A stretch of 58,225 bases of DNA from a virus: the IMG/VR virus record IMGVR_UViG_3300049811_000412, positions 1 to 58,225 of that record. One strand, given 5' to 3'. Positions within the stretch are counted from its first letter, which is position 1. Every line of letters starts with the position of its first letter. This document shows, piece by piece, positions 1-58,225 of the stretch. The notes under the pieces were generated by a model. The model did not search any database, was not told the DNA's origin, and saw only the letters and a program-made list of their open reading frames with translations. The position numbers and the translations under genes are program-made.

Positions 1-54
1 GCCTTGGCCCTTGCTGCTGCTGGGGCCGTTGGGGTCGCCAAAAGTGTAGCCTGA
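1..54 (+). CDS. C-terminal end of an unknown upstream gene (partial)
   Basis: An open frame runs from base 1 to a TGA at 52-54 and reads as an Ala/Gly-rich tail (ALALAAAGAVGVAKSVA). It would be the end of a gene entering from the left. Only 17 residues are visible, so neither function nor reality can be established. It lies about 100 bases before the oxidoreductase gene on the same strand. Confidence 0.3.
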   Translation, partial: ALALAAAGAVGVAKSVA

Positions 55-155
55 TCATCCGCCGCTGGTGTCAGCCATTGGGCCATGACTGGAGACAGCA
101 TCGAGCGAATCATAGGGTAGAACGGAGAGAACCCTGTCCTTTCGGTCACATCCCT

Positions 156-734
156 ATGACGAGTCGTGCGGTCTCCTTTTGGCTTCATTCCCAAGACCTG
201 ACCTTTCAACCTGAACCCGCCTTGCCACCTCAAGCCGACGTTGTCGTGATTGGAGGGGGCATCACGGGCATTTGCACCGCCTACTGGCTGAGTCAGTTGG
301 GCGTCCGGCCTGTGGTCTTGGAGCGAGGCAATCTGTCCTGCGGAGCGACTGGGCGCAACGGCGGGCATTTTGTCTTTGGGGCCAACCAAAGCTTTAAGGC
401 GTCCGTTGAGGATATTGGCCTAGAGGAAACCTTGGCGGTCTGGGACTTTACCCAGCAGAGTAGCCAGCTTTTGCAAGATGTCACGCATCGGCACAGCATT
501 GACTGTGATCTGCGGTTTAACCGATTGGTCGCCTTCGCGATGACGCCCGCCCAGGCCCAAGCCATCCGAGAAAACTGTGACTTCATGGCGTCCCATGGGC
601 TGGAGGCCACCTATTGGAATCAGGAGGACTTGACTACTCCCCGCGCTAAAGCGACGGGGATTCCCCGGAGGGATTACAGCACTTCTGAGTTAGGATCGTT
701 TCACCAGGAAGATCCCAAATTCTCAGACGCCTAG
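156..734 (+). pseudogene. FAD-dependent oxidoreductase (DAO family), truncated by an IS
   Basis: From ATG 156 the product begins with a Rossmann FAD-binding segment (VVVIGGGITGICTAYWL) followed by an ATGRNGG motif, as in D-amino-acid-oxidase-like flavoproteins. Native sequence stops after about 158 residues at base 629. From 630 the frame runs into the IS end, which adds about 34 foreign residues before the stop at 732-734. Family members are usually 370-450 residues, so more than half is missing and the product should be inactive. This is the only clearly host-type metabolic gene in the window. Confidence 0.75.
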
Positions 735-760
735 GCGAAGTCAAAACGCCTCTTGCTGGG
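630..760 (-). ncRNA. Predicted omega/reRNA of IS element 1
   Basis: Downstream of tnpB on the minus strand the element closes with a GC-rich hairpin whose loop carries CTTTAG, followed by GGGGAGTAGTCAA at the boundary. In characterised TnpB systems this right end is the guide-RNA scaffold, and the first flanking bases are the guide. Here the guide would start at 629 and read GTCCTCCTGATTCCAATAGG, taken from the oxidoreductase gene. The 5' limit of the RNA is a guess. Confidence 0.5.
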
Positions 761-1959
761 GTGCGTTGCATCCCAGTTACTTTTGCTTTGCGACCGATAT
801 TCCATGCCCCGTTGCAGTCGGCATTAACCTCAACGCCAGCGGCAGAGCGATAAGTTCCGCGCCGAATGCGTTTGCCTGAAGCCTTCCAACTCTCGGGTTT
901 TTCACCGTAGACGGGGATGGCATCAAGGTCTAACGCTGACGCTTGCGATGTATAACTTTCCTCCTGTTCAACAAACAAAATGCCGTGGGCCTCACAAAGC
1001 TGAGCAATGCGGTTTTTCAGCTTGGCCGTAGGAATCTGGACAAACTTTTGATTGGTCTTGCGGCCCATGCTGGCCTCGCTTTTTTGACCAGGGTTCCAGC
1101 CAAAAACAACCGTGCCAACACCGTACTTCAGGCAGTGGTTGACCACTGTGCGGGCCGCTTTGTTGACAGCATCGCGTATCTGGCGATTACGCTTGCCTGT
1201 CAGCTTATCCAGCAGCTTGCACCAGAAGGCTTGCTCCTTGCCGTCTTTGATGGTTGCAACCCGCTTGTTATAGCCCTGGTTGAGTGCCTTTAGATGCTTG
1301 CCATCAACGATGAAGCTATGGCCTTCGCTGTCTACGCAGGTCAGCCAGTTATCAATGCCGTGGTCAATGGCCAACGACTTCTCAGGGTCTAGCTCAACGG
1401 ATTCAGTGGGCTTGCCCGCACAAATCCAGACGGCATCAAAATAGCCCGCTCTGGGCACAATCTGAAGCTCTCTAACATCGGCCCAGTTGAGGTTGCTGGG
1501 GAAGGGTACAAAGATTTCAGGTAAGCCAAACCAGACCTTGCAGGCCGTTCCCATTGGCACCCTAACTTGGCCATCAACCAACTTAAGCCACCGCCTGGGG
1601 TAGCTGATCTGAAACATGCCACCAGAGCGGCGATAGTTGGGCGGCTTGGGCTTTTCAGTCAGTCCACTACTACGCCATAGCTTCAGCAGTTCACGGTAGC
1701 CCTTGAACGCCTCTCCAACGCTGATGCAGGTTTGCTGTGCAGCGCTGGTATAGAGCGCTTTCATGTGGGCGTTGTGCTTCATCTGGCTGGACAGCCAGCG
1801 ACCATTTGAGAATTTGCCAGCCTTGAAATACAACTGCCTAGCCAGATAAACCGTGCTGTTGTAGAGGCTGTTTGACTCCGTGCATAAATACTCCAGTGCG
1901 GCCCTTAGATCCGGGTCGCTAGGGAGTCGATTGACTTGCGCTGCAAAGGTTTTAGGCAT
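646..1959 (-). CDS. tnpB: RNA-guided nuclease TnpB (IS200/IS605), Zn-finger-less subtype
   Basis: This 437-residue TnpB-like nuclease has RuvC motif I as LAIDHGIDN and motif III as NADCNGAWNIG. At the usual motif II position (IVVEDL in typical TnpB) it reads VVFGWNPGQKSE, without the Glu. A Glu-rich LFVEQEESYTSQAS follows instead. The CxxC/CxxC ribbon of typical TnpBs is absent. Some TnpB subgroups are known to have a rearranged RuvC catalytic Glu, so it may still be active. Its 3' end overlaps the element end, as expected when the guide RNA is made from that end. Confidence 0.85.
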   Translation of the reverse strand: MPKTFAAQVNRLPSDPDLRAALEYLCTESNSLYNSTVYLARQLYFKAGKFSNGRWLSSQMKHNAHMKALYTSAAQQTCISVGEAFKGYRELLKLWRSSGLTEKPKPPNYRRSGGMFQISYPRRWLKLVDGQVRVPMGTACKVWFGLPEIFVPFPSNLNWADVRELQIVPRAGYFDAVWICAGKPTESVELDPEKSLAIDHGIDNWLTCVDSEGHSFIVDGKHLKALNQGYNKRVATIKDGKEQAFWCKLLDKLTGKRNRQIRDAVNKAARTVVNHCLKYGVGTVVFGWNPGQKSEASMGRKTNQKFVQIPTAKLKNRIAQLCEAHGILFVEQEESYTSQASALDLDAIPVYGEKPESWKASGKRIRRGTYRSAAGVEVNADCNGAWNIGRKAKVTGMQRTPARGVLTSPRRLRIWDLPGETILTQKCCNPSGESPSL

Positions 1960-2004
1960 AAAACAAGTATACTAAAATTGTAGATAAATGGGTAGTCATC
2001 AACA

Positions 2005-2409
2005 ATGCGAGATGAGTCAATTAACTACCGCCACGGCAACCACTCGGTAGGGCTGGCCCATGTTCACTTGGTCTGGATTCCGAAGCGGCGGAAAAAGGTT
2101 TTGGTTGGCAGCGTCAAGCTGAGGTTGTCCGCGATACTCAATGAAGTGGCCCTAGAGAATGGTTGGTTGGTTAAGGCTCTAGAAATAGCCCCCGACCACG
2201 TTCACATTCTGGTAGAACATGGCTCCCAGGTTGCCGTCCACCAAATAGTCAAAGCAATGAAGGGGCGTTCATCTCGACTGCTCAGGCAGGAGTTCCCCCA
2301 CCTCTGCAAGCTACCTTCCCTGTGGACTCGCTCATATTTTTACGACACGACGGGGAAGGTGAGCACGGCAAAGATCATGGCCTACATCAACGACCCTCAC
2401 CATGCCTGA
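2005..2409 (+). CDS. tnpA: IS200-type Y1 HUH transposase TnpA
   Basis: At 134 residues this is full length for the family. The HUH metal-binding motif is visible as PDHVHILVE (residues about 63-71), and the catalytic Tyr probably lies in IMAYINDPHH near the C-terminus. Such enzymes move single-stranded IS copies by cleaving and rejoining subterminal hairpin ends. It is transcribed divergently from tnpB, the IS605 arrangement. It is the only tnpA in the window, so it could mobilise related tnpB-only elements in trans if their ends are compatible. Confidence 0.9.
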   Translation: MRDESINYRHGNHSVGLAHVHLVWIPKRRKKVLVGSVKLRLSAILNEVALENGWLVKALEIAPDHVHILVEHGSQVAVHQIVKAMKGRSSRLLRQEFPHLCKLPSLWTRSYFYDTTGKVSTAKIMAYINDPHHA

Positions 2410-2484
2410 CGGCGGCTAAAACCGCTGTGTCGCTTTTCCGCCCCGCTCTAAAGAGACGGGGCTACCAAGCTCACGAGTTTTTAT

Positions 2485-3635
2485 CGTGTGGAATGATGCA
2501 CTGGCACTGATTAAGTCAACGCCGAAAGGCGAGACGTGGCCCAGTAATGCTGAGTTGCAGAAAATCTGCATCACCCAAGCCAAGCAGGCTGAGGGACGGG
2601 AATGGCTGGCCGAGGTCAGCAACATCCCGTTGCAGCAGTCCATTCAGGACTTGGGCGTTGCATTCAAAAACTTCTTCGACTACCGCAAGGGAAAGAGGAA
2701 AGGATCACGGGTCGGGTTCCCTCGGTTTAAGAAGAAACTCAACCAGCAGTCCGCTCGTTTTCGGAAGGGCGGGTTCTCCATCAAGGCCGGGAAAGTCTAC
2801 CTGGCCAAGATTGGGCACATCAAAGCCAAGTGGTCAAGGCCATTGCCCTCTGAACCTAGCTCTGTCACAGTCATCAAAGACTGTGCAGGACGGTATTTCC
2901 TGAGCTTTGTGGTGGAGGTGGAGCCTATCACCGTCGAACCCAAAAACCAAGGGGTTGGCGTGGATTTGGGCATTGAAACCTTAGCGACCCTCAGTACCGG
3001 GGAGAAAATCAAAGCCCCGGACACTCAATTTCTGGACAAGCACATTCGCAAAGGGAAGCGAAAACTCGCTAGGGCCATGAAAGGCTCGAAGCGGCGTGAA
3101 TCGTTGCGACTGGCCATTGCCAGGATGGAGGCTAAACAGCGCGACATTCGCCAAGACTTCAACCAAAAGCTGGCTTCTCGCCTAGTGCGGGAAAACCGTG
3201 TGGTGGTCTTGGAGGACTTGAACGTGGCGGGAATGGTGAAGAACCGTTCTCTGTCCAGGGCGATTAGTCGGGCTGGATGGCGGCAACTTAGAACCCTCTG
3301 TGAGGGTAAGGCCCACCTGATCCACGACCGGGAGGTAAGAACCATCAGCCGATGGGAACCTACATCCCAAGTGTGTTCATGTTGTGGCTATCGCTGGGGC
3401 AAATTGGACTTATCGGTGCGGTCAGTGTTATGTCTCAACTGCGGGGCCGAACACGACCGAGACATCAACGCCAGCGTGAATATCTTGGCGGCTGGGCAAG
3501 CCGACCCGAATGGGCAAACGCTAAGCTATGTAAGACCCCAATCTGGGGCAGCGGCTTGTTTGTCTACCCATCAGGAGTACGCTTAGTGCGGGCAGACTGG
3601 GAATCCTCGCGCCTTTAGGCCGAGGAGGATGTCAA
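2485..3635. mobile_element. IS200/IS605 element 2, left end lost
   Basis: Only the tnpB body and the right end remain. The right end has the hairpin at about 3605-3625 and finishes in GATGTCAA at 3635, the same terminal architecture as the other copies. It is itself inserted in the coding sequence of a third tnpB, which resumes at about 3636. A guide RNA from this end would read CCGTCGATGCAAACCTAAAC, part of that third tnpB. Confidence 0.75.
2486..3586 (+). pseudogene. tnpB: TnpB of IS element 2, 5'-truncated
   Basis: The product aligns by eye with the TnpB at 47208-48428 from residue about 32 onward (WNDALALI.. against YNDALAIV..). The N-terminal ~30 residues (RYQYRIYPTPQQ..) are gone, replaced by the end of element 1. 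RuvC motifs GVDLGIET, VVVLEDLN and DRDINASVNI and a CSCCG..CLNCG zinc ribbon are intact. The GTG at 2486 is only the first possible start. Loss of the N-terminal wedge region probably abolishes function. Confidence 0.85.
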
Positions 3636-4034
3636 CCGTCGATGCAAACCTAAACCGGGTGAATGCGGCGAGTTTCTGTCCAATGGTCAAGCTGCAAAGT
3701 CTGGCCTGAATAAAAGTTTTGCTGATGCTGGGATAGCTGGGTTCCTGAACGAGACCTTGCCTTATGTGGCTGAAAGAGCTGGTAAGCAAGTCGTGAAGGT
3801 CAACCCCGCTGGTACGTCCCAGCATTGTGCAATTTGCCTGAACCGAGTACCGAAGGAGTTGTCAGACCGCTGGCATAGCTGCCCCCACTGTGGAGCCTCT
3901 ATGCCGCGAGACGTGAACTCTGGGGTGCTCATCAAGAAAGTGGGCCTGGGACATCGGCTCACTATAAAACGCGAAGGTCGAAAGACTGGAGAAGCCCGCC
4001 CTCTACGCGAAGCGTGAGGGTCGGGAGTATGTCA
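3636..4034. mobile_element. IS200/IS605 element 3, right-end remnant
   Basis: After the tnpB remnant a hairpin (CCCTC..ACGC GAA GCGT..GAGGG, about 4000-4020) is followed by GGGAGTATGTCA, the usual right-end pattern. The boundary at about 4034 is set by the neighbouring gene, which reads up to that point on the minus strand and takes its stop codon (TGA) from the IS end. Confidence 0.65.
3642..4017 (+). pseudogene. tnpB: TnpB C-terminal remnant of IS element 3
   Basis: Reading from about 3642 without a start codon, the frame encodes about 124 residues typical of a TnpB C-terminus: an SNGQAAKSGLNKS segment, a CAIC..CPHC zinc ribbon and the RuvC-III Asp in MPRDVNSGV. It belongs to a different TnpB subgroup from elements 1 and 2. 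The N-terminal two thirds are absent, apparently lost when element 2 inserted and later rearranged. Confidence 0.8.
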
Positions 4035-4233
4035 CGCATAGCGGCGGTTGTTGTAGCGGCTAACCAGGGCGTCGTGAACTTCCTTGGCTTCCTGCATGGC
4101 CTGCTCGGCCCGGTCTTGAGTGGTAAATCCTCCAAGGTATTCGCCATTCCAGTCCCAGGCGTCGTAGGTGGTTTCGGCGCTGTTGATGGTTTTGTCGATG
4201 CGGCCTAGGCGGGTGGTATGAGGTGTAGGTCAT
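4032..4233 (-). pseudogene. Small hypothetical gene, frameshifted and cut by IS element 3
   Basis: Translation from ATG 4233 (overlapping the ATPase stop as ATGA) gives MTYTSYH and then leaves frame. Removing one C from CCACCCGCC near 4214 joins it to a sensible frame, RLGRIDKTINSAETTYDAWDW and onward, ending NNRRYA at a TGA supplied by the IS end. It would be the last gene of the 4.2-7.8 kb operon. The region could equally be an error or a true decayed gene; no family is recognised. Confidence 0.45.
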
Positions 4234-5612
4234 GGGGAAACCTCAGCCAGGGTGAATCGTGCAGGGGATTGTCCATCGCTAGCAACGGTGCCGTGATCAG
4301 TGGCCATACGGTCTAGGGCAAAGGCTATGTTTTCGGTCGTCAGTTTTTTGAGGTTTGTCGATTGTTGCCGCACTTCGCTAGCCAGCATGGGGGCATTGTG
4401 CTTTTCTAGGATGGCCAGGATCAGGTCAGCAATGTCTTCCACCACTACCGGGGGCACCATCTCAGCATCAGGGTCGAAGTTGGGCACCGCAACCCGGATC
4501 GGCGTGTCCTTTTGCCCTGGATAGTAGATATTGCAGTAGCCCGTGGGTACCGCTTTGCCGCCTTCACCAATGGTGCCGAGCATTTCGATTTCGAGCAACG
4601 ACTGGTCACGTTGGGCGGCTACCCCTGCTTTGCCGCCCAAGCTGGTTAGCGTGCGACCGTGGGCGATGAACAGGCTGTGCATGGCGATCTTGCGAATGTC
4701 GCTCATGCTACTAGCAAAGAATGCGGAGGCATCGGGGCAATGGCTAGACCAGTTGGTGAACTCTTCCGTGACGACGGTTAGGGGCTTGGGGTTGTACTCA
4801 GGGCGCTTGGCTAGTTCGGTGTAGCGGGCCTTCACCAGGGCTGCAAAGTGCTGTAGCCGTTCATTGCAGGCGGCGTAGTCCATCCCAGCCCCAGATACAG
4901 GTAGCCCTTTCCATGCACCATAGGCGGCGTGGGGGTCTAGCACCTCGATCATGTGCCCTGCCTTCATGCGCTCATTGATGAACCACTTTGCCAGGGTGCT
5001 TTTGCCGCTCCCTTGGGGGCCATAGATTAGCACCGCCGGATAAGCTAGGCATTCCCGGAGGATGTCGTGGGCGGTGGCCTCTGGTTTGGGCTCTGGGTCA
5101 TCGTCCCATTCCATCGTTGGCATAGGGGCAACGGGCATCGCCACGGGGGCAACAGGAGCCGCATGGGGCAATTCTTCGACAGACACGGGGGCAGGCTCAG
5201 CAGGGCGCAGGGGTTTCAAGATGCTGGCAATTCGGGCTTTGTTCGCGCCCCCGTTCAAAAACTTTCGCCCAGCCGCTTTGATGGGCAGCTTGCGGGCTTT
5301 GGCCTTGTTCAGTTCCACCAGCACTTGCTCTGGCCCACGGTATTCAACGTAGCTGTCGAACGTGGGGCCATCAAACAAGTGGGCCATAATGCCATCGTCG
5401 ATGGCGGCCAGGTGGTTGCTGGCTTCTTCGTTGCTATTCCACGATTGGAAAAACGATGCCCCCGCCAAGAATGCCCCTGCCACGGGGTTTAGTAGGGCCG
5501 CAACGCCAATCCCGCCAACGCCACCTCCAACCATCCAGATTTTGAACTCATCCTCTGGAATGGCTTTTTCAGCCCTAGCGATCCACTTCACTTCATCCAC
5601 TGTCCACTGCAT
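4230..5612 (-). CDS. Membrane-anchored P-loop ATPase (FtsK/HerA-like)
   Basis: This is a 460-residue protein. Near the N-terminus (about residues 27-55) is a Gly/Ala-rich hydrophobic segment (GGGVGGIGVAALLNPVAGAF) that could span the membrane, then a Pro-rich linker. The ATPase core follows, with Walker A YGPQGSGKSTLAKW (about residue 195) and a DPHAAYGAW motif reminiscent of the DPH/DPK..W segment of FtsK/HerA-type DNA pumps. A Walker B-like LTVVTEEFTNW comes after. GGAG lies before the ATG. It is the downstream end of a five- or six-gene minus-strand operon. The substrate is unknown; DNA transfer, packaging or export are all possible. Confidence 0.65.
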   Translation of the reverse strand: MQWTVDEVKWIARAEKAIPEDEFKIWMVGGGVGGIGVAALLNPVAGAFLAGASFFQSWNSNEEASNHLAAIDDGIMAHLFDGPTFDSYVEYRGPEQVLVELNKAKARKLPIKAAGRKFLNGGANKARIASILKPLRPAEPAPVSVEELPHAAPVAPVAMPVAPMPTMEWDDDPEPKPEATAHDILRECLAYPAVLIYGPQGSGKSTLAKWFINERMKAGHMIEVLDPHAAYGAWKGLPVSGAGMDYAACNERLQHFAALVKARYTELAKRPEYNPKPLTVVTEEFTNWSSHCPDASAFFASSMSDIRKIAMHSLFIAHGRTLTSLGGKAGVAAQRDQSLLEIEMLGTIGEGGKAVPTGYCNIYYPGQKDTPIRVAVPNFDPDAEMVPPVVVEDIADLILAILEKHNAPMLASEVRQQSTNLKKLTTENIAFALDRMATDHGTVASDGQSPARFTLAEVSP

Positions 5613-5623
5613 CTCAAAATCTC

Positions 5624-6409
5624 CTACGCTTTGCGCTTGCTAACAATGACTTGCTGCTTATTCAGGTACAGCACAACCTTCAACATCGCCTCGAAGACAA
5701 ACATCATGGCGACCAACATGCCGATATTTGGCCAGTTCAGTTGTCCCCATCGCCCTGTGAGAATGAGAAAAAAGAACTCTCGCAGTGAATCCGCCGGAGG
5801 GAACACCGTGGCGCACATCACAGCGTCCAATCCATACGCGACCCACATCCACCGTTTAGCAATGCGGATGCTGGAGGCAGAAACCTTGTTGTAGGCTTCC
5901 TTCAGCGCCACGGCTTCGTTGTCGTCGTCACTGTCAATGCTGAGCGAGTCGCCATTTTTGCGATGAGCTAGCAGGTTGCGAATTGCCTCTCGGTCATGCA
6001 GCAACACGACGTAGTAGGTTTCCGCAAACTGGAGTAGGCCCCAACTGGCAGTGCCACAAAACACAGCAACCCAGGCTGCTTGAGGCACCATCATCCCGTT
6101 GCTGGCAGCAAAGTCTTGGCCCATCCGAAACAATCGAATGTACGGCTGGACGTTCCACACACAGACGATGCCACCAACGGTTAGGGCGCAGGCCCACATC
6201 CCCCGCTGGACAAAATTGGTGAGCGATAGCTTTGAAGCCTTAGATGTTGAAAGAGTAGTGGCCATAGGTTTTGCTTTCGGGGGTTTGGCTGATGGTGGCT
6301 TGGGTAGCCCTTCGCTGGGCGGCACTGTAAAAAAGGACTGAGGCACACCCTGGTTTACGCTAAAGGGCGGCTGATTCGGTGGCGGGCTCGACGGGCGCGG
6401 GCTGAACAT
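5624..6409 (-). CDS. Proline-rich N-terminus, four-helix membrane protein
   Basis: The 261-residue product opens with a Pro/Ser-rich cytosolic-type region (residues 1-50). It then has hydrophobic stretches around GMWACALTVGGIVCVW, WVAVFCGTASWGLL, a weak one near VAYGLDAVMCATVF, and MLVAMMFVFEAMLKVVLYL. A polar loop with an acidic run (SIDSDDDNEA) separates the pairs. GGAGGT sits 7 bases before the ATG. It lies between the ATPase and a secreted-type protein, so a membrane complex with the ATPase is likely. Not recognised as a known family. Confidence 0.6.
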   Translation of the reverse strand: MFSPRPSSPPPNQPPFSVNQGVPQSFFTVPPSEGLPKPPSAKPPKAKPMATTLSTSKASKLSLTNFVQRGMWACALTVGGIVCVWNVQPYIRLFRMGQDFAASNGMMVPQAAWVAVFCGTASWGLLQFAETYYVVLLHDREAIRNLLAHRKNGDSLSIDSDDDNEAVALKEAYNKVSASSIRIAKRWMWVAYGLDAVMCATVFPPADSLREFFFLILTGRWGQLNWPNIGMLVAMMFVFEAMLKVVLYLNKQQVIVSKRKA

Positions 6410-6890
6410 TGTTGACCTCCTGGCCGTTTATGAACATGTTTTCTTCAAACTGTGGGAATTGCCGCAGACGGCTGAGCACAACCTCCCGATCTCCCGTGAA
6501 GGCAAACGACTGGGCCACGGGAAGCCCCTCGGCGTTGTGCTGCATGATGGCCGTGTTGCCATTGGCATCACACACAATCGTTCCGGCGGGGATGGGAAAC
6601 TGTGTCTCTGGATCGAGAACCACTTCGTTTTCGACTAGAGACACCCAATCGGTTTGGCCCCAATTCACCACAGGTTGGCAACCCAAAACGGTGTACCGTT
6701 CGTTGGCAATTTCGGCCATAGCCTTAGCCGAATCCTGCTGGAGCATTAGATCGGCATGGGTTGCCATGTCAGCATTAGACTGGTCGCGCATCGACTGAAA
6801 GTCGGCCAGAGTGCTATTAGCATTGCCTAGGCTGGGAATCGCCGCCACAAATGCAACCCCTGCTAGGCCCAAAGTAATCATCTGGTTCAT
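6360..6890 (-). CDS. Secreted or pilin-like hypothetical protein
   Basis: I prefer ATG 6890 (AGGGG upstream), giving 176 residues that open with MNQMITLGLAGVAFVAAIP, a signal-peptide or type-anchor-like hydrophobic segment. A helical region and a compact domain with two Cys (LGCQPVVNWGQ, IVCDANGNTA) follow. The open frame extends to 7067 with a basic sequence (about 59 more residues), so a longer form is possible. The 3' end overlaps the next gene by 50 bases. It may be an extracytoplasmic partner of the adjacent membrane protein and ATPase. Confidence 0.55.
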   Translation of the reverse strand: MNQMITLGLAGVAFVAAIPSLGNANSTLADFQSMRDQSNADMATHADLMLQQDSAKAMAEIANERYTVLGCQPVVNWGQTDWVSLVENEVVLDPETQFPIPAGTIVCDANGNTAIMQHNAEGLPVAQSFAFTGDREVVLSRLRQFPQFEENMFINGQEVNNVQPAPVEPATESAAL

Positions 6891-6930
6891 ATCTAGTCCC
6901 CTCTCGTAGACTCCCTGAAAACTCTCTAAC

Positions 6931-7026
6931 GCCCATCTAATGGGCCATCTGGCCATCTCGTAGCTATCTGGCAAGGCATCTGGAAGAGGCAATCTTAGAT
7001 AGGCTTTAGATGCCCTCCAGATGGGC
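6931..7026. repeat. Cluster of CATCTGG-like repeats
   Basis: Five direct copies of (C)ATCTgg/a (6934, 6946, 6954, 6965, 6977) and three inverted copies (AGATag/gc/gg at about 6998, 7009 and 7019) lie within about 95 bases just upstream of ATG 6890. If translation starts at 6890 this is a non-coding leader and possible regulator-binding array. If the long start is used, it is coding. Confidence 0.35.
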
Positions 7027-7072
7027 CGTAGCGGGTTCGCTGTGTCCTCCGCCATGGCCCATAGCAAACGGG

Positions 7073-7513
7073 CTACTTGGTATTGCTGCTGTCGGCAGTA
7101 GCGGTCAAGGAGGCCCGTGGCGTCGCCTGTGGTAAGGGCTGATAGGAGATCGGCCTCAAGGTCGGAGTTTGAATGGTCAATTTTTCGCCCGTCGGATGCG
7201 CTGCCATCAGCTGCCCCACATTGCGGGCGATTTGGTTGAAAAAACTGCCACCGCTGAGCACGTCATACAGCAGTTCTGAGGCTTGGTCGGCTACCCGCTG
7301 CGAGGCTTCTTGGTACTCATCCGCAACGGCTTGAATCCCTTGCGCACGGGCGGTTAGAGCCCCGTTGACTTGGTTGCGTAGCTGGGCAATTTCCGCCGCC
7401 ACTTGGGCACGGAAAGCCCGGTCGTCAGACCCCAAAGAAGCTGGCCCAGTCGGTTGCTGGGGCGGGGTTTGGGGCTTGTTGTTGCTGTTGGGGTCGAACC
7501 CTTTGTTGGACAT
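7073..7513 (-). CDS. Hypothetical protein, Gln/Pro-rich N-terminus, helical core
   Basis: 146 residues: a low-complexity Asn/Gln/Pro N-terminus (about residues 1-25), a long amphipathic helical region (AFRAQVAAEIAQLRNQVNGAL..EYQEASQRVADQASELLYDVL), then a Pro/Thr-rich tail. AGGAG is well spaced before ATG 7513, supporting this start although it lies 89 bases inside the preceding gene in another frame. It lies upstream of the secreted-type protein in the same operon. No family recognised. Confidence 0.55.
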   Translation of the reverse strand: MSNKGFDPNSNNKPQTPPQQPTGPASLGSDDRAFRAQVAAEIAQLRNQVNGALTARAQGIQAVADEYQEASQRVADQASELLYDVLSGGSFFNQIARNVGQLMAAHPTGEKLTIQTPTLRPISYQPLPQATPRASLTATADSSNTK

Positions 7514-7766
7514 GGTTGGCTTCTCCTAAGAACCGTTGGATGGACTCCTCTGAATACCCTTGCTGAAACCATGCAGCGATTTGAGCCAGGGCCATGCACT
7601 GAAGTTTCGTGAAGGCTTTAAGCCCCGGATCGACGCCCGCTAGGTTGCACCAGCGCCACATGGTTTTTTTCGAGATTTGCCGCCGCTCCCCTGGATACCG
7701 AATCCTCGATAGCTCAGCTATCACAAGGGCTCTGGCATACGTGGGAGGGGAAACAAACGGTTGCAT
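7425..7766 (-). CDS. Small helical protein with poly-Gln tail, first gene of the ATPase operon
   Basis: 113 residues. The middle (RRQISKKTMWRWCNLAGVDPG..FTKLQCMALAQIAAWFQQGYS) looks like a MerR-type or other winged-helix DNA-binding fold, followed by a QQQQQAPNPAPA linker. It is the promoter-proximal gene of the 4.2-7.8 kb operon. It overlaps the next gene by 89 bases out of frame, unusually long for this genome. It may regulate the operon; function is not established. Confidence 0.5.
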   Translation of the reverse strand: MQPFVSPPTYARALVIAELSRIRYPGERRQISKKTMWRWCNLAGVDPGLKAFTKLQCMALAQIAAWFQQGYSEESIQRFLGEANHVQQRVRPQQQQQAPNPAPATDWASFFGV

Positions 7767-7892
7767 GGGGGTTTCATAGAGGTTTCATAGCCTGAGGATA
7801 ACAGTCTTAGGTCACTTATGCAACGCAATTACATCGCTTTTGTGATGAGTTTGATAGAATGCCCGTGATTGCAGATAATTTGAGGATTGTTT

Positions 7893-8120
7893 ATGGGCGA
7901 TGCAATGGCACCGGATCGGAACCAGGTCACGTTGACGCTAAGCGACAGGGCGATGGAAGAATTTACCTTGGTAGCAGACTGGCTGGGAATGCCGCGCAAC
8001 ACGCTGATCCGGCAGGTGGTTGAGGCTCACCACCAGAACCCTAGCTTTGGCAATCTGGTACGCAGAGCAAGGACGGGGGACAAAGCGCCCACTAGCTATC
8101 ACACCGATGATGAGGACTAA
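7893..8120 (+). CDS. Ribbon-helix-helix (CopG-like) regulator
   Basis: From ATG 7893 the 75-residue product contains NQVTLTLSDRAMEEFTLVADWLGMPRNTLIRQVVE, a beta strand followed by two helices as in CopG/Arc DNA-binding proteins. A TTG two codons upstream is an alternative start. It is divergent from the 4.2-7.8 kb operon, with 120 bases between them, so it is a candidate regulator of that operon or of attachment-site functions. Confidence 0.6.
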   Translation: MGDAMAPDRNQVTLTLSDRAMEEFTLVADWLGMPRNTLIRQVVEAHHQNPSFGNLVRRARTGDKAPTSYHTDDED

Positions 8121-8123
8121 CCC

Positions 8124-8252
8124 ATGCTCACCGCCCACGTCACCCCAGCCCCACACCGAAGCTACCCGGCCATCGTCGGGCTACCCTTCCACCTCCTGCA
8201 CGAGGGCAACCCCGCCCATAACGTGCAGCTAACGGGCACGGCTCCCCGGTGA
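8124..8252 (+). CDS. Possible 42-residue ORF beside the attachment site
   Basis: An ATG three bases after the RHH stop opens a frame of 42 residues (MLTAHVTPAPHRSYPAIVGL..) ending at TGA 8250-8252. Close spacing suggests coupling to the RHH gene. The composition is unremarkable and there is no recognisable domain. The 3' part overlaps one of the 11-bp attachment-site repeats. Treat as tentative. Confidence 0.25.
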   Translation: MLTAHVTPAPHRSYPAIVGLPFHLLHEGNPAHNVQLTGTAPR

Positions 8253-8285
8253 CGCCCCAAGTCCTTGCCCCGTCTGCGGTGCTCC

Positions 8286-8332
8286 CCACTTTGGGGTAGT
8301 GGGGGTCGTGGGTTCAAATCCCGCCGCTCCGA
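8286..8332 (+). other. Integration core: 3' half of tRNA-Pro(GGG)
   Basis: The sequence folds as the 3' half of a tRNA: anticodon stem CCACT/AGTGG with loop TTGGGGT (anticodon GGG), T-arm GTGGG-TTCAAAT-CCCGC, then acceptor strand CGCTCCG and discriminator A. The 5' half is missing: upstream bases do not complete an acceptor or D arm. Tyrosine integrases commonly use such 3' tRNA halves as attachment cores, so that the host tRNA is rebuilt after integration. The integrase gene lies about 920 bases away. Confidence 0.8.
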
Positions 8333-8337
8333 TAGTC

Positions 8338-8369
8338 AAAAGGCCAGTCCATCAAGGGCGGGCCTTTTT
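8338..8369 (+). terminator. Rho-independent terminator after the attachment core
   Basis: AAAAGGCC and GGCCTTTTT pair around a 15-base loop directly after the tRNA-Pro fragment. In the integrated state it would terminate transcription of the rebuilt host tRNA. Confidence 0.6.
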
Positions 8370-8457
8370 GCTGTGGGTATCGTTGGGTAGCGTTAGGGGC
8401 GGTTGGGCGACGCATAACGTGCAGATAACGTGCAGCAGTTTTTGCTATGCTGGTTAC

Positions 8458-8534
8458 ACCGGGGTGGTGGAACGGATTACCATGTCGGGTTCATACCCCG
8501 AAGATTGCAAGTTCAACTCTTGCCCCCGATACCA
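8458..8534 (+). tRNA. tRNA with anticodon CAT (tRNA-Met or tRNA-Ile2)
   Basis: A cloverleaf can be drawn: acceptor ACCGGGG/CCCCGAT with one mismatch (C2:A71), anticodon stem TCGGG/CCCGA with loop TTCATAC, a five-base variable region, T stem GCAAG/CTTGC with loop TTCAACT, and an encoded CCA. Anticodon CAT could be elongator Met or lysidine-modified Ile. It is complete, unlike the neighbouring tRNA-Pro fragment, and is probably carried by the element. Confidence 0.8.
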
Positions 8535-8574
8535 TTTAAAAACGCGCTTAGTGGAGGTAGGTAGCGCACCCTCC

Positions 8575-8605
8575 AAGCCCTGGCTTTTGCTGGGGCTTTT
8601 GTTTT
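8575..8605 (+). terminator. Terminator downstream of the tRNA
   Basis: AAGCCC and GGGCTT pair around an 11-12-base loop, followed by TT-G-TTTT. It lies 40 bases after the CCA end of the tRNA and would end its transcript. Confidence 0.5.
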
Positions 8606-8610
8606 GGGGC

Positions 8611-8628
8611 CAACGGGAATTCCCGTTG
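8611..8628. repeat. Perfect 18-bp palindrome
   Basis: CAACGGGAATTCCCGTTG reads identically on both strands. It lies in the gene-free stretch between the tRNA and the integrase gene. It is a possible protein-binding site; no gene start is adjacent. Confidence 0.5.
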
Positions 8629-8823
8629 ACGTAGGGATTTGCGATTAAGCACCCCAGCCCCCATGCCGCCTAGGTTTGTCGGATCGCAGGGCCAAAAAAT
8701 GGGTTTGCTTTGAAGCACTCGGTATCTGGCTGGACACAAAGGTTGTCCCAAAACGTGACAACCTCGCATACGGTGTATCTAGCCTGTGCAAGCCATGCAG
8801 GGCTGTCAACACCGCACCCATCG

Positions 8824-8848
8824 AACCGTCAAGGATTCCTTGACGGTT
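8824..8848. repeat. 25-bp near-perfect palindrome (12-bp arms)
   Basis: Arms AACCGTCAAGGA and TCCTTGACGGTT are exact complements around one central base. No coding frame covers it convincingly. It is a candidate operator or a replication/recombination site in the integrase-side regulatory region. Confidence 0.5.
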
Positions 8849-8960
8849 GACACTACCCCCACACCACACCTCCTGCATACTGTGTACTGTATACAATGCC
8901 CTTATATAGATAGATATTTATAAATAAATTACTAAGTATTTATTTCCTCCATTGGGGTGA

Positions 8961-9252
8961 TAGTGTCAGTGCTTTTTCTTTTGTCAGCATAGTGTCAGTA
9001 GGGCGCTGACAGAATCAAACCCTTGCTACATCTAGGTTTCAGCTATTCAGTCAATCAGTCAGTGGAATTTCACCCCTAGCCGTTTTTTTAGGTAGTACAT
9101 AAAGCCCCTCTACCCTTATGGAGAAAAATATACCCCTATAGAACGCACTGACTGATTGACTGAATCGGCATGAACCTATGCATGGCAAGGGTTTGGGTCT
9201 GCTGACAATATGCTGTCACTACTGCTGACAGATAAAAACTGCTGACTGAATC
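8961..9252. repeat. Large symmetrical palindromic region (candidate origin or regulatory array)
   Basis: Two 20-bp arms, ATTCAGTCAATCAGTCAGTG (9045-9064) and its exact complement (9146-9165), enclose an 81-base AT-rich centre. Outward, both sides share AAACCCTTGC and AGGTT blocks. Further out, TGTCAG/GTGTCAG copies on the left (8963, 8982, 8993) face CTGACA copies on the right (9201, 9224). The gene-free stretch 8535-9250 also contains a TATATAGATAGATATTTATAAATAAATTA tract near 8903. The layout resembles an origin or a multi-site operator, but nothing here proves either. Confidence 0.55.
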
Positions 9253-10393
9253 AAAACCCCGGCATCTCTGGCCTGTCGATCATGTGGGCGTAGTGTCGAG
9301 CGGTGGTCTCCGGGGTGTTGCCGAGGGTAGCGGCAACTTGGGGGATGGATGCGCCCTGCTCCAGGAGGTGGGAACCGAGGCTGTGGCGTGCCGAGTAGGG
9401 CACACGGTCGATCCCTGCGAGGGCACAAATGCGCTTCCAGATGCGCTGGCTAAAGTTGGAATCGTTGATCGGGTTGCCCCGTGGGGAGAGAAACACCAGG
9501 TTATCGGGCTTGGCATTGTCCGGCCTGCGATTTGTCAACATGGCCACCATGTCGGGATGGAGGGTGATGGTGCGGGCCTTGTTGGTTTTGGTGCCCTTGC
9601 GCTGCCGTGCCCAGCCAGCCGTCTTGCCATCGGGGCCACGGGCTAGGGATTCGGAGATGGTCACTTGCCCTCGCTCAAGGTCAATGTGCCTCCATCGCAG
9701 CCCCACCGCCTCCGAGGGGCGCACCCCCAGGTAGAACAGCGTCATGACAAAATCGTGGTAGGGCGCGGCGTAGCGGTCGGCCTTGGCAGCATCCAAGACG
9801 GTGCGGATCTGTGCGGCGGTGAGGGGTTGGCGCTTGGGGTTGGGTTGCCGTGCGGTCTTGAGGCGCGGGATATCGGCCCAAGGGTTGTTGGCTAGGTGCC
9901 CCTGCTTGGTGGTCCAACGGCCAAACCCTCGTAGGCGGGATAGGTTCTGGTTTGCCACCGTGGGGGATTGCCGGGATCGGAGGTGCTCCACAAAAGCGGT
10001 GGCCTCAGCCTCGGTGGTGATGTTCTTGCCCCATCGGGATAAGTGGCTGAGCAGCGGCTGGTATCCGGCGGTGATGGTCTGGCCGCTGGTTCCTTCCGAG
10101 CGGCGGTAGGCCATGAACCGCTCGAACAGTTCCGCCGTAGTGGCCTGGGGTGGCGGTGCCTCCGGTTCGGGCTGGGGCCGATAGCGCTCTAGGGTTGGGT
10201 CAAACTGTTCCCTCGCAATGTCGCCTTGGATTGTGGCCGCCAGAGCAACAGCGCGTTGATAGTTCAGCGGGCTATCGGGCAAGCCCAAAGCAAGCTGGTA
10301 GGGTTGGCGCTCATGCGTCCATCGCAGTCGCAACATCCCATTGCGGCTGGTGATGGATACACTGCCTTTCTTGGCCCGCCGTGGCCTACGCAC
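9251..10393 (-). CDS. int: Tyrosine site-specific recombinase (integrase)
   Basis: 380 residues. An N-terminal arm/SAM-like region is followed by a phage-integrase catalytic domain. It shows the first Arg in FYLGVRPSEAVGLRWRHID, a Lys in the beta hairpin (TNKARTITLHPD), the box-II Arg-His in PYSARHSLGSHLLEQG and the nucleophile in TARHYAHMID. The start is GTG at 10393, at the upstream end of the frame. It lies next to the tRNA-Pro attachment core, which it most likely recognises. It is divergent from dcd. Confidence 0.9.
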   Translation of the reverse strand: MRRPRRAKKGSVSITSRNGMLRLRWTHERQPYQLALGLPDSPLNYQRAVALAATIQGDIAREQFDPTLERYRPQPEPEAPPPQATTAELFERFMAYRRSEGTSGQTITAGYQPLLSHLSRWGKNITTEAEATAFVEHLRSRQSPTVANQNLSRLRGFGRWTTKQGHLANNPWADIPRLKTARQPNPKRQPLTAAQIRTVLDAAKADRYAAPYHDFVMTLFYLGVRPSEAVGLRWRHIDLERGQVTISESLARGPDGKTAGWARQRKGTKTNKARTITLHPDMVAMLTNRRPDNAKPDNLVFLSPRGNPINDSNFSQRIWKRICALAGIDRVPYSARHSLGSHLLEQGASIPQVAATLGNTPETTARHYAHMIDRPEMPGF

Positions 10394-10406
10394 GGGGGTG
10401 TCTGGG

Positions 10407-10475
10407 TATAATGGGCATAGTGACGATCAGTGATTCACCTACCCTCAAGGTTTGCCCGCCTTGGGGGTTCTTTTT
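10407..10475 (+). promoter_or_regulatory. dcd promoter with attenuator hairpin
   Basis: A consensus -10 hexamer TATAAT at 10407-10412 is followed by a 10-bp stem (ACCCTCAAGG 10441-10450 with CCTTGGGGGT 10459-10468) and TCTTTTT. This is a complete intrinsic terminator between promoter and gene, which suggests attenuation or antitermination control of dcd. No good -35 hexamer was seen. Confidence 0.5.
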
Positions 10476-10483
10476 AAAATAGA

Positions 10484-10496
10484 CCAACAAAGGACA
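10484..10496 (+). promoter_or_regulatory. Leader motif copy (dcd)
   Basis: CCAACAAAGGACA, 5 bases before ATG 10502. It lies downstream of the TATAAT and the hairpin, so it is in the transcribed leader. Confidence 0.55.
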
Positions 10497-10501
10497 CCCG
10501 A

Positions 10502-11089
10502 ATGATCAAACCCGATTGGTGGATTTCTCAGCAAGCCCAGCAGGGGATGATTACCCCATTCCAGCCCAATTTGATTAGGGGACTAGAGCGGCGGGGGTCT
10601 ATGCGCAAGGTCATCAGCTATGGCGCGTCATCCTACGGCTACGATATTCGCCTCAGTGCCGCCGACTTTCGAGTGTTCCGCCACATTCCCGGCACCGTCG
10701 TAGACCCCAAGAATTTCAGCCCTGCCAACCTAGAAAGCGTTGAACTGCACAGCGATGACCAGGGCGAGTATTTCATTCTTCCAGCGCATTCCTACGGGCT
10801 AGGGGTTGCTGTGGAACGGCTGCAAGTGCCGGACAATGTGACCGTCATCTGCATTGGCAAATCGACGTATGCGAGAGCGGGCATCATTGCCAACATTACC
10901 CCCGCCGAGGCTGGATGGCGGGGGCATCTCACCCTAGAATTTTCCAATTCCTCCAGCGCTGACTGCCGGGTGTACGCTGGCGAGGGCGTGGTGCAGTTGC
11001 TCTTCTTTGAGGGCGAACCCTGCGAGACGACCTACGAGGGCCGCAAGTACCAAGACCAGGAAGAGCGCGTGACGCTGGCTAGGGTGTAG
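10502..11089 (+). CDS. dcd: dCTP deaminase
   Basis: 195 residues. It has the family signature GKSTYARAGIIANITPAEAGWRGHLTLEFSNSS (about residues 120-152), with the catalytic Glu in that block, an early SSYGYDIRLS and a late YAGEGVVQLLF. The enzyme converts dCTP to dUTP (or dUMP in bifunctional forms), feeding dTTP synthesis during phage replication. It lies between the integrase and a zinc-ribbon gene on the plus strand. Confidence 0.92.
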   Translation: MIKPDWWISQQAQQGMITPFQPNLIRGLERRGSMRKVISYGASSYGYDIRLSAADFRVFRHIPGTVVDPKNFSPANLESVELHSDDQGEYFILPAHSYGLGVAVERLQVPDNVTVICIGKSTYARAGIIANITPAEAGWRGHLTLEFSNSSSADCRVYAGEGVVQLLFFEGEPCETTYEGRKYQDQEERVTLARV

Positions 11090-11092
11090 ACC

Positions 11093-11272
11093 ATGCTCAC
11101 TGTATCGCTGGAGTACCTGTACCATTTCCGTTGCCACGCCTGCAACCGTTGGTGGTCGGTGGGCGATTTCCCGTGGGGTGAGAGGACTTGGGTGATGTGC
11201 CCCCACTGCGCAGCGGTTCACAATTTACCGGAAAAGCCACTGCTAGCCAAAGACTTTAAGTCAGAGGGCTAG
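11093..11272 (+). CDS. Small zinc-ribbon protein
   Basis: 59 residues from ATG 11093, four bases after the dcd stop, so the two are probably co-transcribed. CHAC (about residue 14) and CPHC (about residue 40) form a two-knuckle zinc ribbon. It ends at TAG 11270-11272, overlapping by four bases the end of the convergent late operon. The role is unknown; small ribbons of this type often bind nucleic acid or polymerase. Confidence 0.6.
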   Translation: MLTVSLEYLYHFRCHACNRWWSVGDFPWGERTWVMCPHCAAVHNLPEKPLLAKDFKSEG

Positions 11273-12141
11273 GGTGTAGGCGGCTCCACCCACAGCGAGG
11301 CATCCCAGGCGAAATACTGGGCAGGGTCGGGGGCAACGTAGGCAACGGGGAACGGTGTGCCCTCGGTGGCGGTGCCCCCGGTGGTGAGTTGCCAGGGGGT
11401 AACGGTGAGGGATTGTTGCCCCGCCGCTGGCCACCAGATATTCTCGGCGTAGGCGTCTACCCCTTTGTCGTAGAGCGTCAGGCCGATTAGGTCGCTGCGA
11501 GGAATGACGGCATTGAGGTCGGTGTTGAGGCGAGTGAAGGTGCCAGCAGCCGTAGCCAGCCAGGGGTTGCCGTTGGGGTAAAGGGTCGTGTTGACGCTGT
11601 TGTTGCCTACAAAAATGGCATAGGAAAGGTCGGGGTTTGGGACAACCTGTTGCCTTAACGTGTCCTGAGTTACGTCAAGGCGTAGCTCAGCAAAAACATT
11701 AGGCAGAACAAAGCCTTGGATAAAGTCAGGGCTAGAGCGTGTTCCAGAGGTGCCTTGCGACGTTGCCCAGTAGAACCGATCTATTCCAACATCTGCGGCG
11801 GCGGCAAAATGTCCCGCCATTGAAAAAAAGGCGCTGTCGTTAATTACTGACTCAAACAGGAACCCCGTCGCTCCGTAAAATACAAGGCGATCCAAAAAGG
11901 CGTTATCCCACGCCCAGCCGCCTACGACCCAATCATTCGGCCCTGGCCCGGTGGCGGTGATGCCGTAGAGTCGAATGCGGTTGTAGGTAGGGCTGCTGAG
12001 GGGGGCCACAAACACAGGCTCTTGATTCCAGCCCCCCACATAGTAGCCCTGGTCATCGCCGCTGTACTTTTCCAGCAACAGCTTGAGGGGAAATTCTGGC
12101 AGCGCGGGCGACCCCTGGAAATACACAAAGCGGCGGGCCAT
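11269..12141 (-). CDS. Phage structural protein, probable tail-tip or receptor-binding (hypothetical)
   Basis: 290 residues. ATG 12141 is chosen because GGAGGA lies 6 bases upstream; the frame is open seven codons further. It is rich in aromatic and beta-type segments (FVYFQGSPALPEFP, WNQEPVFVAPLSSPTYNRIRLYGI). It is the last gene of the late operon, behind the fibre genes, where receptor-binding or lysis genes are common. No endolysin motif is visible. Function is inferred from position only. Confidence 0.55.
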   Translation of the reverse strand: MARRFVYFQGSPALPEFPLKLLLEKYSGDDQGYYVGGWNQEPVFVAPLSSPTYNRIRLYGITATGPGPNDWVVGGWAWDNAFLDRLVFYGATGFLFESVINDSAFFSMAGHFAAAADVGIDRFYWATSQGTSGTRSSPDFIQGFVLPNVFAELRLDVTQDTLRQQVVPNPDLSYAIFVGNNSVNTTLYPNGNPWLATAAGTFTRLNTDLNAVIPRSDLIGLTLYDKGVDAYAENIWWPAAGQQSLTVTPWQLTTGGTATEGTPFPVAYVAPDPAQYFAWDASLWVEPPTP

Positions 12142-12142
12142 G

Positions 12143-12847
12143 CTAGATCCTCCGGGTGGCAATCGACACCGATAGCGGCGGCGGTATGGGGTCGTCTTCG
12201 CCGTCGGGAATGCCGGATAGGGTCAGGGTGATGGTGCCCCCCACTTCCACAGGTTCGCCTACCGCTGGGGCAATGGCAATGGTGTAGTCTACCTCCGGCT
12301 GGTGTAGCGCCTCAATCCGGCAGGGGTAAGCCTGGTATTGGGTGATGGTGTAGCTGCGGTTTTTGGGTTCGTCGATGGCAACGTCGATCTGTTCAATGGC
12401 CAGCACGTTCAGTACATCCCGCTGCGCCGCTTCGATCTGCGAGATGACGTTGCCGCCAGCGCCGCCATTACTGCCAGACGGGGGCGCATTGACCGCACTG
12501 GTTTGAGAATCCCCAAACCGTTGCAGGGGCAAGCGCTTACCGACCAATGCCCCATCGGTCAACGCCTGGGCGCGAATGGTGCCCCCGTCGGGGGTAGTGA
12601 TGAGCCAGTCGCCAGTGACAGGATCGTAGCCCGCAGCGGTGCCTGTCACCGGGGCGGTGCGCTGGGCCTCCTCAGTTTTTGCCTGGGCTATTTTCCCCGT
12701 AGCCGTTGCCTTGTCAGCATTGATAAGCGCCTGCTGACGAGCGGTGATGGTAGTCGCTCGAACCGTTTCGGCTCTAGTTGTTACAGCCTTAGTGGTTACA
12801 GCTTTGTTTGTTGTGGCGCGTGTGGTGGTGGGGCGGATGGTTGCCAT
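12143..12847 (-). CDS. Hypothetical tail-fibre-region protein with Thr/Ala-rich repeats
   Basis: 234 residues. The N-terminus is an unusual repetitive segment (TTTRATTNKAVTTKAVTTRAETVRATTITAR), probably a helical or fibrous stalk, followed by beta-type sequence. It sits one base from the next gene and overlaps the preceding one by one base. By position it belongs to the baseplate/fibre group. No named family. Confidence 0.55.
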   Translation of the reverse strand: MATIRPTTTRATTNKAVTTKAVTTRAETVRATTITARQQALINADKATATGKIAQAKTEEAQRTAPVTGTAAGYDPVTGDWLITTPDGGTIRAQALTDGALVGKRLPLQRFGDSQTSAVNAPPSGSNGGAGGNVISQIEAAQRDVLNVLAIEQIDVAIDEPKNRSYTITQYQAYPCRIEALHQPEVDYTIAIAPAVGEPVEVGGTITLTLSGIPDGEDDPIPPPLSVSIATRRI

Positions 12848-13311
12848 TAGCTACCCCTCACAATTACCACAAACTCAGCGGGCAGGTTGAACCCCTCGGC
12901 CATTGTTGCCCAGGTTTCTCGCTGGGCTGGGGATACCTCGGCCAGGGTGCAAATCTGACTATACAAAAAGGCAAACATGGCCGTTTGCCCTGTGCTGATC
13001 TGAGTCATCGCAGCAGGCAGCGCTTCTGTAATTCCAGGGTTAATCCCTCTCACAATAGCGGTTGCCGCTTGCCAATTTGGTTCCAATAAAATTGCCGCAT
13101 TCAGCGCATCCCAGTCTGGCTCTGGCAGTGCAGCGGGTGGCTCCCAAGTTGTTGTAATTTCCCCGGTCTCCCAATCTATAATCCATTCAGAGCGTGGGCC
13201 TGGGGGCAAAGGGTGGTCATCAGGTAGTTTCAAATACCGACCATCGGGAGCGACCCAATCATCCCCCGGCAGTATTAGCTGTGGCCCATTTGGTGTGTCT
13301 AATAGAATCAT
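12847..13311 (-). CDS. Hypothetical late protein (fibre-associated)
   Basis: 154 residues. The N-terminal half has a WIIDWETGEITTTW segment typical of small phage fibre-attachment or fibre-assembly proteins. The C-terminal half is helical (TAIVRGINPGITEALPAAMTQIS). It follows the tail fibre gene by eight bases. A tail-fibre assembly chaperone is plausible but unproven. Confidence 0.5.
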   Translation of the reverse strand: MILLDTPNGPQLILPGDDWVAPDGRYLKLPDDHPLPPGPRSEWIIDWETGEITTTWEPPAALPEPDWDALNAAILLEPNWQAATAIVRGINPGITEALPAAMTQISTGQTAMFAFLYSQICTLAEVSPAQRETWATMAEGFNLPAEFVVIVRGS

Positions 13312-13319
13312 TTTTCCTG

Positions 13320-14489
13320 CTAGTAAATGAATAAAACTTGGCCAAGTAAAGCTGAAATCGGACTACTTGGCGCTAAATCTCTCTGATTAAATTTAATAGC
13401 ATTGCCTTCGACCACCACCAGTGGATAAGGCGTGATATTGGCATAATCTATGGTTGCGACTTTCAAAGTCGGACTTGATGGCAAGGCATATGCAGACGTC
13501 CATGAGAAAATGGTACTCGAATCAGTAGGAACGGAGGCTGCACCTACGCAAAACTCGACTATAACCAAGCGTAAAAACTCATTTACTCGGACACGAGTAG
13601 GATGACTCCCGACGAGAACCGGATCAAATTCAGCCCCAAACGTTAACGATAGAGTTGTCCAATTTCCTAGTGCAGGAATGCCTAAACTATCCCGAACTGT
13701 AGCACCTGACTCCGTCACCCAATCCGTACCATTACCCACAATAAAATTGCCATCATTGGGGGTCAATGCTGCAATGGTGGTTAGGTCGCTGTCAAGCGGT
13801 TGAGCACCAATGGCCGTGCGAAAGTCGGCGGCTGACAGGGCGCTGATAGTGTTGTCCGGGTTGACTCGTGGGAACGTGATTGCGCTGGGATTGGTGAGGG
13901 TGAACAGGTTGCTCCCTACCGTTGTGGCCCCTAGGGTTGTTCGTGCGGCGGCGGCGTTGGCGTCGTCAATTAGGCTTTTGCCATAGGTGCTGACGGTGTA
14001 GGTGCCGTAGGTGGTGGCCCCGGTTTTTTCCAGGGTGCCAGAGGTGGCCGCGGGAATAGCCCCGGCGCGGGTGATTTGGTCTGCTGTCCATCCCGACACG
14101 GTGGTGATGTTGGCAGGGACGCTGGTGATAGTTGACCATGCCTGGGTGTGGCTGGTAGGTGCTGCGCCGATGTAGGCGAGGGCGGCGGCGGCATCTGCCA
14201 ACGTCAGCATCCCCCGGCCATATCCTGTAGTCGTGAGGGCGGCAATGTCGGTGAGGTTGGTGTTGAGCGGCTGAGCATCGGTGATGCCAAATCCCTCTAG
14301 GGTAGTGGGCTTGCCGCTGATGCTGCCCCAAGTGACGCCCGTGCGACAGTAGGTGGCTAGGGCGTCAATGTCGATTCGGCCATCGCTAGAGCCGCCCACC
14401 TCCAAAAATTGCCCAGCAGCAGGGGCAACCAAGGCCAGGTCGGTGATGGTGTAGCCCGTGATGGGCAGTGTGGTAATCGGCGTGGTCAT
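13320..14489 (-). CDS. Tail fibre protein
   Basis: 389 residues, rich in Thr, Ala and Gly. It contains the recurring fibre words SGKPTTLEGFGITDAQPL, AADFRTAIGAQPLDSDLTTIAAL and ARTTLGATTVG, typical of trimeric phage tail-fibre repeats. The C-terminal ~100 residues are more hydrophobic and aromatic and probably form the tip. It overlaps the upstream tail gene by four bases (ATGA). Confidence 0.75.
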   Translation of the reverse strand: MTTPITTLPITGYTITDLALVAPAAGQFLEVGGSSDGRIDIDALATYCRTGVTWGSISGKPTTLEGFGITDAQPLNTNLTDIAALTTTGYGRGMLTLADAAAALAYIGAAPTSHTQAWSTITSVPANITTVSGWTADQITRAGAIPAATSGTLEKTGATTYGTYTVSTYGKSLIDDANAAAARTTLGATTVGSNLFTLTNPSAITFPRVNPDNTISALSAADFRTAIGAQPLDSDLTTIAALTPNDGNFIVGNGTDWVTESGATVRDSLGIPALGNWTTLSLTFGAEFDPVLVGSHPTRVRVNEFLRLVIVEFCVGAASVPTDSSTIFSWTSAYALPSSPTLKVATIDYANITPYPLVVVEGNAIKFNQRDLAPSSPISALLGQVLFIY

Positions 14490-16261
14490 AGAATGCGGGC
14501 CTCCCCGGTAGCGGTTACTCGAATGCCTCCAGCCACGGCGCGAACCTCCTTAGAAACCTGAACAGCGGGCGGGCTGATGGTGCCCCCCACAATGCGCCCC
14601 AACTCAATTCCCTTGCCCCCTATCGACGCATCGCGCTGGGTAATCACCAACTGCAACGCCTCTACCAGGTAACTCGTAGTGATTCCGCCTAGGGTAAAGT
14701 CTACGCGCTGCACGGGGTTGAAATTGGTGAGCCATTCGGCAGTAAGGTCTGCGGCCCACTTGATGGGGAACTGTCGGCCCTGACGGATGCGGCCCCAGTG
14801 TTCCGCCATCCGTCGGCATTGGGTATCGCTGATGCCCATCCCTGAGGGCAGTTGCACCGACCACAGCTTTTCGGCAAAGCCACTGCCCGCGGGCGAAGAG
14901 AAACGGGCTTGGCCCTGGAACTGCTTTTCGGTGCGTTGCTTTTCGGCGGGTCGGTAGGATGTAGCCGGGGGCGTGTTGTTGGTAGATGCGCCTCTGCGTT
15001 CGGGTAGAGAGGGCTGGGTCTGGTCAAAGTTGGTTTGGGTGCGCTGGTAGGTGTATTCCTCGGCCCCTACCTTTGTCCAGCGTTCGATGGTGATTTGGGC
15101 CTTAGCCAGTTGTGCCGTATTGCCAGTTCTCACAGAGCGCTCAATAGTCGTCCGCCGTTCCTTGAGGATGTCGTCAAAATCGTAGATGTACTGAATAGTG
15201 GTGCGTTCTGCCTGGATCAGCGAGTCAGGGTTGATGCTGTTGTCATTGGGAAACACAAAACCGATAGGCCGCTCAATAAGGTCAACTTCGGTTGTCAGCT
15301 TGGCATCCAAGGGATTGTAAATCTGAGTTTTGGTCAGCCGACTATCTACGGTCAGGGCATCAGGATTAACCCAGGGAATGTTTGGCATCACCACGCCCAG
15401 TGGTTGCTCTACCTGCTCAATGTAGATAGGCTGATCGGTGCCCCTATCCCGATAGGTAACGGTCGTCCGCACCGTCACCCCGTCTACCTCATCGGTGGTA
15501 ACAAAGCTCTCGTCCTCGACAGCCTCGATCTTATAGGTCGTCCCCTGCACCTTCACCACCTCCGGCGGTTGCTCCCCTGGTGCCTCTGGGATGTAGTCGG
15601 CCTCATTGGTGCCCACGGTGTAAGCGGCTAGGGGCGTGGCCAGGGCATCGAGGTCAAACGGCACCGCCCGGATTGCCCCATCGGCCTGTTGCCAGAGGAC
15701 GTGCTTAGCCGCGTAGGCCACCGATCCGGCGTAGGTCATCCACGAACCGCCCGTGTTTTTTTCTGGGCTGAAGGGCAGGTTCAACCCCGTCACAGTGTCG
15801 CTAAGGGTTGGTGCCCCAGCTTTGGCGAGGGCGCGGTTAATCAGCGTCGTTGCCCCGGTCGGTGTGCCGTACTCATCGGTGCCAGGGTCGCCCTCAGGGG
15901 CGCGATAGTTCAGCAGGTCGGCATCACCGCCGAGGTCGAGGCTGATGGTGGGCTGGCCAGGGTAAGGCCGATTCGGGTAGGCCAGAATCCGTAGGTGCCA
16001 TGGCAGGGGCACCCAGCCCGCCCCCAGGTCAACCGAGATCGCAACCACGGTTCCCGGTGCCCAGCGGGTGGGGTTGTCGCGGCAATCGAAGGACTCCGGT
16101 TGTCCCTCCCAGTAGGCGGCGAGTTCCAACTGCCCACGAGGCTTAAACCATCCGCTTTCGTCCCAGGTGCCCGCCCCAATGGAAAGCTGCACAAAAGCGG
16201 GGGAGAGGTCGAGTCCTCCCACCACCACCTGAACTGGAACGCTGCGAAGGTTAACGGTCAT
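14486..16261 (-). CDS. Large tail protein (baseplate/tail-tip hub)
   Basis: 591 residues from ATG 16261, which overlaps the preceding stop as ATGA; the frame is open 16 codons further. The N-terminal half is beta-rich (VQVVVGGLDLSPAFVQLSIGAGTWDESGWFKPRGQL), like tail-tip or Tal-type proteins. The C-terminal third contains an RRMAEHWGRIRQGRQFPIKW..LTNFNPVQRVDF region. It lies between distal tail and fibre genes. The hub assignment is from position and size. Confidence 0.6.
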   Translation of the reverse strand: MTVNLRSVPVQVVVGGLDLSPAFVQLSIGAGTWDESGWFKPRGQLELAAYWEGQPESFDCRDNPTRWAPGTVVAISVDLGAGWVPLPWHLRILAYPNRPYPGQPTISLDLGGDADLLNYRAPEGDPGTDEYGTPTGATTLINRALAKAGAPTLSDTVTGLNLPFSPEKNTGGSWMTYAGSVAYAAKHVLWQQADGAIRAVPFDLDALATPLAAYTVGTNEADYIPEAPGEQPPEVVKVQGTTYKIEAVEDESFVTTDEVDGVTVRTTVTYRDRGTDQPIYIEQVEQPLGVVMPNIPWVNPDALTVDSRLTKTQIYNPLDAKLTTEVDLIERPIGFVFPNDNSINPDSLIQAERTTIQYIYDFDDILKERRTTIERSVRTGNTAQLAKAQITIERWTKVGAEEYTYQRTQTNFDQTQPSLPERRGASTNNTPPATSYRPAEKQRTEKQFQGQARFSSPAGSGFAEKLWSVQLPSGMGISDTQCRRMAEHWGRIRQGRQFPIKWAADLTAEWLTNFNPVQRVDFTLGGITTSYLVEALQLVITQRDASIGGKGIELGRIVGGTISPPAVQVSKEVRAVAGGIRVTATGEARIL

Positions 16262-16566
16262 GCACCCACCTGCCCCCGCCCCAAAGGTGTGACATTGACT
16301 ATCCCGCAAACAACGTAAATAGGCTTAATTGGCTGTCCTGTTCGCTGGTGGTAGCGATCCACTCGGATAATTACCCTCGGATAATTGCAGCGCAATGTAT
16401 TTCCCGCCTTCTGTTTTGAAGAGGCTCGCCAATACTCAACACAGGCATTAGGGTTGCCATCGGGGGCAACGACCGAAATCACAACACCTTCACCTTCCTG
16501 GGATAGCCGTTCCCAGCGAACCCGTTGACCCATAAGGGCTGCGGCTTTTTTAAGGGTTGATTTCAT
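16258..16566 (-). CDS. Hypothetical late protein, 102 residues
   Basis: Begins MKSTLKKAAALMGQRVRWERLSQEGEGVVISV and is basic with predicted beta strands (PRVIIRVDRYHQR, IYVVCGIVNVTPLG). It overlaps both neighbours by four bases, so it is translated as part of the tail operon. No family recognised. Confidence 0.5.
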   Translation of the reverse strand: MKSTLKKAAALMGQRVRWERLSQEGEGVVISVVAPDGNPNACVEYWRASSKQKAGNTLRCNYPRVIIRVDRYHQRTGQPIKPIYVVCGIVNVTPLGRGQVGA

Positions 16567-16778
16567 AGCTCAACCTCCATCTCCAGATCAATCGCCCTCA
16601 CCAGCGTTTGCTGGGCTTCGGTCAAATCCTGGATGCGGCTTTTGTGCCCTCGGCGTCCAGCACACAGCAGCTTTTTGATCGCATGGGCCGTGGCGGGGCA
16701 AGTCACCCCATAGGCTAGGAGGATGGCGTACACATCGGCGGGGCGTCCGTTGATTTCCACGTTGTAGGGGTTGCTCAT
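16563..16778 (-). CDS. Small conserved-looking phage protein
   Basis: About 71 residues from ATG 16778 (MSNPYNVEINGRPADVYAILLAYG..). The sequence CPATAHAIKKLLCAGRRGHKSRIQDLTEAQ resembles a small protein found in several phage genomes, but its function is not known to me. A GTG at 16787 would add three residues. It overlaps the upstream membrane-protein stop. Confidence 0.5.
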   Translation of the reverse strand: MSNPYNVEINGRPADVYAILLAYGVTCPATAHAIKKLLCAGRRGHKSRIQDLTEAQQTLVRAIDLEMEVEL

Positions 16779-16780
16779 CA

Positions 16781-16930
16781 CAAACACACTCCATAAACAT
16801 CGCCGCCCCCGCCACCCTGAAGGCGTTTAGGAAATTCGTTTTTGCTAGCGGCCAAGGCAAACAGCGATAGCCCTATCGCTAGAACGACTAGGGCTATCGC
16901 AATCAGATCAGTTTGGCGCAGTGGACTCAT
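16781..16930 (-). CDS. 49-residue single-pass membrane protein
   Basis: From ATG 16930: MSPLRQTDLIAIALVVLAIG then LSLFALAASKNEF. It has one transmembrane segment (about residues 9-27) and a Gly-rich tail. It ends in a TGA that overlaps the next gene. Size and location in a late operon fit a holin or small lysis protein, but nothing specific confirms this. Confidence 0.5.
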
Positions 16931-17023
16931 GGTGGTTAAGCCTGTCTTTTGTCGGTCGGTTTTAACTGCGCTTAGCCATATTTTGGTATTTACGGCGGCG
17001 CTTTAACAGGGTGCAATGTTGCA

Positions 17024-17200
17024 CTATTTCGCGTTGTCAATCTTATCGTTGAGTTGTTCAAGCTCTCGGAGCAATTGATCGGTTTCGCGGCTCGGCCCCA
17101 TGATGGTTTGATAGGTGTCAAACGCGACAAGGGCGGCACCTACGGCTACTAAAGCTAATGCCGCAATAATGACTTTTTTCTTCGTACTGGTGGTGTTCAT
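17024..17200 (-). CDS. 58-residue membrane protein with coiled-coil tail
   Basis: From ATG 17200: a basic N-terminus (MNTTSTKKK), one hydrophobic helix (VIIAALALVAVGAALVAF) and an amphipathic C-terminus (ETDQLLRELEQLNDKIDNAK). It starts eight bases after the distal tail gene stop. With the 49-residue protein it makes two small membrane proteins in tandem, the usual appearance of a phage lysis cassette, but no endolysin lies beside them. Confidence 0.5.
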   Translation of the reverse strand: MNTTSTKKKVIIAALALVAVGAALVAFDTYQTIMGPSRETDQLLRELEQLNDKIDNAK

Positions 17201-17208
17201 AGAATCTC

Positions 17209-17700
17209 CTAAATTGCCAATCGTTTTGTGGTTTCGACCAGTTGGAACGTTGCCTTTATCATTGTACCCTTGGAGGTTTGACGCTCTAAGGTAAGGTCTC
17301 CGCTAAACCGCACATTGAACTGCGCCGGATACCGTACTACAGTGCCCACTGTCGCCACCGTTCCCCCCGTGGCCAATGCCCTAGTCCGTGGGGCCAATTC
17401 CGAGTAGTCGCGGCTGTAGTCATGCAACACCAGATCGCCGCTAGCAATCTGCCACAGGTTGAACATGGCCTCCAGGTTGTCGGCGTCACTAAACACCGTG
17501 GGGCTACTGCGCACGTCGCTCACCAGGGCCGAGATTTGCCACAGGTGCGGCGGCTCAAAGGATGTCCCACGCTGAATGGGGGTGCCGTAGGCGGTACGGC
17601 TAATCTCTGGCGTGTCGATGCGTTTGCGGGGCCACGATGCCCCATCAAATCGCGTGAAGGCCACCGATAGCCCTTGGTAGGTTAGTGTCAGTCCGCTCAT
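17209..17700 (-). CDS. Distal tail-type protein
   Basis: 163 residues, beta-rich, starting MSGLTLTYQGLSVAFTRFDG and containing a WPRKRIDTPEISRTAYGTPIQRG segment. It follows the tape-measure gene with a four-base overlap, the standard place for the distal tail (Dit-like) protein in siphoviruses. Assignment is by position and fold style. Confidence 0.55.
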   Translation of the reverse strand: MSGLTLTYQGLSVAFTRFDGASWPRKRIDTPEISRTAYGTPIQRGTSFEPPHLWQISALVSDVRSSPTVFSDADNLEAMFNLWQIASGDLVLHDYSRDYSELAPRTRALATGGTVATVGTVVRYPAQFNVRFSGDLTLERQTSKGTMIKATFQLVETTKRLAI

Positions 17701-20700
17701 ACATTTATCCCCGCTGTTTGGGCATTGGCAACATCATTCACAATTCGGCTAGTATCCGCCACGGGGTCGGGAGTCTGTACCGTCAGGTTTTCAATCCGTG
17801 AACCCAATCCCTGCTGAATCAGCGTATCAAGGCGTTGCACGATGGCGAGGTTTCCATCGGTAACGGCCTTGGCCAAATCGAACTCGGTTTGGGCCTCGGT
17901 CAAATTTTGATCCGCCTGAACCAGTTGGTTAATATCCCCCCGTCCAACGGCCTCCAATAGTTGGTTGATGATGGGGTTATTTTGCTGGGCCAATTCAATC
18001 AGTTTGGCATCGTCGCCACTGCTAACGGCCCGGCGTACATCCCTGGTGGCATCGTCAATATTTACGCCCTGGAATAGCCCTGCCTTTTGGGCCGTATCCA
18101 GTCGGTCGCCAATGCGTTCTAGGGAAGCCAAAGAGTCCTCTACCGAAGTATTAGATTCTGCTGCAAGGGCGCTGATAATGCCCCGCCGAGCATCGGCTAA
18201 TTTGTTGCCAGCCTCAGTCAGTTGGTTCTGCTTAATCTGCTCACTGGTGAGTTGTTGTTGCAGGCCAAGCTGTTGCTCTTGAATGCCCAACACCTGATCC
18301 GTAATCACCGCCGAATCACGGGCATAGCCGATCTGTTCCTGGCGCAATGCCGAAATTTCTTCTAGCCCCTGTACTTCTTCGGCGGTGGCCCCTTCAGCCT
18401 TCGCCCGCCGCACCGCAATGTCAGCCTCAATGGCGGCAATCTCGGCGGCCTGAATTGCCCGTTGGGCTTCAATTCTGGCAAGGCGAGAGGTTACCCGCTG
18501 CGAGTCAATCTTGGCTTTCAGTTCATCCTCTGCCGCCTGAATCTGCGACTCTGCCAGATCGGCGGTGATCTCCCGTTGCCCCCGTGCATCGCCTTCTGCC
18601 TTGGCCTGGGCGAGGGCGGTTCCTAGGCGGGTTTGCTCTAGGCTTGACTGAAGGGCAATCAACCCTTGGTTGGCCTCAATCAACCGCTGCTGATTTTGTA
18701 GGGCGGTTTGCTCTCGTTCAAAGCCTGCTTCCTTCTGTTGCTGTAGGCGCTGGAGTCCGGTTAGTTCGGCATCAATAGCTTTTAAAGCAACTTGTTTAGC
18801 AGCTTCATTGGCCTCAATCTGTAACTGAGCACCTTGGATGACCGCTTGGTTTATTTCAGTTTGTAATGCTGTAATTCGGCTAGCCGCATCCTTGGCAGAA
18901 ATTTGTTTTGTGCGTTCTAATTCTTGGACGGCTGCAACTTCCTGTTGCTTTAATGCAATGGTATCTTTTGTTAATTGTTGGTTCGCTTCCCGTGTCAGCC
19001 TTGCCGCTTCGTCTGCGTCAATTTCACCTGATGCCTGAGAGACTGCAATAGTTGCGGTTTTGCCAGTAAGGGATTGTTGTAGTGCATTTAGCGATTCTTC
19101 TGTCGCCCTTTGAGCCTCATCTTGCAAATCTTTTTGAGCCTCAATTTGCAGCTGAACACTTTGTTGACTTGCGTCTGCTATTTCACCTTGCAGCGCTGAA
19201 ATTCGATCTGCAGATTCTTCCGCCGTAATTACTTTGTCTCGCTCTAATGCGCGGACTCCTTCAATCTCCTTCTCTTTGGCTTCAATAGTATCTTTTATTA
19301 GTTTTTGATTGACTTCTCTAGTCTGTCTTGCAGCCTCGTTTGGGTCAATCTGCCCTGAGAGCTGCTGTTCAAGAATCCCTGTAATTTTTGTTGTAGCACC
19401 TTGGTTTAAGGCTTCTTGTGCTTGCTGGGCAGTGCGTTCAAAATCTTCTAGCTGCTCAGCGTTTTTTGTCTTCAGCGTTTCAATAGTATTGTTCGCTAAA
19501 GCAATGCGGTCTTGGGCTAAAGCCTGCTCAAGTCGCAGAATTTCATCATTGGTAGCTTGGACGTCTTCGGGTGTTGCTCCAGACTGATCAAGGTTTTTAA
19601 GTTTATCAAGTGCTTCTTGATTGGCTTTAGTTCTATCTTCAATCGCTTTTTTGTCGGCTTCAGCGATTTTAGTATTGACATTTTCCGGCGTAGTATTACC
19701 CGCTGCCTGCCCTTCTAGTGCTGTGGCTTGTGCTTCAAGGTTTGTTAACTCAATTCCGCCTAGAGTCTCGGATAAAGCTGTTTTGGCTGAATTTAGCTTT
19801 TTACTCAAACCTTCAACTGAATCGCCCAGGTCTTCGGTGCCCTCGGTCAATTCCCCAGTGGCATTGTTGGCATCGCCCATGGTGCCCGTGGTAGCGGTTA
19901 GCCCATTGCGGTAATTCCGCAGGCGTTCGATTTGGGCATCGCGTTTTTTGGTATCTTCCTCACTGAGGTTGATCTGTTGTTCTAGTCCGGCAATGGTCGT
20001 GTCAATGGCCTGAATCGTGGCCGTTACTTGCCCTGGGGGGATTTCAGTGCCACCCTTTAGCGCTGCCCCTAAGTCAATCGCGGCTTGCTCTGTTTCTCCA
20101 GCTTTCAGCGAGATTCGTGCAAAATTTCGCGCTGTACGATTTGCCGCCGCCTCTGCCGCCGTAGGAAGGCCAGGAATCCGATCACGAATCCCGTCTAAGG
20201 CCCGCTGCACTCGATTCAGCGGGACATTGTTTAACTCTGAAATGCCATCCTTAGCCTCTCCAGAGGTCACCGCGACCTCGGCTAAGGCTTTGTCAATATC
20301 CTTGATGCCTTTGTTGGTTCGTCCAGTCGATGCATTGATCGACCGCCAGGTGTCAAACGCAGCCGCCACAGATGCCACGGCACCAACCGCCAAGCCCCCA
20401 ACAACAGCAATCGATCCAACCCCGGCAAGGACTGGCCCCAGTGCCCCCGCCGCTGCGGTTTGAAGCGCCCCAAAGGCTGCCCCGACACCAGCCAGCCCAC
20501 CACCTGCTGCCACAAAGGCCGCTGTAGCCGCCCCTACTGCCGTCGCGATGCCTCCCCATGCCGCCTTGGCAACGTTGCCGACCTTGCCTACCAACCCGCC
20601 CAGCTTGCCCATCACCCCGGCGTTGGCAGCGGTAGCAGCGGTGTTTCCCGTGAGAGCCGCAGTATTGGCCCCAGTCGCCGCCGTTGATGCCCCTCGCGCC

Positions 20701-23700
20701 GCCACACTGGCCACCAAGGATTGGGTCAGGAACTTGGTGACTTGGTCGTTGGCAAACGTCACTGCCGCATTGGCGACCTTGGCCGCAGTGCCAGCCACTA
20801 CCGCCGCTGTCTCGGCAATCTGTGTCCCAACGGCCTGGATCATGCCGATATTCCACACTGCCGTTGCCGCCGCCACAGCGCCCAGCACCCCGGTCAATCC
20901 AATCAGCACCGAGATCGCCCCACTGATGGGGGCTGGCAAGGCTTGGAACCCGCCTAGCAATGCCGCCGTTGCCCGTGCCACTGCTTCCGCCGCAGGGGCG
21001 AACGTGCCAAACATCACCGACGCTGCACCCTCAGCAGCACTACTCAGCAGGTCAAGGGCACCTGTTAGCCCCTGACCCATGGCCTCGCCCGCCCGTTGGC
21101 TGAATCCTTGAGATTCGGCAATGGCCATATTGAGTTGATCGACCTGCTCAGCGCTGGCCCCCATCAGGGCAGTGAAGGCGCGGCCCCCACGTTCGCCAAA
21201 GAGTTGTTGCTCAATGGTTTCTTTTTGCTGAACGGTGAGGTTAGCAAAGTTTGCACGGAGTTGCGGCAGCGTCTCACTAAAATCTTTCAGCGTTCCATCG
21301 GCATTGCGGATATTGACATCTAAAAGCTGAAAAGCCTTAGTTGCATCGTTTTCAACGCCTCTAGCAAGTTCGGCACTGGCTACCTTCAACTCATCAAACA
21401 CCGCCCCCAGGTTGGTACCCGCACGGCTGCCCACAATGCCCGCATTGGCCAGCAAGCCCAACAGTAGGGAGGTGGTTTCGATGGACTGGTTAGAGGCCTT
21501 GGCTTGCCCCCCAACATAGCTCAGCGCCTCGCCTAGCCCCTCCACGTCGGTTGCCGAATTGGAGGCCGTCACGCCCAGCACATCCACAAAACGCAAGGCA
21601 TCGCTACCGCTGGCCTGGAACTGGGTTAGGGCTTTCGCCGCTACCTCGCCCAGCACGCTCATATCAGTGGATGTGGCAATGGCCCCCAACGTGACGCCCT
21701 TCAACGCCTGCTCAATGTTGGACGCTGAAACACCCGCCCGCGACATTTCAACAGCGGTTTGCTGAACTTCAGCAGCGGTGAAGGCCGTTTCCGCCCCCAA
21801 CCGTGCTGATTCCTTGGTAACGGCTTCGATCTCTTCAGCGCTAGCCCCCGCTGCTCCGGCCAAGATAGCAAACTGTTTGGTCTGCTGTTCAAAGTCGAGG
21901 AACGTGTTAGCCCCGAATTTGAACGCCTTACTAATCCCCGTGGCAATGGCACCCCCGGCGATGGCAGTGGCAAAGTTATCGGCACCATCGGCTAGCTTCT
22001 GTTGCTCTCGGTTTGCAGCGGCGAGGGCTTTTTCAACCTGCTTAACCTCGGCCTCACTCAGGCCGTATTCCTGCCGGAGTTTGGCTGCTGTCACCGCTGC
22101 CCGTTGGTTTTCGGCCTGGATTTTCTTAACCGCTGCCTCTAACTGTTGGGCTTGTTTGGGGTCAAGGTCAGCCCCTTCTAGTAGTGCTTTGTCTGCGGCT
22201 TGTTGGGCTTGTAGTCGGGCTTGGGCATCCGCAGCGCGTTCAAATTCACGGGCAAAGTCTTCGGCCTCTTTGACCTGACGTTTGAACGACAAGGCTTCTT
22301 CCCGCTGGGCTAATTTTTCAGCTTGAATCTGTGCCCGTTCTAGGGCTTTGGCCATGCGTTCAGATTCATTGAACTGCCGTTTTAGTTCCAGCAATTCCGC
22401 CTGAGTCTTCAATTTTTCCTGACTCGCCGCAGCCCGATCTAACTCATTGGTGATGAGCTTTAGTTCGTCAATTTGCTTGCGGTAGCTAATATCATCGGCT
22501 TGTTTTTGTCGTCGTTCTTCAGCCTTTGTCGCTGCCTCCAATTCCCGCGACAGTTGCTTAATATCGGCCAGCGCTTTCTCGTAGCTTAGATTCTGCGCCT
22601 GCTCTTTGGCATCAGCGGTTAGCTTAGCCGCCCGCCCCACATCAACGGCCAATTGCTTGATGTCGGACATTGCCGATTCATAGCTCAAATTACGAGCTTT
22701 TTGTTCAGCATCCGCCGTTGCTTTACTGGCTCGGTCTAGGTCTGCCGCCAGTTGTTTGACATCAGCTAGCGCCTTCTCATAGCTAATGTTTCGCGCCTTT
22801 TGATCGGTGTCTGCCGTTGCCTTCCTGGCTGCATCTAAATCCGCCGATAGTGTGCGAATATCTGCCAGGGCAGCTTCATAGCTAATGTTGCGGGCTTTCT
22901 GGTCAATATCCGCCGCTGCATTGGCGGCACGTTCGTTATCTTTGGCTAACTTATCCGCTTCAATGGCAGCTTTCTTAAAGTCAAGATTACGGGCCGACTC
23001 TGCCGCCGCAAATGCCGATTTAGAAGCCTGCTCTGCCTCCCGTGCAAGCTGTGCAGCGTCCGCCGCTGCTTTGCGATAGTCAAGCTCTTGGGCCTGCTGA
23101 TTTAGCTTGGCCTGATAGTTGGCAATACCTTCGGTTTCTTTAACTAGGGCATTGGCTTCCTTGGTCGCATTTTTGAACGTGAACTGTTTTTGCAGTTCGG
23201 TCAATTCACGGGCGGCGACCTGCCCCCGTTCAATGGCATCGGCTAGCGCCAGGGCTTCCCCAGTTTGGCGAGTCAGGTTAAGCCGATCTACAGCGGTGAC
23301 AATGGCCTCAGCTTTTTTCGCCGCTGCGTCTAACCGTTCCTTGAGGGTATTGGCCTGTTCGGTAACAGGCTTAATGTTGAGAGCGCTGGTGACTTCTTTG
23401 TTTTTACCAAGGGAAGTTTTGACCGCATCAAATGCCGGGGCAATGGCACGGGCTTCCTGTAGTATGTCTTTGAAACTGAGGCTTTGTTGTTCTGTCTTGA
23501 GCTCACGAAAAGCGGTGATGCTAGCGTTGATTCGCTCTAGCAACGTCCCGGCATCATTCAGCGCTTTCTCGAAGGTAATCCGCTCGGCGTTGGTGGCCAG
23601 AGTGCCGCTTTTATCAGCGGCGGTGCTGAGTTTGTCCGCAAGGGTTTTTGACTCGTCCGCCTGGGTTTTGAATTTGAAAGAAGCCAGCTTATCGGCGATT

Positions 23701-26700
23701 GTCTTAAACGCATCGCGGGCCTCTTTGAAGCTGGTTGCTAATGCCTTAGCTTCAGTGATTTGTTCCGTCAGGTTAAACGCTGTCTTATTCTGCGCTAACC
23801 ATTGGAACATCCCCGCAACTTTCTCGATGGCCTTATACAGGGAATCCGATTGGCTAAGCTGAGCATCTAGCTTAATTCGCCCTACCGCCCGCTGCATTTC
23901 ATCAATGCGAGTGGCGATGGTCTTATAGGAATCGGCTAGTTGCTTGCTTTGGTCTAGGGGCGTCTTGAGGCTAAATGATTTGATGCTTTCTGCCAGCTTG
24001 GCATAAGCTGTCTGGGCATTCTTTAGCCCTGTTGCCAATCCATCAGATTCTTTTACTGGCCCGGCAAAGCTCACCTCAGCTTTATTTTGGATAAGGAAGT
24101 TCATCCAAGTTGAGGCGGATTTAAGAGCCTCGGCCAGATCCGTCGCCTGCTGGATACCTTTGGTAAAGTCAAGCTTCTCGGCCTTGGTAGAGATGGCAGT
24201 AACGCTATTTCCCGCCGCCTCAAAACGAGCGTCTAGGGTTTGGGCCTCGCTAAGAACGTCCTTAAATTTGATGCCCTTTTGGTTGGTGCTGAGCTTGCCC
24301 GTTGCCGTGGCCATTGTGTTTAGGGCGGTGCCTAGCTCCTTGGCATCCTGAGCGATAGCCGCAAAGCTGATGGTGGCGAGGATGCCCTTAAACTCTTGAA
24401 TGCTGGTTTGAGCTTGGGTCAGCTTGGCAACAAAGGCTTCAGCGCTGGCATTGGGCTTTTCAAAGTTGATGGTAGAGAGTGTCCCCAGGAGGGCTTGGGC
24501 GGCGTTCTCGCTACTCTCTAGGGAAGCCGCAAAGCTAGCCGTAGACTGGGCCTGGCCATCTAACGACAGCCGCCCTTGCCCATCGATGATTTCCCTCAGC
24601 ACTGTTGCCGCTGCTTGCAGTTTGGCCGATAGGTCTTGAACTTCGGCAATGGTGGGGGCAAAGTTCAGCGCCTTCTGCTGGATCACCAGGGTCTCTACCG
24701 CATTGGCAGCGGCCAACAGTGGATCGACTAGGGCAGCGGCAGCGGCAATTTGTTTGGAAAGGTCTAGGCCAGAAATGCCCTCGCTCAACGCCTTCACTTT
24801 GGTGTTGACGTTGGTGAGCTTAGTCGCCATCGAGCCAATCTGTTTCACCGCATCGGTTAGGGCCGTGGCGAGGCTTTGGGCTGCGGCACTGGCCCCAGCG
24901 GCGGCACTGGCGGCGGCTTGGCTGCTTTCCTTGGCCAATCGGTCTAGGTCGGTGAGCGCTTCCTTAAAGTCAATCTCACGAGCCTTCTGGGCGGTGTCGG
25001 CAATGGCAGCGGCGGCGCGTTCGTTGTCATTCGCCAGTTGGTTGATGTCGGCTAGGGCTTGGGCAAAGTCTAGTTCCCGCGCTTTGGCGGCGGTGTCGTC
25101 AGCGGCGGCGGCGGCACGCTCTAGGTCATTGGCGGCGGCTTGCAGTTGGGCTACCTGCTCTAGGTAGCTGAGGGCGGCGGCGGCATTGCTGAGGGCCGTC
25201 TGGGCGATGCTGGCCTTATCTAGGTCGCTGGCAACTGCTTCGATCTGGCCAGCGGTGTCGAGGTAGTTCAGGGAACCTGCCTGATCATTCAGTTGCCCCT
25301 GCGAGGTTGCCGCCTGCTCTAGGTTGCTGGCAACGGCGTCTAGCTGCCCAATGGTGTCGGAGTAGTTGAGGCCATTGGCGCTATCGTTCAACTGGGCCTG
25401 AGCCGACTGGGCGCGTTCTAGGCCATCGGTAGCGGATTGAATGTCGGTGAGGTTTTGCTGATAGTTGAGGGAATTGACCTGCTGGTTAAACTCACCCTGG
25501 GCCGCGCTGGCTTGGGTAAGGTCAGCCGCGACGGCCCCGATCTGCGCCGCTACATCGCCATAGTTCAGCGCCTCGGAGGATGCATTGAGTTGGGCCTGAA
25601 GGTCTACGGCTTGGTTAATCGACTGAGTGACCCCCTCCAGTTGCGCCGCCACGTCGCCATAGTTCAACCCTTCAGAGGATGTGTTGAGTTGGGCTTGGGA
25701 TTCACTGGCCTGCGATAGGTTTTGGGCAACGGTGCCTAGCTGAGCATTGGCATTGGCATAGTCGAGGGTTTGGGCTTGGCTGTTCAGTTCCAGTTGGTCG
25801 CCCTTGGCCTGCTCTAGGTCTTGCCGGAAGGCGGCAACCTGGGCCGTGTTTTCGGCATAGTTGAGGGCGGCAACTGCGTCATTGAGTTGGGCCTGTTCGT
25901 TGCGGGCTTGTTCTAGGCTTTGGGCAGCGGCGGCAATCTGTGCGGTCTTGTCGGCATAATTGAGGGCATTGACTTGATCATTCAGTTGCCCTTGCTCAGA
26001 TCGAGCGCTGGCAATGTCCCGCGCAATGCCTTCCACCTGAACGCCGGGGGCAGCATAGTTGAGCGTTGCCGCCTGGTCGTTCAGTTGAGATTGTTCAATT
26101 TTGGCCCGCTCTAAATCTCGCGCAATGGCTTCCACGTCGGTCGCCTTGCGCTGGTAGTCTAGGCCATCAACCTGATCATTCAGTTGAGCCTGAGAAGATA
26201 CCGCCCGATCAACGTCTTGGGCAATGGCTTCAATAGATGCGGCCTTGTCGCCATAGTTGAGGGCAACGACTTGGTCATTGAGAACGGACTGACTATTTTT
26301 GGCTTGGTCAATGCTATCGGCGGCAGTGCGAATTTCTGCCGTAGCCCTCGCATAATCTAGGGCAGCAGCACCTTGGTTCAGCAACGATTGAGCGTCACTC
26401 GCCCGACCTAATTCTGTCGAGATGGCCAGGATCTCGCCTTGCGGTTGGCTGTAGCTTAGCCCCTGGCTGACCTTGATGATCTGAGTCAGAAAGTTGGTGG
26501 CTTGTCCTAGCTGCTCCGCAAGGGCAAACGCCTCCTGTTCAACCCGCTTATAGCTGAGGGCATCTTGGGTATGGTTCAGCAGTGCTTGGGCATCCCGTGC
26601 CCGTTCCAATTCCTGGGCCAGCCCTGCCGATTCTGCTTTGGCTTTGTCGAAGGTTAGGGCGATAGCTTGGTTGGTTAAACTCTGGGCTTCCCGTGCCGCT

Positions 26701-27020
26701 TTTTCTAGTTCAATAGCAAGCTTTCTGGCCTCACCAACCCCGATGATATATTGCTCGACAAACTTAGCCGCAATGATGGCCGCGCCGTCGGTGGTGTTCG
26801 ACATTTTGACGATGGCTTGCTCAATCGCCGTCACCATCGTGGCTTGGTTTTTGAATTGCTTCCCAAGCTCTGCAATTGCCGCCTCTGCCGCCTCAGTTTT
26901 GAGGGTGACCTTAATCTCGGCGGATTCTTTTTTGAGACGAGCCTGGAGCTTTTTTAGCTGAGCATCAAGGCTGGCTAGGTTTAGCTCAACGCCAAAGGAA
27001 ACTGACCCTACCTGGCTCAT
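17697..27020 (-). CDS. Tail tape measure protein, 3107 residues
   Basis: Residues about 100-1650 are an almost unbroken alpha-helical array of 33-residue repeats. Residues about 1685-2000 form a TP901-type tape-measure core (FLDFEQQTKQFAILAGAAGASAEEI.., ALTQFQASGSDALRF). Residues about 2020-2225 are very hydrophobic and Ala/Gly-rich, likely for membrane passage of DNA. The rest is Gln/Glu/Ala coiled coil. At the usual 0.15 nm per residue the tail would be roughly 470 nm, far beyond lambda-like tails. It is preceded by the tail chaperones and followed by the distal tail gene. Confidence 0.92.
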   Translation of the reverse strand: MSQVGSVSFGVELNLASLDAQLKKLQARLKKESAEIKVTLKTEAAEAAIAELGKQFKNQATMVTAIEQAIVKMSNTTDGAAIIAAKFVEQYIIGVGEARKLAIELEKAAREAQSLTNQAIALTFDKAKAESAGLAQELERARDAQALLNHTQDALSYKRVEQEAFALAEQLGQATNFLTQIIKVSQGLSYSQPQGEILAISTELGRASDAQSLLNQGAAALDYARATAEIRTAADSIDQAKNSQSVLNDQVVALNYGDKAASIEAIAQDVDRAVSSQAQLNDQVDGLDYQRKATDVEAIARDLERAKIEQSQLNDQAATLNYAAPGVQVEGIARDIASARSEQGQLNDQVNALNYADKTAQIAAAAQSLEQARNEQAQLNDAVAALNYAENTAQVAAFRQDLEQAKGDQLELNSQAQTLDYANANAQLGTVAQNLSQASESQAQLNTSSEGLNYGDVAAQLEGVTQSINQAVDLQAQLNASSEALNYGDVAAQIGAVAADLTQASAAQGEFNQQVNSLNYQQNLTDIQSATDGLERAQSAQAQLNDSANGLNYSDTIGQLDAVASNLEQAATSQGQLNDQAGSLNYLDTAGQIEAVASDLDKASIAQTALSNAAAALSYLEQVAQLQAAANDLERAAAAADDTAAKARELDFAQALADINQLANDNERAAAAIADTAQKAREIDFKEALTDLDRLAKESSQAAASAAAGASAAAQSLATALTDAVKQIGSMATKLTNVNTKVKALSEGISGLDLSKQIAAAAALVDPLLAAANAVETLVIQQKALNFAPTIAEVQDLSAKLQAAATVLREIIDGQGRLSLDGQAQSTASFAASLESSENAAQALLGTLSTINFEKPNASAEAFVAKLTQAQTSIQEFKGILATISFAAIAQDAKELGTALNTMATATGKLSTNQKGIKFKDVLSEAQTLDARFEAAGNSVTAISTKAEKLDFTKGIQQATDLAEALKSASTWMNFLIQNKAEVSFAGPVKESDGLATGLKNAQTAYAKLAESIKSFSLKTPLDQSKQLADSYKTIATRIDEMQRAVGRIKLDAQLSQSDSLYKAIEKVAGMFQWLAQNKTAFNLTEQITEAKALATSFKEARDAFKTIADKLASFKFKTQADESKTLADKLSTAADKSGTLATNAERITFEKALNDAGTLLERINASITAFRELKTEQQSLSFKDILQEARAIAPAFDAVKTSLGKNKEVTSALNIKPVTEQANTLKERLDAAAKKAEAIVTAVDRLNLTRQTGEALALADAIERGQVAARELTELQKQFTFKNATKEANALVKETEGIANYQAKLNQQAQELDYRKAAADAAQLAREAEQASKSAFAAAESARNLDFKKAAIEADKLAKDNERAANAAADIDQKARNISYEAALADIRTLSADLDAARKATADTDQKARNISYEKALADVKQLAADLDRASKATADAEQKARNLSYESAMSDIKQLAVDVGRAAKLTADAKEQAQNLSYEKALADIKQLSRELEAATKAEERRQKQADDISYRKQIDELKLITNELDRAAASQEKLKTQAELLELKRQFNESERMAKALERAQIQAEKLAQREEALSFKRQVKEAEDFAREFERAADAQARLQAQQAADKALLEGADLDPKQAQQLEAAVKKIQAENQRAAVTAAKLRQEYGLSEAEVKQVEKALAAANREQQKLADGADNFATAIAGGAIATGISKAFKFGANTFLDFEQQTKQFAILAGAAGASAEEIEAVTKESARLGAETAFTAAEVQQTAVEMSRAGVSASNIEQALKGVTLGAIATSTDMSVLGEVAAKALTQFQASGSDALRFVDVLGVTASNSATDVEGLGEALSYVGGQAKASNQSIETTSLLLGLLANAGIVGSRAGTNLGAVFDELKVASAELARGVENDATKAFQLLDVNIRNADGTLKDFSETLPQLRANFANLTVQQKETIEQQLFGERGGRAFTALMGASAEQVDQLNMAIAESQGFSQRAGEAMGQGLTGALDLLSSAAEGAASVMFGTFAPAAEAVARATAALLGGFQALPAPISGAISVLIGLTGVLGAVAAATAVWNIGMIQAVGTQIAETAAVVAGTAAKVANAAVTFANDQVTKFLTQSLVASVAARGASTAATGANTAALTGNTAATAANAGVMGKLGGLVGKVGNVAKAAWGGIATAVGAATAAFVAAGGGLAGVGAAFGALQTAAAGALGPVLAGVGSIAVVGGLAVGAVASVAAAFDTWRSINASTGRTNKGIKDIDKALAEVAVTSGEAKDGISELNNVPLNRVQRALDGIRDRIPGLPTAAEAAANRTARNFARISLKAGETEQAAIDLGAALKGGTEIPPGQVTATIQAIDTTIAGLEQQINLSEEDTKKRDAQIERLRNYRNGLTATTGTMGDANNATGELTEGTEDLGDSVEGLSKKLNSAKTALSETLGGIELTNLEAQATALEGQAAGNTTPENVNTKIAEADKKAIEDRTKANQEALDKLKNLDQSGATPEDVQATNDEILRLEQALAQDRIALANNTIETLKTKNAEQLEDFERTAQQAQEALNQGATTKITGILEQQLSGQIDPNEAARQTREVNQKLIKDTIEAKEKEIEGVRALERDKVITAEESADRISALQGEIADASQQSVQLQIEAQKDLQDEAQRATEESLNALQQSLTGKTATIAVSQASGEIDADEAARLTREANQQLTKDTIALKQQEVAAVQELERTKQISAKDAASRITALQTEINQAVIQGAQLQIEANEAAKQVALKAIDAELTGLQRLQQQKEAGFEREQTALQNQQRLIEANQGLIALQSSLEQTRLGTALAQAKAEGDARGQREITADLAESQIQAAEDELKAKIDSQRVTSRLARIEAQRAIQAAEIAAIEADIAVRRAKAEGATAEEVQGLEEISALRQEQIGYARDSAVITDQVLGIQEQQLGLQQQLTSEQIKQNQLTEAGNKLADARRGIISALAAESNTSVEDSLASLERIGDRLDTAQKAGLFQGVNIDDATRDVRRAVSSGDDAKLIELAQQNNPIINQLLEAVGRGDINQLVQADQNLTEAQTEFDLAKAVTDGNLAIVQRLDTLIQQGLGSRIENLTVQTPDPVADTSRIVNDVANAQTAGINV
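22300..26700 (-). repeat. 33-residue (99-base) repeats within the tape measure gene
   Basis: The period is 33 residues, for example QLNDQVDGLDYQ.. to QLNDQAATLNYA.., and KARNISYEAALADI to KARNISYEKALADV. Each unit has a Tyr at one fixed position and an A/L heptad-like core. Thirty-three is three 11-residue hendecads. Roughly 40 or more units are visible. Copies have diverged, so this is old duplication and not recent slippage. Confidence 0.8.
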
Positions 27021-27223
27021 AGTGATGCAAGCTCCATCTCATCTCGGTTAATTTGCCGCACCGCCCATTCAGGCAGCTTCCCTTGGTCGGCTAGGGAAAG
27101 CCAAAGCTTGGCCGTTTCGGGGGTCATGTAGTGGTTGAGCTCTTGCTTTCGCTTCACCACCGCCGCCCAGTTGAACCAGTCCCGCTTTGGCTTTTTCACC
27201 CCCTGGGCACTCAGGAGGGCCAC
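27017..27223 (-). CDS. Tail assembly chaperone, T-frame (probable -1 frameshift product)
   Basis: The listed 68 residues are the part after the first Met, but the frame is open upstream to beyond 27420 and reads as sensible protein (DWVSIYWQLQQYYPNHP.., ASYEEERLRRIDYDSRSL). That frame is -1 relative to the preceding gene, the arrangement of lambda G and GT. The T product is then a C-terminal extension made by frameshifting. No canonical slippery heptamer was found; GGGAAGGGAAG near 27410 is the best candidate area. Confidence 0.6.
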   Translation of the reverse strand: MALLSAQGVKKPKRDWFNWAAVVKRKQELNHYMTPETAKLWLSLADQGKLPEWAVRQINRDEMELASL

Positions 27224-27234
27224 CCCTAGATCGG

Positions 27235-27852
27235 CTAGGCTGCGACTGTCGTAGTCAATGCGTCGGAGTCGTTCTTCTTCGTAGCTCGCGATGGCTTGCC
27301 CAATGACGTGGACGGGGCATTGTCCAAAGGCTCGGCCTGTGAATCGAGGGTGGTTAGGGTAGTACTGCTGGAGTTGCCAGTAGATGCTGACCCAGTCGGT
27401 GGGTTCTTCCCTTCCCGCTGAAGCCGATACCCCTCTCGTTCTGCGGCGAGGGCCGTGCGGTCGTTTCCCAGGTTGCTACTGAACTCATCCATGAAGAACA
27501 TGAACACTTGGCTGATGAGAGCCGACGGGAACATTTTGCGAGGGGTGCCATAGCACATCACCTCGTCGAGGGAAGGCAGGCTCCCCTTTAGGGCCACCAG
27601 CTTATCGCCTTTCCACCCGGCAATGCCAAACCGCAACAGCAGCAGGGAGTACACCGCCTCGGTCATAGGGATGAGGGCAGTATTGGCAAGACCATACTGT
27701 TCGTTGTACCAAGCCAGATAGCGGGCCTCATCTACCGACACCGAGCCGAGAATGGGAATCTCAATCGCGATGCCTTCGACCTCAATGCGTTCGGTAATGG
27801 GCGCTTCGTTTTCTTCAGGCAGTTGCCAGGGGACGATAGGTAAACTGGGCAT
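27235..27852 (-). CDS. Tail assembly chaperone, G-frame
   Basis: 205 residues. The folded part (SVDEARYLAWYNEQYGLANTALIPMTEAVYSLLLLRFG..) is followed by a Ser/Thr-rich low-complexity tail (TGSASTGNSSSTTLTTLD), beneath which the -1 frame carries a better-looking protein. It lies just before the tape measure, the position of the G-type chaperone. Its start overlaps the previous gene by 38 bases. Confidence 0.6.
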   Translation of the reverse strand: MPSLPIVPWQLPEENEAPITERIEVEGIAIEIPILGSVSVDEARYLAWYNEQYGLANTALIPMTEAVYSLLLLRFGIAGWKGDKLVALKGSLPSLDEVMCYGTPRKMFPSALISQVFMFFMDEFSSNLGNDRTALAAEREGYRLQREGKNPPTGSASTGNSSSTTLTTLDSQAEPLDNAPSTSLGKPSRATKKNDSDALTTTVAA

Positions 27853-28060
27853 CGTAGTAAAGCTCCGTAATGTCGGTTGGGATGGTGATGGTTAGCTTCA
27901 ACCCATCGGGCTTTTTGGGTTCCATCACCGTTTGCTCGGTGCCTCTCAGGTCGAGGACTTTGTGGGCGGGGCATTGGAAGATCGCGGCATAGCAAACGTC
28001 GTTCACCAGTTCGCAATCCACCAACACCACCGACTCATTCACCAGGCAGGGAACGTCCAT
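27815..28060 (-). CDS. Hypothetical tail-region protein, 81 residues
   Basis: MDVPCLVNESVVLVDCELVNDVCYAAIFQC.. has four Cys in the first 30 residues and a beta-rich C-terminus. It lies between the tube protein and the chaperones. Function unknown; co-translation with the chaperone gene is suggested by the overlap. Confidence 0.5.
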   Translation of the reverse strand: MDVPCLVNESVVLVDCELVNDVCYAAIFQCPAHKVLDLRGTEQTVMEPKKPDGLKLTITIPTDITELYYDAQFTYRPLATA

Positions 28061-28064
28061 CTAC

Positions 28065-28790
28065 CTAGGGCGCAGGGGTCGGCTCAACGCGCCGGAATCC
28101 ACCGTCAACGGTGATAGAGGCCGAGTAGGTCTGTTTGTCGCCATTGGCCCCAGAACGGCTCATGTCCGTCACTTTGCCCACCAACCACTCAATGGGCGGC
28201 TCGCTGAAGGCGTTGGCATCGGGGTTGGATTGGATGTTGATCAGGGTCACATCCTGTTCGTTTTCCTTGGCATACAACAGAGTTCTCGCCCCAGAGTTGT
28301 AGTAGGTTTCGGCCATCGAGAACGACACCGATTGTTCCGATTCACCCCGGCTAGAGTCGGACGTACCGCCGTGGTCAAAACTGCTGAAGGTGTTGGTCGA
28401 AGTGGTGTCGGACGTGCTGTACTCCTGAGCCAGGAAAAGCGGTGTGGGGAACTCAGCAACGGCCCCAATGGGAATGTCCTCTAGGGCAATCCCGCTGAAG
28501 TTGGTTTGAGCCCCCGATGGTTCCAGGGTGGTGACTTTCACCTTGAAGGAACCCGTGGAATGGCGGAACAGCAGCTCTTGACCCACTTGCATCGGGATAG
28601 GCAGAGTAGCGCTGGTAATGGTGATGGACTGGGGTGCCGTGCCACCCGTAACCGCCGTGGTGGCAATCGTAAGGGCAACGGGCTTGGGGACGGTGATGGG
28701 AACGGTGGCGTTGGCGATCAGGGCCACATAGAGTTTCTGGTCGCGGGCTTCAGCCGCCGCCAGAGTGGAACCGAGGGGAGAGGCTGGCAT
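28065..28790 (-). CDS. Major tail (tube) protein
   Basis: 241 residues, beta-rich, with a long internal Ser/Thr loop (EYSTSDTTSTNTFSSFDHGG). The end reads MSRSGANGDKQTYSASITVDGGF, similar in style to siphovirus tube proteins. It sits between tail terminator and chaperone genes, the canonical place. The assignment is positional with supporting composition. Confidence 0.65.
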   Translation of the reverse strand: MPASPLGSTLAAAEARDQKLYVALIANATVPITVPKPVALTIATTAVTGGTAPQSITITSATLPIPMQVGQELLFRHSTGSFKVKVTTLEPSGAQTNFSGIALEDIPIGAVAEFPTPLFLAQEYSTSDTTSTNTFSSFDHGGTSDSSRGESEQSVSFSMAETYYNSGARTLLYAKENEQDVTLINIQSNPDANAFSEPPIEWLVGKVTDMSRSGANGDKQTYSASITVDGGFRRVEPTPAP

Positions 28791-28802
28791 GGGGATAGGC
28801 TC

Positions 28803-29225
28803 CTAGTTGGGGGATTGATAGGCGAACACAAACACCTGTGACTCAAGGTTTTGCAGGCGCACATCTCGGACTAACCGAGGCGATACGCTGCTCACTCTCA
28901 CAGGGATATTCCGCAGGGCTTTGAGAACGACTCTCTCCACACTGCGAAGGCTGGCGGTTACGTCCCACTGGTAGAGGTTCAGCGTCGCAGTTCGGATGGT
29001 GGCAAATTCACCGCCGAACAATTCCTGGTACTCCGTGGACGTATCCAAACTTAGGACAGCTTCAATGCCCGTCACCCGTGGTTGTTCGGGCCGATTATCA
29101 ACACCTTCCGTCACCCAAAATGCAGGGCTAGTGGCACCATTGCTGTAGGTGTAGGTGCCGATCACATCGGTGAGGGCCGTAGCAATGTCGGTGCGAATTT
29201 TGGTGTAGGTGAGGAAGCTAGACAC
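28803..29225 (-). CDS. Tail terminator/completion protein
   Basis: 140 residues: MSSFLTYTKIRTDIATALTDVIGTY.. with a helix-then-beta pattern and SVERVVLKALRNIPV, as in small tail-completion proteins. It overlaps the gp10-like gene by eight bases and precedes the tube gene. Confidence 0.55.
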   Translation of the reverse strand: MSSFLTYTKIRTDIATALTDVIGTYTYSNGATSPAFWVTEGVDNRPEQPRVTGIEAVLSLDTSTEYQELFGGEFATIRTATLNLYQWDVTASLRSVERVVLKALRNIPVRVSSVSPRLVRDVRLQNLESQVFVFAYQSPN

Positions 29226-29613
29226 GACGCCTTACCTCCGCTTCAAACTGTTTTGCCAAACCATCTAGGGCAGGGCCGATCCAATCCCGCCCCGGCATTT
29301 CAGAACCGCTTAGGGTGCGGTAGCCGTAGTAGATGTAGGCGGCATACTGGGCATCCCACACAAACCGGAACATTGTTGGCCCCAACCGCTCTGTGCGCTG
29401 GCTGCGCTTGAACTCACCCGTATCGACAATGTTGCGAGGGCTGCTGACAACGCTGCCATTCTGGCGCTGGGTGGTGTTGGGCCAGTCGTAGATTTTGGCT
29501 TCAATCAGCTCTTGAAAAGCATTGGCCAAATCTGCCACCACGGCCTCAAGACTGGCGATCAGAATTTGCTCAATCGCCTTGCGGGTTGCCTGTGGGTTAA
29601 CGATAGTTGCCAT
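29218..29613 (-). CDS. HK97 gp10-like head-tail/tail-completion protein
   Basis: 131 residues. The central block VDTGEFKRSQRTERLGPTMFRFVWDAQYAAYIYYGYRTLSG..PGRDWIGPALDG matches the gp10 pattern: a loop ending in tGxLrxs, then A.yaxyvexGt and arpf. It starts just upstream of a plus-strand cargo gene. Confidence 0.65.
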   Translation of the reverse strand: MATIVNPQATRKAIEQILIASLEAVVADLANAFQELIEAKIYDWPNTTQRQNGSVVSSPRNIVDTGEFKRSQRTERLGPTMFRFVWDAQYAAYIYYGYRTLSGSEMPGRDWIGPALDGLAKQFEAEVRRRV

Positions 29614-29703
29614 GGATTAATCATGGCGGTGGCCACATCTTTCAATGGGCAACTTCCACGATTAGGGGGATAATTGAAACGATGTCTCCCCCAATGGCGG
29701 CGC

Positions 29704-30021
29704 ATGGTTCACGACTTTCGCGGCAAGTTTGCCAAGCCCGTCTGGGAACATCTCAAAGAATTACAAAACCTGTGGGGTTATCGTTACCCAGGGCAAACCC
29801 TAGAACACCTCATTGTTGAGGCCCATCAAAAGTATTTGGCCCCCAGCAGTTGGGACAGCGACGTTCACCGGGCCGTGGCCGTGCTGCGCCGCCTGAAGCC
29901 CACCATGCTACTCACCCCTGCCGACATTGTAGAGGTGAGGGTATCGGCCACCGCCGTCAAAATTCAGGTGAGGCTAGAGGCCGATCTGTTTGTGGTGTCG
30001 CGGAAGGAATGGGATGCGTGA
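29704..30021 (+). CDS. Hypothetical plus-strand cargo gene (moron) A
   Basis: 105 residues from ATG 29704 (MVHDFRGKFAKPVWEHLKELQNLWGYRYPGQTLEHLIVEAHQKY..); a TTG at 29674 is the upstream limit. It lies against the direction of the surrounding late operon and is followed by a second gene whose ATG overlaps its stop. It could be a phage fitness or defence gene. No family recognised. Confidence 0.5.
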   Translation: MVHDFRGKFAKPVWEHLKELQNLWGYRYPGQTLEHLIVEAHQKYLAPSSWDSDVHRAVAVLRRLKPTMLLTPADIVEVRVSATAVKIQVRLEADLFVVSRKEWDA

Positions 30022-30620
30022 TGACAAATGCACTGGCTAATTCATTTTCAGTCACAAGCGTTTGGGGTGAACAAGTCTCAAAGCTGGCAACAGCGGATGA
30101 TGGTGATTATCGTCTTTTGATCTTGGCCTATATGGCAAAGGTCTATCGCCAATGGTTGCCGGGGCTAAAGATGCCTCGTTTAACAAAAGCCAGAAATGCG
30201 AAACTCAAAGCAGCGGCTCTGGTAGCCCACGAGTTTCTAGCCCTGCTCGATCTGATCCAGCAGGTTTGCCCCCATCACCTCCGAGGGCGGCACCAAGCAG
30301 AATGGCTGGGCGATGCCTTGATGGAGTGGGAAATCCTCGGAAACATGTACTGGCCTGACTTGCCTGATACCTTTAGCTACTTTGAGGCATTGCAAAATAT
30401 GGCCAGAGAAAATCACAGCTTAACAAGCCTCTCTCAAAATCCTTTTGCCAAGCCCACGTCCAAAATGGTCTTTGATGTAGCACTAGCAGCCGTAGCAACT
30501 GGCAGACGAGATTGTTTCACCTCTCAACTTCAATCTTTTGTGAAAGCTCGCCAATCGCTTATCAAATCTTTATCTGACAAGCCTATCCCCAGACTAACTT
30601 CCGCACGTTGCGAAACCTAA
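30021..30620 (+). CDS. Hypothetical plus-strand cargo gene (moron) B
   Basis: 199 residues, all-helical in appearance: MTNALANSFSVTSVWGEQVSKLATADDGDYRLLILAYMAKVYRQW.. It overlaps gene A by one base and converges on the late gene ending at 30617. The codon choice in the second half is less GC-rich than the neighbours, suggesting separate acquisition. Function unknown. Confidence 0.55.
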   Translation: MTNALANSFSVTSVWGEQVSKLATADDGDYRLLILAYMAKVYRQWLPGLKMPRLTKARNAKLKAAALVAHEFLALLDLIQQVCPHHLRGRHQAEWLGDALMEWEILGNMYWPDLPDTFSYFEALQNMARENHSLTSLSQNPFAKPTSKMVFDVALAAVATGRRDCFTSQLQSFVKARQSLIKSLSDKPIPRLTSARCET

Positions 30621-31042
30621 CCCACCGACAACAACCCCAATACACTCTGCCCCACACTGGCCAATAGCCCCGCCCCCACAACATGGGGATTAGGCTCTGG
30701 CACCATCAACGCAATGCGGGCAGGACGGCCCCCGTAGGTCAACGTTGCCTCAGTCAGCGCCGCCCGTGGTAGCCCAGCCGGAAACGCACCATCGGCAGTA
30801 GCGGCCCTGACCTTCACCGGAATGCCCACGGCTTTGGTGCCCAGACTGGCTTGCACCTGGGCCAAGCTGGCAGGCGATAGCGGCGTGATAATTGCCTCCA
30901 TCGTCACCAGGGCGCTACCAGGGATGACATTGCCGAGGGGGTCGGTGGTTGTGCCCCCGCTGGCCACGGTAAAGGTGAGGGTCACAGGGGCGGCGTTGAG
31001 CGGGTTCAGCACCATGGTGTTCGGCGGGTAAGGATACCCCAA
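30617..31042 (-). CDS. Head-tail connector region protein (hypothetical)
   Basis: 141 residues, Ala/Pro/Val-rich and probably beta. It begins MGYPYPPNTMVLNPLNAAPVTLTFTVASGG. It lies between capsid-side and tail-side genes, where head-tail adaptors are found. Plus-strand genes lie on both sides, so it may need its own promoter or a long transcript. Confidence 0.5.
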   Translation of the reverse strand: MGYPYPPNTMVLNPLNAAPVTLTFTVASGGTTTDPLGNVIPGSALVTMEAIITPLSPASLAQVQASLGTKAVGIPVKVRAATADGAFPAGLPRAALTEATLTYGGRPARIALMVPEPNPHVVGAGLLASVGQSVLGLLSVG

Positions 31043-31097
31043 GCCTAGCAGGTTAGTCCTGTGCCAGTAGCCTAGGCCACTTTGTTACTTTAATCTG

Positions 31098-31127
31098 TTG
31101 ACAGTTGCTTTAATCTGTTGGTATATT
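31098..31127 (+). promoter_or_regulatory. Sigma-70-type promoter
   Basis: TTGACA (31098-31103), an 18-base spacer and TATATT (31122-31127). Transcription would begin near 31134 and immediately enter a leader motif copy. It drives the 31155-31938 plus-strand genes. Confidence 0.7.
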
Positions 31128-31136
31128 GGGTACATA

Positions 31137-31149
31137 CCAACAGAGGACA
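31137..31149 (+). promoter_or_regulatory. Leader motif copy (31155 gene)
   Basis: CCAACAGAGGACA, 5 bases before ATG 31155, directly downstream of the predicted transcription start. Confidence 0.5.
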
Positions 31150-31154
31150 GACAC

Positions 31155-31349
31155 ATGACCACCGACCTAGCCCAAATGTTTGAACTGCCCGCCGACTACA
31201 CCGCTCCCAAATCCTGTATTGACTGCCAGAACTGGGGCGCGTGTCTGTTTGACCAAAACACTGACCCCAAGGTTGCCGCATTCACCGCCGACCCTGCCAA
31301 CCACGGCGATGCCGATATGAGCCGTTGCCCTGGGTTCACCCAAGCCTAA
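31155..31349 (+). CDS. Small Cys-rich protein
   Basis: 64 residues from ATG 31155, chosen because the promoter and leader motif lie just upstream. CIDCQNWGAC and a distant Cys near the end (SRCPGF) could hold zinc or an iron-sulfur centre. A 59-residue protein at 49068 has a similar CGTC..C..C pattern. It is the first gene of a plus-strand cargo group. Confidence 0.55.
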   Translation: MTTDLAQMFELPADYTAPKSCIDCQNWGACLFDQNTDPKVAAFTADPANHGDADMSRCPGFTQA

Positions 31350-31457
31350 CTCCCCCCCGTTCCTTTACCGCCCTGGCAACCGCTGGGGCTTTTGCCATGT
31401 CTACCCCACCCTGCCCCCACTGTGGGGCGATACCCAACGTTCACTGAGACTTTTGCC

Positions 31458-31604
31458 ATGCACCCACTTTATGAAATTCGCAAATACGAGCCAGAGGTTA
31501 AGGACGGGCTGTTCCCCCGCCCTGAGCGATGGCGATACATGAATTGCTATCAGTTCAGTCCTGACGACAGGCGCGGCAAACCCCTGACAATTCAAAAAGG
31601 GTAA
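31458..31604 (+). CDS. Short hypothetical protein
   Basis: 48 residues: MHPLYEIRKYEPEVKDGLFP.. ending RRGKPLTIQKG. It is preceded by a tiny possible ORF with a CPHCG motif and followed four bases later by the zinc-ribbon gene. The frame is open further upstream from a TTG. Function unknown; membership of the group is supported by tight spacing. Confidence 0.4.
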   Translation: MHPLYEIRKYEPEVKDGLFPRPERWRYMNCYQFSPDDRRGKPLTIQKG

Positions 31605-31608
31605 AGCC

Positions 31609-31938
31609 ATGATCGCTGATGTTGCCAGCGACAGCATGGTTCCGGCTGAAATAATCGGCCTCATTGACAAGGATCGCGAAATGGAGGCAGATCGGTTTGA
31701 ACTTATTACAGATGGGCCGTTGAACCTTGCTATTCCGTATTGCCCCCACTGTGACAGCGGCGATGTCCAACGCTACGGCACCACCACTGCCGGAAGCGTT
31801 CGCTATCGCTGCAAATCTTGCAAGCACACATTTACTCCCAATGCAGCTAAACGCGGAAGGCCCATGATTGGAGATCGCCCTCTAACTCCGACTGAAAAAA
31901 TGCAGCGGCAACGAGCCAAAAAGAAACCCGCTGGTTAG
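31609..31938 (+). CDS. InsA-like zinc-ribbon DNA-binding protein
   Basis: 109 residues. The centre (about residues 44-76) reads CPHCDSGDVQRYG..GSVRYRCKSCKHTFT, the N-terminal zinc ribbon of IS1-type InsA and related DNA-binding proteins. The C-terminus is basic (KMQRQRAKKK). There is no transposase catalytic domain here, so it is more likely a regulator. It is the last gene of the plus-strand group. Confidence 0.6.
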   Translation: MIADVASDSMVPAEIIGLIDKDREMEADRFELITDGPLNLAIPYCPHCDSGDVQRYGTTTAGSVRYRCKSCKHTFTPNAAKRGRPMIGDRPLTPTEKMQRQRAKKKPAG

Positions 31939-31981
31939 GCGGGCTGTGGGCAGTTAGGAGATTACGCTTCACCGTTTTATT

Positions 31982-32347
31982 CTAGCCAGCGCCCCAACTT
32001 TCAACCGCATCAGGGTCTACCTTGAAGCGCCCAATCAGCAACTCAGGGCAACGCTCCCATACATCGGCTAGGGATTCATAGCCCCCCTCTGGGCGTCGCT
32101 CGATGATGATCCTGGCGGCGGCTTGACCCACCGTTGGGATAATGGCCATGTCGCGGGCTACGTCAGTGCCATTGATGAGCGCAAGGGCATTGGTGATGTG
32201 GTCGGGCTTGGTGGGTAGGGTGTCGTCATCGTCCGTCCCCGGAGATGGCCCAGGCGGGGTTTCAGACCAGCCTAGGGCGATCCAGTTGGTGGCGTCGATG
32301 TCATGGAGTAAAGGGGAGATTTTACCTCCCCTGTAAAGGTGTTTCAT
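31982..32347 (-). CDS. Helix-hairpin-helix protein of the head operon
   Basis: 121 residues. The C-terminal half (MAIIPTVGQAAARIIIERRPEGGYESLADVWERC) is a ComEA-like helix-hairpin-helix repeat that typically contacts DNA non-specifically. The N-terminus is Pro/Asp-rich. It lies downstream of capsid genes. An HHH domain is uncommon in a connector, so a role in DNA retention is possible but speculative. Confidence 0.55.
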   Translation of the reverse strand: MKHLYRGGKISPLLHDIDATNWIALGWSETPPGPSPGTDDDDTLPTKPDHITNALALINGTDVARDMAIIPTVGQAAARIIIERRPEGGYESLADVWERCPELLIGRFKVDPDAVESWGAG

Positions 32348-32361
32348 GGGGGTTCCTGGGG

Positions 32362-32778
32362 CTAGGCAGGCACGATGTAAGCGCCATAGGTCAGGTTGCC
32401 AATGGTGCCGCCCTTGGTCGCTGTCACGCGAATGAAGGCAGCATCAGCGTCCTTGTAGGTGGCCAGTAGGCCAGAGATCGGCAACTCAATCTGGGACTTA
32501 GCGGCGGTCAATTCCCCGGTGCTAACGATGGGGGTGTAGGTGCCGCCCACCACATCAGAAACCTCAACGGTGATTGTCCAGAAGTTGGTGCCAGCCGTCA
32601 GGGTGCCCGTGATGGCGGCGTGGTCAATGATGACCTTGGCCAGATCGAAATCACGAACGGCAAATTCAACCCCGGTAGATGAACCCGTGGCAGATAGGGC
32701 AGCAGCCCCATAGTCTCGCAGTTCTAGGGCTTTATCAAAGGGATAGGCCCGACGGTCGGCCATATTAGGCAGTGGCAT
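32362..32778 (-). CDS. Probable head decoration/stabilisation protein
   Basis: 138 residues, beta-type, with AITGTLTAGTNFWTITVEVSDVVGGTYTPIVSTGEL. It is encoded 45 bases after the major capsid gene. Small beta proteins at this place are often capsid decoration proteins. The assignment is positional. Confidence 0.5.
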   Translation of the reverse strand: MPLPNMADRRAYPFDKALELRDYGAAALSATGSSTGVEFAVRDFDLAKVIIDHAAITGTLTAGTNFWTITVEVSDVVGGTYTPIVSTGELTAAKSQIELPISGLLATYKDADAAFIRVTATKGGTIGNLTYGAYIVPA

Positions 32779-32823
32779 AATGTTGCTCTCAATGAAGGGT
32801 TAGTCGGTCGTCAGCAGGGAGGG

Positions 32824-33774
32824 TTAGGCGGCGGCGGCACCGTCCTGAATGCCATAGAGGCGGGCTACGGAGCGACCGTTGAGAATGGCCATACCGCAAT
32901 CCCAATGCACACGGGTGAGGTAGTTAGGGCTTTCCTGAATGCGGCCAAAGTCTTCAGCGTAGATGCCGTTGACGCCGTTGGATGGCCCCTGAATGCCCGT
33001 GGTCAGCAAGTCGCCAAAGCGGCAAATGTAGACCGATGTGCAATCGGTAGCCGTGGTGCCATCGGGACTAGTTTCGGTGAAGGGTAGAATGGGGTTGCCT
33101 TGCTCATCATCCTCAATGGTGATGATTTCGCAGCCTCGGTAGCTCATGATCTCTTCGCCGAGTTCATTCACCTGGTAGCGAAGCATCCCAGCCCCACTAG
33201 CCCGGAAGAATTGCTCTAGCCGCCGTTTCACGGTGTCGTTGCAGAACATGAACTTGCGGCCCGTGCCAGCCTTCACCTGGTCAATGGCGGTATCCAGGGA
33301 ATTGATGCTCAGAACGTTCCCGGTGCCATCGGCCCCATTCACAATCAACTGGTTGCCCGTAATGCGCCGCTGTAGTCCGTCGAATTCTTCAGGGGATAGG
33401 GAAGCATCGCCCTTGAAAAATGCCTTCTCAAACCGTAGGCGGGCCGCTTCAAGCTTCAGTTGGACATGGCTTTGTCGAGCGGCTTGACCATGGCGATCTA
33501 CCAGGGCTACATCGACTTTCATATCGCCGCCAAACAACTTGAGGGCTTCCGACTGGGGATTCATCACACCCGCGTCATCGTCAAAGCTTTGGTTGATGCC
33601 ACGAAAGCCAATGCCAGGAAGTTTGGCCGTGGTGTTGTAAAACAGACCGCCCCCGGTCACATCGCGGAAGGGGAGAACTTGCAGCAGACGGCTCTGCAAA
33701 AATTCGTTGATAACGAAAACCTGAGTTGGGTTGGTGCTGAGTTTTTTGTACTCCAGCAACGTCATCGTAGCCAT
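32824..33774 (-). CDS. Major capsid protein
   Basis: 316 residues. It starts MATMTLLEYKKLSTNPTQVFVINEFLQ.., with an N-terminal helix, a beta-rich middle, a KFMFCNDTVKRRLEQF block and a C-terminal WDCGMAILNGRSVARLYGI strand, all in keeping with an HK97-fold capsid of the encapsulin/gpE-like type. It follows the scaffold-like gene and a 140-base leader with repeats. Confidence 0.7.
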   Translation of the reverse strand: MATMTLLEYKKLSTNPTQVFVINEFLQSRLLQVLPFRDVTGGGLFYNTTAKLPGIGFRGINQSFDDDAGVMNPQSEALKLFGGDMKVDVALVDRHGQAARQSHVQLKLEAARLRFEKAFFKGDASLSPEEFDGLQRRITGNQLIVNGADGTGNVLSINSLDTAIDQVKAGTGRKFMFCNDTVKRRLEQFFRASGAGMLRYQVNELGEEIMSYRGCEIITIEDDEQGNPILPFTETSPDGTTATDCTSVYICRFGDLLTTGIQGPSNGVNGIYAEDFGRIQESPNYLTRVHWDCGMAILNGRSVARLYGIQDGAAAA

Positions 33775-33805
33775 AGGGCAACCTCAAAAAGAGTAAGTGA
33801 ACGGT

Positions 33806-33889
33806 GGCATCTCGCCTGGTTACGGTTTCCCGGTCGGCATCTCGCCTTGGTTCGCATCTCGCGTAAGGGTTGCCCTAGCATCGCGCCTT
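33806..33889. repeat. Repeats in the leader of the capsid gene
   Basis: GGCATCTCGCC at 33806 and 33836, GCATCTCGC at 33854 and CTAGCATCGCGCCTT at 33875-33889. The last 15-mer is identical to part of the operator palindrome at 52446-52461 and its flank. Together they could be binding sites for the phage repressor or another regulator ahead of the capsid gene. Confidence 0.5.
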
Positions 33890-33914
33890 TATGGGCAGGT
33901 AGTTCAATCGTAGC

Positions 33915-34724
33915 CTATCCGCCAAAAATCAACGAACCCAACTGAGATTGACTGAGGCTAGCCAAGTCTTTAGGCAAGGGGGCTGCGTTGCCATTAGGCA
34001 GGCCCGCCCCCATCGCTTTGTTGTAAGGGCTGAAACTGAGTTTCAAAAAATCGCTGTTGGGGATGTCATAGTCTTTGTCTAGCTTCCCAGCGATCAACAG
34101 CTTCATAAATTCACGGGGGGCCGCAGGGCGCACATTGCCGTCATCGTCCTTGGTCGTCACCAATCGCCCCCGCGCGTCCTTCACCTGAAGCTCGCCGGAC
34201 TCCGTGCGGTGGAACAATCCTTGGGAAAGCGTGACAAAGCCATCGAATTTAGTGCCGTCACCATCGGCGGCGTTGAACTCTTTGAACAGTTCAAACGTGA
34301 GGGCCACCTGCTGTTGCTTAGTGCTAAGGTCAGTGTTTTGTTTTCGCAATTCTTCAAGCTGCTGTTGATACTCAGACTTAACGCTATTCTTAGCCTCAAT
34401 CACCAGCTTATCCATCTGTTCCTGCTGCTGCTTAAAGCGCAGGTCAGCTTCTCGCAATTCTTGCAGTTTTTCGGGATTGGTGTCGCCCAGGATGGCCTCT
34501 ACTTTCTTGTATTGCCGTTCAATGTTTCTGGAGTTTTCCAGCGCTTTGTTTTTGTTCTGAAGCTCGGCCTGAAGTGCTGCAAGTTGTGCCATCAATTCCT
34601 CAGAGCTAGGACTTGAACCGCCTTGCGGCTCCCCGCTGCCATCCCCCATCGGGTCAACATCGATATAACAAACACCGTCCCAAAAACCATCGGCTAAGAA
34701 TCGAGATGTCAAACTTTTGTACAT
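33915..34724 (-). CDS. Scaffolding-type coiled-coil protein
   Basis: 269 residues. A Ser/Gly-rich N-terminus is followed by about 110 residues of coiled coil (ELMAQLAALQAELQNKNKALENSRNIERQ.., LEELRKQNTDLSTKQQQVA) and a C-terminal domain. It lies immediately before the capsid gene, as scaffolds do. ATG 34724 has no clear ribosome site; Met26 is an alternative start. Confidence 0.65.
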   Translation of the reverse strand: MYKSLTSRFLADGFWDGVCYIDVDPMGDGSGEPQGGSSPSSEELMAQLAALQAELQNKNKALENSRNIERQYKKVEAILGDTNPEKLQELREADLRFKQQQEQMDKLVIEAKNSVKSEYQQQLEELRKQNTDLSTKQQQVALTFELFKEFNAADGDGTKFDGFVTLSQGLFHRTESGELQVKDARGRLVTTKDDDGNVRPAAPREFMKLLIAGKLDKDYDIPNSDFLKLSFSPYNKAMGAGLPNGNAAPLPKDLASLSQSQLGSLIFGG

Positions 34725-34752
34725 AATTTGCCGCCATGAAACTACTTCAATT

Positions 34753-35550
34753 CTAGCCGCCCTTTGGCCAGGTGCTTTGCCATCGGGTTTCTACTTCAGA
34801 CTGAAATGCAGCCGCCCGTTCTACACGGTTTGCCAGTGTGCCCCCGGTCATTTCCTCCAAGGCCCGCTGGGGGTTGAAGCGGGTTTCTACTCGGCATTGG
34901 CAGAAACTTTGGCAGAGGCACAACGTCGCCACCGGAACAATCTCAGTGAGGGGCACCCAGTCTAGTCGTTCATAGTCTGGACAATTTGGGCAAGGGTGAA
35001 CACTGCCCAGCATTCGCCGCCCTTCATTGGCTACCCCAGAGGCAATCAAAACGGCGTGTTTGGTGCGCTCATAACTGCCACGCATGGCATTAGAACGACG
35101 CTGCAAAATAGCCAGAATTTGGCCTGGGGTTTTGCGAGCCAGGGCAATTTGTTCGGCGTTATATTGCACCGCTCGAAGGTCAGCGATCAACGACGCCTTG
35201 GTGAACTGGAGGATGCCCCTAGGGTTAAACTGCGACCGAAGGCCAGCCACACCACCGACGCCGATCAATAGCCCCAGCAAAACCGCTGTCACCACAGAGC
35301 CGGAAATCGCCTGTTCCCAATCGGCAATGGCCGCGCCACCGTCTAGTATGGCCTGGGTTGGATGTAGCATTTCCTCGTACAGGGCTAACTGATAGGCCAC
35401 GGCAAAATCGTCCACCGCTGCACCATCGGGTAAAGCGTTCTCAATCTCAACTCGTGACAATGCCGCCAGGGTGATAGCTGTCATGGCGGCGTAGTCGTCT
35501 TCCGACATTCGGGACTGTTGAGATTCAGTCGGGGTAAACGGTTCGATCAC
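34753..35550 (-). CDS. Head morphogenesis protein (Mu gpF-like)
   Basis: 265 residues. The C-terminal part has the Cys pattern of phage minor head proteins, CPNCPDY..VPVATLCLCQSFCQCRVE (about residues 186-223), preceded by NEGRRMLGSVH. The N-terminal part is helical with one hydrophobic stretch (VVTAVLLGLLIGVGGVAGL). It is between portal-side and scaffold genes. Confidence 0.7.
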   Translation of the reverse strand: MIEPFTPTESQQSRMSEDDYAAMTAITLAALSRVEIENALPDGAAVDDFAVAYQLALYEEMLHPTQAILDGGAAIADWEQAISGSVVTAVLLGLLIGVGGVAGLRSQFNPRGILQFTKASLIADLRAVQYNAEQIALARKTPGQILAILQRRSNAMRGSYERTKHAVLIASGVANEGRRMLGSVHPCPNCPDYERLDWVPLTEIVPVATLCLCQSFCQCRVETRFNPQRALEEMTGGTLANRVERAAAFQSEVETRWQSTWPKGG

Positions 35551-35939
35551 AGCGTTTGAATTACCCGCCCTGTAAGGATGAACGGTTGTAGCTGGTCATG
35601 CTCATCCAGGTATTTGAGGATGGTGTTGATATAGCCCCGACGTTGCCCTTGGGTCGCGGCGCTGAATGCCCCCGGTGAGTGGGTTGAGATTCGCACCTCA
35701 TTGTCAATGTCGATCACGTTGTAGCCGTCCTGCTGCTGTAGCGCGGGCAATGCGGCTGTAGCGTCCTCCCATGCCCCCAGGGCGTCCAGAACTCCCGTGA
35801 CTAAGGTTGCCCCGTGGGCGGCATCAAAGGCCGCTAGGTCGGCCATCAAGGTCGCCAGAATCGAGCCGTCTTTCAACTGGTCTTTGGTGAGGTTTAGGCA
35901 CGTCACCAACCGCTGTCTATCGCCCGTAGCAAAGGCCAT
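35547..35939 (-). CDS. Hypothetical head-operon protein, 130 residues
   Basis: It contains a helical region (MADLAAFDAAHGATLVTGVLDALGAW) and a beta-type end (NVIDIDNEVRIS, GRVIQTL). It overlaps both the portal and the head morphogenesis gene by one to four bases. A head-completion role is likely from position only. Confidence 0.5.
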   Translation of the reverse strand: MAFATGDRQRLVTCLNLTKDQLKDGSILATLMADLAAFDAAHGATLVTGVLDALGAWEDATAALPALQQQDGYNVIDIDNEVRISTHSPGAFSAATQGQRRGYINTILKYLDEHDQLQPFILTGRVIQTL

Positions 35940-37414
35940 TAGATGATTACCTCATTGGGGTCGGTGGGTAAGGTTTGGGGCAGCGCAGGCGGTGCCAATT
36001 CGGGGGCCGCTGGCATAAATTCGGCCTGCTCAAAATCTTCTTTGGTGAACAGCCCTTTGCGAACCATGGCCGCGATGACGGCATTCTTAGGCAAACCCCG
36101 ATCTATCGCCTGCATGAAGGGGATAATATCTGCCGGATTGGGCGGTGCATCTAGGGCCGTATCATCAATGATGATGCTGCCAATGTCGTCCGAGGGCGTT
36201 GGATTGGCTAGGTATTCCCAGATGGTGAACAGGTCTTGGTAGGCGCTTTCAACCAGGGCTTTGATTAGGGGTAAACCAATTTTGGCTTTCTGGTTTTCGA
36301 TGTCGGCCTCCGTGGCCGTCATTGACCTACCGCTGTGGAATAGTTTGTTGTCACGCTCCTTAATTTTTCGCTCGGTATCCTCCACGCCCGTCCGCAATTC
36401 GGGCATAGATTGACCTTTTAGTTCTAAATATTCAACCCGTGAACCTTCGTTGTAGTCCTGGGTTTTGCCACTGCCTGCGTAGAACGGCGGCGGCGATTCG
36501 GGCACCCCTGGCGACCAGTAGCGAATCACCGTAGGGCAAGCGGTCTTGCGGCGAATGGTGCTGAGTTCGGAAGACTGGTTATAGTGCTTGATATTAAGGC
36601 TAAGGATGTCAGCAAAGGGCGACATAATCAGTCGCTCGGCGTCCATGTTCAGGTCGCCCAAAAAGCAAAATTTATCACTGAAGGGAAGTCGAGATAGGGG
36701 CTGGTTCGCCGCGTCAATGAGGGGCTGTTGTTCGCCCTGGATGAGCTTGCCTTGGTCGTCTTCCTGCCAAAGGGTAAGCCAGCATCGCCGCTGTTCGTCT
36801 AGCTCATAAACCCAGAACTGAGACCGCAGTTGCAGCGCCCCATCATTGCTCAGAGTGTTGATAGTTTTTCGGATGGCACACCGAGCAAAAACAGACACGC
36901 CATCAAAGCTGCGATATTCCACCCAGTACACATCCCGTAAGGGCACCCACAACAGGCGAGGGCGGCGTTCGCCTTGCACCACCGCACGGTCAATGTCGGC
37001 CCCCAGCAATGCCCCGCCATCGCGGAATAAGGCCCGCAATGGTTCAGCGCTCCACTGCCATAGATCGGCCCCTTCTAGGTTCACATTGTCCTGATGTTCC
37101 TTGAGGGATTCAGGGGCATTTTCAGCAATCTCAAACTGAGTAAAGATGCTGGCATGATCTGAAACGGCATCTTTGAAAAATGGCTCCGGGTCTTCGGCCA
37201 TGATGCGGGAACGACGATCTTCCAAAAACTCCCCTGGCACCTCGCACAGGTAAAGATTTTTGAAGTCTGGATCGTCCAGGAAGCCACACCAGTCTAGGGT
37301 CTTTTGCCAATGCTCTACCGACCGTCGCCACCAGGCAGGGCGATAGTTGGGCTGGGACGGATCGCTGTAGTTATCTGAGGCCCGTCGCGTGTTGACAAAA
37401 GAAGAATTTTGCAT
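35939..37414 (-). CDS. Portal protein
   Basis: 491 residues, a normal portal length. It has an N-terminal WWRRSVEHWQKTLDWC segment, an RDVYWVEYRSFDG clip-type region, SPFADILSLNIKHYNQSSEL (the long helix typical of SPP1/DUF935-like portals) and SGRSMTATEADIENQKAKIG. It lies directly downstream of the large terminase. It forms the dodecameric DNA gate of the capsid. Confidence 0.8.
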   Translation of the reverse strand: MQNSSFVNTRRASDNYSDPSQPNYRPAWWRRSVEHWQKTLDWCGFLDDPDFKNLYLCEVPGEFLEDRRSRIMAEDPEPFFKDAVSDHASIFTQFEIAENAPESLKEHQDNVNLEGADLWQWSAEPLRALFRDGGALLGADIDRAVVQGERRPRLLWVPLRDVYWVEYRSFDGVSVFARCAIRKTINTLSNDGALQLRSQFWVYELDEQRRCWLTLWQEDDQGKLIQGEQQPLIDAANQPLSRLPFSDKFCFLGDLNMDAERLIMSPFADILSLNIKHYNQSSELSTIRRKTACPTVIRYWSPGVPESPPPFYAGSGKTQDYNEGSRVEYLELKGQSMPELRTGVEDTERKIKERDNKLFHSGRSMTATEADIENQKAKIGLPLIKALVESAYQDLFTIWEYLANPTPSDDIGSIIIDDTALDAPPNPADIIPFMQAIDRGLPKNAVIAAMVRKGLFTKEDFEQAEFMPAAPELAPPALPQTLPTDPNEVII

Positions 37415-37442
37415 AGGTCAAATATAACAGTTAGCCCACGAA

Positions 37443-38942
37443 TCACCAGTGAGCGCGGGCCTCCCCAAACTGCCGGACGCTGTCCATCAATTCAGTGATT
37501 CCCCAAACCAGCGCATCAAGACGGTTAGGTGAACTTTGACCAACCTGCCAAGTGCAAAGCTCCCGTTCCAAATCTGGGAATACCCCGCAATGATGCACCC
37601 GCCCCTCCTGGTAAAGCTGATGAACAGGCTCTGCCCGAATCAGTTTGCCTCGGCTGGCCCGCACCTCCTTCACCCCCACCCGTGGGTCTAGGCTGCGAAT
37701 CCCGGCTTTGACCATATCACCGCCAAAGTTGGTTTCCACCACCAGGGTATCGGCGTTCAGTTCCCAGTACCGCTCCACCGCTCGACGCATCCACTCGGCA
37801 GGGGTGCCTAGGCCAGAGTCATCCTTCAGCACGTAGAAATGGCCGTCATGGGTTTTGCCCACCGCCACAATGCCCGCTTCAGTTGCACCGCCTGGGGGGT
37901 CAATGCCAATCACGATTCGGGCAAAGCGTTCGGGGGCTGTGGCGACGCGGAAGGGGTCAATGTCTCGCTCTCGGTTCCACAGGCCACCGTCGGGTGCGTC
38001 TTCGTTCTGGGCCTCCTGGAGAAACGCCATCAACTGCCAATCGTTGATCTGTCGCTCAATCACCGATAGCCCTTGCCCCTCTGGCCAGCTTGGGGTGCCC
38101 CCGGTGACGTGATAGCGGGGCATTCCATCCTCGGCAATGGTGCGCTCCCAGGTCAGGTCTTTAGCGGCGTTAACCTGCGTCCGGCTGGCCCCTAGCAACA
38201 CCTCGGCACGACCATCGGCTACCTGGGCGATCACGCTGTCTTTGTGGACTCGGTTTTGCACAAACAGCACCACCGCGTCTTGGCTGCCAGCGGGGAATAC
38301 GGCTTTGGTCAGCAGGTCAAGTTTTTTTGCCGTGGCGGCTTTGCTATCGGTGGCCTCGTCGATGTCGTCCACGATGATAAGGTCTGGGCGAAACTGGCCC
38401 AACCGCGCCCCCCGAATCCGTGCATTGAGGCCCACCCCCACGATGCCAAAACCATTGGAGGTTTGCAGGCGTTGGGCTGTCCAGTTGACCGAGGCACTGT
38501 AGGCATTGACGGCACGGGGCACGCCCATCTGTTCCAGGATGGCGGCGATGCTTTGAACGTGGAGGTTTGCCTGGTCTTGGGTGCCACAGACGTACAGGGC
38601 GAAGCGACGTTGCAGAGTGCAGGCGAGGTAAGCACAGACCTGTTCTGCCATCGTGGATTTACCTTGACCCCGGCCCCAGATCTCCACGCGGCTTTGGGCG
38701 GGCTGGCCCTGGCACAGAGTTGCTGCCCAATCCCAGACGGCATTGTGGTGAGGGCCACGGGGTATCTGTAGCCCTGGCAGTATACGAGCCAGGAAATTGG
38801 CGGGGTGTTCGGTGGGGGATGGGGTGAGGTGAGGAGGGAGGCGTTGGGCCAAGGCGTTGCCCCCGCTGGCCATGACAGCTTTGGCGACTCGGTCATTTTG
38901 ATAGCGGCTTTTTAGATAGGACAAACCTCGGTTATTGGCCAT
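37443..38942 (-). CDS. terL: Terminase large subunit
   Basis: 499 residues. The ATPase has Walker A GRGQGKST (about residue 88) and Walker B LIIVDDIDEA. The nuclease domain shows the acidic residues in VIGIDPPGG, LVVETNFGG and NRLDALVWG. It packages the genome through the portal. It overlaps the small subunit gene by 11 bases. Confidence 0.92.
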   Translation of the reverse strand: MANNRGLSYLKSRYQNDRVAKAVMASGGNALAQRLPPHLTPSPTEHPANFLARILPGLQIPRGPHHNAVWDWAATLCQGQPAQSRVEIWGRGQGKSTMAEQVCAYLACTLQRRFALYVCGTQDQANLHVQSIAAILEQMGVPRAVNAYSASVNWTAQRLQTSNGFGIVGVGLNARIRGARLGQFRPDLIIVDDIDEATDSKAATAKKLDLLTKAVFPAGSQDAVVLFVQNRVHKDSVIAQVADGRAEVLLGASRTQVNAAKDLTWERTIAEDGMPRYHVTGGTPSWPEGQGLSVIERQINDWQLMAFLQEAQNEDAPDGGLWNRERDIDPFRVATAPERFARIVIGIDPPGGATEAGIVAVGKTHDGHFYVLKDDSGLGTPAEWMRRAVERYWELNADTLVVETNFGGDMVKAGIRSLDPRVGVKEVRASRGKLIRAEPVHQLYQEGRVHHCGVFPDLERELCTWQVGQSSPNRLDALVWGITELMDSVRQFGEARAHW

Positions 38943-39420
38943 GACCGATTTGCTTCATCAGGTCATCCACGGCCAACGCCTCGCCCCAGTTGTTCAGCCC
39001 TTTCTCAATGGCGGTATCCCCAGCCTGGAACAACCGCACGGCATCGGCTGCGGTCAGGGCTTCCTCTGGCAAATCCTTCAATCGCCGCATGGCCTTTTCC
39101 ATCATTTCCCGCCCACGGACTAACCGCTGCTTTTGGACGTTGACAAGCGCTTGGTGGTAGGCCGCAAGTTCTTCTTTGAGGTTGGCTACGTCTTTGTCGA
39201 TTTGCTCGTCGGCGGCCTCCTGTAGCTTGGCCTCGGTGCGCTGGCGGCGGCGTTCAATTTCAGCATTGAGGGCAGCGGCGAAGTCTTCGTTCTGGCACCA
39301 TCGGCTGATTGTCTTGTTGCTGCATCCGATGGACATTGCCACGTCTTTTTTGGACACGCCATCCGCCAACAATGCGATTGCACGGCTTTGTAATTCAGGT
39401 CTGGCAATGGCTTCGGGCAT
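38932..39420 (-). CDS. terS: Terminase small subunit
   Basis: 162 residues. The N-terminal helix-turn-helix (GVSKKDVAMSIGCSNKTISRWCQNEDF, about residues 17-43) is followed by a long helical oligomerisation region (EIERRRQRTEAKLQEAADEQID) and a C-terminal portal/TerL-binding part. It recognises the packaging site and loads the large subunit. Confidence 0.8.
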   Translation of the reverse strand: MPEAIARPELQSRAIALLADGVSKKDVAMSIGCSNKTISRWCQNEDFAAALNAEIERRRQRTEAKLQEAADEQIDKDVANLKEELAAYHQALVNVQKQRLVRGREMMEKAMRRLKDLPEEALTAADAVRLFQAGDTAIEKGLNNWGEALAVDDLMKQIGHGQ

Positions 39421-39482
39421 TGGACATTCAAAGACAACGGCGGGACATTATGCCCTCATTATGCCCCGTAATCAGGGCTTAG

Positions 39483-40178
39483 CTATAGATGGCCCGCCAG
39501 TTCGGCCACGCCCCCGGTGAATTGTTCCCAGCGACGGCAGATAACCTCGATATAATCCGGTGACAACTCAAAACCGTAAACCGTGCGGGTGCCTTCCATC
39601 TTTTCTGCGGCGATGAGGGTTGATCCGCTGCCTAAAAATGGTTCAAAAAGAATAGATGCCGAATGAGTTGAATTTATCAACATGGCTTCAATCAACTCAA
39701 GAGGCTTCATCGTCGGATGCTCACCATTGCGGGAAGGCTTGTCAACTTCAAAAACAGAATCCTGGCTGTTGTCCCCATGCCAGTTATCACCGCCCCGTCC
39801 TCTTCGCCCCTCCCCTCCGTTGGTATAGCCAAACAATATCGGTTCGTGCCTGTAGTGATAGTCGCTTCTTCCCAATGCAAACGTGTTTTTCACCCAAACA
39901 AGCTGCTGCCTTAGCGAAAAATGTTCAACAAAAGCATTGACAAAGACCTGCTGTAGCGCACCCGCCGGGTGCGCTACATAGACCGCGCTTCCTGGCTTCA
40001 ACGCAAGGTCAACAGCTTTGAATGCGGCGGCAATAAAAGCTGGTAAGTCTTTTGCCCCATCATTTTCAATCGTCAATGCGTCAGCAGTCTTGCCCACATA
40101 CGACACCCCATAAGGAGGGTCTGTCCAGCAGCAGTCTGCTAATGCCCCCCCCCAGCAGCTTCCTAACATTCTCCTCAT
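39483..40178 (-). CDS. DNA methyltransferase domain (frameshifted C-terminal part)
   Basis: It shows motif IV WTDPPYGVSY and motif I FEPFLGSGSTLIAAE with HPTMKPLELIEAM between them, an N6-adenine/N4-cytosine methyltransferase of circularly permuted order. It has no start of its own. The natural start of this part is the upstream ParB-like frame, from which it is separated by one base in a run of nine G (minus strand; 40145-40153 on plus). It may modify phage DNA against host restriction. Residues before ALADCCWTDPPYG are out-of-frame noise. Confidence 0.8.
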   Translation of the reverse strand: MRRMLGSCWGGALADCCWTDPPYGVSYVGKTADALTIENDGAKDLPAFIAAAFKAVDLALKPGSAVYVAHPAGALQQVFVNAFVEHFSLRQQLVWVKNTFALGRSDYHYRHEPILFGYTNGGEGRRGRGGDNWHGDNSQDSVFEVDKPSRNGEHPTMKPLELIEAMLINSTHSASILFEPFLGSGSTLIAAEKMEGTRTVYGFELSPDYIEVICRRWEQFTGGVAELAGHL

Positions 40179-40755
40179 CGGTGCTATCCCCGCAGACGAT
40201 GCGGTGCCGCCCTAGCTTGATGATGTCGCCCAGCTTAAACCGGGGTTCTATCTTGCCCTGCTCGGCATCCTCTATCAGATCTGCGGCGGTTTCCTCGTCT
40301 TCTTCTTCGCTGGGTGAATCCCAGTCGCTAAGCTCTACATCCCACCCCGCTATTTCCTCCTCGGTGAACCAGTCGCTTAGCTCAATGTCCTGGGCAAGGT
40401 CTTGGAGAACGTCGGTATCCCAGGCTAGGCCCAATTCCCCCGCTCGGTTATCGGCAATGGCAAGCTCTTTGGCCTTGGCATCGGTGGCTAGGTCAAGGTC
40501 AGTCCGTTGCACCACTACCAACTTCGTGCCATCGGTCGGAACAATGATGGCATCTTCAAGGCCCATCTCATAGGCGGCTTCAGTCGTCTTATTTCCGGCA
40601 ATCAGGACTCCATGCTTATCCACCAAAACGCTACGGCCCGCCCCTAGCTTTTCTAGGGAGTGACGCACCATGTACGCCCCTCGTTCGGTACCCTTGTTGG
40701 CATTCTCTGGGTCGGGCACAAGCTCTGATAATTTGGCATTGCGGATCTCAACCAT
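40081..40755 (-). CDS. ParB-like nuclease domain fused to the methyltransferase (frameshifted N-terminal part)
   Basis: 224 residues as read. MVEIRNAKLSELVPDPENANKGTERGAYMVRHSLEKLGAGRSVLVDKHGVLIAGNKTTEAA is a ParB/Srx-type fold often fused to phage methyltransferases. An acidic linker and FKLGDIIKLGRHRIVCGDST (the usual link into the methylase) follow. The frame breaks at the G9 run; with G8 it would continue LLGGALADCCWTDPPYG as one protein of about 420 residues. Confidence 0.75.
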   Translation of the reverse strand: MVEIRNAKLSELVPDPENANKGTERGAYMVRHSLEKLGAGRSVLVDKHGVLIAGNKTTEAAYEMGLEDAIIVPTDGTKLVVVQRTDLDLATDAKAKELAIADNRAGELGLAWDTDVLQDLAQDIELSDWFTEEEIAGWDVELSDWDSPSEEEDEETAADLIEDAEQGKIEPRFKLGDIIKLGRHRIVCGDSTDEENVRKLLGGGISRLLLDRPSLWGVVCGQDC

Positions 40756-40797
40756 CTAAATACAATTCCCTAAAAACAACTTGCCCCTTCCACCACT

Positions 40798-40980
40798 TTA
40801 ATGCGCCCTCGCCTGGGTCGGGTCGAAGCTAACCGTGCATTGGGCCAGAGGAATTTGAAACCACTCCCCGGTAGATAGCTCATTCCCCGCCAGGATCTCG
40901 CCCTGGGTAACAACGTTTGCAACAAAAGCGTACCAAGAGTCCTCCCATTGAAGGGTCACTATCGCCAGCCTAGGAATCAA
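40798..40980 (-). CDS. Small hypothetical protein, 60 residues
   Basis: Begins MIPRLAIVTLQWEDSWYAFVANVVTQ, likely a small beta barrel. It overlaps the next upstream gene by four bases. No family recognised. Confidence 0.45.
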   Translation of the reverse strand: MIPRLAIVTLQWEDSWYAFVANVVTQGEILAGNELSTGEWFQIPLAQCTVSFDPTQARAH

Positions 40981-41213
40981 TTGTTGACCTCACTACGAAA
41001 CGCATCAATAGCCAGCCCATGGTCTCCCTCCAGTTGGCATCGCTCACCTTTGGTTAGCCGCATCCACACCCGCTGCATATCGGCGGAGGCCAGCAACAGC
41101 ACTAGGGCATGGGGTTGTTGCTCGTTGATCAGTAGCAACGCTATCGCCGCAGCCGTGGCGTCAATCGTTTTGGTGGCCTCGTCCCGATTGTCGGAGATGT
41201 GATGGGTCATCAT
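40977..41213 (-). CDS. Small hypothetical protein, 78 residues
   Basis: Mostly helical (ATKTIDATAAAIALLLINEQQPHALVLLLASADMQRVWMRL). It is encoded in an overlapping chain of small genes between the FHA protein and the methyltransferase. Function unknown. Confidence 0.45.
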   Translation of the reverse strand: MMTHHISDNRDEATKTIDATAAAIALLLINEQQPHALVLLLASADMQRVWMRLTKGERCQLEGDHGLAIDAFRSEVNN

Positions 41214-41388
41214 TGCCCCTTAGCATTTGCACGGCAAGGTCAGTCAGGCGGTTGTAGCATTGGCCATCCTCAACAACCGGGGTCAGCCATAGGTTCCCCT
41301 TGGCCTGGGTGTACCGCAGGCAGGAAGACCGATAGGGGCAAGGTTCGTCTTCAGGGAAGTAGCCAAGGCAGCGGGCGCGTAGGGTCAT
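41161..41388 (-). CDS. Small Cys-containing hypothetical protein, 75 residues
   Basis: Four Cys (residues about 8, 17, 23, 44) in RCLGYFPEDEPCPYRSSCLRYTQAKGN could form a zinc site. It overlaps the FHA gene by four bases and the next gene by 53 bases. No recognised family. Confidence 0.45.
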   Translation of the reverse strand: MTLRARCLGYFPEDEPCPYRSSCLRYTQAKGNLWLTPVVEDGQCYNRLTDLAVQMLRGNDDPSHLRQSGRGHQND

Positions 41389-41990
41389 TGGTGCTTAATC
41401 CACTCAATTGCCAACACCACTACGCTACCCACGCTAGCCAGAAACAACCACCACAGCCAGTTTGCCGTCGTCTTTGGCCCCGTCAGCACCAATGCAGCAA
41501 TGTCCCACACACTAACGGCCTTGGGCTGCTCTGGGGCTGGGACGGGGGGCTTGATATCGGTAGGGGTCAACTGCTTGCCCTCGGCATTGTCAGTATCGCC
41601 ACCCTGGGCGGTGAAGTGGCCATCAAAACTGAACTGGAGATGGGACTGGCCGATCATGATTTTGTCGTCCTCCTCAATCACAATCCACGGGCTAGGGTGC
41701 CCTCGCTTGCCCACCAAGATGCCCGCCTGGTACGTGCCATTGGTGGAGCCACAGTCTTGCAGCATCCACAGCGTTTTGGGTGTGCCGTCGGAAAGGGTGT
41801 TGTTCGGGCCATCCATGGGCGCAGCGCGGATCACCAAGTGGTGAGCACTTACCCAAGTATCGGCAATCCGAACGGCACAATCCGAGACACGACCTACCAC
41901 CCAGTGCTGAGGGCGGGTCGGGTCGTCCATCTTCAGCACCGTGGTTTTGTCGTTCTCAACAATGCGGATCACCAGTTGGGGCGGGGACAC
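41385..41990 (-). CDS. FHA-domain protein with C-terminal membrane anchor
   Basis: 201 residues. The N-terminal FHA domain shows the phosphothreonine-binding residues in VVGRVSDCAVRI (Gly33-Arg34), WVSAHHLVI (Ser48, His51) and GSTNGTY (81-87). A Pro-rich linker leads to a transmembrane helix (WLWWLFLASVGSVVVLAIEW, about 178-197). FHA domains bind phosphothreonine peptides from Ser/Thr kinases, which are abundant in cyanobacteria. Such a membrane-tethered form in a phage is unusual. Confidence 0.8.
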   Translation of the reverse strand: MSPPQLVIRIVENDKTTVLKMDDPTRPQHWVVGRVSDCAVRIADTWVSAHHLVIRAAPMDGPNNTLSDGTPKTLWMLQDCGSTNGTYQAGILVGKRGHPSPWIVIEEDDKIMIGQSHLQFSFDGHFTAQGGDTDNAEGKQLTPTDIKPPVPAPEQPKAVSVWDIAALVLTGPKTTANWLWWLFLASVGSVVVLAIEWIKHQ

Positions 41991-41998
41991 GGGGATAG

Positions 41999-42391
41999 CT
42001 ATAGCGACCTTAATTGTAGTTGCTGGGGGTCAGAATCCTCAGGGTGCAACGTTGCAGAGCCAGCGCCCAAAACGTTGTAAGTCTGCCGGATCGATAGCCG
42101 ATGCCTTCGCGCCAACTGTGGCACCGACATTCCCGCCGCTCGATCCGCACGGATGGCCTGATCACGGAACTCTCGCGCCAACTGCCGACTGAGAGGAAGC
42201 ACCAACCGCAATCCCCCAAACCGCTCACACAATGCCCTAGCCGCGTCCTCTCCCAGTAGGTCGGCCAGGGGATGGCCATAGGGGGTTTTTGGGACATAGA
42301 GAATCCCGCCCCCGTGGCGTTCAATCAGGATGCGGGTAGCATCATCGCCAATGGTTTGGCGTAGTTCGGCGGTCAGTGTCCCCTTCGGCAT
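41999..42391 (-). CDS. Mor-like transcription activator
   Basis: 130 residues. GDDATRILIERHGGGILYVPKT and LCERFGGLRLVLP resemble the dimerisation region of Mu Mor/C activators. AREFRDQAIRADRAAGMSVPQLARRHRLSIRQTYNVL is a helix-turn-helix like theirs. Mor-type proteins switch on middle or late phage genes. It is placed between early small genes and the late operon, a sensible position for a late activator. Confidence 0.65.
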   Translation of the reverse strand: MPKGTLTAELRQTIGDDATRILIERHGGGILYVPKTPYGHPLADLLGEDAARALCERFGGLRLVLPLSRQLAREFRDQAIRADRAAGMSVPQLARRHRLSIRQTYNVLGAGSATLHPEDSDPQQLQLRSL

Positions 42392-42418
42392 GATCAGGCT
42401 TTTGTTGGTGCCTCTAGG

Positions 42419-42496
42419 CTATCGCACAGCACTACCGAGTGGCACCGCCTTAAGCCAAGCATCGGCCTCTGGGGGCCATAGGGGAGCACGGGCCAT
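42419..42496 (-). CDS. Possible 25-residue translationally coupled ORF
   Basis: The ATG at 42496 overlaps the stop of the upstream gene (TGATG) and has GGAGGTG well placed before it. The product MARAPLWPPEADAWLKAVPL.. is short and acidic-aromatic. The strong ribosome site is the only support. Confidence 0.3.
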   Translation of the reverse strand: MARAPLWPPEADAWLKAVPLGSAVR

Positions 42497-42768
42497 CAGC
42501 GCACCTCCTGCGGGGCTGTAGCGCGCTCCAAGGCCAAGGACGACAGATTCTCCCTGAGTGACTGTGCAACGGCCCCTGCGGGCGGCAGGGCGTCACTGAG
42601 GGCACGTAACGCCTTGGGGTCGAGGTGGCGTAGGGCGACGGCCCAAACTTGCTGGCAAGCGGCGGGATCTAGATGGTACAAAGCGGTGGCCCATAGATGC
42701 TGTCCTACGGCAGGGTCAATGTGACCTAAGTGGGCAAGCTGGGCACTGAGGTGGATGGGGTTGGTCAT
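42496..42768 (-). CDS. Small Ala/His-rich protein, paralogue A
   Basis: About 90 residues from ATG 42768 (MTNPIHLSAQLAHLGHIDPAVGQHLWATALYHLDP..). It contains two internal repeats (QHLWATALYHLDPAA, QQVWAVALRHLDPKA). It is clearly paralogous to the protein at 48839-49063 (HLGHTDPAAAQQLWATALQHL, and a shared GAVAQSLR..LSSLALERAT end). Function unknown. Confidence 0.55.
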   Translation of the reverse strand: MTNPIHLSAQLAHLGHIDPAVGQHLWATALYHLDPAACQQVWAVALRHLDPKALRALSDALPPAGAVAQSLRENLSSLALERATAPQEVR

Positions 42769-42770
42769 GG

Positions 42771-43109
42771 TTAGCCTCTGATTTGAATGACTTGCAGATT
42801 TTCGCGGTCGCCAATGGCAGCAACAGAACTTAGCCCGGTGTGACAGCGATGCCCGGTCGGGTCGAACATATCCACCCAAAAGGCAGGGGGTAGTTCGCTG
42901 GCCAGTTCTAGCAGGGGTGCTAGCCATGCCTCGCTAAAGCGCTGGGTAAGCCACTGACGAGCGGCGGGTTGGTCGGGGTAGTCGAGTAGGGCGGTGATGG
43001 CTTGCACGGCGGCAAGGGCATCTCCAGCGGTGTTGATGTTGGCAACAGGAATAGAAGCATAGGGGCCGTCTGCGGTGCGAACGATGAGTGTCCAGGGTAG
43101 GGCAAACAT
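42771..43109 (-). CDS. Hypothetical early protein, 112 residues
   Basis: MFALPWTLIVRTADGPYASIPVANI.. has a beta-type N-terminus and a helical centre. It sits in the left-going cluster downstream of the primase, overlapping its upstream neighbour by one base. No family recognised. Confidence 0.5.
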   Translation of the reverse strand: MFALPWTLIVRTADGPYASIPVANINTAGDALAAVQAITALLDYPDQPAARQWLTQRFSEAWLAPLLELASELPPAFWVDMFDPTGHRCHTGLSSVAAIGDRENLQVIQIRG

Positions 43110-43591
43110 TAGGCAGCAATCTCCAAAACACGTTGAACAGATGGACGGGACAACACAGCACAGGCGCTTAGGGGTAAAGCATGGGAGCCTGAGAACTTAG
43201 CCCCGGTGACGGTGGCGAGTTCAGCTTTGATCGACTGAATCGTGAACTTGCCATAGAGCCAGGAGGAAGGATTGTTGTAGGCTTTGAACGCCTTTTCGAT
43301 CCGCTTTATGGCGTGTTCATCCTCGGCGGCTTTGGCATCCTCCCAATGGCAGGTGAGCCAGCGCTGATAGATCGCAGGGACTCCGGTGCAGAGGTCGCCC
43401 ACGGTAGGCCACCAATGGCAAGCCTCAACCATCTCTAGAGTTTCGCCCCCGTCTGGGGCTTGGAGGCGTAGCAGGACTTGGCCGTATTCGTTGCGGGTGC
43501 GGCGGAGGACTAGCAGCGGTTCGCCATAGGTGAGGCATACCGTATCGCCAGCCTTGGGTAGGGCGTCGGGGGGGTAGGTGGAGAAAAGCAT
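43109..43591 (-). CDS. Hypothetical early protein, 160 residues
   Basis: ATG 43591 is preferred because the shared leader motif precedes it by six bases; the frame is open ten codons further, through the motif itself. The N-terminal PDALPKAGDTVCLTYGEPLLVLRRTRNEYGQVLLRL looks like a small SH3-like barrel; the rest is helical. Function unknown. Confidence 0.5.
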   Translation of the reverse strand: MLFSTYPPDALPKAGDTVCLTYGEPLLVLRRTRNEYGQVLLRLQAPDGGETLEMVEACHWWPTVGDLCTGVPAIYQRWLTCHWEDAKAAEDEHAIKRIEKAFKAYNNPSSWLYGKFTIQSIKAELATVTGAKFSGSHALPLSACAVLSRPSVQRVLEIAA

Positions 43592-43597
43592 GGTTAC

Positions 43598-43610
43598 TGT
43601 CTTTTGTTGG
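43598..43610 (-). promoter_or_regulatory. Leader motif copy (43591 gene)
   Basis: CCAACAAAAGACA on the minus strand, then GTAACC and the ATG. There is no Shine-Dalgarno sequence between them. Confidence 0.55.
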
Positions 43611-43617
43611 TTGGTAT

Positions 43618-44139
43618 TCAAAACTCCTCACACTGCGCGAGGGCATTTTCTAATCCCCCATGCAGCGCAATCCATTCCGCCACACTCTGGGGCGGCGAGG
43701 TATGCCCCCGTGCCCTGCGGCGCTGTTCCGCCCAGCCCCGTTCTCGCTGGGCAACCTTGGCCTTCCATGAGTTCATCCAGTCGAAAAACTCCCAGGCATT
43801 CATGGGGGGTAAACCCAAATCCCTGAATGCCTGATTGAACGACCTCCAGATATTCCGCTCTGGCAGGGTGAGGTTATCCAGGGCAAAACCTTTCTCTTCA
43901 GAGATGTAGATTTTTTTACCCCTACCCCGTTCCTCCACATGGCGGTTGTAAGTCTCTACCACCTGTTGATGGGTGCTGGCCTTGCGGCTGGCCTTAGCGG
44001 CCTCATATTGGCGCTGTAGCTCGTGGAACGCCCAGGCTTCCCCGCCTGCATCCGGGTGCAAGATAGCGTCGTAACCCCGATAGGTGGCCTTGACTTCCGC
44101 CACCGTATTGCATTGAGAAAATAAGGTTAGATCCTTCAT
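43618..44139 (-). CDS. J-domain-like (DnaJ N-terminal) protein
   Basis: 173 residues. Residues about 12-48 (TVAEVKATYRGYDAILHPDAGGEAWAFHELQRQYEAAK) have the J-domain layout with the diagnostic HPD at about 28-30. The remainder is basic and helical (NRHVEERGRGKKIYISEEKG, WRSFNQAFRDLGLPPMNAWEFFDWMNSWK). It may recruit host DnaK to replication or assembly. It is encoded directly downstream of the primase. Confidence 0.6.
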   Translation of the reverse strand: MKDLTLFSQCNTVAEVKATYRGYDAILHPDAGGEAWAFHELQRQYEAAKASRKASTHQQVVETYNRHVEERGRGKKIYISEEKGFALDNLTLPERNIWRSFNQAFRDLGLPPMNAWEFFDWMNSWKAKVAQRERGWAEQRRRARGHTSPPQSVAEWIALHGGLENALAQCEEF

Positions 44140-44141
44140 TT

Positions 44142-46802
44142 CTAAAACTCCTCAAACCCAAAATCTTCCTCTGGCCGATCCGGGGTTATCGCCGAATAGT
44201 CCGGGGGCGCTTCGGGGTGGTGGCCATTGGAGGAATCCCCAGTGATAGGGATTGAGTCAGTAAAACTAAAATCTTGCCCCAAATCCTCAGAACCCTTATT
44301 CCTCGTGTCTTTTAGGGTTGTGTCAGTGATTGAGTCAGATTCAGTCAGAGGGTCACTGACCATTCGTAACCCTTGGTGTTCAAGGGTTTGAGTCGATTCA
44401 GTCAATGAGTCAGTGGAATTTGAGCAATGATTTTTATCAGCGTAGTAGGTCACTCGTTTGTGACCCTTGGGGCCGATGGTTTCCTGAAGCTCACCCCAGC
44501 CGTTGTCTGCCAGCTCCTGGAACAGCTTTAGGCAGAAAGCGGCGGGCTTCATGCCTTCGGCCCGTGCCAGCTTGTCCACGCGGCTCCCAGCGGCTCCTCG
44601 GGCAATATCCCTGGGGGTGATGCCGTCGCCCGTGCAGCAAGCGGCCTCTTGAATTTTGGCCAGTACGCCTTCTAGGCCATCGGTGGCGGTGGCCCCCATT
44701 AGGTAATAGAAATGGCGTTGGTAGTGCTGGGCCATGTGGTAGGCCCGTGCCAGTGTGTCAGCGGTGAGGGTCTGGGGTGCCTTGGTGCGGTCGTAGTAGC
44801 ATTCCAGGGCATGAACCGCCATGGCGAGGCGTAGGGTGTGCCCTGGTAGCTTCAGGAGCCACGGTTGAGCATTGCGGGTCGGCGCGGTTTGGTTCTTGAA
44901 GGTTTCTGCCACCTCGGTAAACAGATCGTCGGCGGCGTCAGTGGGGAGGATAGTACCCCAGTCTGTGGAGTCGACGAACTGGTAAACCTTGGTGAGTTCG
45001 GCGGGTAGCAGGGAAGCACCCTTAAACCGCTTGTAGGGAATCTCAGAGAGTACAACGCAAAGGAACCGCCCCAGGTGCCCTTGGGCATCCTCCGAAGTTT
45101 CAAAGGTCTTGGAGAAGATGCCCGGTTGAATGCCCCCGGCTAGGGATAGGCGGGTCGCCTCAACGGCGAAGGACTTGTCTTCATCAGCCCGATCCACCAG
45201 CAGCCCTTTGCCGCCCCAGGTTTCTAGGAGCATTTCGGGGCCGTCACCTTTCCCGTTGCTGTATTGAGTCAGTCCTTTGACAAACCCGGCAAACTCGTCA
45301 CGGTAGGCCAGCACCCCATTGTTCTCTTGGTCTGAGAGGCGCTTAACAATCCCCTCCGGGGTGGACTGACTGATTAGGTAGCGGCGGCATTTGGGTTTAG
45401 GGTCAGGGCGCACATCGTCGGATTTGTCTTTGGCCTTGGCCCGTTCCTGTTCGGCCCAGTCCTCTACTCGGAGCTTCCAGTTTTCAAACTCTCGTAGGTT
45501 CCACTTTTCCAGGGGGGACAGTACCAGGTCGAGCGCCCTGGATTTCCCAGCACCAGACTGCCCAATCAACAACGACCAGGCGACATTGGGTTCTTTCCAA
45601 CCGCTCATGTCTAGCCAGGTATCCCGCCCCATTAGCGACAGGGTAGCGGGCAGTAGGTAAGCCCAGATTGCCATGGGGTCAATGCAGTTGCGGGCCGCAT
45701 CGGTGCGGGCCATCTTGGCAAGGCGTTCTGGCAGCCACAGGAAGGGATCAAAGCTGCCGGGGGTAGTCATGGCCCTGGCAAACCGCGCCCATTCTTGGTC
45801 GGTGATCAGGTTCTCTTCAGGGTTATTTTCTGAAATATCCCCCTTAGAAGTCACTGACTGATTGACTGAATCACTAGAACCCTTGCTGTGCTTGGGTTTG
45901 GTTCTGTCAGAGGGGGTCTGACTGCTTGTGACTGAATCCCTGACTGAATGCCAGCCGTGCTTTTTAGCGAGGTGGCCCAACGTCCCCATGCCACGCCCAG
46001 AACGCTTAAAAGACTTCCACTTCAGGGCGCAAGCATTGGGGTCGTAGTTGGTGGCCCCTTGGCTCCAGTCCTCCCAGTCCTCCAATAGATCGGGGCTGGC
46101 ACTGTGCAGGGCCATGCCAATGTGAAGCCAGGTGTCGTAATCCTCGGTTGGCGGAATGGCGGCTAGATATTCCCGCGCCCAGTCGGCATCTGTTTTGGGG
46201 GCTGCGGTGGGTCGACTGGGTTTCTTCGGGGGTGCTGGCATTGGGTCTGGTGCGGCTCCCAACATCTGCTCAATCATCCACAGTGGGGCGGCGGTGATAG
46301 CGTCAGCGTCGTAAAGCCACTGATACCCTGATGTGGTTGGGTGCGCCCCCATCACAATGCTTTGGCATCCATCCCAGCGAAACTCTAGTTGCTCTGGTTT
46401 GCCGTCATCGCCCTTTTCCCCTGTTGGGATCTTGTGGGTTGCGATGTCGCCCCAAAACATTTCAGGGACACGATAGACGTACTGGGCACGACCTGGGCGA
46501 CCACTGGAAATGACCAACGTCTGAGGCAAGGCATCCTCCACCGCCTCGCCCGATAGCCGCCCTACCAGTGCCGTGCAGCTAGGGCCATCGTGGTCAAGGA
46601 ACAATAGCCCACCCGATGGAGTGCCACAGAGAACACCAACGGCATGGCAACGTCCGGCGTTGATTTCGGCTTGGATCTGTGCAGCCGTTCGAGGATTCTT
46701 TTGCCACTGCTTTTGATAGGGTTGCTTGCGATTCCCGCAAGCAACCAACCCCCAATGAGAGGGCAGTAGATTGAGATTGATAATTCCAGGTTGGAGGTTC
46801 AT
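44142..46802 (-). CDS. Primase-helicase (PrimPol-type N-terminus, P-loop helicase C-terminus)
   Basis: 886 residues from ATG 46802, which overlaps the leader-peptide stop (ATGA). The N-terminal part has a prim-pol-like LLFLDHDG (about residue 70) and QLEFRWDGCQSIVMG. A DUF3987-like ATPase domain carries Walker A LIGQSGAGKSRALDL (about residue 415). The Ser/Thr-rich linkers (for example around KGSSDSVNQSVTSKGD) are encoded by DNA words also found near the integrase. It primes and unwinds phage DNA. Confidence 0.8.
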   Translation of the reverse strand: MNLQPGIINLNLLPSHWGLVACGNRKQPYQKQWQKNPRTAAQIQAEINAGRCHAVGVLCGTPSGGLLFLDHDGPSCTALVGRLSGEAVEDALPQTLVISSGRPGRAQYVYRVPEMFWGDIATHKIPTGEKGDDGKPEQLEFRWDGCQSIVMGAHPTTSGYQWLYDADAITAAPLWMIEQMLGAAPDPMPAPPKKPSRPTAAPKTDADWAREYLAAIPPTEDYDTWLHIGMALHSASPDLLEDWEDWSQGATNYDPNACALKWKSFKRSGRGMGTLGHLAKKHGWHSVRDSVTSSQTPSDRTKPKHSKGSSDSVNQSVTSKGDISENNPEENLITDQEWARFARAMTTPGSFDPFLWLPERLAKMARTDAARNCIDPMAIWAYLLPATLSLMGRDTWLDMSGWKEPNVAWSLLIGQSGAGKSRALDLVLSPLEKWNLREFENWKLRVEDWAEQERAKAKDKSDDVRPDPKPKCRRYLISQSTPEGIVKRLSDQENNGVLAYRDEFAGFVKGLTQYSNGKGDGPEMLLETWGGKGLLVDRADEDKSFAVEATRLSLAGGIQPGIFSKTFETSEDAQGHLGRFLCVVLSEIPYKRFKGASLLPAELTKVYQFVDSTDWGTILPTDAADDLFTEVAETFKNQTAPTRNAQPWLLKLPGHTLRLAMAVHALECYYDRTKAPQTLTADTLARAYHMAQHYQRHFYYLMGATATDGLEGVLAKIQEAACCTGDGITPRDIARGAAGSRVDKLARAEGMKPAAFCLKLFQELADNGWGELQETIGPKGHKRVTYYADKNHCSNSTDSLTESTQTLEHQGLRMVSDPLTESDSITDTTLKDTRNKGSEDLGQDFSFTDSIPITGDSSNGHHPEAPPDYSAITPDRPEEDFGFEEF
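44309..44421. repeat. Dispersed TCAGTCA-type repeat, copy in the 3' part of the primase gene
   Basis: Includes ATTCAGTCAATGAGTCAGTGGAATTT (44396-44421), which differs by one base from 9045-9070 beside the integrase. AACCCTTGGTGTTCAAGGGTTTG also matches the AAACCCTTG block there. It is within coding sequence, encoding a low-complexity Ser/Thr linker. Confidence 0.6.
45852..45907. repeat. Dispersed TCAGTCA-type repeat, copy in the middle of the primase gene
   Basis: The 21 bases at 45852-45872 (starting CACTGACTGATTGACTGAAT) are identical to 9146-9166, one arm of the palindrome near the integrase. GAACCCTTGC and GGGTTTG blocks follow, as in the other copies. Confidence 0.6.
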
Positions 46803-46879
46803 GCCACACCCCCTTGAAACGCTGGGGATGCTGCCACAAACCATAGGCACACTGGCCTGAAATGCAGTAAAATATTCAT
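46799..46879 (-). CDS. Leader peptide coupled to the primase
   Basis: An ATG at 46879, 20 bases after a leader-motif copy, opens 26 codons (MNILLHFRPVCLWFVAASPA..) ending in a TGA that overlaps the primase ATG as ATGA. This gives the primase gene a translated leader and explains how a gene without its own strong ribosome site is started. Confidence 0.45.
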   Translation of the reverse strand: MNILLHFRPVCLWFVAASPAFQGGVA

Positions 46880-46898
46880 AATTTCCTTGTTACGAAAT

Positions 46899-46911
46899 TG
46901 TCTTTTGCTGG
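46899..46911 (-). promoter_or_regulatory. Leader motif copy (primase leader)
   Basis: CCAGCAAAAGACA (one base different from the consensus), preceded by GCAAAC as in the copies at 55.5 and 56.4 kb, 20 bases before ATG 46879. Confidence 0.5.
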
Positions 46912-46966
46912 GTTTGCTGACTGGTAATCAGCGTCCTCTAATTCTACCCTGCTACTCTGTCTGGTT

Positions 46967-47002
46967 CCCCCCTTGGCTCATCACCGAGGGGGGTATTTTT
47001 TT
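46967..47002 (+). terminator. Strong hairpin terminator before IS element 4
   Basis: CCCCCCTTGG pairs with CCGAGGGGGG across a seven-base loop, followed by TA and a run of T. It points to the plus strand, where no gene ends; on the minus strand it lies upstream of the primase, which reads away from it. It may be a remnant from before the IS inserted. Confidence 0.6.
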
Positions 47003-47032
47003 ACCAAAAACCTGGGTCTAAAGCCCCGTCCT

Positions 47033-47173
47033 TCAGGACGGCTTTTCTTCTTGCAACCGATCTATCCAGTCCTCCACAAGCTGGGTCATCGTTTTTTCTC
47101 TCTGTTCAGCAACGCGCCTAAGTTTTTCTAACCTAGTGCCGGACACCCTTAGATTAAGCCTTTCTTTTGCCAT
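47033..47173 (-). CDS. 46-residue ribbon-helix-helix protein inside the tnpB element
   Basis: From ATG 47173: MAKERLNLRVSGTRLEKLRR, then VAEQREKTMTQLVEDWIDRL. The pattern is a short strand followed by two helices, as in CopG/Arc. It is divergent from tnpB with 34 bases between starts, so it probably binds the shared control region. Its stop lies inside the left-end hairpin. It is likely a repressor of tnpB or a guide-RNA expression regulator. Confidence 0.65.
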   Translation of the reverse strand: MAKERLNLRVSGTRLEKLRRVAEQREKTMTQLVEDWIDRLQEEKPS

Positions 47174-47207
47174 TGTGCCTACACATTGTCTACCCATTCA
47201 TGTTATC

Positions 47208-48428
47208 ATGGATGACATGAAAGCACGATACCAGTACCGAATTTATCCAACACCGCAGCAGGTCAAAGGGCTAAATCAGCTTTTTGGGTGCTGCCGAGTT
47301 GTGTACAACGATGCCCTGGCGATTGTGCGGTCAGTACCGCAGGGCGAGAAGTGGCCTAGCAATGCTGAACTGCAAAAGCTGGTGATCACTCAAGCCAAAA
47401 AGACGGCTGAACGGGAATGGTTGGCCGATGTGTCAGTCGTTCCCTTGCAGCAGTCGGTTCAGGATTTGGGTGTCGCCTTTAGGAGCTTTTTCGAGAGCCG
47501 TAGCGGCAAACGAAAAGGGCCAAAGGTGGGCTTCCCTCGATTCAAAAAGAAGCTGAACCAACAGTCGGCACGATTTGTTCGGACGGGATTTTCTCTCAAG
47601 GGCAATAAGCTTGAACTGGCCAAACTAGGTCGATTCAAGGTGAAGTGGTCAAGGCCACTGCCCTCTGAGCCTAGTTCTGTGACCATTCTCCGTAATGCGG
47701 CTGGGCAATACCACGCCAGCTTTGTGGTGGAGGTTGGCCCCATCAGCATTGAGCCACTACGGCCCGCGATTGGGGTGGATCTGGGCATCAAAACCTTTGC
47801 CTTTCTAAGTACAGGTGACAGAGTAGAATCCCCTGGCTATAAGCGTTTAGACCGAAAGACAAGGCGATTTCAGCGTAAGCTGGCCCGTCAAACCAAGGGG
47901 TCTAAACGTCGTGAAAAGACTCGGCTCCGCATTGCAAAACTGAAGCTAAAAACGGCCAATATTCGAAGAGACTTTCTGCACAAGACCACGACCCAGCTAA
48001 TCCACGAAAACCAAGTGGTGGTGTTGGAAGACCTGGCTGTGAAGAATATGCTTGGAAACCGGAGTTTGGCACGGGCGATCAGTGAGCAAGGCTGGGGCAC
48101 CACACGGACGATGTGCGAGGCCAAGGCCAACATGGTCAACGACCGAGAGGTCAGGATCATCAGTCGGTGGGAACCAACCAGTCAGGTTTGTTCTGATTGC
48201 GGATTCCGATGGGGCAAGGTTGATCTATCGGTTCGTTCCATCCTCTGTGTGAGTTGTGGAACCGAACACGATAGAGATGGCAATGCTGCCAAAAATATCG
48301 AAAAGTCTGGGTTGGGGCTAACCCAAGACTCTAAATGGATAAAGAACGGGCATAAGACCAGGGTTTCTGGCAATCCGACTGCTTTGTCTAGCCAACCGTA
48401 CAGCGAACAGCTTGGACTGTTCGCCTAG
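47208..48428 (+). CDS. tnpB: RNA-guided nuclease TnpB, full length
   Basis: About 406 residues (start ATG 47208; ATG 47217 is an alternative). The N-terminal MKARYQYRIYPTPQQVKGLN is typical. RuvC residues are visible in GVDLGIKTF, VVVLEDLAVKN and DRDGNAAKNI, and the zinc ribbon in CSDCGFRWGK..CVSCGTEH, so it should be catalytically competent. It is close to the truncated TnpB of element 2. No tnpA is present, so movement would need a transposase in trans. Confidence 0.9.
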   Translation: MDDMKARYQYRIYPTPQQVKGLNQLFGCCRVVYNDALAIVRSVPQGEKWPSNAELQKLVITQAKKTAEREWLADVSVVPLQQSVQDLGVAFRSFFESRSGKRKGPKVGFPRFKKKLNQQSARFVRTGFSLKGNKLELAKLGRFKVKWSRPLPSEPSSVTILRNAAGQYHASFVVEVGPISIEPLRPAIGVDLGIKTFAFLSTGDRVESPGYKRLDRKTRRFQRKLARQTKGSKRREKTRLRIAKLKLKTANIRRDFLHKTTTQLIHENQVVVLEDLAVKNMLGNRSLARAISEQGWGTTRTMCEAKANMVNDREVRIISRWEPTSQVCSDCGFRWGKVDLSVRSILCVSCGTEHDRDGNAAKNIEKSGLGLTQDSKWIKNGHKTRVSGNPTALSSQPYSEQLGLFA

Positions 48429-48469
48429 CCGGAGAATCCCCGCACCTTTAGGTCGGGGAGCGTGTCAAA
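48380..48469 (+). ncRNA. Predicted omega/reRNA of IS element 4
   Basis: The end of tnpB and the following right end fold into a hairpin with loop CTTTAG, then GGGAGCGTGTCAA. The predicted guide, immediately downstream, reads ATCACCGCCTTGCTGCTAGG. It comes from the interrupted phage gene, so the element could target the unoccupied site. The 5' limit is not known. Confidence 0.5.
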
Positions 48470-48826
48470 TCACCGCCTTGCTGCTAGGTAAGCTGGCGAG
48501 GTAAGCCAGCACCGCCTTTTGGTGAACTTCCGGGGCGTGTTGATTCGCCACAAAGTCCAGCATCAGATCGCGGTGAAATAACACCTGTCGGCTGCTGGGC
48601 CGCGTCCAGTGTGCGCCCTGGATTAGGCGGGGCTGCAACTTGTGGCCTTGGCCCAAACGCCACACCTTCTTCGCTCAGCACGGGCGACCATTTCAGGGGG
48701 GTGCTGGTCGGGGTGGGCGGTGATGTAGGCCGCGATGGCCAACGCATCCTCTAGGCGATGGCTGGCACGGCTCAGTCCCTTGGTGAGGGCTTCGCCCGCG
48801 GCGGGGGATAAGCTGAGGTTTTGCAT
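48465..48826 (-). pseudogene. Hypothetical early gene, frameshifted and cut by IS element 4
   Basis: From ATG 48826 (AGGAG upstream) the frame gives MQNLSLSPAAGEALTKGLSR..EMVARAE and then drifts into an unlikely sequence. A one-base shift near 48665 restores VWRLGQGHKLQPRLIQGAHW..HQKAVLAYLASLPSSKAVI. That frame ends in a TGA furnished by the IS end. It therefore has two lesions, a frameshift and loss of the C-terminus. Function unknown. Confidence 0.5.
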
Positions 48827-48838
48827 GTTGGTGGTCTC

Positions 48839-49063
48839 CTAGGCGGTTTTCTGTGGGCTGGTAGCGCGTTCCATGGCAAGGCTGCTGAGTTGATCGCGCA
48901 GGGATTGAGCAACGGCCCCGGTGGGCGGCATGGCCTCGGCTAGTGCGCGAAGGCCACGAGGGGGAAGATGCTGCAAGGCAGTGGCCCAAAGTTGTTGAGC
49001 AGCAGCAGGGTCGGTGTGGCCAAGGTGGGCAAATTGGGCGGATGCATGATTGAGGTTGGCCAT
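48839..49063 (-). CDS. Small Ala/His-rich protein, paralogue B
   Basis: 74 residues, MANLNHASAQFAHLGHTDPAAAQQLWATALQHLPP.., matching paralogue A at 42496-42768 over most of its length but lacking one internal repeat. It lies in the leftward early cluster. Two diverged copies in one phage suggest a useful, perhaps dosage- or variant-dependent, early function. Confidence 0.55.
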   Translation of the reverse strand: MANLNHASAQFAHLGHTDPAAAQQLWATALQHLPPRGLRALAEAMPPTGAVAQSLRDQLSSLAMERATSPQKTA

Positions 49064-49067
49064 GGGT

Positions 49068-49247
49068 TCACGGGGTAGGGTTTACGGGTTGGGCCTTGGC
49101 GACCCACAGCGTCCATCGGTTGCAGAAGTCGCTAGGCGCGGTCTGGGCCTGGGTGATGGCACACTTGGCCGGATTGATGCTGAGGTAATAAAGGCAAGTT
49201 CCACAGGTCGCGGGGGCGGTGTTGTAGTCGGCGGGGTATGGGGTCAT
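49068..49247 (-). CDS. Small Cys-rich protein, 59 residues
   Basis: From ATG 49247: MTPYPADYNTAPATCGTCLY.. with Cys at about 15, 18, 29 and 42, a probable metal site. It resembles the Cys-rich protein at 31155 in spacing. It overlaps the upstream gene stop by four bases. Confidence 0.5.
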   Translation of the reverse strand: MTPYPADYNTAPATCGTCLYYLSINPAKCAITQAQTAPSDFCNRWTLWVAKAQPVNPTP

Positions 49248-49651
49248 AGGGTGGCCTCCTGCTGGGCAGCGTGGGCAAGGGCATATTCGTATTCCGGGAT
49301 AGGCGCTACAGGCAACGTCAGGGTTAACTTTGGTCTGCCCCAGTGGTAGCGATCCTCAAAATTGAGCATGAAATCATCGGTCGGTGGTACCCAAGGGCGC
49401 AGTTCAGCCGCCACCTCGTAGCGGCGCATGGCGACAGGCACCCATTGGATGATGTAGATGGCAAACTTGCCTGACGGTGCAATGCCTAGGGGGCGTCGCC
49501 CTGGGTAATTGTCCGACCAACGTGGTTCCATGATTTGCCCCTTTTGCTGAAAGTCGAACCGCATCAGCATTTCCCTGTGTGTGGGTTTGCCGTAATAGTC
49601 CAAAAAACTGTGAGGGCGCGGGGTAATAAATTTGCCTTGGAGCGAAACCAT
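49244..49651 (-). CDS. Hypothetical early protein, 135 residues
   Basis: ATG 49651 is chosen because it overlaps the DndC-like stop (ATGA) with GAGGTGGG upstream. It starts MVSLQGKFITPRPHSFLDYYGKPTHREML. Beta-type segments include GKFAIYIIQWVPVAMRRYEV. It is co-translated with the sulfotransferase-like gene and may work with it; no family recognised. Confidence 0.5.
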   Translation of the reverse strand: MVSLQGKFITPRPHSFLDYYGKPTHREMLMRFDFQQKGQIMEPRWSDNYPGRRPLGIAPSGKFAIYIIQWVPVAMRRYEVAAELRPWVPPTDDFMLNFEDRYHWGRPKLTLTLPVAPIPEYEYALAHAAQQEATL

Positions 49652-50880
49652 CAGCCCACCTCCCACAGCAGAGGTTGCACGCTGCCATCTTCGTAAAAAG
49701 TAGGGAACCACTGTTGCCCGCCTGGTTCGTCTCCGTCCCACCGATCCGGCCAAGTCCCTGACCCAATCGCAGAGCGGATAAACAATTCTTCCGCTGAATT
49801 GATCAGGCTGACTTGAGGGCGACCTAACGTAATTGCCGCCTCATTGACGCGCTGCTGAATGCTCAGCACTTGCTCCAGAATTTCCAGTCGTTTCTCTAAC
49901 TTGATCGGCCCAAAACGACCCTGATTTTTGACTAAGCTGCCATCTTTGCGGGTCTCCCCTGGGGGCTTCCGTAGGCGGTTGTTGAGGTCGCGAGTTTGAT
50001 AGTGCAATGCCCGAACTTCTAGCAGCGGTGCGAGGTACGCCCACTGGGGTTGTTTGCACACTTGGGCCAGGGCCGTATCTTGAGTGCTGACCAACGGGCA
50101 TCCGATGCAGCCTGTACGGGTGGCCAAGGGTTCTTCCCCTGCTTCAATGCTCTCGGTCATCGAGTACGCTTCAGCAACCGCCATGGTGGGATAGCCGTGT
50201 TCAATGTCGGCTTGCACTAGCCAGTCCCACACATGGCACACCCGCCAATGGAGGATGGGGGCAAGGGTGTCTACGCTGCACAGGTCGTCGGTGCCGTGGA
50301 CGGTCATTTTTTGGAACCAGCCCTGACCGCATTCGCCGCCATCCTTGGAGCAGCTAACGGAGATCCGTTGGTCACGGGCTGCACTCTCGCCCAGGCGAAC
50401 TCCGGTCAACATCAGCAGCTTGCCACTGGGGCCAATGTCGCGCCGTAGCGTTTCAAGGGCGGCGGTCATGGGGTCTACCTTGATTTGGCGAGTACACCAG
50501 CGCATGGTGCCGTTTTGAGGGCTGGGCACCCCTCGGCCTAGGATGTACGGCCAAAACCGTTTTTCCATAGGGGCACACACCACTTGGGCTTGGCACCCTA
50601 ACTCGCGGGCCTTTGCCAACATGCCCATGGCCGCAAAGTGCAGGGGCGGTAGTTCCTGGCGGGTATCGGCATAGAGGACGGTGATACTCTTGGGCCGCTT
50701 TACTTGCCCCTGCTCAATCAGCAGCAACACCAGGGAGAGGACGGTGGTGCTGTCTTTGCCGCCCGAAAATGCGACACACCAATGGTCGTAATCGGCTCCG
50801 TAGGCGTTCAGGCTTTGGGCTGTTAGCTCGATGGATCGCTCCATTGACAGGCGCTCGGAATCAAATAGGGTTTTCATCAC
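49651..50880 (-). CDS. PAPS-reductase/DndC-family protein
   Basis: 409 residues. The PP-loop is CVAFSGGKDSTTVLSL (about 35-50). MRWCTRQIKVDP (about 126-137) and RTGCIGCPLVS (about 256-266) supply the Cys residues seen in DndC and related PAPS-reductase-fold enzymes. DndC takes part in DNA phosphorothioation; other relatives reduce PAPS or thiolate RNA. DndA, DndD and DndE are not visible here. Overlap with a DNA methyltransferase favours a nucleic-acid modification role. Confidence 0.75.
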   Translation of the reverse strand: MMKTLFDSERLSMERSIELTAQSLNAYGADYDHWCVAFSGGKDSTTVLSLVLLLIEQGQVKRPKSITVLYADTRQELPPLHFAAMGMLAKARELGCQAQVVCAPMEKRFWPYILGRGVPSPQNGTMRWCTRQIKVDPMTAALETLRRDIGPSGKLLMLTGVRLGESAARDQRISVSCSKDGGECGQGWFQKMTVHGTDDLCSVDTLAPILHWRVCHVWDWLVQADIEHGYPTMAVAEAYSMTESIEAGEEPLATRTGCIGCPLVSTQDTALAQVCKQPQWAYLAPLLEVRALHYQTRDLNNRLRKPPGETRKDGSLVKNQGRFGPIKLEKRLEILEQVLSIQQRVNEAAITLGRPQVSLINSAEELFIRSAIGSGTWPDRWDGDEPGGQQWFPTFYEDGSVQPLLWEVG

Positions 50881-51449
50881 GCCACCTCCAACAGGCTCAA
50901 CTGCTTACCTGCGCTGGGGTAAACAAACGGATCCATCAACCGCCGATGCTTGCCCCAGATAAACCAGGCGGTGGCCACCATGGCAGTGTTGCCGTCCCCG
51001 GTAAAGCTCGCTCGTTTGGGCAAAAACACGATGCTCATGCGGTCTTGGTGCTGCTCAAGCCACTGGCCACGATTGGCGCATGGCTCTAGGTAGCTCAACG
51101 GCAACAACATAATCACGCCTTTGGTGCAGCGCTCCATCGCCAGCGGCAGGATCTGGCTCGCCTGGTTAAAGGGCGGGTTGGTGATGCACCATGCGGGACG
51201 CGCTCCCATAAACAGTTCAAAAACATCCCAGGTTTCCGGGTCGGTTGCATCGCCGTAGAAATCGGCATCATGTTCGCAGTCAAGGTCGTTCCTGAACCCC
51301 GCGTAGCCAGCTTGCTCTACCATATCGGCAATGTCGCCGCTGCCTACGCAAGGCTCCACCCAAGGGTCGGTAATGGCGAAAGGGAGATGGCTCAGCAGGT
51401 GAGCGGTGGCCCACCGGGGCGTAGGGTAGTAGTCGTTTTCGCGTCTCAT
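50877..51449 (-). CDS. DNA N6-adenine methyltransferase-like protein
   Basis: 190 residues. MRRENDYYPTPRWATAHLLSHL is a typical start of phage adenine methylases. EPCVGSGDIADM (motif I, about 33) and CITNPPFNQASQI (motif IV NPPF, about 91) are clear. It has no recognisable target domain, as in other small phage methylases. It overlaps the DndC-like gene by four bases, so the two are co-expressed. Confidence 0.75.
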   Translation of the reverse strand: MRRENDYYPTPRWATAHLLSHLPFAITDPWVEPCVGSGDIADMVEQAGYAGFRNDLDCEHDADFYGDATDPETWDVFELFMGARPAWCITNPPFNQASQILPLAMERCTKGVIMLLPLSYLEPCANRGQWLEQHQDRMSIVFLPKRASFTGDGNTAMVATAWFIWGKHRRLMDPFVYPSAGKQLSLLEVA

Positions 51450-51646
51450 GATCTACCTCCCACGGCCTGCGTCTGACTTAGTCGGTCATGCTCTGCCCAC
51501 CCAGCGCGGGTGAGGCTCATGTAGGGCCAGCCATGGTGCTGAATCAGGCCACCCAATTTACCCATCGTTGTATGGCTACATGCCCCTGGGGCTTTCTCTT
51601 TCTGGGCGATGTAGCGCAGCAGTTGCAGCTTTTCAAGGTCTGTCAT
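51446..51646 (-). CDS. Small hypothetical DNA-binding-like protein, 66 residues
   Basis: ATG 51646 has a strong GGGAGGA seven bases upstream; the frame runs 32 codons further without support. MTDLEKLQLLRYIAQKEKAPGACSHTTMGKLGGLIQHHGWPYMSLTRAGWAEHDRL resembles a small winged-helix protein. It overlaps the methyltransferase start. Confidence 0.5.
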   Translation of the reverse strand: MTDLEKLQLLRYIAQKEKAPGACSHTTMGKLGGLIQHHGWPYMSLTRAGWAEHDRLSQTQAVGGRS

Positions 51647-51701
51647 AATTCCTCCCACAAAAACAGGGCCACACCGCAGCGCAGCCCCAGAACAAAAATC
51701 T

Positions 51702-51950
51702 TTAGAACTCGGCAAAGGGCTTGCCAGCTTCCACCCAGTCAATCAACTCCCAACCGGGGTAATGCTGGGCAACGTGGGCCGCTAGCGCCCCCGCTGCATC
51801 CCCAGCCGGAACAATGGCCTCACCGTTGATGCTGTCGATTACGTCGTAACCATAGTCATCAATGGCCGGAATGCCGACCTGGAAGAAAACTCGAACTTGT
51901 GCCAAATTGTCGCAAACTTTATTTGCGGTTGGGTTGTGTTGGGTAATCAT
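51702..51950 (-). CDS. Hypothetical early protein, 82 residues
   Basis: MITQHNPTANKVCDNLAQVRVFFQVG.. has an alternating hydrophobic pattern and an acidic C-terminus (YPGWELIDWVEAGKPFAEF). It is preceded by a leader motif copy. Function unknown. Confidence 0.5.
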   Translation of the reverse strand: MITQHNPTANKVCDNLAQVRVFFQVGIPAIDDYGYDVIDSINGEAIVPAGDAAGALAAHVAQHYPGWELIDWVEAGKPFAEF

Positions 51951-51975
51951 CGGTCACAGTGGTGTTGTTACAAAT

Positions 51976-51988
51976 TGTCTTTTGTTGG
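51976..51988 (-). promoter_or_regulatory. Leader motif copy (51950 gene)
   Basis: CCAACAAAAGACA on the minus strand, 25 bases before ATG 51950, the longest gap among the copies. Confidence 0.5.
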
Positions 51989-52036
51989 TCGGCGTAGGTG
52001 CTGGGGTGGTACCCAGCGAGTCCCTACGCCGCTTTT

Positions 52037-52198
52037 TTAGTCTTCGCTGTCGTCGCCTTCGGGCACCTCCCCACGCCCGTTGCAGGTTTCGCATTCCTGG
52101 CGTTCGTTGCGGTTGCCGTGGCCAGATGGGCCAAAGGTGTCCCGCTCCAATGTAACCTCGCCCCAACCGTCACAGTCGGGGCATTCGCGGTAGTCCAT
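52037..52198 (-). CDS. DnaJ-type zinc-finger protein, 53 residues
   Basis: From ATG 52198, overlapping the upstream stop (TAATG): CPDCDGWGEV and CETCNGRGEV are two CxxCxGxG knuckles as in the DnaJ cysteine-rich region, separated by about 30 residues, with an acidic tail. It could complement the J-domain-like protein at 43618, giving a split DnaJ, but this is speculation. Confidence 0.55.
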   Translation of the reverse strand: MDYRECPDCDGWGEVTLERDTFGPSGHGNRNERQECETCNGRGEVPEGDDSED

Positions 52199-52380
52199 TA
52201 GCCTCGCACCATCATCGCGCCGATCATGCTCGGAAATAGGCGGCGCAACTTTGCCGCCTCACCTCCAACCCCTGGCTCGTAACCTTGGGGAATGGTAACG
52301 GTGGTCATACCAGTAGGTAAGGTGACTTTATAGGTGCGGGTAATGCGGCTTGCGCCACGTCTGTCGTCAGTATTTTTCAT
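52198..52380 (-). CDS. Small hypothetical protein opposite the repressor (60 residues)
   Basis: ATG 52380 follows a leader motif copy by eight bases; the longer open frame lacks support. MKNTDDRRGASRITRTYKVTLPTGMTTVTIPQGYEPGVGG.. is basic with beta-type strands. It is divergent from the XRE repressor across an operator palindrome, the place of a Cro- or early-gene in lambdoid switches. Confidence 0.5.
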   Translation of the reverse strand: MKNTDDRRGASRITRTYKVTLPTGMTTVTIPQGYEPGVGGEAAKLRRLFPSMIGAMMVRG

Positions 52381-52387
52381 TGTTACC

Positions 52388-52399
52388 TGTCTTTGTTGG
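52388..52399 (-). promoter_or_regulatory. Leader motif copy (52380 gene)
   Basis: CCAACAAAGACA on the minus strand, followed by GGTAACA and the ATG. The extended -10 (TGCTACAAT, minus strand, about 52429-52437) puts the transcription start just upstream. Confidence 0.55.
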
Positions 52400-52428
52400 T
52401 CGGGGCTGGTTGGGTGCCCTTGGGTTCT

Positions 52429-52485
52429 ATTGTAGCATGGATGCTGCGATGCTAGCATCGCGCCTTGTTGGATTCGTGCTAAAAT
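52429..52485. promoter_or_regulatory. Divergent promoters with 16-bp operator palindrome
   Basis: GCGATGCTAGCATCGC at 52446-52461 is a perfect palindrome. It lies between an extended -10 TGCTACAAT for the leftward gene and TGCTAAAAT (about 52477-52485) for the rightward repressor gene. It covers or abuts both -35 regions, so a dimer bound there could control both promoters. An extra half-site-like GCATGGATGC adjoins it at about 52435. Confidence 0.65.
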
Positions 52486-52507
52486 CGGAAAGTGATAAGT
52501 TGGAGGC

Positions 52508-52753
52508 ATGAAAGTGAAAAGCCACCTTGCCAAATTGATGGAGTCAGCGGGGGTCGATCAAAAGACCTTGGCCATGGAGACTGGACTAAGCCCTGCCACG
52601 GTGGGTAAGCTTTACCGTGGTCATTTCAACCGCATCGACAACCACACGGTTACGGTGCTGTGCAAATGGTTCCGGTTGTCGAGTATTGCTGAGTTGATCG
52701 AAATTGTTTGGGAACCTGAAGACGGGGAGGCTCCAAGTGATTGCCATTCCTGA
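52508..52753 (+). CDS. XRE-family (CI/Cro-like) regulator
   Basis: 81 residues: MKVKSHLAKLMESAGVDQKTLAMETGLSPATVGKLYRG gives a canonical helix-turn-helix (about residues 16-40). There is no peptidase or oligomerisation domain, so it is Cro-sized. GGAGG precedes the ATG. It is the probable lysogeny/early switch regulator, facing the operator palindrome. Its last 17 bases overlap the start of the GIY-YIG fusion gene. Confidence 0.75.
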   Translation: MKVKSHLAKLMESAGVDQKTLAMETGLSPATVGKLYRGHFNRIDNHTVTVLCKWFRLSSIAELIEIVWEPEDGEAPSDCHS

Positions 52754-53345
52754 CATTGATCCGCTTGCGTTGCCGTCGGTCGCTTTAGAAAATGCTAACC
52801 GTTTGCCATTGGAGTCGGGCATCTACTTTGCCCTTGATGGCCAAAACACTGTTCAGTACATTGGGCAAAGCCAAAACCTTCGGCGGCGATGGGCTGGGCA
52901 CGCCCAAAAACAGCATCTAAAAAAGATGACTGGTGTTCGCATTGCTTACTTGCCAGTTCAGCCTAGTTTGCTGGCTGGGATTGAATCAGTCCTAATTGAG
53001 AAGCACTGTCCTCCCCTGAACTGTCTTGACCCTCAAGCTCGTCAAATGGCAGGGGTTAAAGCCTATCGGGCCAAACTTAAGGATGCGACTCCCCCTTCAG
53101 GCTTTCAAATGCGAGTAATTCAGACCAAGCAATGGAGGGTGCAAAACTTACCTCTCGCCTTGGCTGAATCGCAAAAAGCCTCCTCTAAAGACGTTTCTCA
53201 GCTTTGCCGTGAAGCTGGCATTGGCGAAGATACTTGGTATCGCTTAATTGCGGGCGGCAGTTCAACCATCCCGCTTGCCACGCTTTCTCGAATCTGCAAT
53301 GCCCTGGGTATCTCTCTAGAGTCCCTAGGGCTGAATCCCGACTAA
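52737..53345 (+). CDS. GIY-YIG nuclease fused to an XRE helix-turn-helix
   Basis: 202 residues from GTG 52737, chosen for GGGAGG eight bases upstream and the 17-base overlap with the repressor gene. Residues 26-96 form a GIY-YIG domain: GIY 28-30, YIG 41-43, Arg49-51, His55, Glu83 in GIESVLIEKH and Asn95. Residues about 150-197 (DVSQLCREAGIGEDTWYRLIAGGSSTIPLATLSRICNALG) form an XRE HTH. A sequence-guided nicking nuclease or a regulator using the nuclease fold are both possible. Confidence 0.75.
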   Translation: MIAIPDIDPLALPSVALENANRLPLESGIYFALDGQNTVQYIGQSQNLRRRWAGHAQKQHLKKMTGVRIAYLPVQPSLLAGIESVLIEKHCPPLNCLDPQARQMAGVKAYRAKLKDATPPSGFQMRVIQTKQWRVQNLPLALAESQKASSKDVSQLCREAGIGEDTWYRLIAGGSSTIPLATLSRICNALGISLESLGLNPD

Positions 53346-53352
53346 CCACCAA

Positions 53353-53364
53353 CAACAAAAGACA
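53353..53364 (+). promoter_or_regulatory. Leader motif copy (53373 gene)
   Basis: CAACAAAAGACA, then AAGTAACC and ATG 53373, with no Shine-Dalgarno sequence. Confidence 0.55.
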
Positions 53365-53372
53365 AAGTAACC

Positions 53373-53837
53373 ATGACCAAACACACCCCACCCCCGTCAG
53401 ACGACGAGCTGCGCTCTTTGGCGCGAGGCTACAGAATGGAATGCCAGCGGCTAGGCCAGCGCGTGACGTTGGCGGAAATGTCGCGCCGCTTGGGCCGTGC
53501 CTCGTATTGGCTGGCCGATCCGCGAAACCAAACAGCCGTGCGCTGTAGGGCCATCATCGTCAGCGAGTGGATCGCCATTGCTGCCGAAATCCCTAGCTTC
53601 CTGCCGCCGTCCGACCTGGGGCAGTCAACCGCCCCTGCATCCCTCGATGACCTCGACATTGGCACCGCTTATCCCGCAGGGGACGACCTGTTGCGAGTGC
53701 TGAACCACCCAGGGCGGCTTGCCCAGTTTTGCAGCCTGGTAGAAACGGCTGGGCCTAGTGGAGCATTCCGCTACGCCCAACAAGTCCACAGCTTCTACCA
53801 AGCCAATGCCGCCAACCGTACCGAAAATGCAGCGTAG
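53373..53837 (+). CDS. Hypothetical early protein, 154 residues
   Basis: MTKHTPPPSDDELRSLARGYRMECQRLGQRVTLAEMSRRLGRASYWL has an HTH-like helical pair (VTLAEMSRRLGRASYWL) near residues 31-48. The C-terminal half is helical (QFCSLVETAGPSGAFRYAQQVHSF). It lies downstream of the switch genes on the same strand. It may be a DNA-binding early regulator; unproven. Confidence 0.5.
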   Translation: MTKHTPPPSDDELRSLARGYRMECQRLGQRVTLAEMSRRLGRASYWLADPRNQTAVRCRAIIVSEWIAIAAEIPSFLPPSDLGQSTAPASLDDLDIGTAYPAGDDLLRVLNHPGRLAQFCSLVETAGPSGAFRYAQQVHSFYQANAANRTENAA

Positions 53838-53845
53838 GGGGAGCC

Positions 53846-54094
53846 ATGAAATTTGACCCAAAAACCGGACGCGCCGAACTCACCCACGGCGAACCCAAGC
53901 GAGAAAGCAGTGCCGCCATCAACCGCCCTGGCAACCGTGCCTCACGACAGGCTAGCCACCATGCCAGCCTGCACGGGGCCATCAAGCGACTAGAAGATCG
54001 CCGCAAGCAACTGCGGGCTGAAATCAAAGCACTAGAGGCCACTCGCAACGCTTTGACCCAGGAAGTCGCCGCCCTGCGGGATTCGCTACCCTAG
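53846..54094 (+). CDS. Small coiled-coil protein
   Basis: 82 residues. A polar N-terminus (FDPKTGRAELTHGEPKRESS) is followed by a heptad-rich helix (IKRLEDRRKQLRAEIKALEATRNALTQEVAALRDSL). It is nine bases after the previous gene and before a terminator. Function unknown. Confidence 0.5.
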   Translation: MKFDPKTGRAELTHGEPKRESSAAINRPGNRASRQASHHASLHGAIKRLEDRRKQLRAEIKALEATRNALTQEVAALRDSLP

Positions 54095-54122
54095 GGGCAT
54101 CTCCTAAATTCTGTAGAGTCTA

Positions 54123-54146
54123 CCCGCTGGCAACGGCGGGTTTTTT
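54123..54146 (+). terminator. Terminator of the rightward switch operon
   Basis: CCCGC..GCGGG hairpin followed by six T, 29 bases after the coiled-coil gene. Confidence 0.75.
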
Positions 54147-54164
54147 GTGGCCATGCTCAAGCGC

Positions 54165-54195
54165 AAAAAGAACCCCCAGCACAGGCCGGGGGGGT
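54165..54195 (-). terminator. Terminator of the leftward recombination operon
   Basis: On the minus strand, CCCCC..GGGGG with a loop of about 11 bases is followed by TTCTTTTT. It faces the rightward terminator 20 bases away, so the two operons are insulated. Confidence 0.65.
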
Positions 54196-54220
54196 GAGTA
54201 GTGCAGTGTAGGTTGTGGTT

Positions 54221-54688
54221 CTATTGTGCCGCGATAAATTCGCGTCGGCCCATCTCAGCTAGGCACAAGGCATCGGCCATCCCGTCATGGGGTTTACGGC
54301 ACCGGGGCAACACCAGTTCCACCGTGGGGAATACCCTGCGGCAGTAGGCAATGGCGGCGTCTTTGTCCTTGGAGGTTCCGGCCAACACCTTTCCCTTCCA
54401 GCGTTGGGGCGTGACTAGCTCTGTGGGGATGTCGAGGGCAGCAAGGATGCCCAGGATAGAGCCGTAGCCTTTCCCAAACTTGAACGTGCTGGCGACTCCC
54501 TGACCGGGCATAGATCCGACCTTTTCCACTACGGCAAGGCGGGGTTGAGCCTGGTGAATGATGTCGCGGATCTGGCCAAGGTCGAGTTCTTTTCCAGCAA
54601 GGGGCATGGGATAGGCGAGGGCATGGCGGTCAGCGATAACGGCAATGCCTCCAGAGAGGCCAGGGTCGATTCCGACGACAGTCACCAT
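54221..54688 (-). CDS. RuvC-like Holliday junction resolvase
   Basis: 155 residues with RuvC-fold acidic positions: Asp8 in VVGIDPGLSGG, Glu55 in AVVEKV, and a C-terminal HDGMADALCLAEM (DxxDA). The middle has FKFGKGYGSILGILAALDIPTELVTPQRWKG, typical of phage/RuvC nucleases. It resolves branched DNA from replication and recombination before packaging. It overlaps the next gene by seven bases. Confidence 0.82.
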   Translation of the reverse strand: MVTVVGIDPGLSGGIAVIADRHALAYPMPLAGKELDLGQIRDIIHQAQPRLAVVEKVGSMPGQGVASTFKFGKGYGSILGILAALDIPTELVTPQRWKGKVLAGTSKDKDAAIAYCRRVFPTVELVLPRCRKPHDGMADALCLAEMGRREFIAAQ

Positions 54689-55059
54689 TGGATCATCACC
54701 CCTTCAAACGGCAGTCTGTCCTCGAAAAACTCGGCAAACTCAGCAAGGGATTCAAACCCGTCTGCTTTGGCCAAGGCGTCAGCGCTGGCGGCATCAAGGG
54801 CAACATCTGAACCCCTAAGGTAGATGCTCAAGCCCGTCATTTGTTCATTCAGTTCATGGGAAATCATCCTGATCGGCGTGGCATTGGTGCAGACTGCATC
54901 TAGCAGCTTCTGACAGTTGCGAGTCCGCTGTCCGGTGTATAACTGCAAAGCATCTCCTGATGCAGCATGGCGACGCTTGCCCAATGCTCGGATGGTTTGG
55001 CGCTTTTGACCAGACGTTATCAGCGGTGCGAATTGAGGCTTGAAGTTATAGGCAACCAT
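54682..55059 (-). CDS. ASCH-like (PUA-fold) protein
   Basis: 125 residues. YNFKPQFAPLITSGQKRQTIRALGKRRHAASGDALQLYTGQRTRNCQKL has the ASCH pattern: F.p.I.sG.K.qTiR, then GD.l.lytg.R. Related domains bind RNA or modified nucleotides. The C-terminal half (LAKADGFESLAEFAEFFEDRLPF) is helical. It is preceded by a leader motif copy. It is co-transcribed with the RuvC-like gene. Confidence 0.6.
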   Translation of the reverse strand: MVAYNFKPQFAPLITSGQKRQTIRALGKRRHAASGDALQLYTGQRTRNCQKLLDAVCTNATPIRMISHELNEQMTGLSIYLRGSDVALDAASADALAKADGFESLAEFAEFFEDRLPFEGVMIQW

Positions 55060-55069
55060 GGTGTTTTAG

Positions 55070-55082
55070 TGTCTTTCGTTGG
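55070..55082 (-). promoter_or_regulatory. Leader motif copy (55059 gene)
   Basis: CCAACGAAAGACA on the minus strand, 10 bases before ATG 55059. Confidence 0.5.
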
Positions 55083-55088
55083 TAGGTA

Positions 55089-55116
55089 CAAAAAGCCCCC
55101 AGCCGTAGCCAGGGGC
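55089..55116 (-). terminator. Terminator after the SSB gene
   Basis: On the minus strand, GCCCCTGGC..AGC..TGGGGGC followed by TTTTTG. It lies 15 bases past the SSB stop, so the ASCH/RuvC pair probably needs its own promoter or antitermination. Confidence 0.6.
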
Positions 55117-55131
55117 GGGGTATGGTGTGGG

Positions 55132-55533
55132 TTAGAAGGGAATTTCTTCGTAGTTGGCCGCAGGTTCTTGGGGCTGTTCTTGGGGTTTGGGTTGCCGCTC
55201 AATCTTGGCAACTTCCCAAGCTAGGCAATAATCCTTGGTGCGATTGGCCCCGGTTGCCCGGTCTTGCCAGGTGTCTTGGCTCCACTGGCCACGGACAACC
55301 TGGAGGCGGTCGCCCTTGCGTAGTTTTGCCAGTTCGTCGGCGCACTGGTTCCAAGCCTTGACCGTAATCCACATCGGGGGTTTGGGATCCCCAGTGGCTT
55401 TATCCTTGCCGGTGTAAACCGCAATACGAACTTCGGTAACAACGGAGCCGGACGCAAAATATTTCACATCAGGATCGGCCCCCAGGTTGCCGATCAGTTG
55501 GACTTGATTATAGGCTTCAGCTTCAGCAGGCAT
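55132..55533 (-). CDS. ssb: Single-stranded DNA-binding protein
   Basis: 133 residues. An OB-fold with NQVQLIGNLGADPDVKYFASGSVVTEVRIAV, WITVKAWNQCADELAKLRKGDRLQVVRGQW and a short Pro/Gln-rich tail ending in the acidic tip NYEEIPF used to recruit partners. It coats ssDNA during phage replication and RecT-type annealing. It lies downstream of the RecT-like gene. Confidence 0.9.
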   Translation of the reverse strand: MPAEAEAYNQVQLIGNLGADPDVKYFASGSVVTEVRIAVYTGKDKATGDPKPPMWITVKAWNQCADELAKLRKGDRLQVVRGQWSQDTWQDRATGANRTKDYCLAWEVAKIERQPKPQEQPQEPAANYEEIPF

Positions 55534-55543
55534 GGTATCACCG

Positions 55544-55556
55544 TGTCTTTTGTTGG
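55544..55556 (-). promoter_or_regulatory. Leader motif copy (SSB gene)
   Basis: CCAACAAAAGACA on the minus strand, preceded by GCAAAC, 10 bases before ATG 55533. Confidence 0.55.
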
Positions 55557-55597
55557 GTTTGCAGTGGGCCTTTTACCGCCATGCCCAGGGCGGGGGA

Positions 55598-56425
55598 TTA
55601 AGCAGCTTGCTTTTCGTAGAGTGCGGCGATCTCGTCTTGGAGAAGTTGAGCCAGGGTGAACACCTGGTCACGGGTGGAAAAGTCAGCAGCAGCAGTAGGC
55701 AGGTTGTTGGCGGTGCAAACTTCGCGGATGCGCTCCACCGTTAGCCCCTCGGCCATGGCTTCCTTCACCAGGGTCTTTGCCTCGGCCTCCAGTGGGGTGG
55801 TTGCAGCCTGCTTAGGGGCTGCGGTCACAGCATGAGGGCCATCGTAGGCAATAGGCGTGGTCTGCACCACCTCCACATCCACGTAGTTTCCTTCTTCATC
55901 CACAGTGGCCCCCAGTTCCTCAGGCGTGTACACGGGCGAGTCGAACACATCAGGGCAGTACCACTTGACGCCGTTGCTCATGGCACGGGCAAACAGCATA
56001 TTCCGGGCGAACTTATCCAGGTTTTGGGTTCCTGCTTTCTTGGCATCGGCTAGGGTAAATTCGCTGACTCCAACCTGTTCCAGCTTGCCATCCCAGCGCT
56101 CATAGAAGGCAATCCGACACACCTCAGCGGTGTGCTCTAGCACCCGATAGTTGTAGTTTGGGTGGCGCTTCACCGCAGCCGCCATGAGGTTGGCCCCGAT
56201 GGACGGCTTACCTTTGATGATGTGGATTCCGGTCATGCTGGCAAAGGCACCAAAGCCCATCTCTGTGCCCGCCAGCACCTTCACCCCACACTGGGCAGCG
56301 TCAATGGCATCGTTGAAAAACTTGGACATAGCCAGCATCTTAGAAACCCGGCTTAGGTCATCCATCGTGCGGATCTGGAGACCACCGGATACGGCCCCTT
56401 CATGCAGCGTAATCTCATCAGTCAT
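55598..56425 (-). CDS. RecT-like single-strand annealing protein
   Basis: 275 residues. The core DDLSRVSKMLAMSKFF..CGVKVLAGTEMGFGAFASMTGIHIIKGKPSIGANLMAAAVKRHPNYNYRV and ARNMLFARAMSNGVKWYCPDVF follow the RecT-type phage pattern. The C-terminal 90 residues are variable. It pairs ssDNA for recombination-dependent replication and works with the adjacent SSB. No exonuclease gene is visible next to it. Confidence 0.7.
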   Translation of the reverse strand: MTDEITLHEGAVSGGLQIRTMDDLSRVSKMLAMSKFFNDAIDAAQCGVKVLAGTEMGFGAFASMTGIHIIKGKPSIGANLMAAAVKRHPNYNYRVLEHTAEVCRIAFYERWDGKLEQVGVSEFTLADAKKAGTQNLDKFARNMLFARAMSNGVKWYCPDVFDSPVYTPEELGATVDEEGNYVDVEVVQTTPIAYDGPHAVTAAPKQAATTPLEAEAKTLVKEAMAEGLTVERIREVCTANNLPTAAADFSTRDQVFTLAQLLQDEIAALYEKQAA

Positions 56426-56434
56426 CGTGTCACC

Positions 56435-56446
56435 TGTCTTTGTTGG
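56435..56446 (-). promoter_or_regulatory. Leader motif copy (RecT-like gene)
   Basis: CCAACAAAGACA on the minus strand, preceded by GCAAAC, nine bases before ATG 56425. Confidence 0.55.
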
Positions 56447-56492
56447 GTTTGCATTGCCCTCTCTAACGCACGTGGGCGGGCAGCGGGGTGGG

Positions 56493-56771
56493 TCAAGCCA
56501 GCTTTACGCTAAGCACTGGGGTTTCTTCAAAGGTAGCGGCCCCAGTCTTTTCTTCGGCTTTTTTCATGCCTTTCAACATTTCCTCAGCCTCGATCACCGC
56601 ACTGGTATACGTCCACTTTTTGCGCTAACTAATGCTGAACTGAGAGCCGTCAGCAGCGGTGTACTTGGCATCCGGCATCTCTGCCATGACAACGGGCTTG
56701 AGGACTTCGGCCTGGGCCTGTAGGGCTTTAATTTGGCGCTGAAGCTCGGCGTACTGCTCAAAAGTGTTCAT
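56493..56771 (-). pseudogene. Phage gene split by a single in-frame TAG
   Basis: From ATG 56771 the frame reads MNTFEQYAELQRQIKALQAQ..DGSQFSIS, then TAG at 56625-56627. The same frame continues RKKWTYTSAVIEAEEMLKGM..TPVLSVKLA to TGA 56493. The two parts fit one small phage protein: a coiled-coil start and an RKxWxYS..EEMLK..EE..G.A end. A single base change (GAG to TAG) would explain it. TAG is a normal stop in neighbouring genes, so recoding is unlikely. Confidence 0.6.
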
Positions 56772-56833
56772 AGCGTTATAGGTAGTGGTTTACAGTGCCC
56801 TGGTTAGTTCCCTCCCAGTGCGGTGAACGGTCG

Positions 56834-57319
56834 TTAGGCGTGGGCCAGTAGTGCCGCCTCCATTTCGGCATTGCTCATGTGCTTGGTGCCGTGGGCATTG
56901 CGCCATTGAATCCCCTTGGCGCTGCATTCCTTCCGCAGGCGTTGGGTTTTGGTGATCCGACGTTTGGCGGGGCTTACCTTCACCGTCTGCGTAGCCACCG
57001 GAGCCATGGCAGCGGCCACAGCGGCGAGGGCTTGGGGTTGGTCGAAGGGGTCAGCCTCTACCAGTTGAGGTGCGGGTTGGGCGATGCAGCTTTGCACCTC
57101 GGCCTCGGCCCAGCGCTGGGTGTAGAGGACAGCCAGGGCAATCAGGCACCCCAGCATTTCCCCGATCCACTGATAGCGCTGTTGGGCCTTGGCAGAGAAG
57201 AAGGTAGCGACGTACCAGCGGTACACCTTGGCGGTGTCGTGGCAGGCGCGATCCGAAAATTCGTACCAGGTGCTCCATGCAGTGTTGGCGGTGATAAAAA
57301 GTTGAGCAGCGTAAGTCAT
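56834..57319 (-). CDS. Hypothetical protein with one membrane helix and basic tail
   Basis: 161 residues. The first 50 residues are aromatic-rich and helical. WIGEMLGCLIALAVLYTQRW (about 51-70) can span a membrane. The tail is basic (SPAKRRITKTQRLRKECSAKGIQWRNA) and could bind nucleic acid. GGAG lies upstream of ATG 57319. Function unknown. Confidence 0.5.
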   Translation of the reverse strand: MTYAAQLFITANTAWSTWYEFSDRACHDTAKVYRWYVATFFSAKAQQRYQWIGEMLGCLIALAVLYTQRWAEAEVQSCIAQPAPQLVEADPFDQPQALAAVAAAMAPVATQTVKVSPAKRRITKTQRLRKECSAKGIQWRNAHGTKHMSNAEMEAALLAHA

Positions 57320-57470
57320 GGTGTTCTCCAGAATGTTGTAGGTGGTGCCCCTGTAGCGGTGGGGCGGTTGCCGTGGCTGCTGCTGTTCCAGCCTGTCACC
57401 CTATTTGGTATCCCGCCGGGGGGCGGTGGGCGTTCAGCGCCTTGATGGGCATCAATGATGCCCACGTTGA

Positions 57471-57674
57471 TTACTGGTAAATCGGGTTGTCCATGATCTC
57501 GTCGGCTGCTGCAAACAGTCCGGCAAGGGCATCGCCCGCCTTAGCCAGTGCCGAGGAATGCGCGGTGTATTCCGCCTCAATCTCAGCAAACATTTGGTCA
57601 AGCAGTGCGTTCGCCTTTTCCCGGTCGCCGCTGTCAACGGCAGCCAAGTAAGCATCAGTACGTGCTTTGTCCAT
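57471..57674 (-). CDS. Small acidic helical protein, 67 residues
   Basis: MDKARTDAYLAAVDSGDREKANALLDQMFAEIEAEYTAHSSALAKAG.. is acidic and all-helical, as in many phage inhibitors or DNA mimics. AGGAG lies nine bases before ATG 57674. It is the first gene of the leftward recombination operon. No family recognised. Confidence 0.55.
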   Translation of the reverse strand: MDKARTDAYLAAVDSGDREKANALLDQMFAEIEAEYTAHSSALAKAGDALAGLFAAADEIMDNPIYQ

Positions 57675-57866
57675 GGTGTTCTCCTTGTGGTTTGGTGTCC
57701 ATCAAGAAGCTGAACGTTCGTTCTGCGTTTCTCCCCCCGCCGGAAGCTTTGACTGTGAGAGTGCAACTCACTGGCGTCCTGCGCCTCATGTAAATCAATA
57801 TAGCGCCATTGATTGGGTATGTCAATAGGATTCAGGAAATATTTTTCAAGGGTTGTATCGTTTGTC

Positions 57867-57892
57867 ATATCCAATGCTAAGGCGTAGGATAT
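57867..57892. promoter_or_regulatory. Inverted repeat before the RHH-like gene
   Basis: ATATCC (57867-57872) and GGATAT (57887-57892) are complementary half-sites 14 bases apart, about 25 bases before ATG 57916. This is a plausible autoregulatory operator for the small DNA-binding protein downstream. The rest of the 57675-57915 interval shows nothing else. Confidence 0.35.
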
Positions 57893-57915
57893 AGGGGATG
57901 TAATGAGGGGTTTTT

Positions 57916-58203
57916 ATGCCGTGGCCAAAAGGAGTCGGGAAGCCGGATCAGCGACGAGGGCCAACCCGTAGACCGTCGCCCATTAGCAAAGCCTTGTACG
58001 ACCGCTTGGTGGAGCATTGCCGAGAGCGCGGCCTAACCATGCGAGAGGTCTTGGAAGACGCAATAAAAAAAGAGCTGGAATACTGGCCACAAGTTGAATT
58101 GACTACTCCCCGCGCTAAAGCGACGGGGATTCCCCGGAGGGATTACAGCACTTCTGAGTTAGGATCGTTTCACCAGGAAGATCCCAAATTCTCAGACGCC
58201 TAG
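57916..58203 (+). pseudogene. Small DNA-binding-type gene truncated by an IS end
   Basis: MPWPKGVGKPDQRRGPTRRPSPISKALYDRLVEHCRERGLTMREVLEDAIKKELEYWPQVE is about 61 residues of native sequence, with an RHH- or CopG-like helix pair (about 25-55). GAGGGG precedes the ATG. At 58099 the frame passes into the end of an element-1 copy and gains the same 34-residue tail as the oxidoreductase at 156-734. Only a few native residues may be missing, so it could still function. Confidence 0.6.
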
Positions 58204-58225
58204 GCGAAGTCAAAACGCCTCTTGC
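58099..58225. mobile_element. Second copy of the element-1 right end (127 bases, at the window edge)
   Basis: Identical base for base to 630-756, starting at the same element boundary but with a different flank. A full second copy presumably continues beyond the window. On the minus strand its guide RNA would carry TTCAACTTGTGGCCAGTATT from the neighbouring gene. Confidence 0.85.

Follow-up and report, generated by a model that had tools for sequence, protein, structure and literature searches.

A conserved P3-P2-ATPase membrane module on phages, plasmids and other mobile elements of cyanobacteria

What kind of machine is encoded by the minus-strand operon beside the attachment site of the virus record IMGVR_UViG_3300049811_000412, and is it found elsewhere? 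The window analysed here is the whole stretch of 58,225 nucleotides of this record, which contains major head, portal and terminase genes. The initial annotation had proposed five or six consecutive minus-strand genes as a candidate undescribed system. The operon and its flank contain the following features:

4033..4233, minus strand, short ORF downstream of the ATPase gene, possibly a sixth gene, frame uncertain (sequence reading)
4230..5612, minus strand, ATPase of the FtsK/HerA superfamily, 460 aa (AF2 model, Foldseek, profile against PDB)
5624..6409, minus strand, P2, polytopic membrane protein with four TM segments by homology (motifs and hydrophobic segments common to relatives)
6360..6890 (ORF open to 7067), minus strand, P3, with one N-terminal TM segment, a long helix and a small outer domain (alignment, model)
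7073..7513, minus strand, P4, helical protein rich in Gln and Pro (relatives have helical genes at the corresponding position)
7425..7766, minus strand, P5, putative HTH (MerR-like) protein, first gene of the operon (phmmer to the first gene of Kovacikia pB)
7887..8120, plus strand, divergent ribbon-helix-helix (RHH) protein, likely regulator (RHH_1 match below cut-off)
8286..8332, plus strand, isolated 3' half of a tRNA-Pro(GGG) gene, attP-like attachment core (match to intact genes)
9251..10393, minus strand, tyrosine integrase (phrog_1, 7.5e-50)

The five predicted ORFs (5/5) are present, intact and consecutive on the minus strand at 4230-7766, with short gaps or overlaps between neighbours, as had been described. 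The sixth (4033-4233), which overlaps the ATPase stop and adjoins an IS605-type insertion, has a doubtful reading frame, so that only five of the "five or six" genes are confirmed. The IS605/TnpB DNA lies to its left (646-4017) and interrupts an oxidoreductase-like gene. An IS605-type end is present in two copies, at 612-756 and 58081-58225 (94%), and the contig end (58225) falls inside the second of these, by which an RHH-like gene is disrupted near position 58098. Against the family libraries, the five operon products gave an informative match for the ATPase motor only, to generic P-loop models and below cut-off; P4 had no informative family match in Pfam and the other libraries. P5 matches the first gene of Kovacikia pB (phmmer 0.0016), which itself scores just below the MerR_1 cut-off (20.6 bits, cut-off 21.6), making the earlier winged-helix assignment of this gene plausible. 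The divergent RHH protein approaches the RHH_1 model (E 0.0018, 18.6 bits, cut-off 20.5), and Kovacikia pB has a CopG-family RHH gene at the equivalent position.

The ATPase has a Walker A motif GPQGSGKS (residues 198-205) and a Walker B glutamate, E284, which are invariant or nearly so among relatives, while a second branch of relatives has GKG or GKD within Walker A. An N-terminal hydrophobic hairpin (helices 21-40 and 43-72) precedes the motor (about 180-380). The AF2 model has a pLDDT of 75.8 overall and about 90 in the motor, and the C-terminal helices are of low confidence; the C-terminal pieces gave no informative Pfam match, and a winged helix was not confirmed in this low-confidence region. 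With Foldseek against PDB, the best match of the model was TcpA (6e-6), followed by RecA-family folds and FtsK (5e-5), and a profile of 19 relatives against PDB returned FtsK (4e-8), HerA (1.5e-7) and TcpA (3.6e-7), with an ABC transporter also among its best matches. The fold search against viral models returned generic ATPases, one of them a Nodularia phage protein. In Pfam, the window ATPase (P0001) scores 18.7 bits against DUF87, below the cut-off of 23.2, and no FtsK_SpoIIIE match was found anywhere in the window record; these curated cut-offs are a library convention and not a biological definition of the FtsK-HerA superfamily. The protein has the Walker A/B motor with an FtsK/HerA fold that characterizes this superfamily, as well as the N-terminal membrane anchor and FtsK-like motor of the TraB type. 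Fold and profile thus bear out the membrane-anchored FtsK/HerA-like class given initially, and the operon is assigned with high confidence to the FtsK-HerA-type membrane modules.

For P3, the ATG at 6890, with AGAGGGG in front as a good ribosome site, is a more likely start than the TTG at 7067; its homologues are of similar length (146-220 aa). The outer domain of P3 has two cysteines that are invariant in the alignment of relatives and is modelled with pLDDT above 90 across most of the domain, and its fold search against PDB gave no match (best E 0.7). The relatives of P2 have in common hydrophobic segments and NxxPY, Q..E and Y..D motifs. Its four-helix topology, as first read, is supported by these homologues, from which the TM segments were assigned, whereas a hydropathy scan of the window copy marks one segment. 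Neither P2 nor P3 had an informative match in Pfam, PHROG, PADLOC or NCBIfam.

The attachment site next to which the operon had been placed is real. The tRNA-Pro(GGG) piece lies between the operon and the integrase and begins in the anticodon stem, its 5' half is absent from the window, and five cyanobacterial genomes have intact tRNA-Pro genes matching it. In the integrated element L037, used for comparison, an intact tRNA-Val (539-612) lies beside the integrase (740-1855). Because a prophage would be expected to have such an intact tRNA beside its integrase, the lone core of the window corresponds to an attP arrangement, with the operon next to attP on the DNA of the phage. The operon therefore probably belongs to the phage itself, judging from this layout, on which host genes unrelated to the element were also rejected; two elements in tandem are an admissible alternative for the window. 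Relatives of the integrase lie in the module-bearing elements L021/L067, L037, L073 and L074 (phmmer 2e-90 to L037 and 4e-53 to L021/L067). Repeats of CACTGACTGATTGACTGAAT occur at 9035-9201 and 44396-45881. They form a perfect inverted pair of 20 bases close to the integrase, have further copies within the primase gene, and are possibly replication or integrase arm sites.

Does the gene set exist as a unit elsewhere? From plasmid searches, alignment-based scans and a phylum search, about 19 loci other than the window emerged in which P3, P2 and the ATPase keep this order, two of them at contig ends; the phylum search, from a related genome, gave 8/386. The gene-order check that the annotation had called for thus shows the order to be kept across plasmids, phages and other elements, and the co-occurrence on which the idea of a system depended is present. 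The distance matrices of P3, P2 and the ATPase correlate (r 0.74, 0.77 and 0.68), values reached in 0/2000 permutations, and the gaps between module genes are mostly below 100 bases. At almost every locus P2 is next to both P3 and the ATPase; no P2 can be recognised in L066, L065 is what is left of a module, and L031 has a truncated ATPase. Two plasmids from the plasmid searches, Kovacikia pB and Scytonema HK-05 plasmid6, have P2 and P3 next to an ATPase gene that crosses the start of the circular record, and Kovacikia pB has the full layout of the window (divergent RHH, HTH, helical gene, P3, P2, ATPase). Relatives of the ATPase are found in 21 cyanobacterial plasmids. With the window ATPase alone as query, no close relatives were found in genome or viral contigs; this ATPase, one from a plasmid and a P3 from L034 were all without a match among the annotated phage records. 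The carriers include:

phage L022: RuvC, module, terminase
phages L033/L020, L034 and L070: terminases, sigma factor
phage L067/L021: baseplate gene
phages L075 and L073: long tail-like proteins, from reading only
satellite L037: 11.8 kb between direct repeats of the tRNA-Val 3' half, with integrase, primase, TerS and module
plasmids L016 (complete, 17 kb) and L017/L018: module
nifD element L031: flanked on either side by a nifD piece (model positions 66-246 and 282-439), with tyrosine recombinase and module

The TerS of L037 matches phrog_6299 (1.6e-9), and there is little else on this element beyond integrase, primase and module; at 539-12423 it resembles a PICI-type phage satellite, in a cyanobacterium. 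The element at L031:801-19097 interrupts nifD of Richelia UBA3308 and encodes a P4-family phage/plasmid primase, the tyrosine recombinase and the motor-less module, in which the ATPase, by sequence reading, has kept its membrane part and lost its motor. This suggests that the nifD element, now fixed in a host gene, derives from a module-bearing plasmid or phage. In each of three genomes, G194, G287 and G005 (L071-L073, L068-L070 and L036-L039), different contigs carry divergent copies of P3, three or four per genome. The named hosts all belong to filamentous genera. The module is real and conserved among cyanobacterial mobile elements, as a probable membrane translocase, and no published description of it was found in a literature search whose scope excludes subscription papers and preprints. 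It matches no described system, which supports the initial candidate.

Here it is proposed, tentatively and at a probability of about 0.42, that the module is a DNA-donation or spreading pump, analogous to TraB/Spd or TdtA, that may move element DNA between cells. The fold matches to the conjugative coupling protein TcpA and to FtsK point this way, as do the profile matches to FtsK, HerA and TcpA, the P3-P2-ATPase order kept on phages, satellite, plasmids and nifD element (r 0.68-0.77), the loss of the motor in L031, an element fixed in nifD, the filamentous habit of the named hosts, and a weak match of one plasmid ATPase relative to the archaeal DNA-import ATPase CedD (E 0.024). However, phages and a TerS-bearing satellite already own a transfer route, which counts against a pump. 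So does the lack of a confirmed C-terminal winged helix, by which DNA recognition of the TraB/FtsK-gamma kind is no more than putative. Of the transfer, export or exclusion first envisaged, a membrane ATPase machine stands and the evidence leans to DNA transfer without proof.

Also counting against a pump, the relaxase families PF03432, PF01076 and PF08751 were absent from the window, the viral records L020-L022 and plasmid L016, VirB4 (TIGR00929) had no match across seven records that include these, and no outer-membrane or pilus component was recognised. These absences argue against standard conjugation, and since a relaxase is present on Kovacikia pB and Nostoc pNPM7, the module is not tied to relaxase or T4SS. 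They also bear on ordinary mobilisation, in which an unusual coupling protein complex would feed a helper type IV secretion system: TcpA as top fold match and the relaxases of many plasmids with a related Nostoc-type ATPase would agree with it, but with no relaxase or VirB4 in these carriers, complete plasmid L016 included, and no T4SS homologue of P2 or P3 in the libraries searched, it is improbable. A filamentous-phage assembly operon was rejected, there being neither coat nor Zot (no Pfam or PHROGs match). Of the resemblances that the annotation had named as evidence against novelty, the one to conjugation parts thus goes no further than the motor superfamily, and none to filamentous-phage parts was found.

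Within the operons of L033, L034 and L066 there are GIY-YIG (MUG113) proteins with a C-terminal TM segment, and the ATPases weakly match mad8 of MADS defence over the motor (L022 1.4e-9, P0001 3.8e-4). These two observations keep defence or superinfection exclusion alive as a reading, and the first also counts against a pump; the complex would sense or grip incoming DNA and destroy or expel it, with the GIY-YIG nuclease where present. Such cargo would likewise be found on phages, satellites and plasmids alike. However, GIY-YIG genes are missing from most module loci and from the window operon, similarity to mad8 is expected for any HerA-like ATPase, and a scan of the five operon proteins of the window and of five relatives recognised no other mad gene, so this reading is rather unlikely. 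Elsewhere in the window (52704-53345), a protein joins a GIY-YIG domain to a Cro/C1-type HTH and has relatives in L009, L021 and L026; the L021 relative is an RHH-GIY-YIG protein divergent to the L021 module.

ParM-like genes precede the module in L016, L035 and L071-L074 (confirmed by profile for L016, L035 and L074) and also in ATPase-bearing Nostocales plasmids. Since FtsK itself works at the septum, a membrane- or septum-anchored translocase that, with ParM/ParR, clears or distributes element copies at division could be envisaged in polyploid, filamentous hosts. This segregation or maintenance role is unlikely: the module loci of phages L022, L033, L034 and L070 and of satellite L037 showed no ParM nearby, and the partition genes are exchanged while the module stays constant. 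The exchange is seen in Nostoc UHCC 0870, in which five co-resident plasmids (L076-L079, L007) have related modules mostly 92-98% identical (88% in one comparison; one module gene of L078 is frameshifted), while their ParM groups are 22-30% identical, with L007 and L078 of one type (96%). ParM and adaptor are swapped between plasmids, an apparent cassette exchange behind different partition genes. Near-identical modules with differing ParM types argue against partition, and also against self-exclusion, for which such co-residence would be unexpected; a machine usable in trans could fit this pattern and the pump reading draws on it.

These Nostocales plasmids have different partner genes, in which the P2 and P3 profiles detect no homology, and are therefore counted as related ATPase modules and not as members. 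Plasmids with the Nostoc-type ATPase are typed as mobilizable in 23/37 cases against 57/228 CyRepA1 plasmids (Fisher 2e-5), two sets that overlap and are not independent samples. This higher share favours the pump, although it counts against it that both the typing and the co-residence come from a related ATPase with partners not homologous to P2 or P3.

As a pump, the operon would encode a membrane-anchored DNA translocase complex, a portable cassette of cyanobacterial mobile elements, and the HTH and RHH proteins would regulate it. Anchored in the inner membrane by its hairpin, the ATPase may form an FtsK/TcpA-like ring on the double-stranded DNA of the element, with P2 as a possible platform or pore, and P3 would project from the membrane to touch the envelope, septum or a neighbouring cell. 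ATP hydrolysis would power export of the element DNA from the cell or its passage through the septum, and the element could spread without a pilus or relaxase of its own; in a TdtA-like variant, the competence system of the recipient would take up the DNA. A more specific form, a pilus-free and relaxase-free machine that passes phage, satellite, plasmid and nif-element DNA along cyanobacterial filaments, comparable to TraB/Spd in the Streptomyces mycelium with unrelated partner proteins, is doubtful. If the pump were confirmed, it would be a candidate transfer machine for cyanobacterial mobile elements, many of which are without recognisable transfer genes, would connect phages, satellites, plasmids and nif excision elements, and would offer a testable case for DNA passing between the cells of multicellular cyanobacteria; as a defence complex, the module would instead be a membrane-bound, DNA-directed system of a new kind.

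Among known systems, mad8 of MADS resembles the ATPase over the motor, without another MADS component among the scanned proteins. TcpA of pCW3, the best PDB fold match, acts in conjugation alongside partner tcp genes, whereas no relaxase or VirB4 was found with the module. The crenarchaeal DNA-import system of CedB/CedD has a HerA-like ATPase that bears TM helices, polytopic partners in the membrane and no relaxase (PMC11868833); unlike the module, Ced is host-encoded in archaea, and the link is the weak match of one plasmid ATPase. In Streptomyces pIJ101 and pSVH1, TraB and Spd pair an FtsK-family motor with small, diverse membrane partners and no T4SS (PMC4170104). The module is similar in motor, membrane partners, compact plasmids, filamentous host and absence of a T4SS, and differs in occurring also on phages and a satellite; no homology of P2 or P3 to Spd proteins was seen. 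TraB further has clt/TRS sites and a winged helix at its C terminus; for the module, no such helix was confirmed, and the repeats near the operon include no clear TraB-like recognition site. ICEth1 of Thermus, 14.9 kb between 47-bp tRNA-Ile repeats, encodes the donation ATPase TdtA of transjugation, in which the donor pushes DNA and the recipient competence system takes it up (PMC5365140). L037 resembles it as a small tRNA-flanked integrative element with an FtsK-HerA ATPase at the membrane, a likeness that speaks for a pump; TdtA is paired with NurA and a type IIG enzyme, whereas the module ATPase is paired with P2, P3 and sometimes GIY-YIG.
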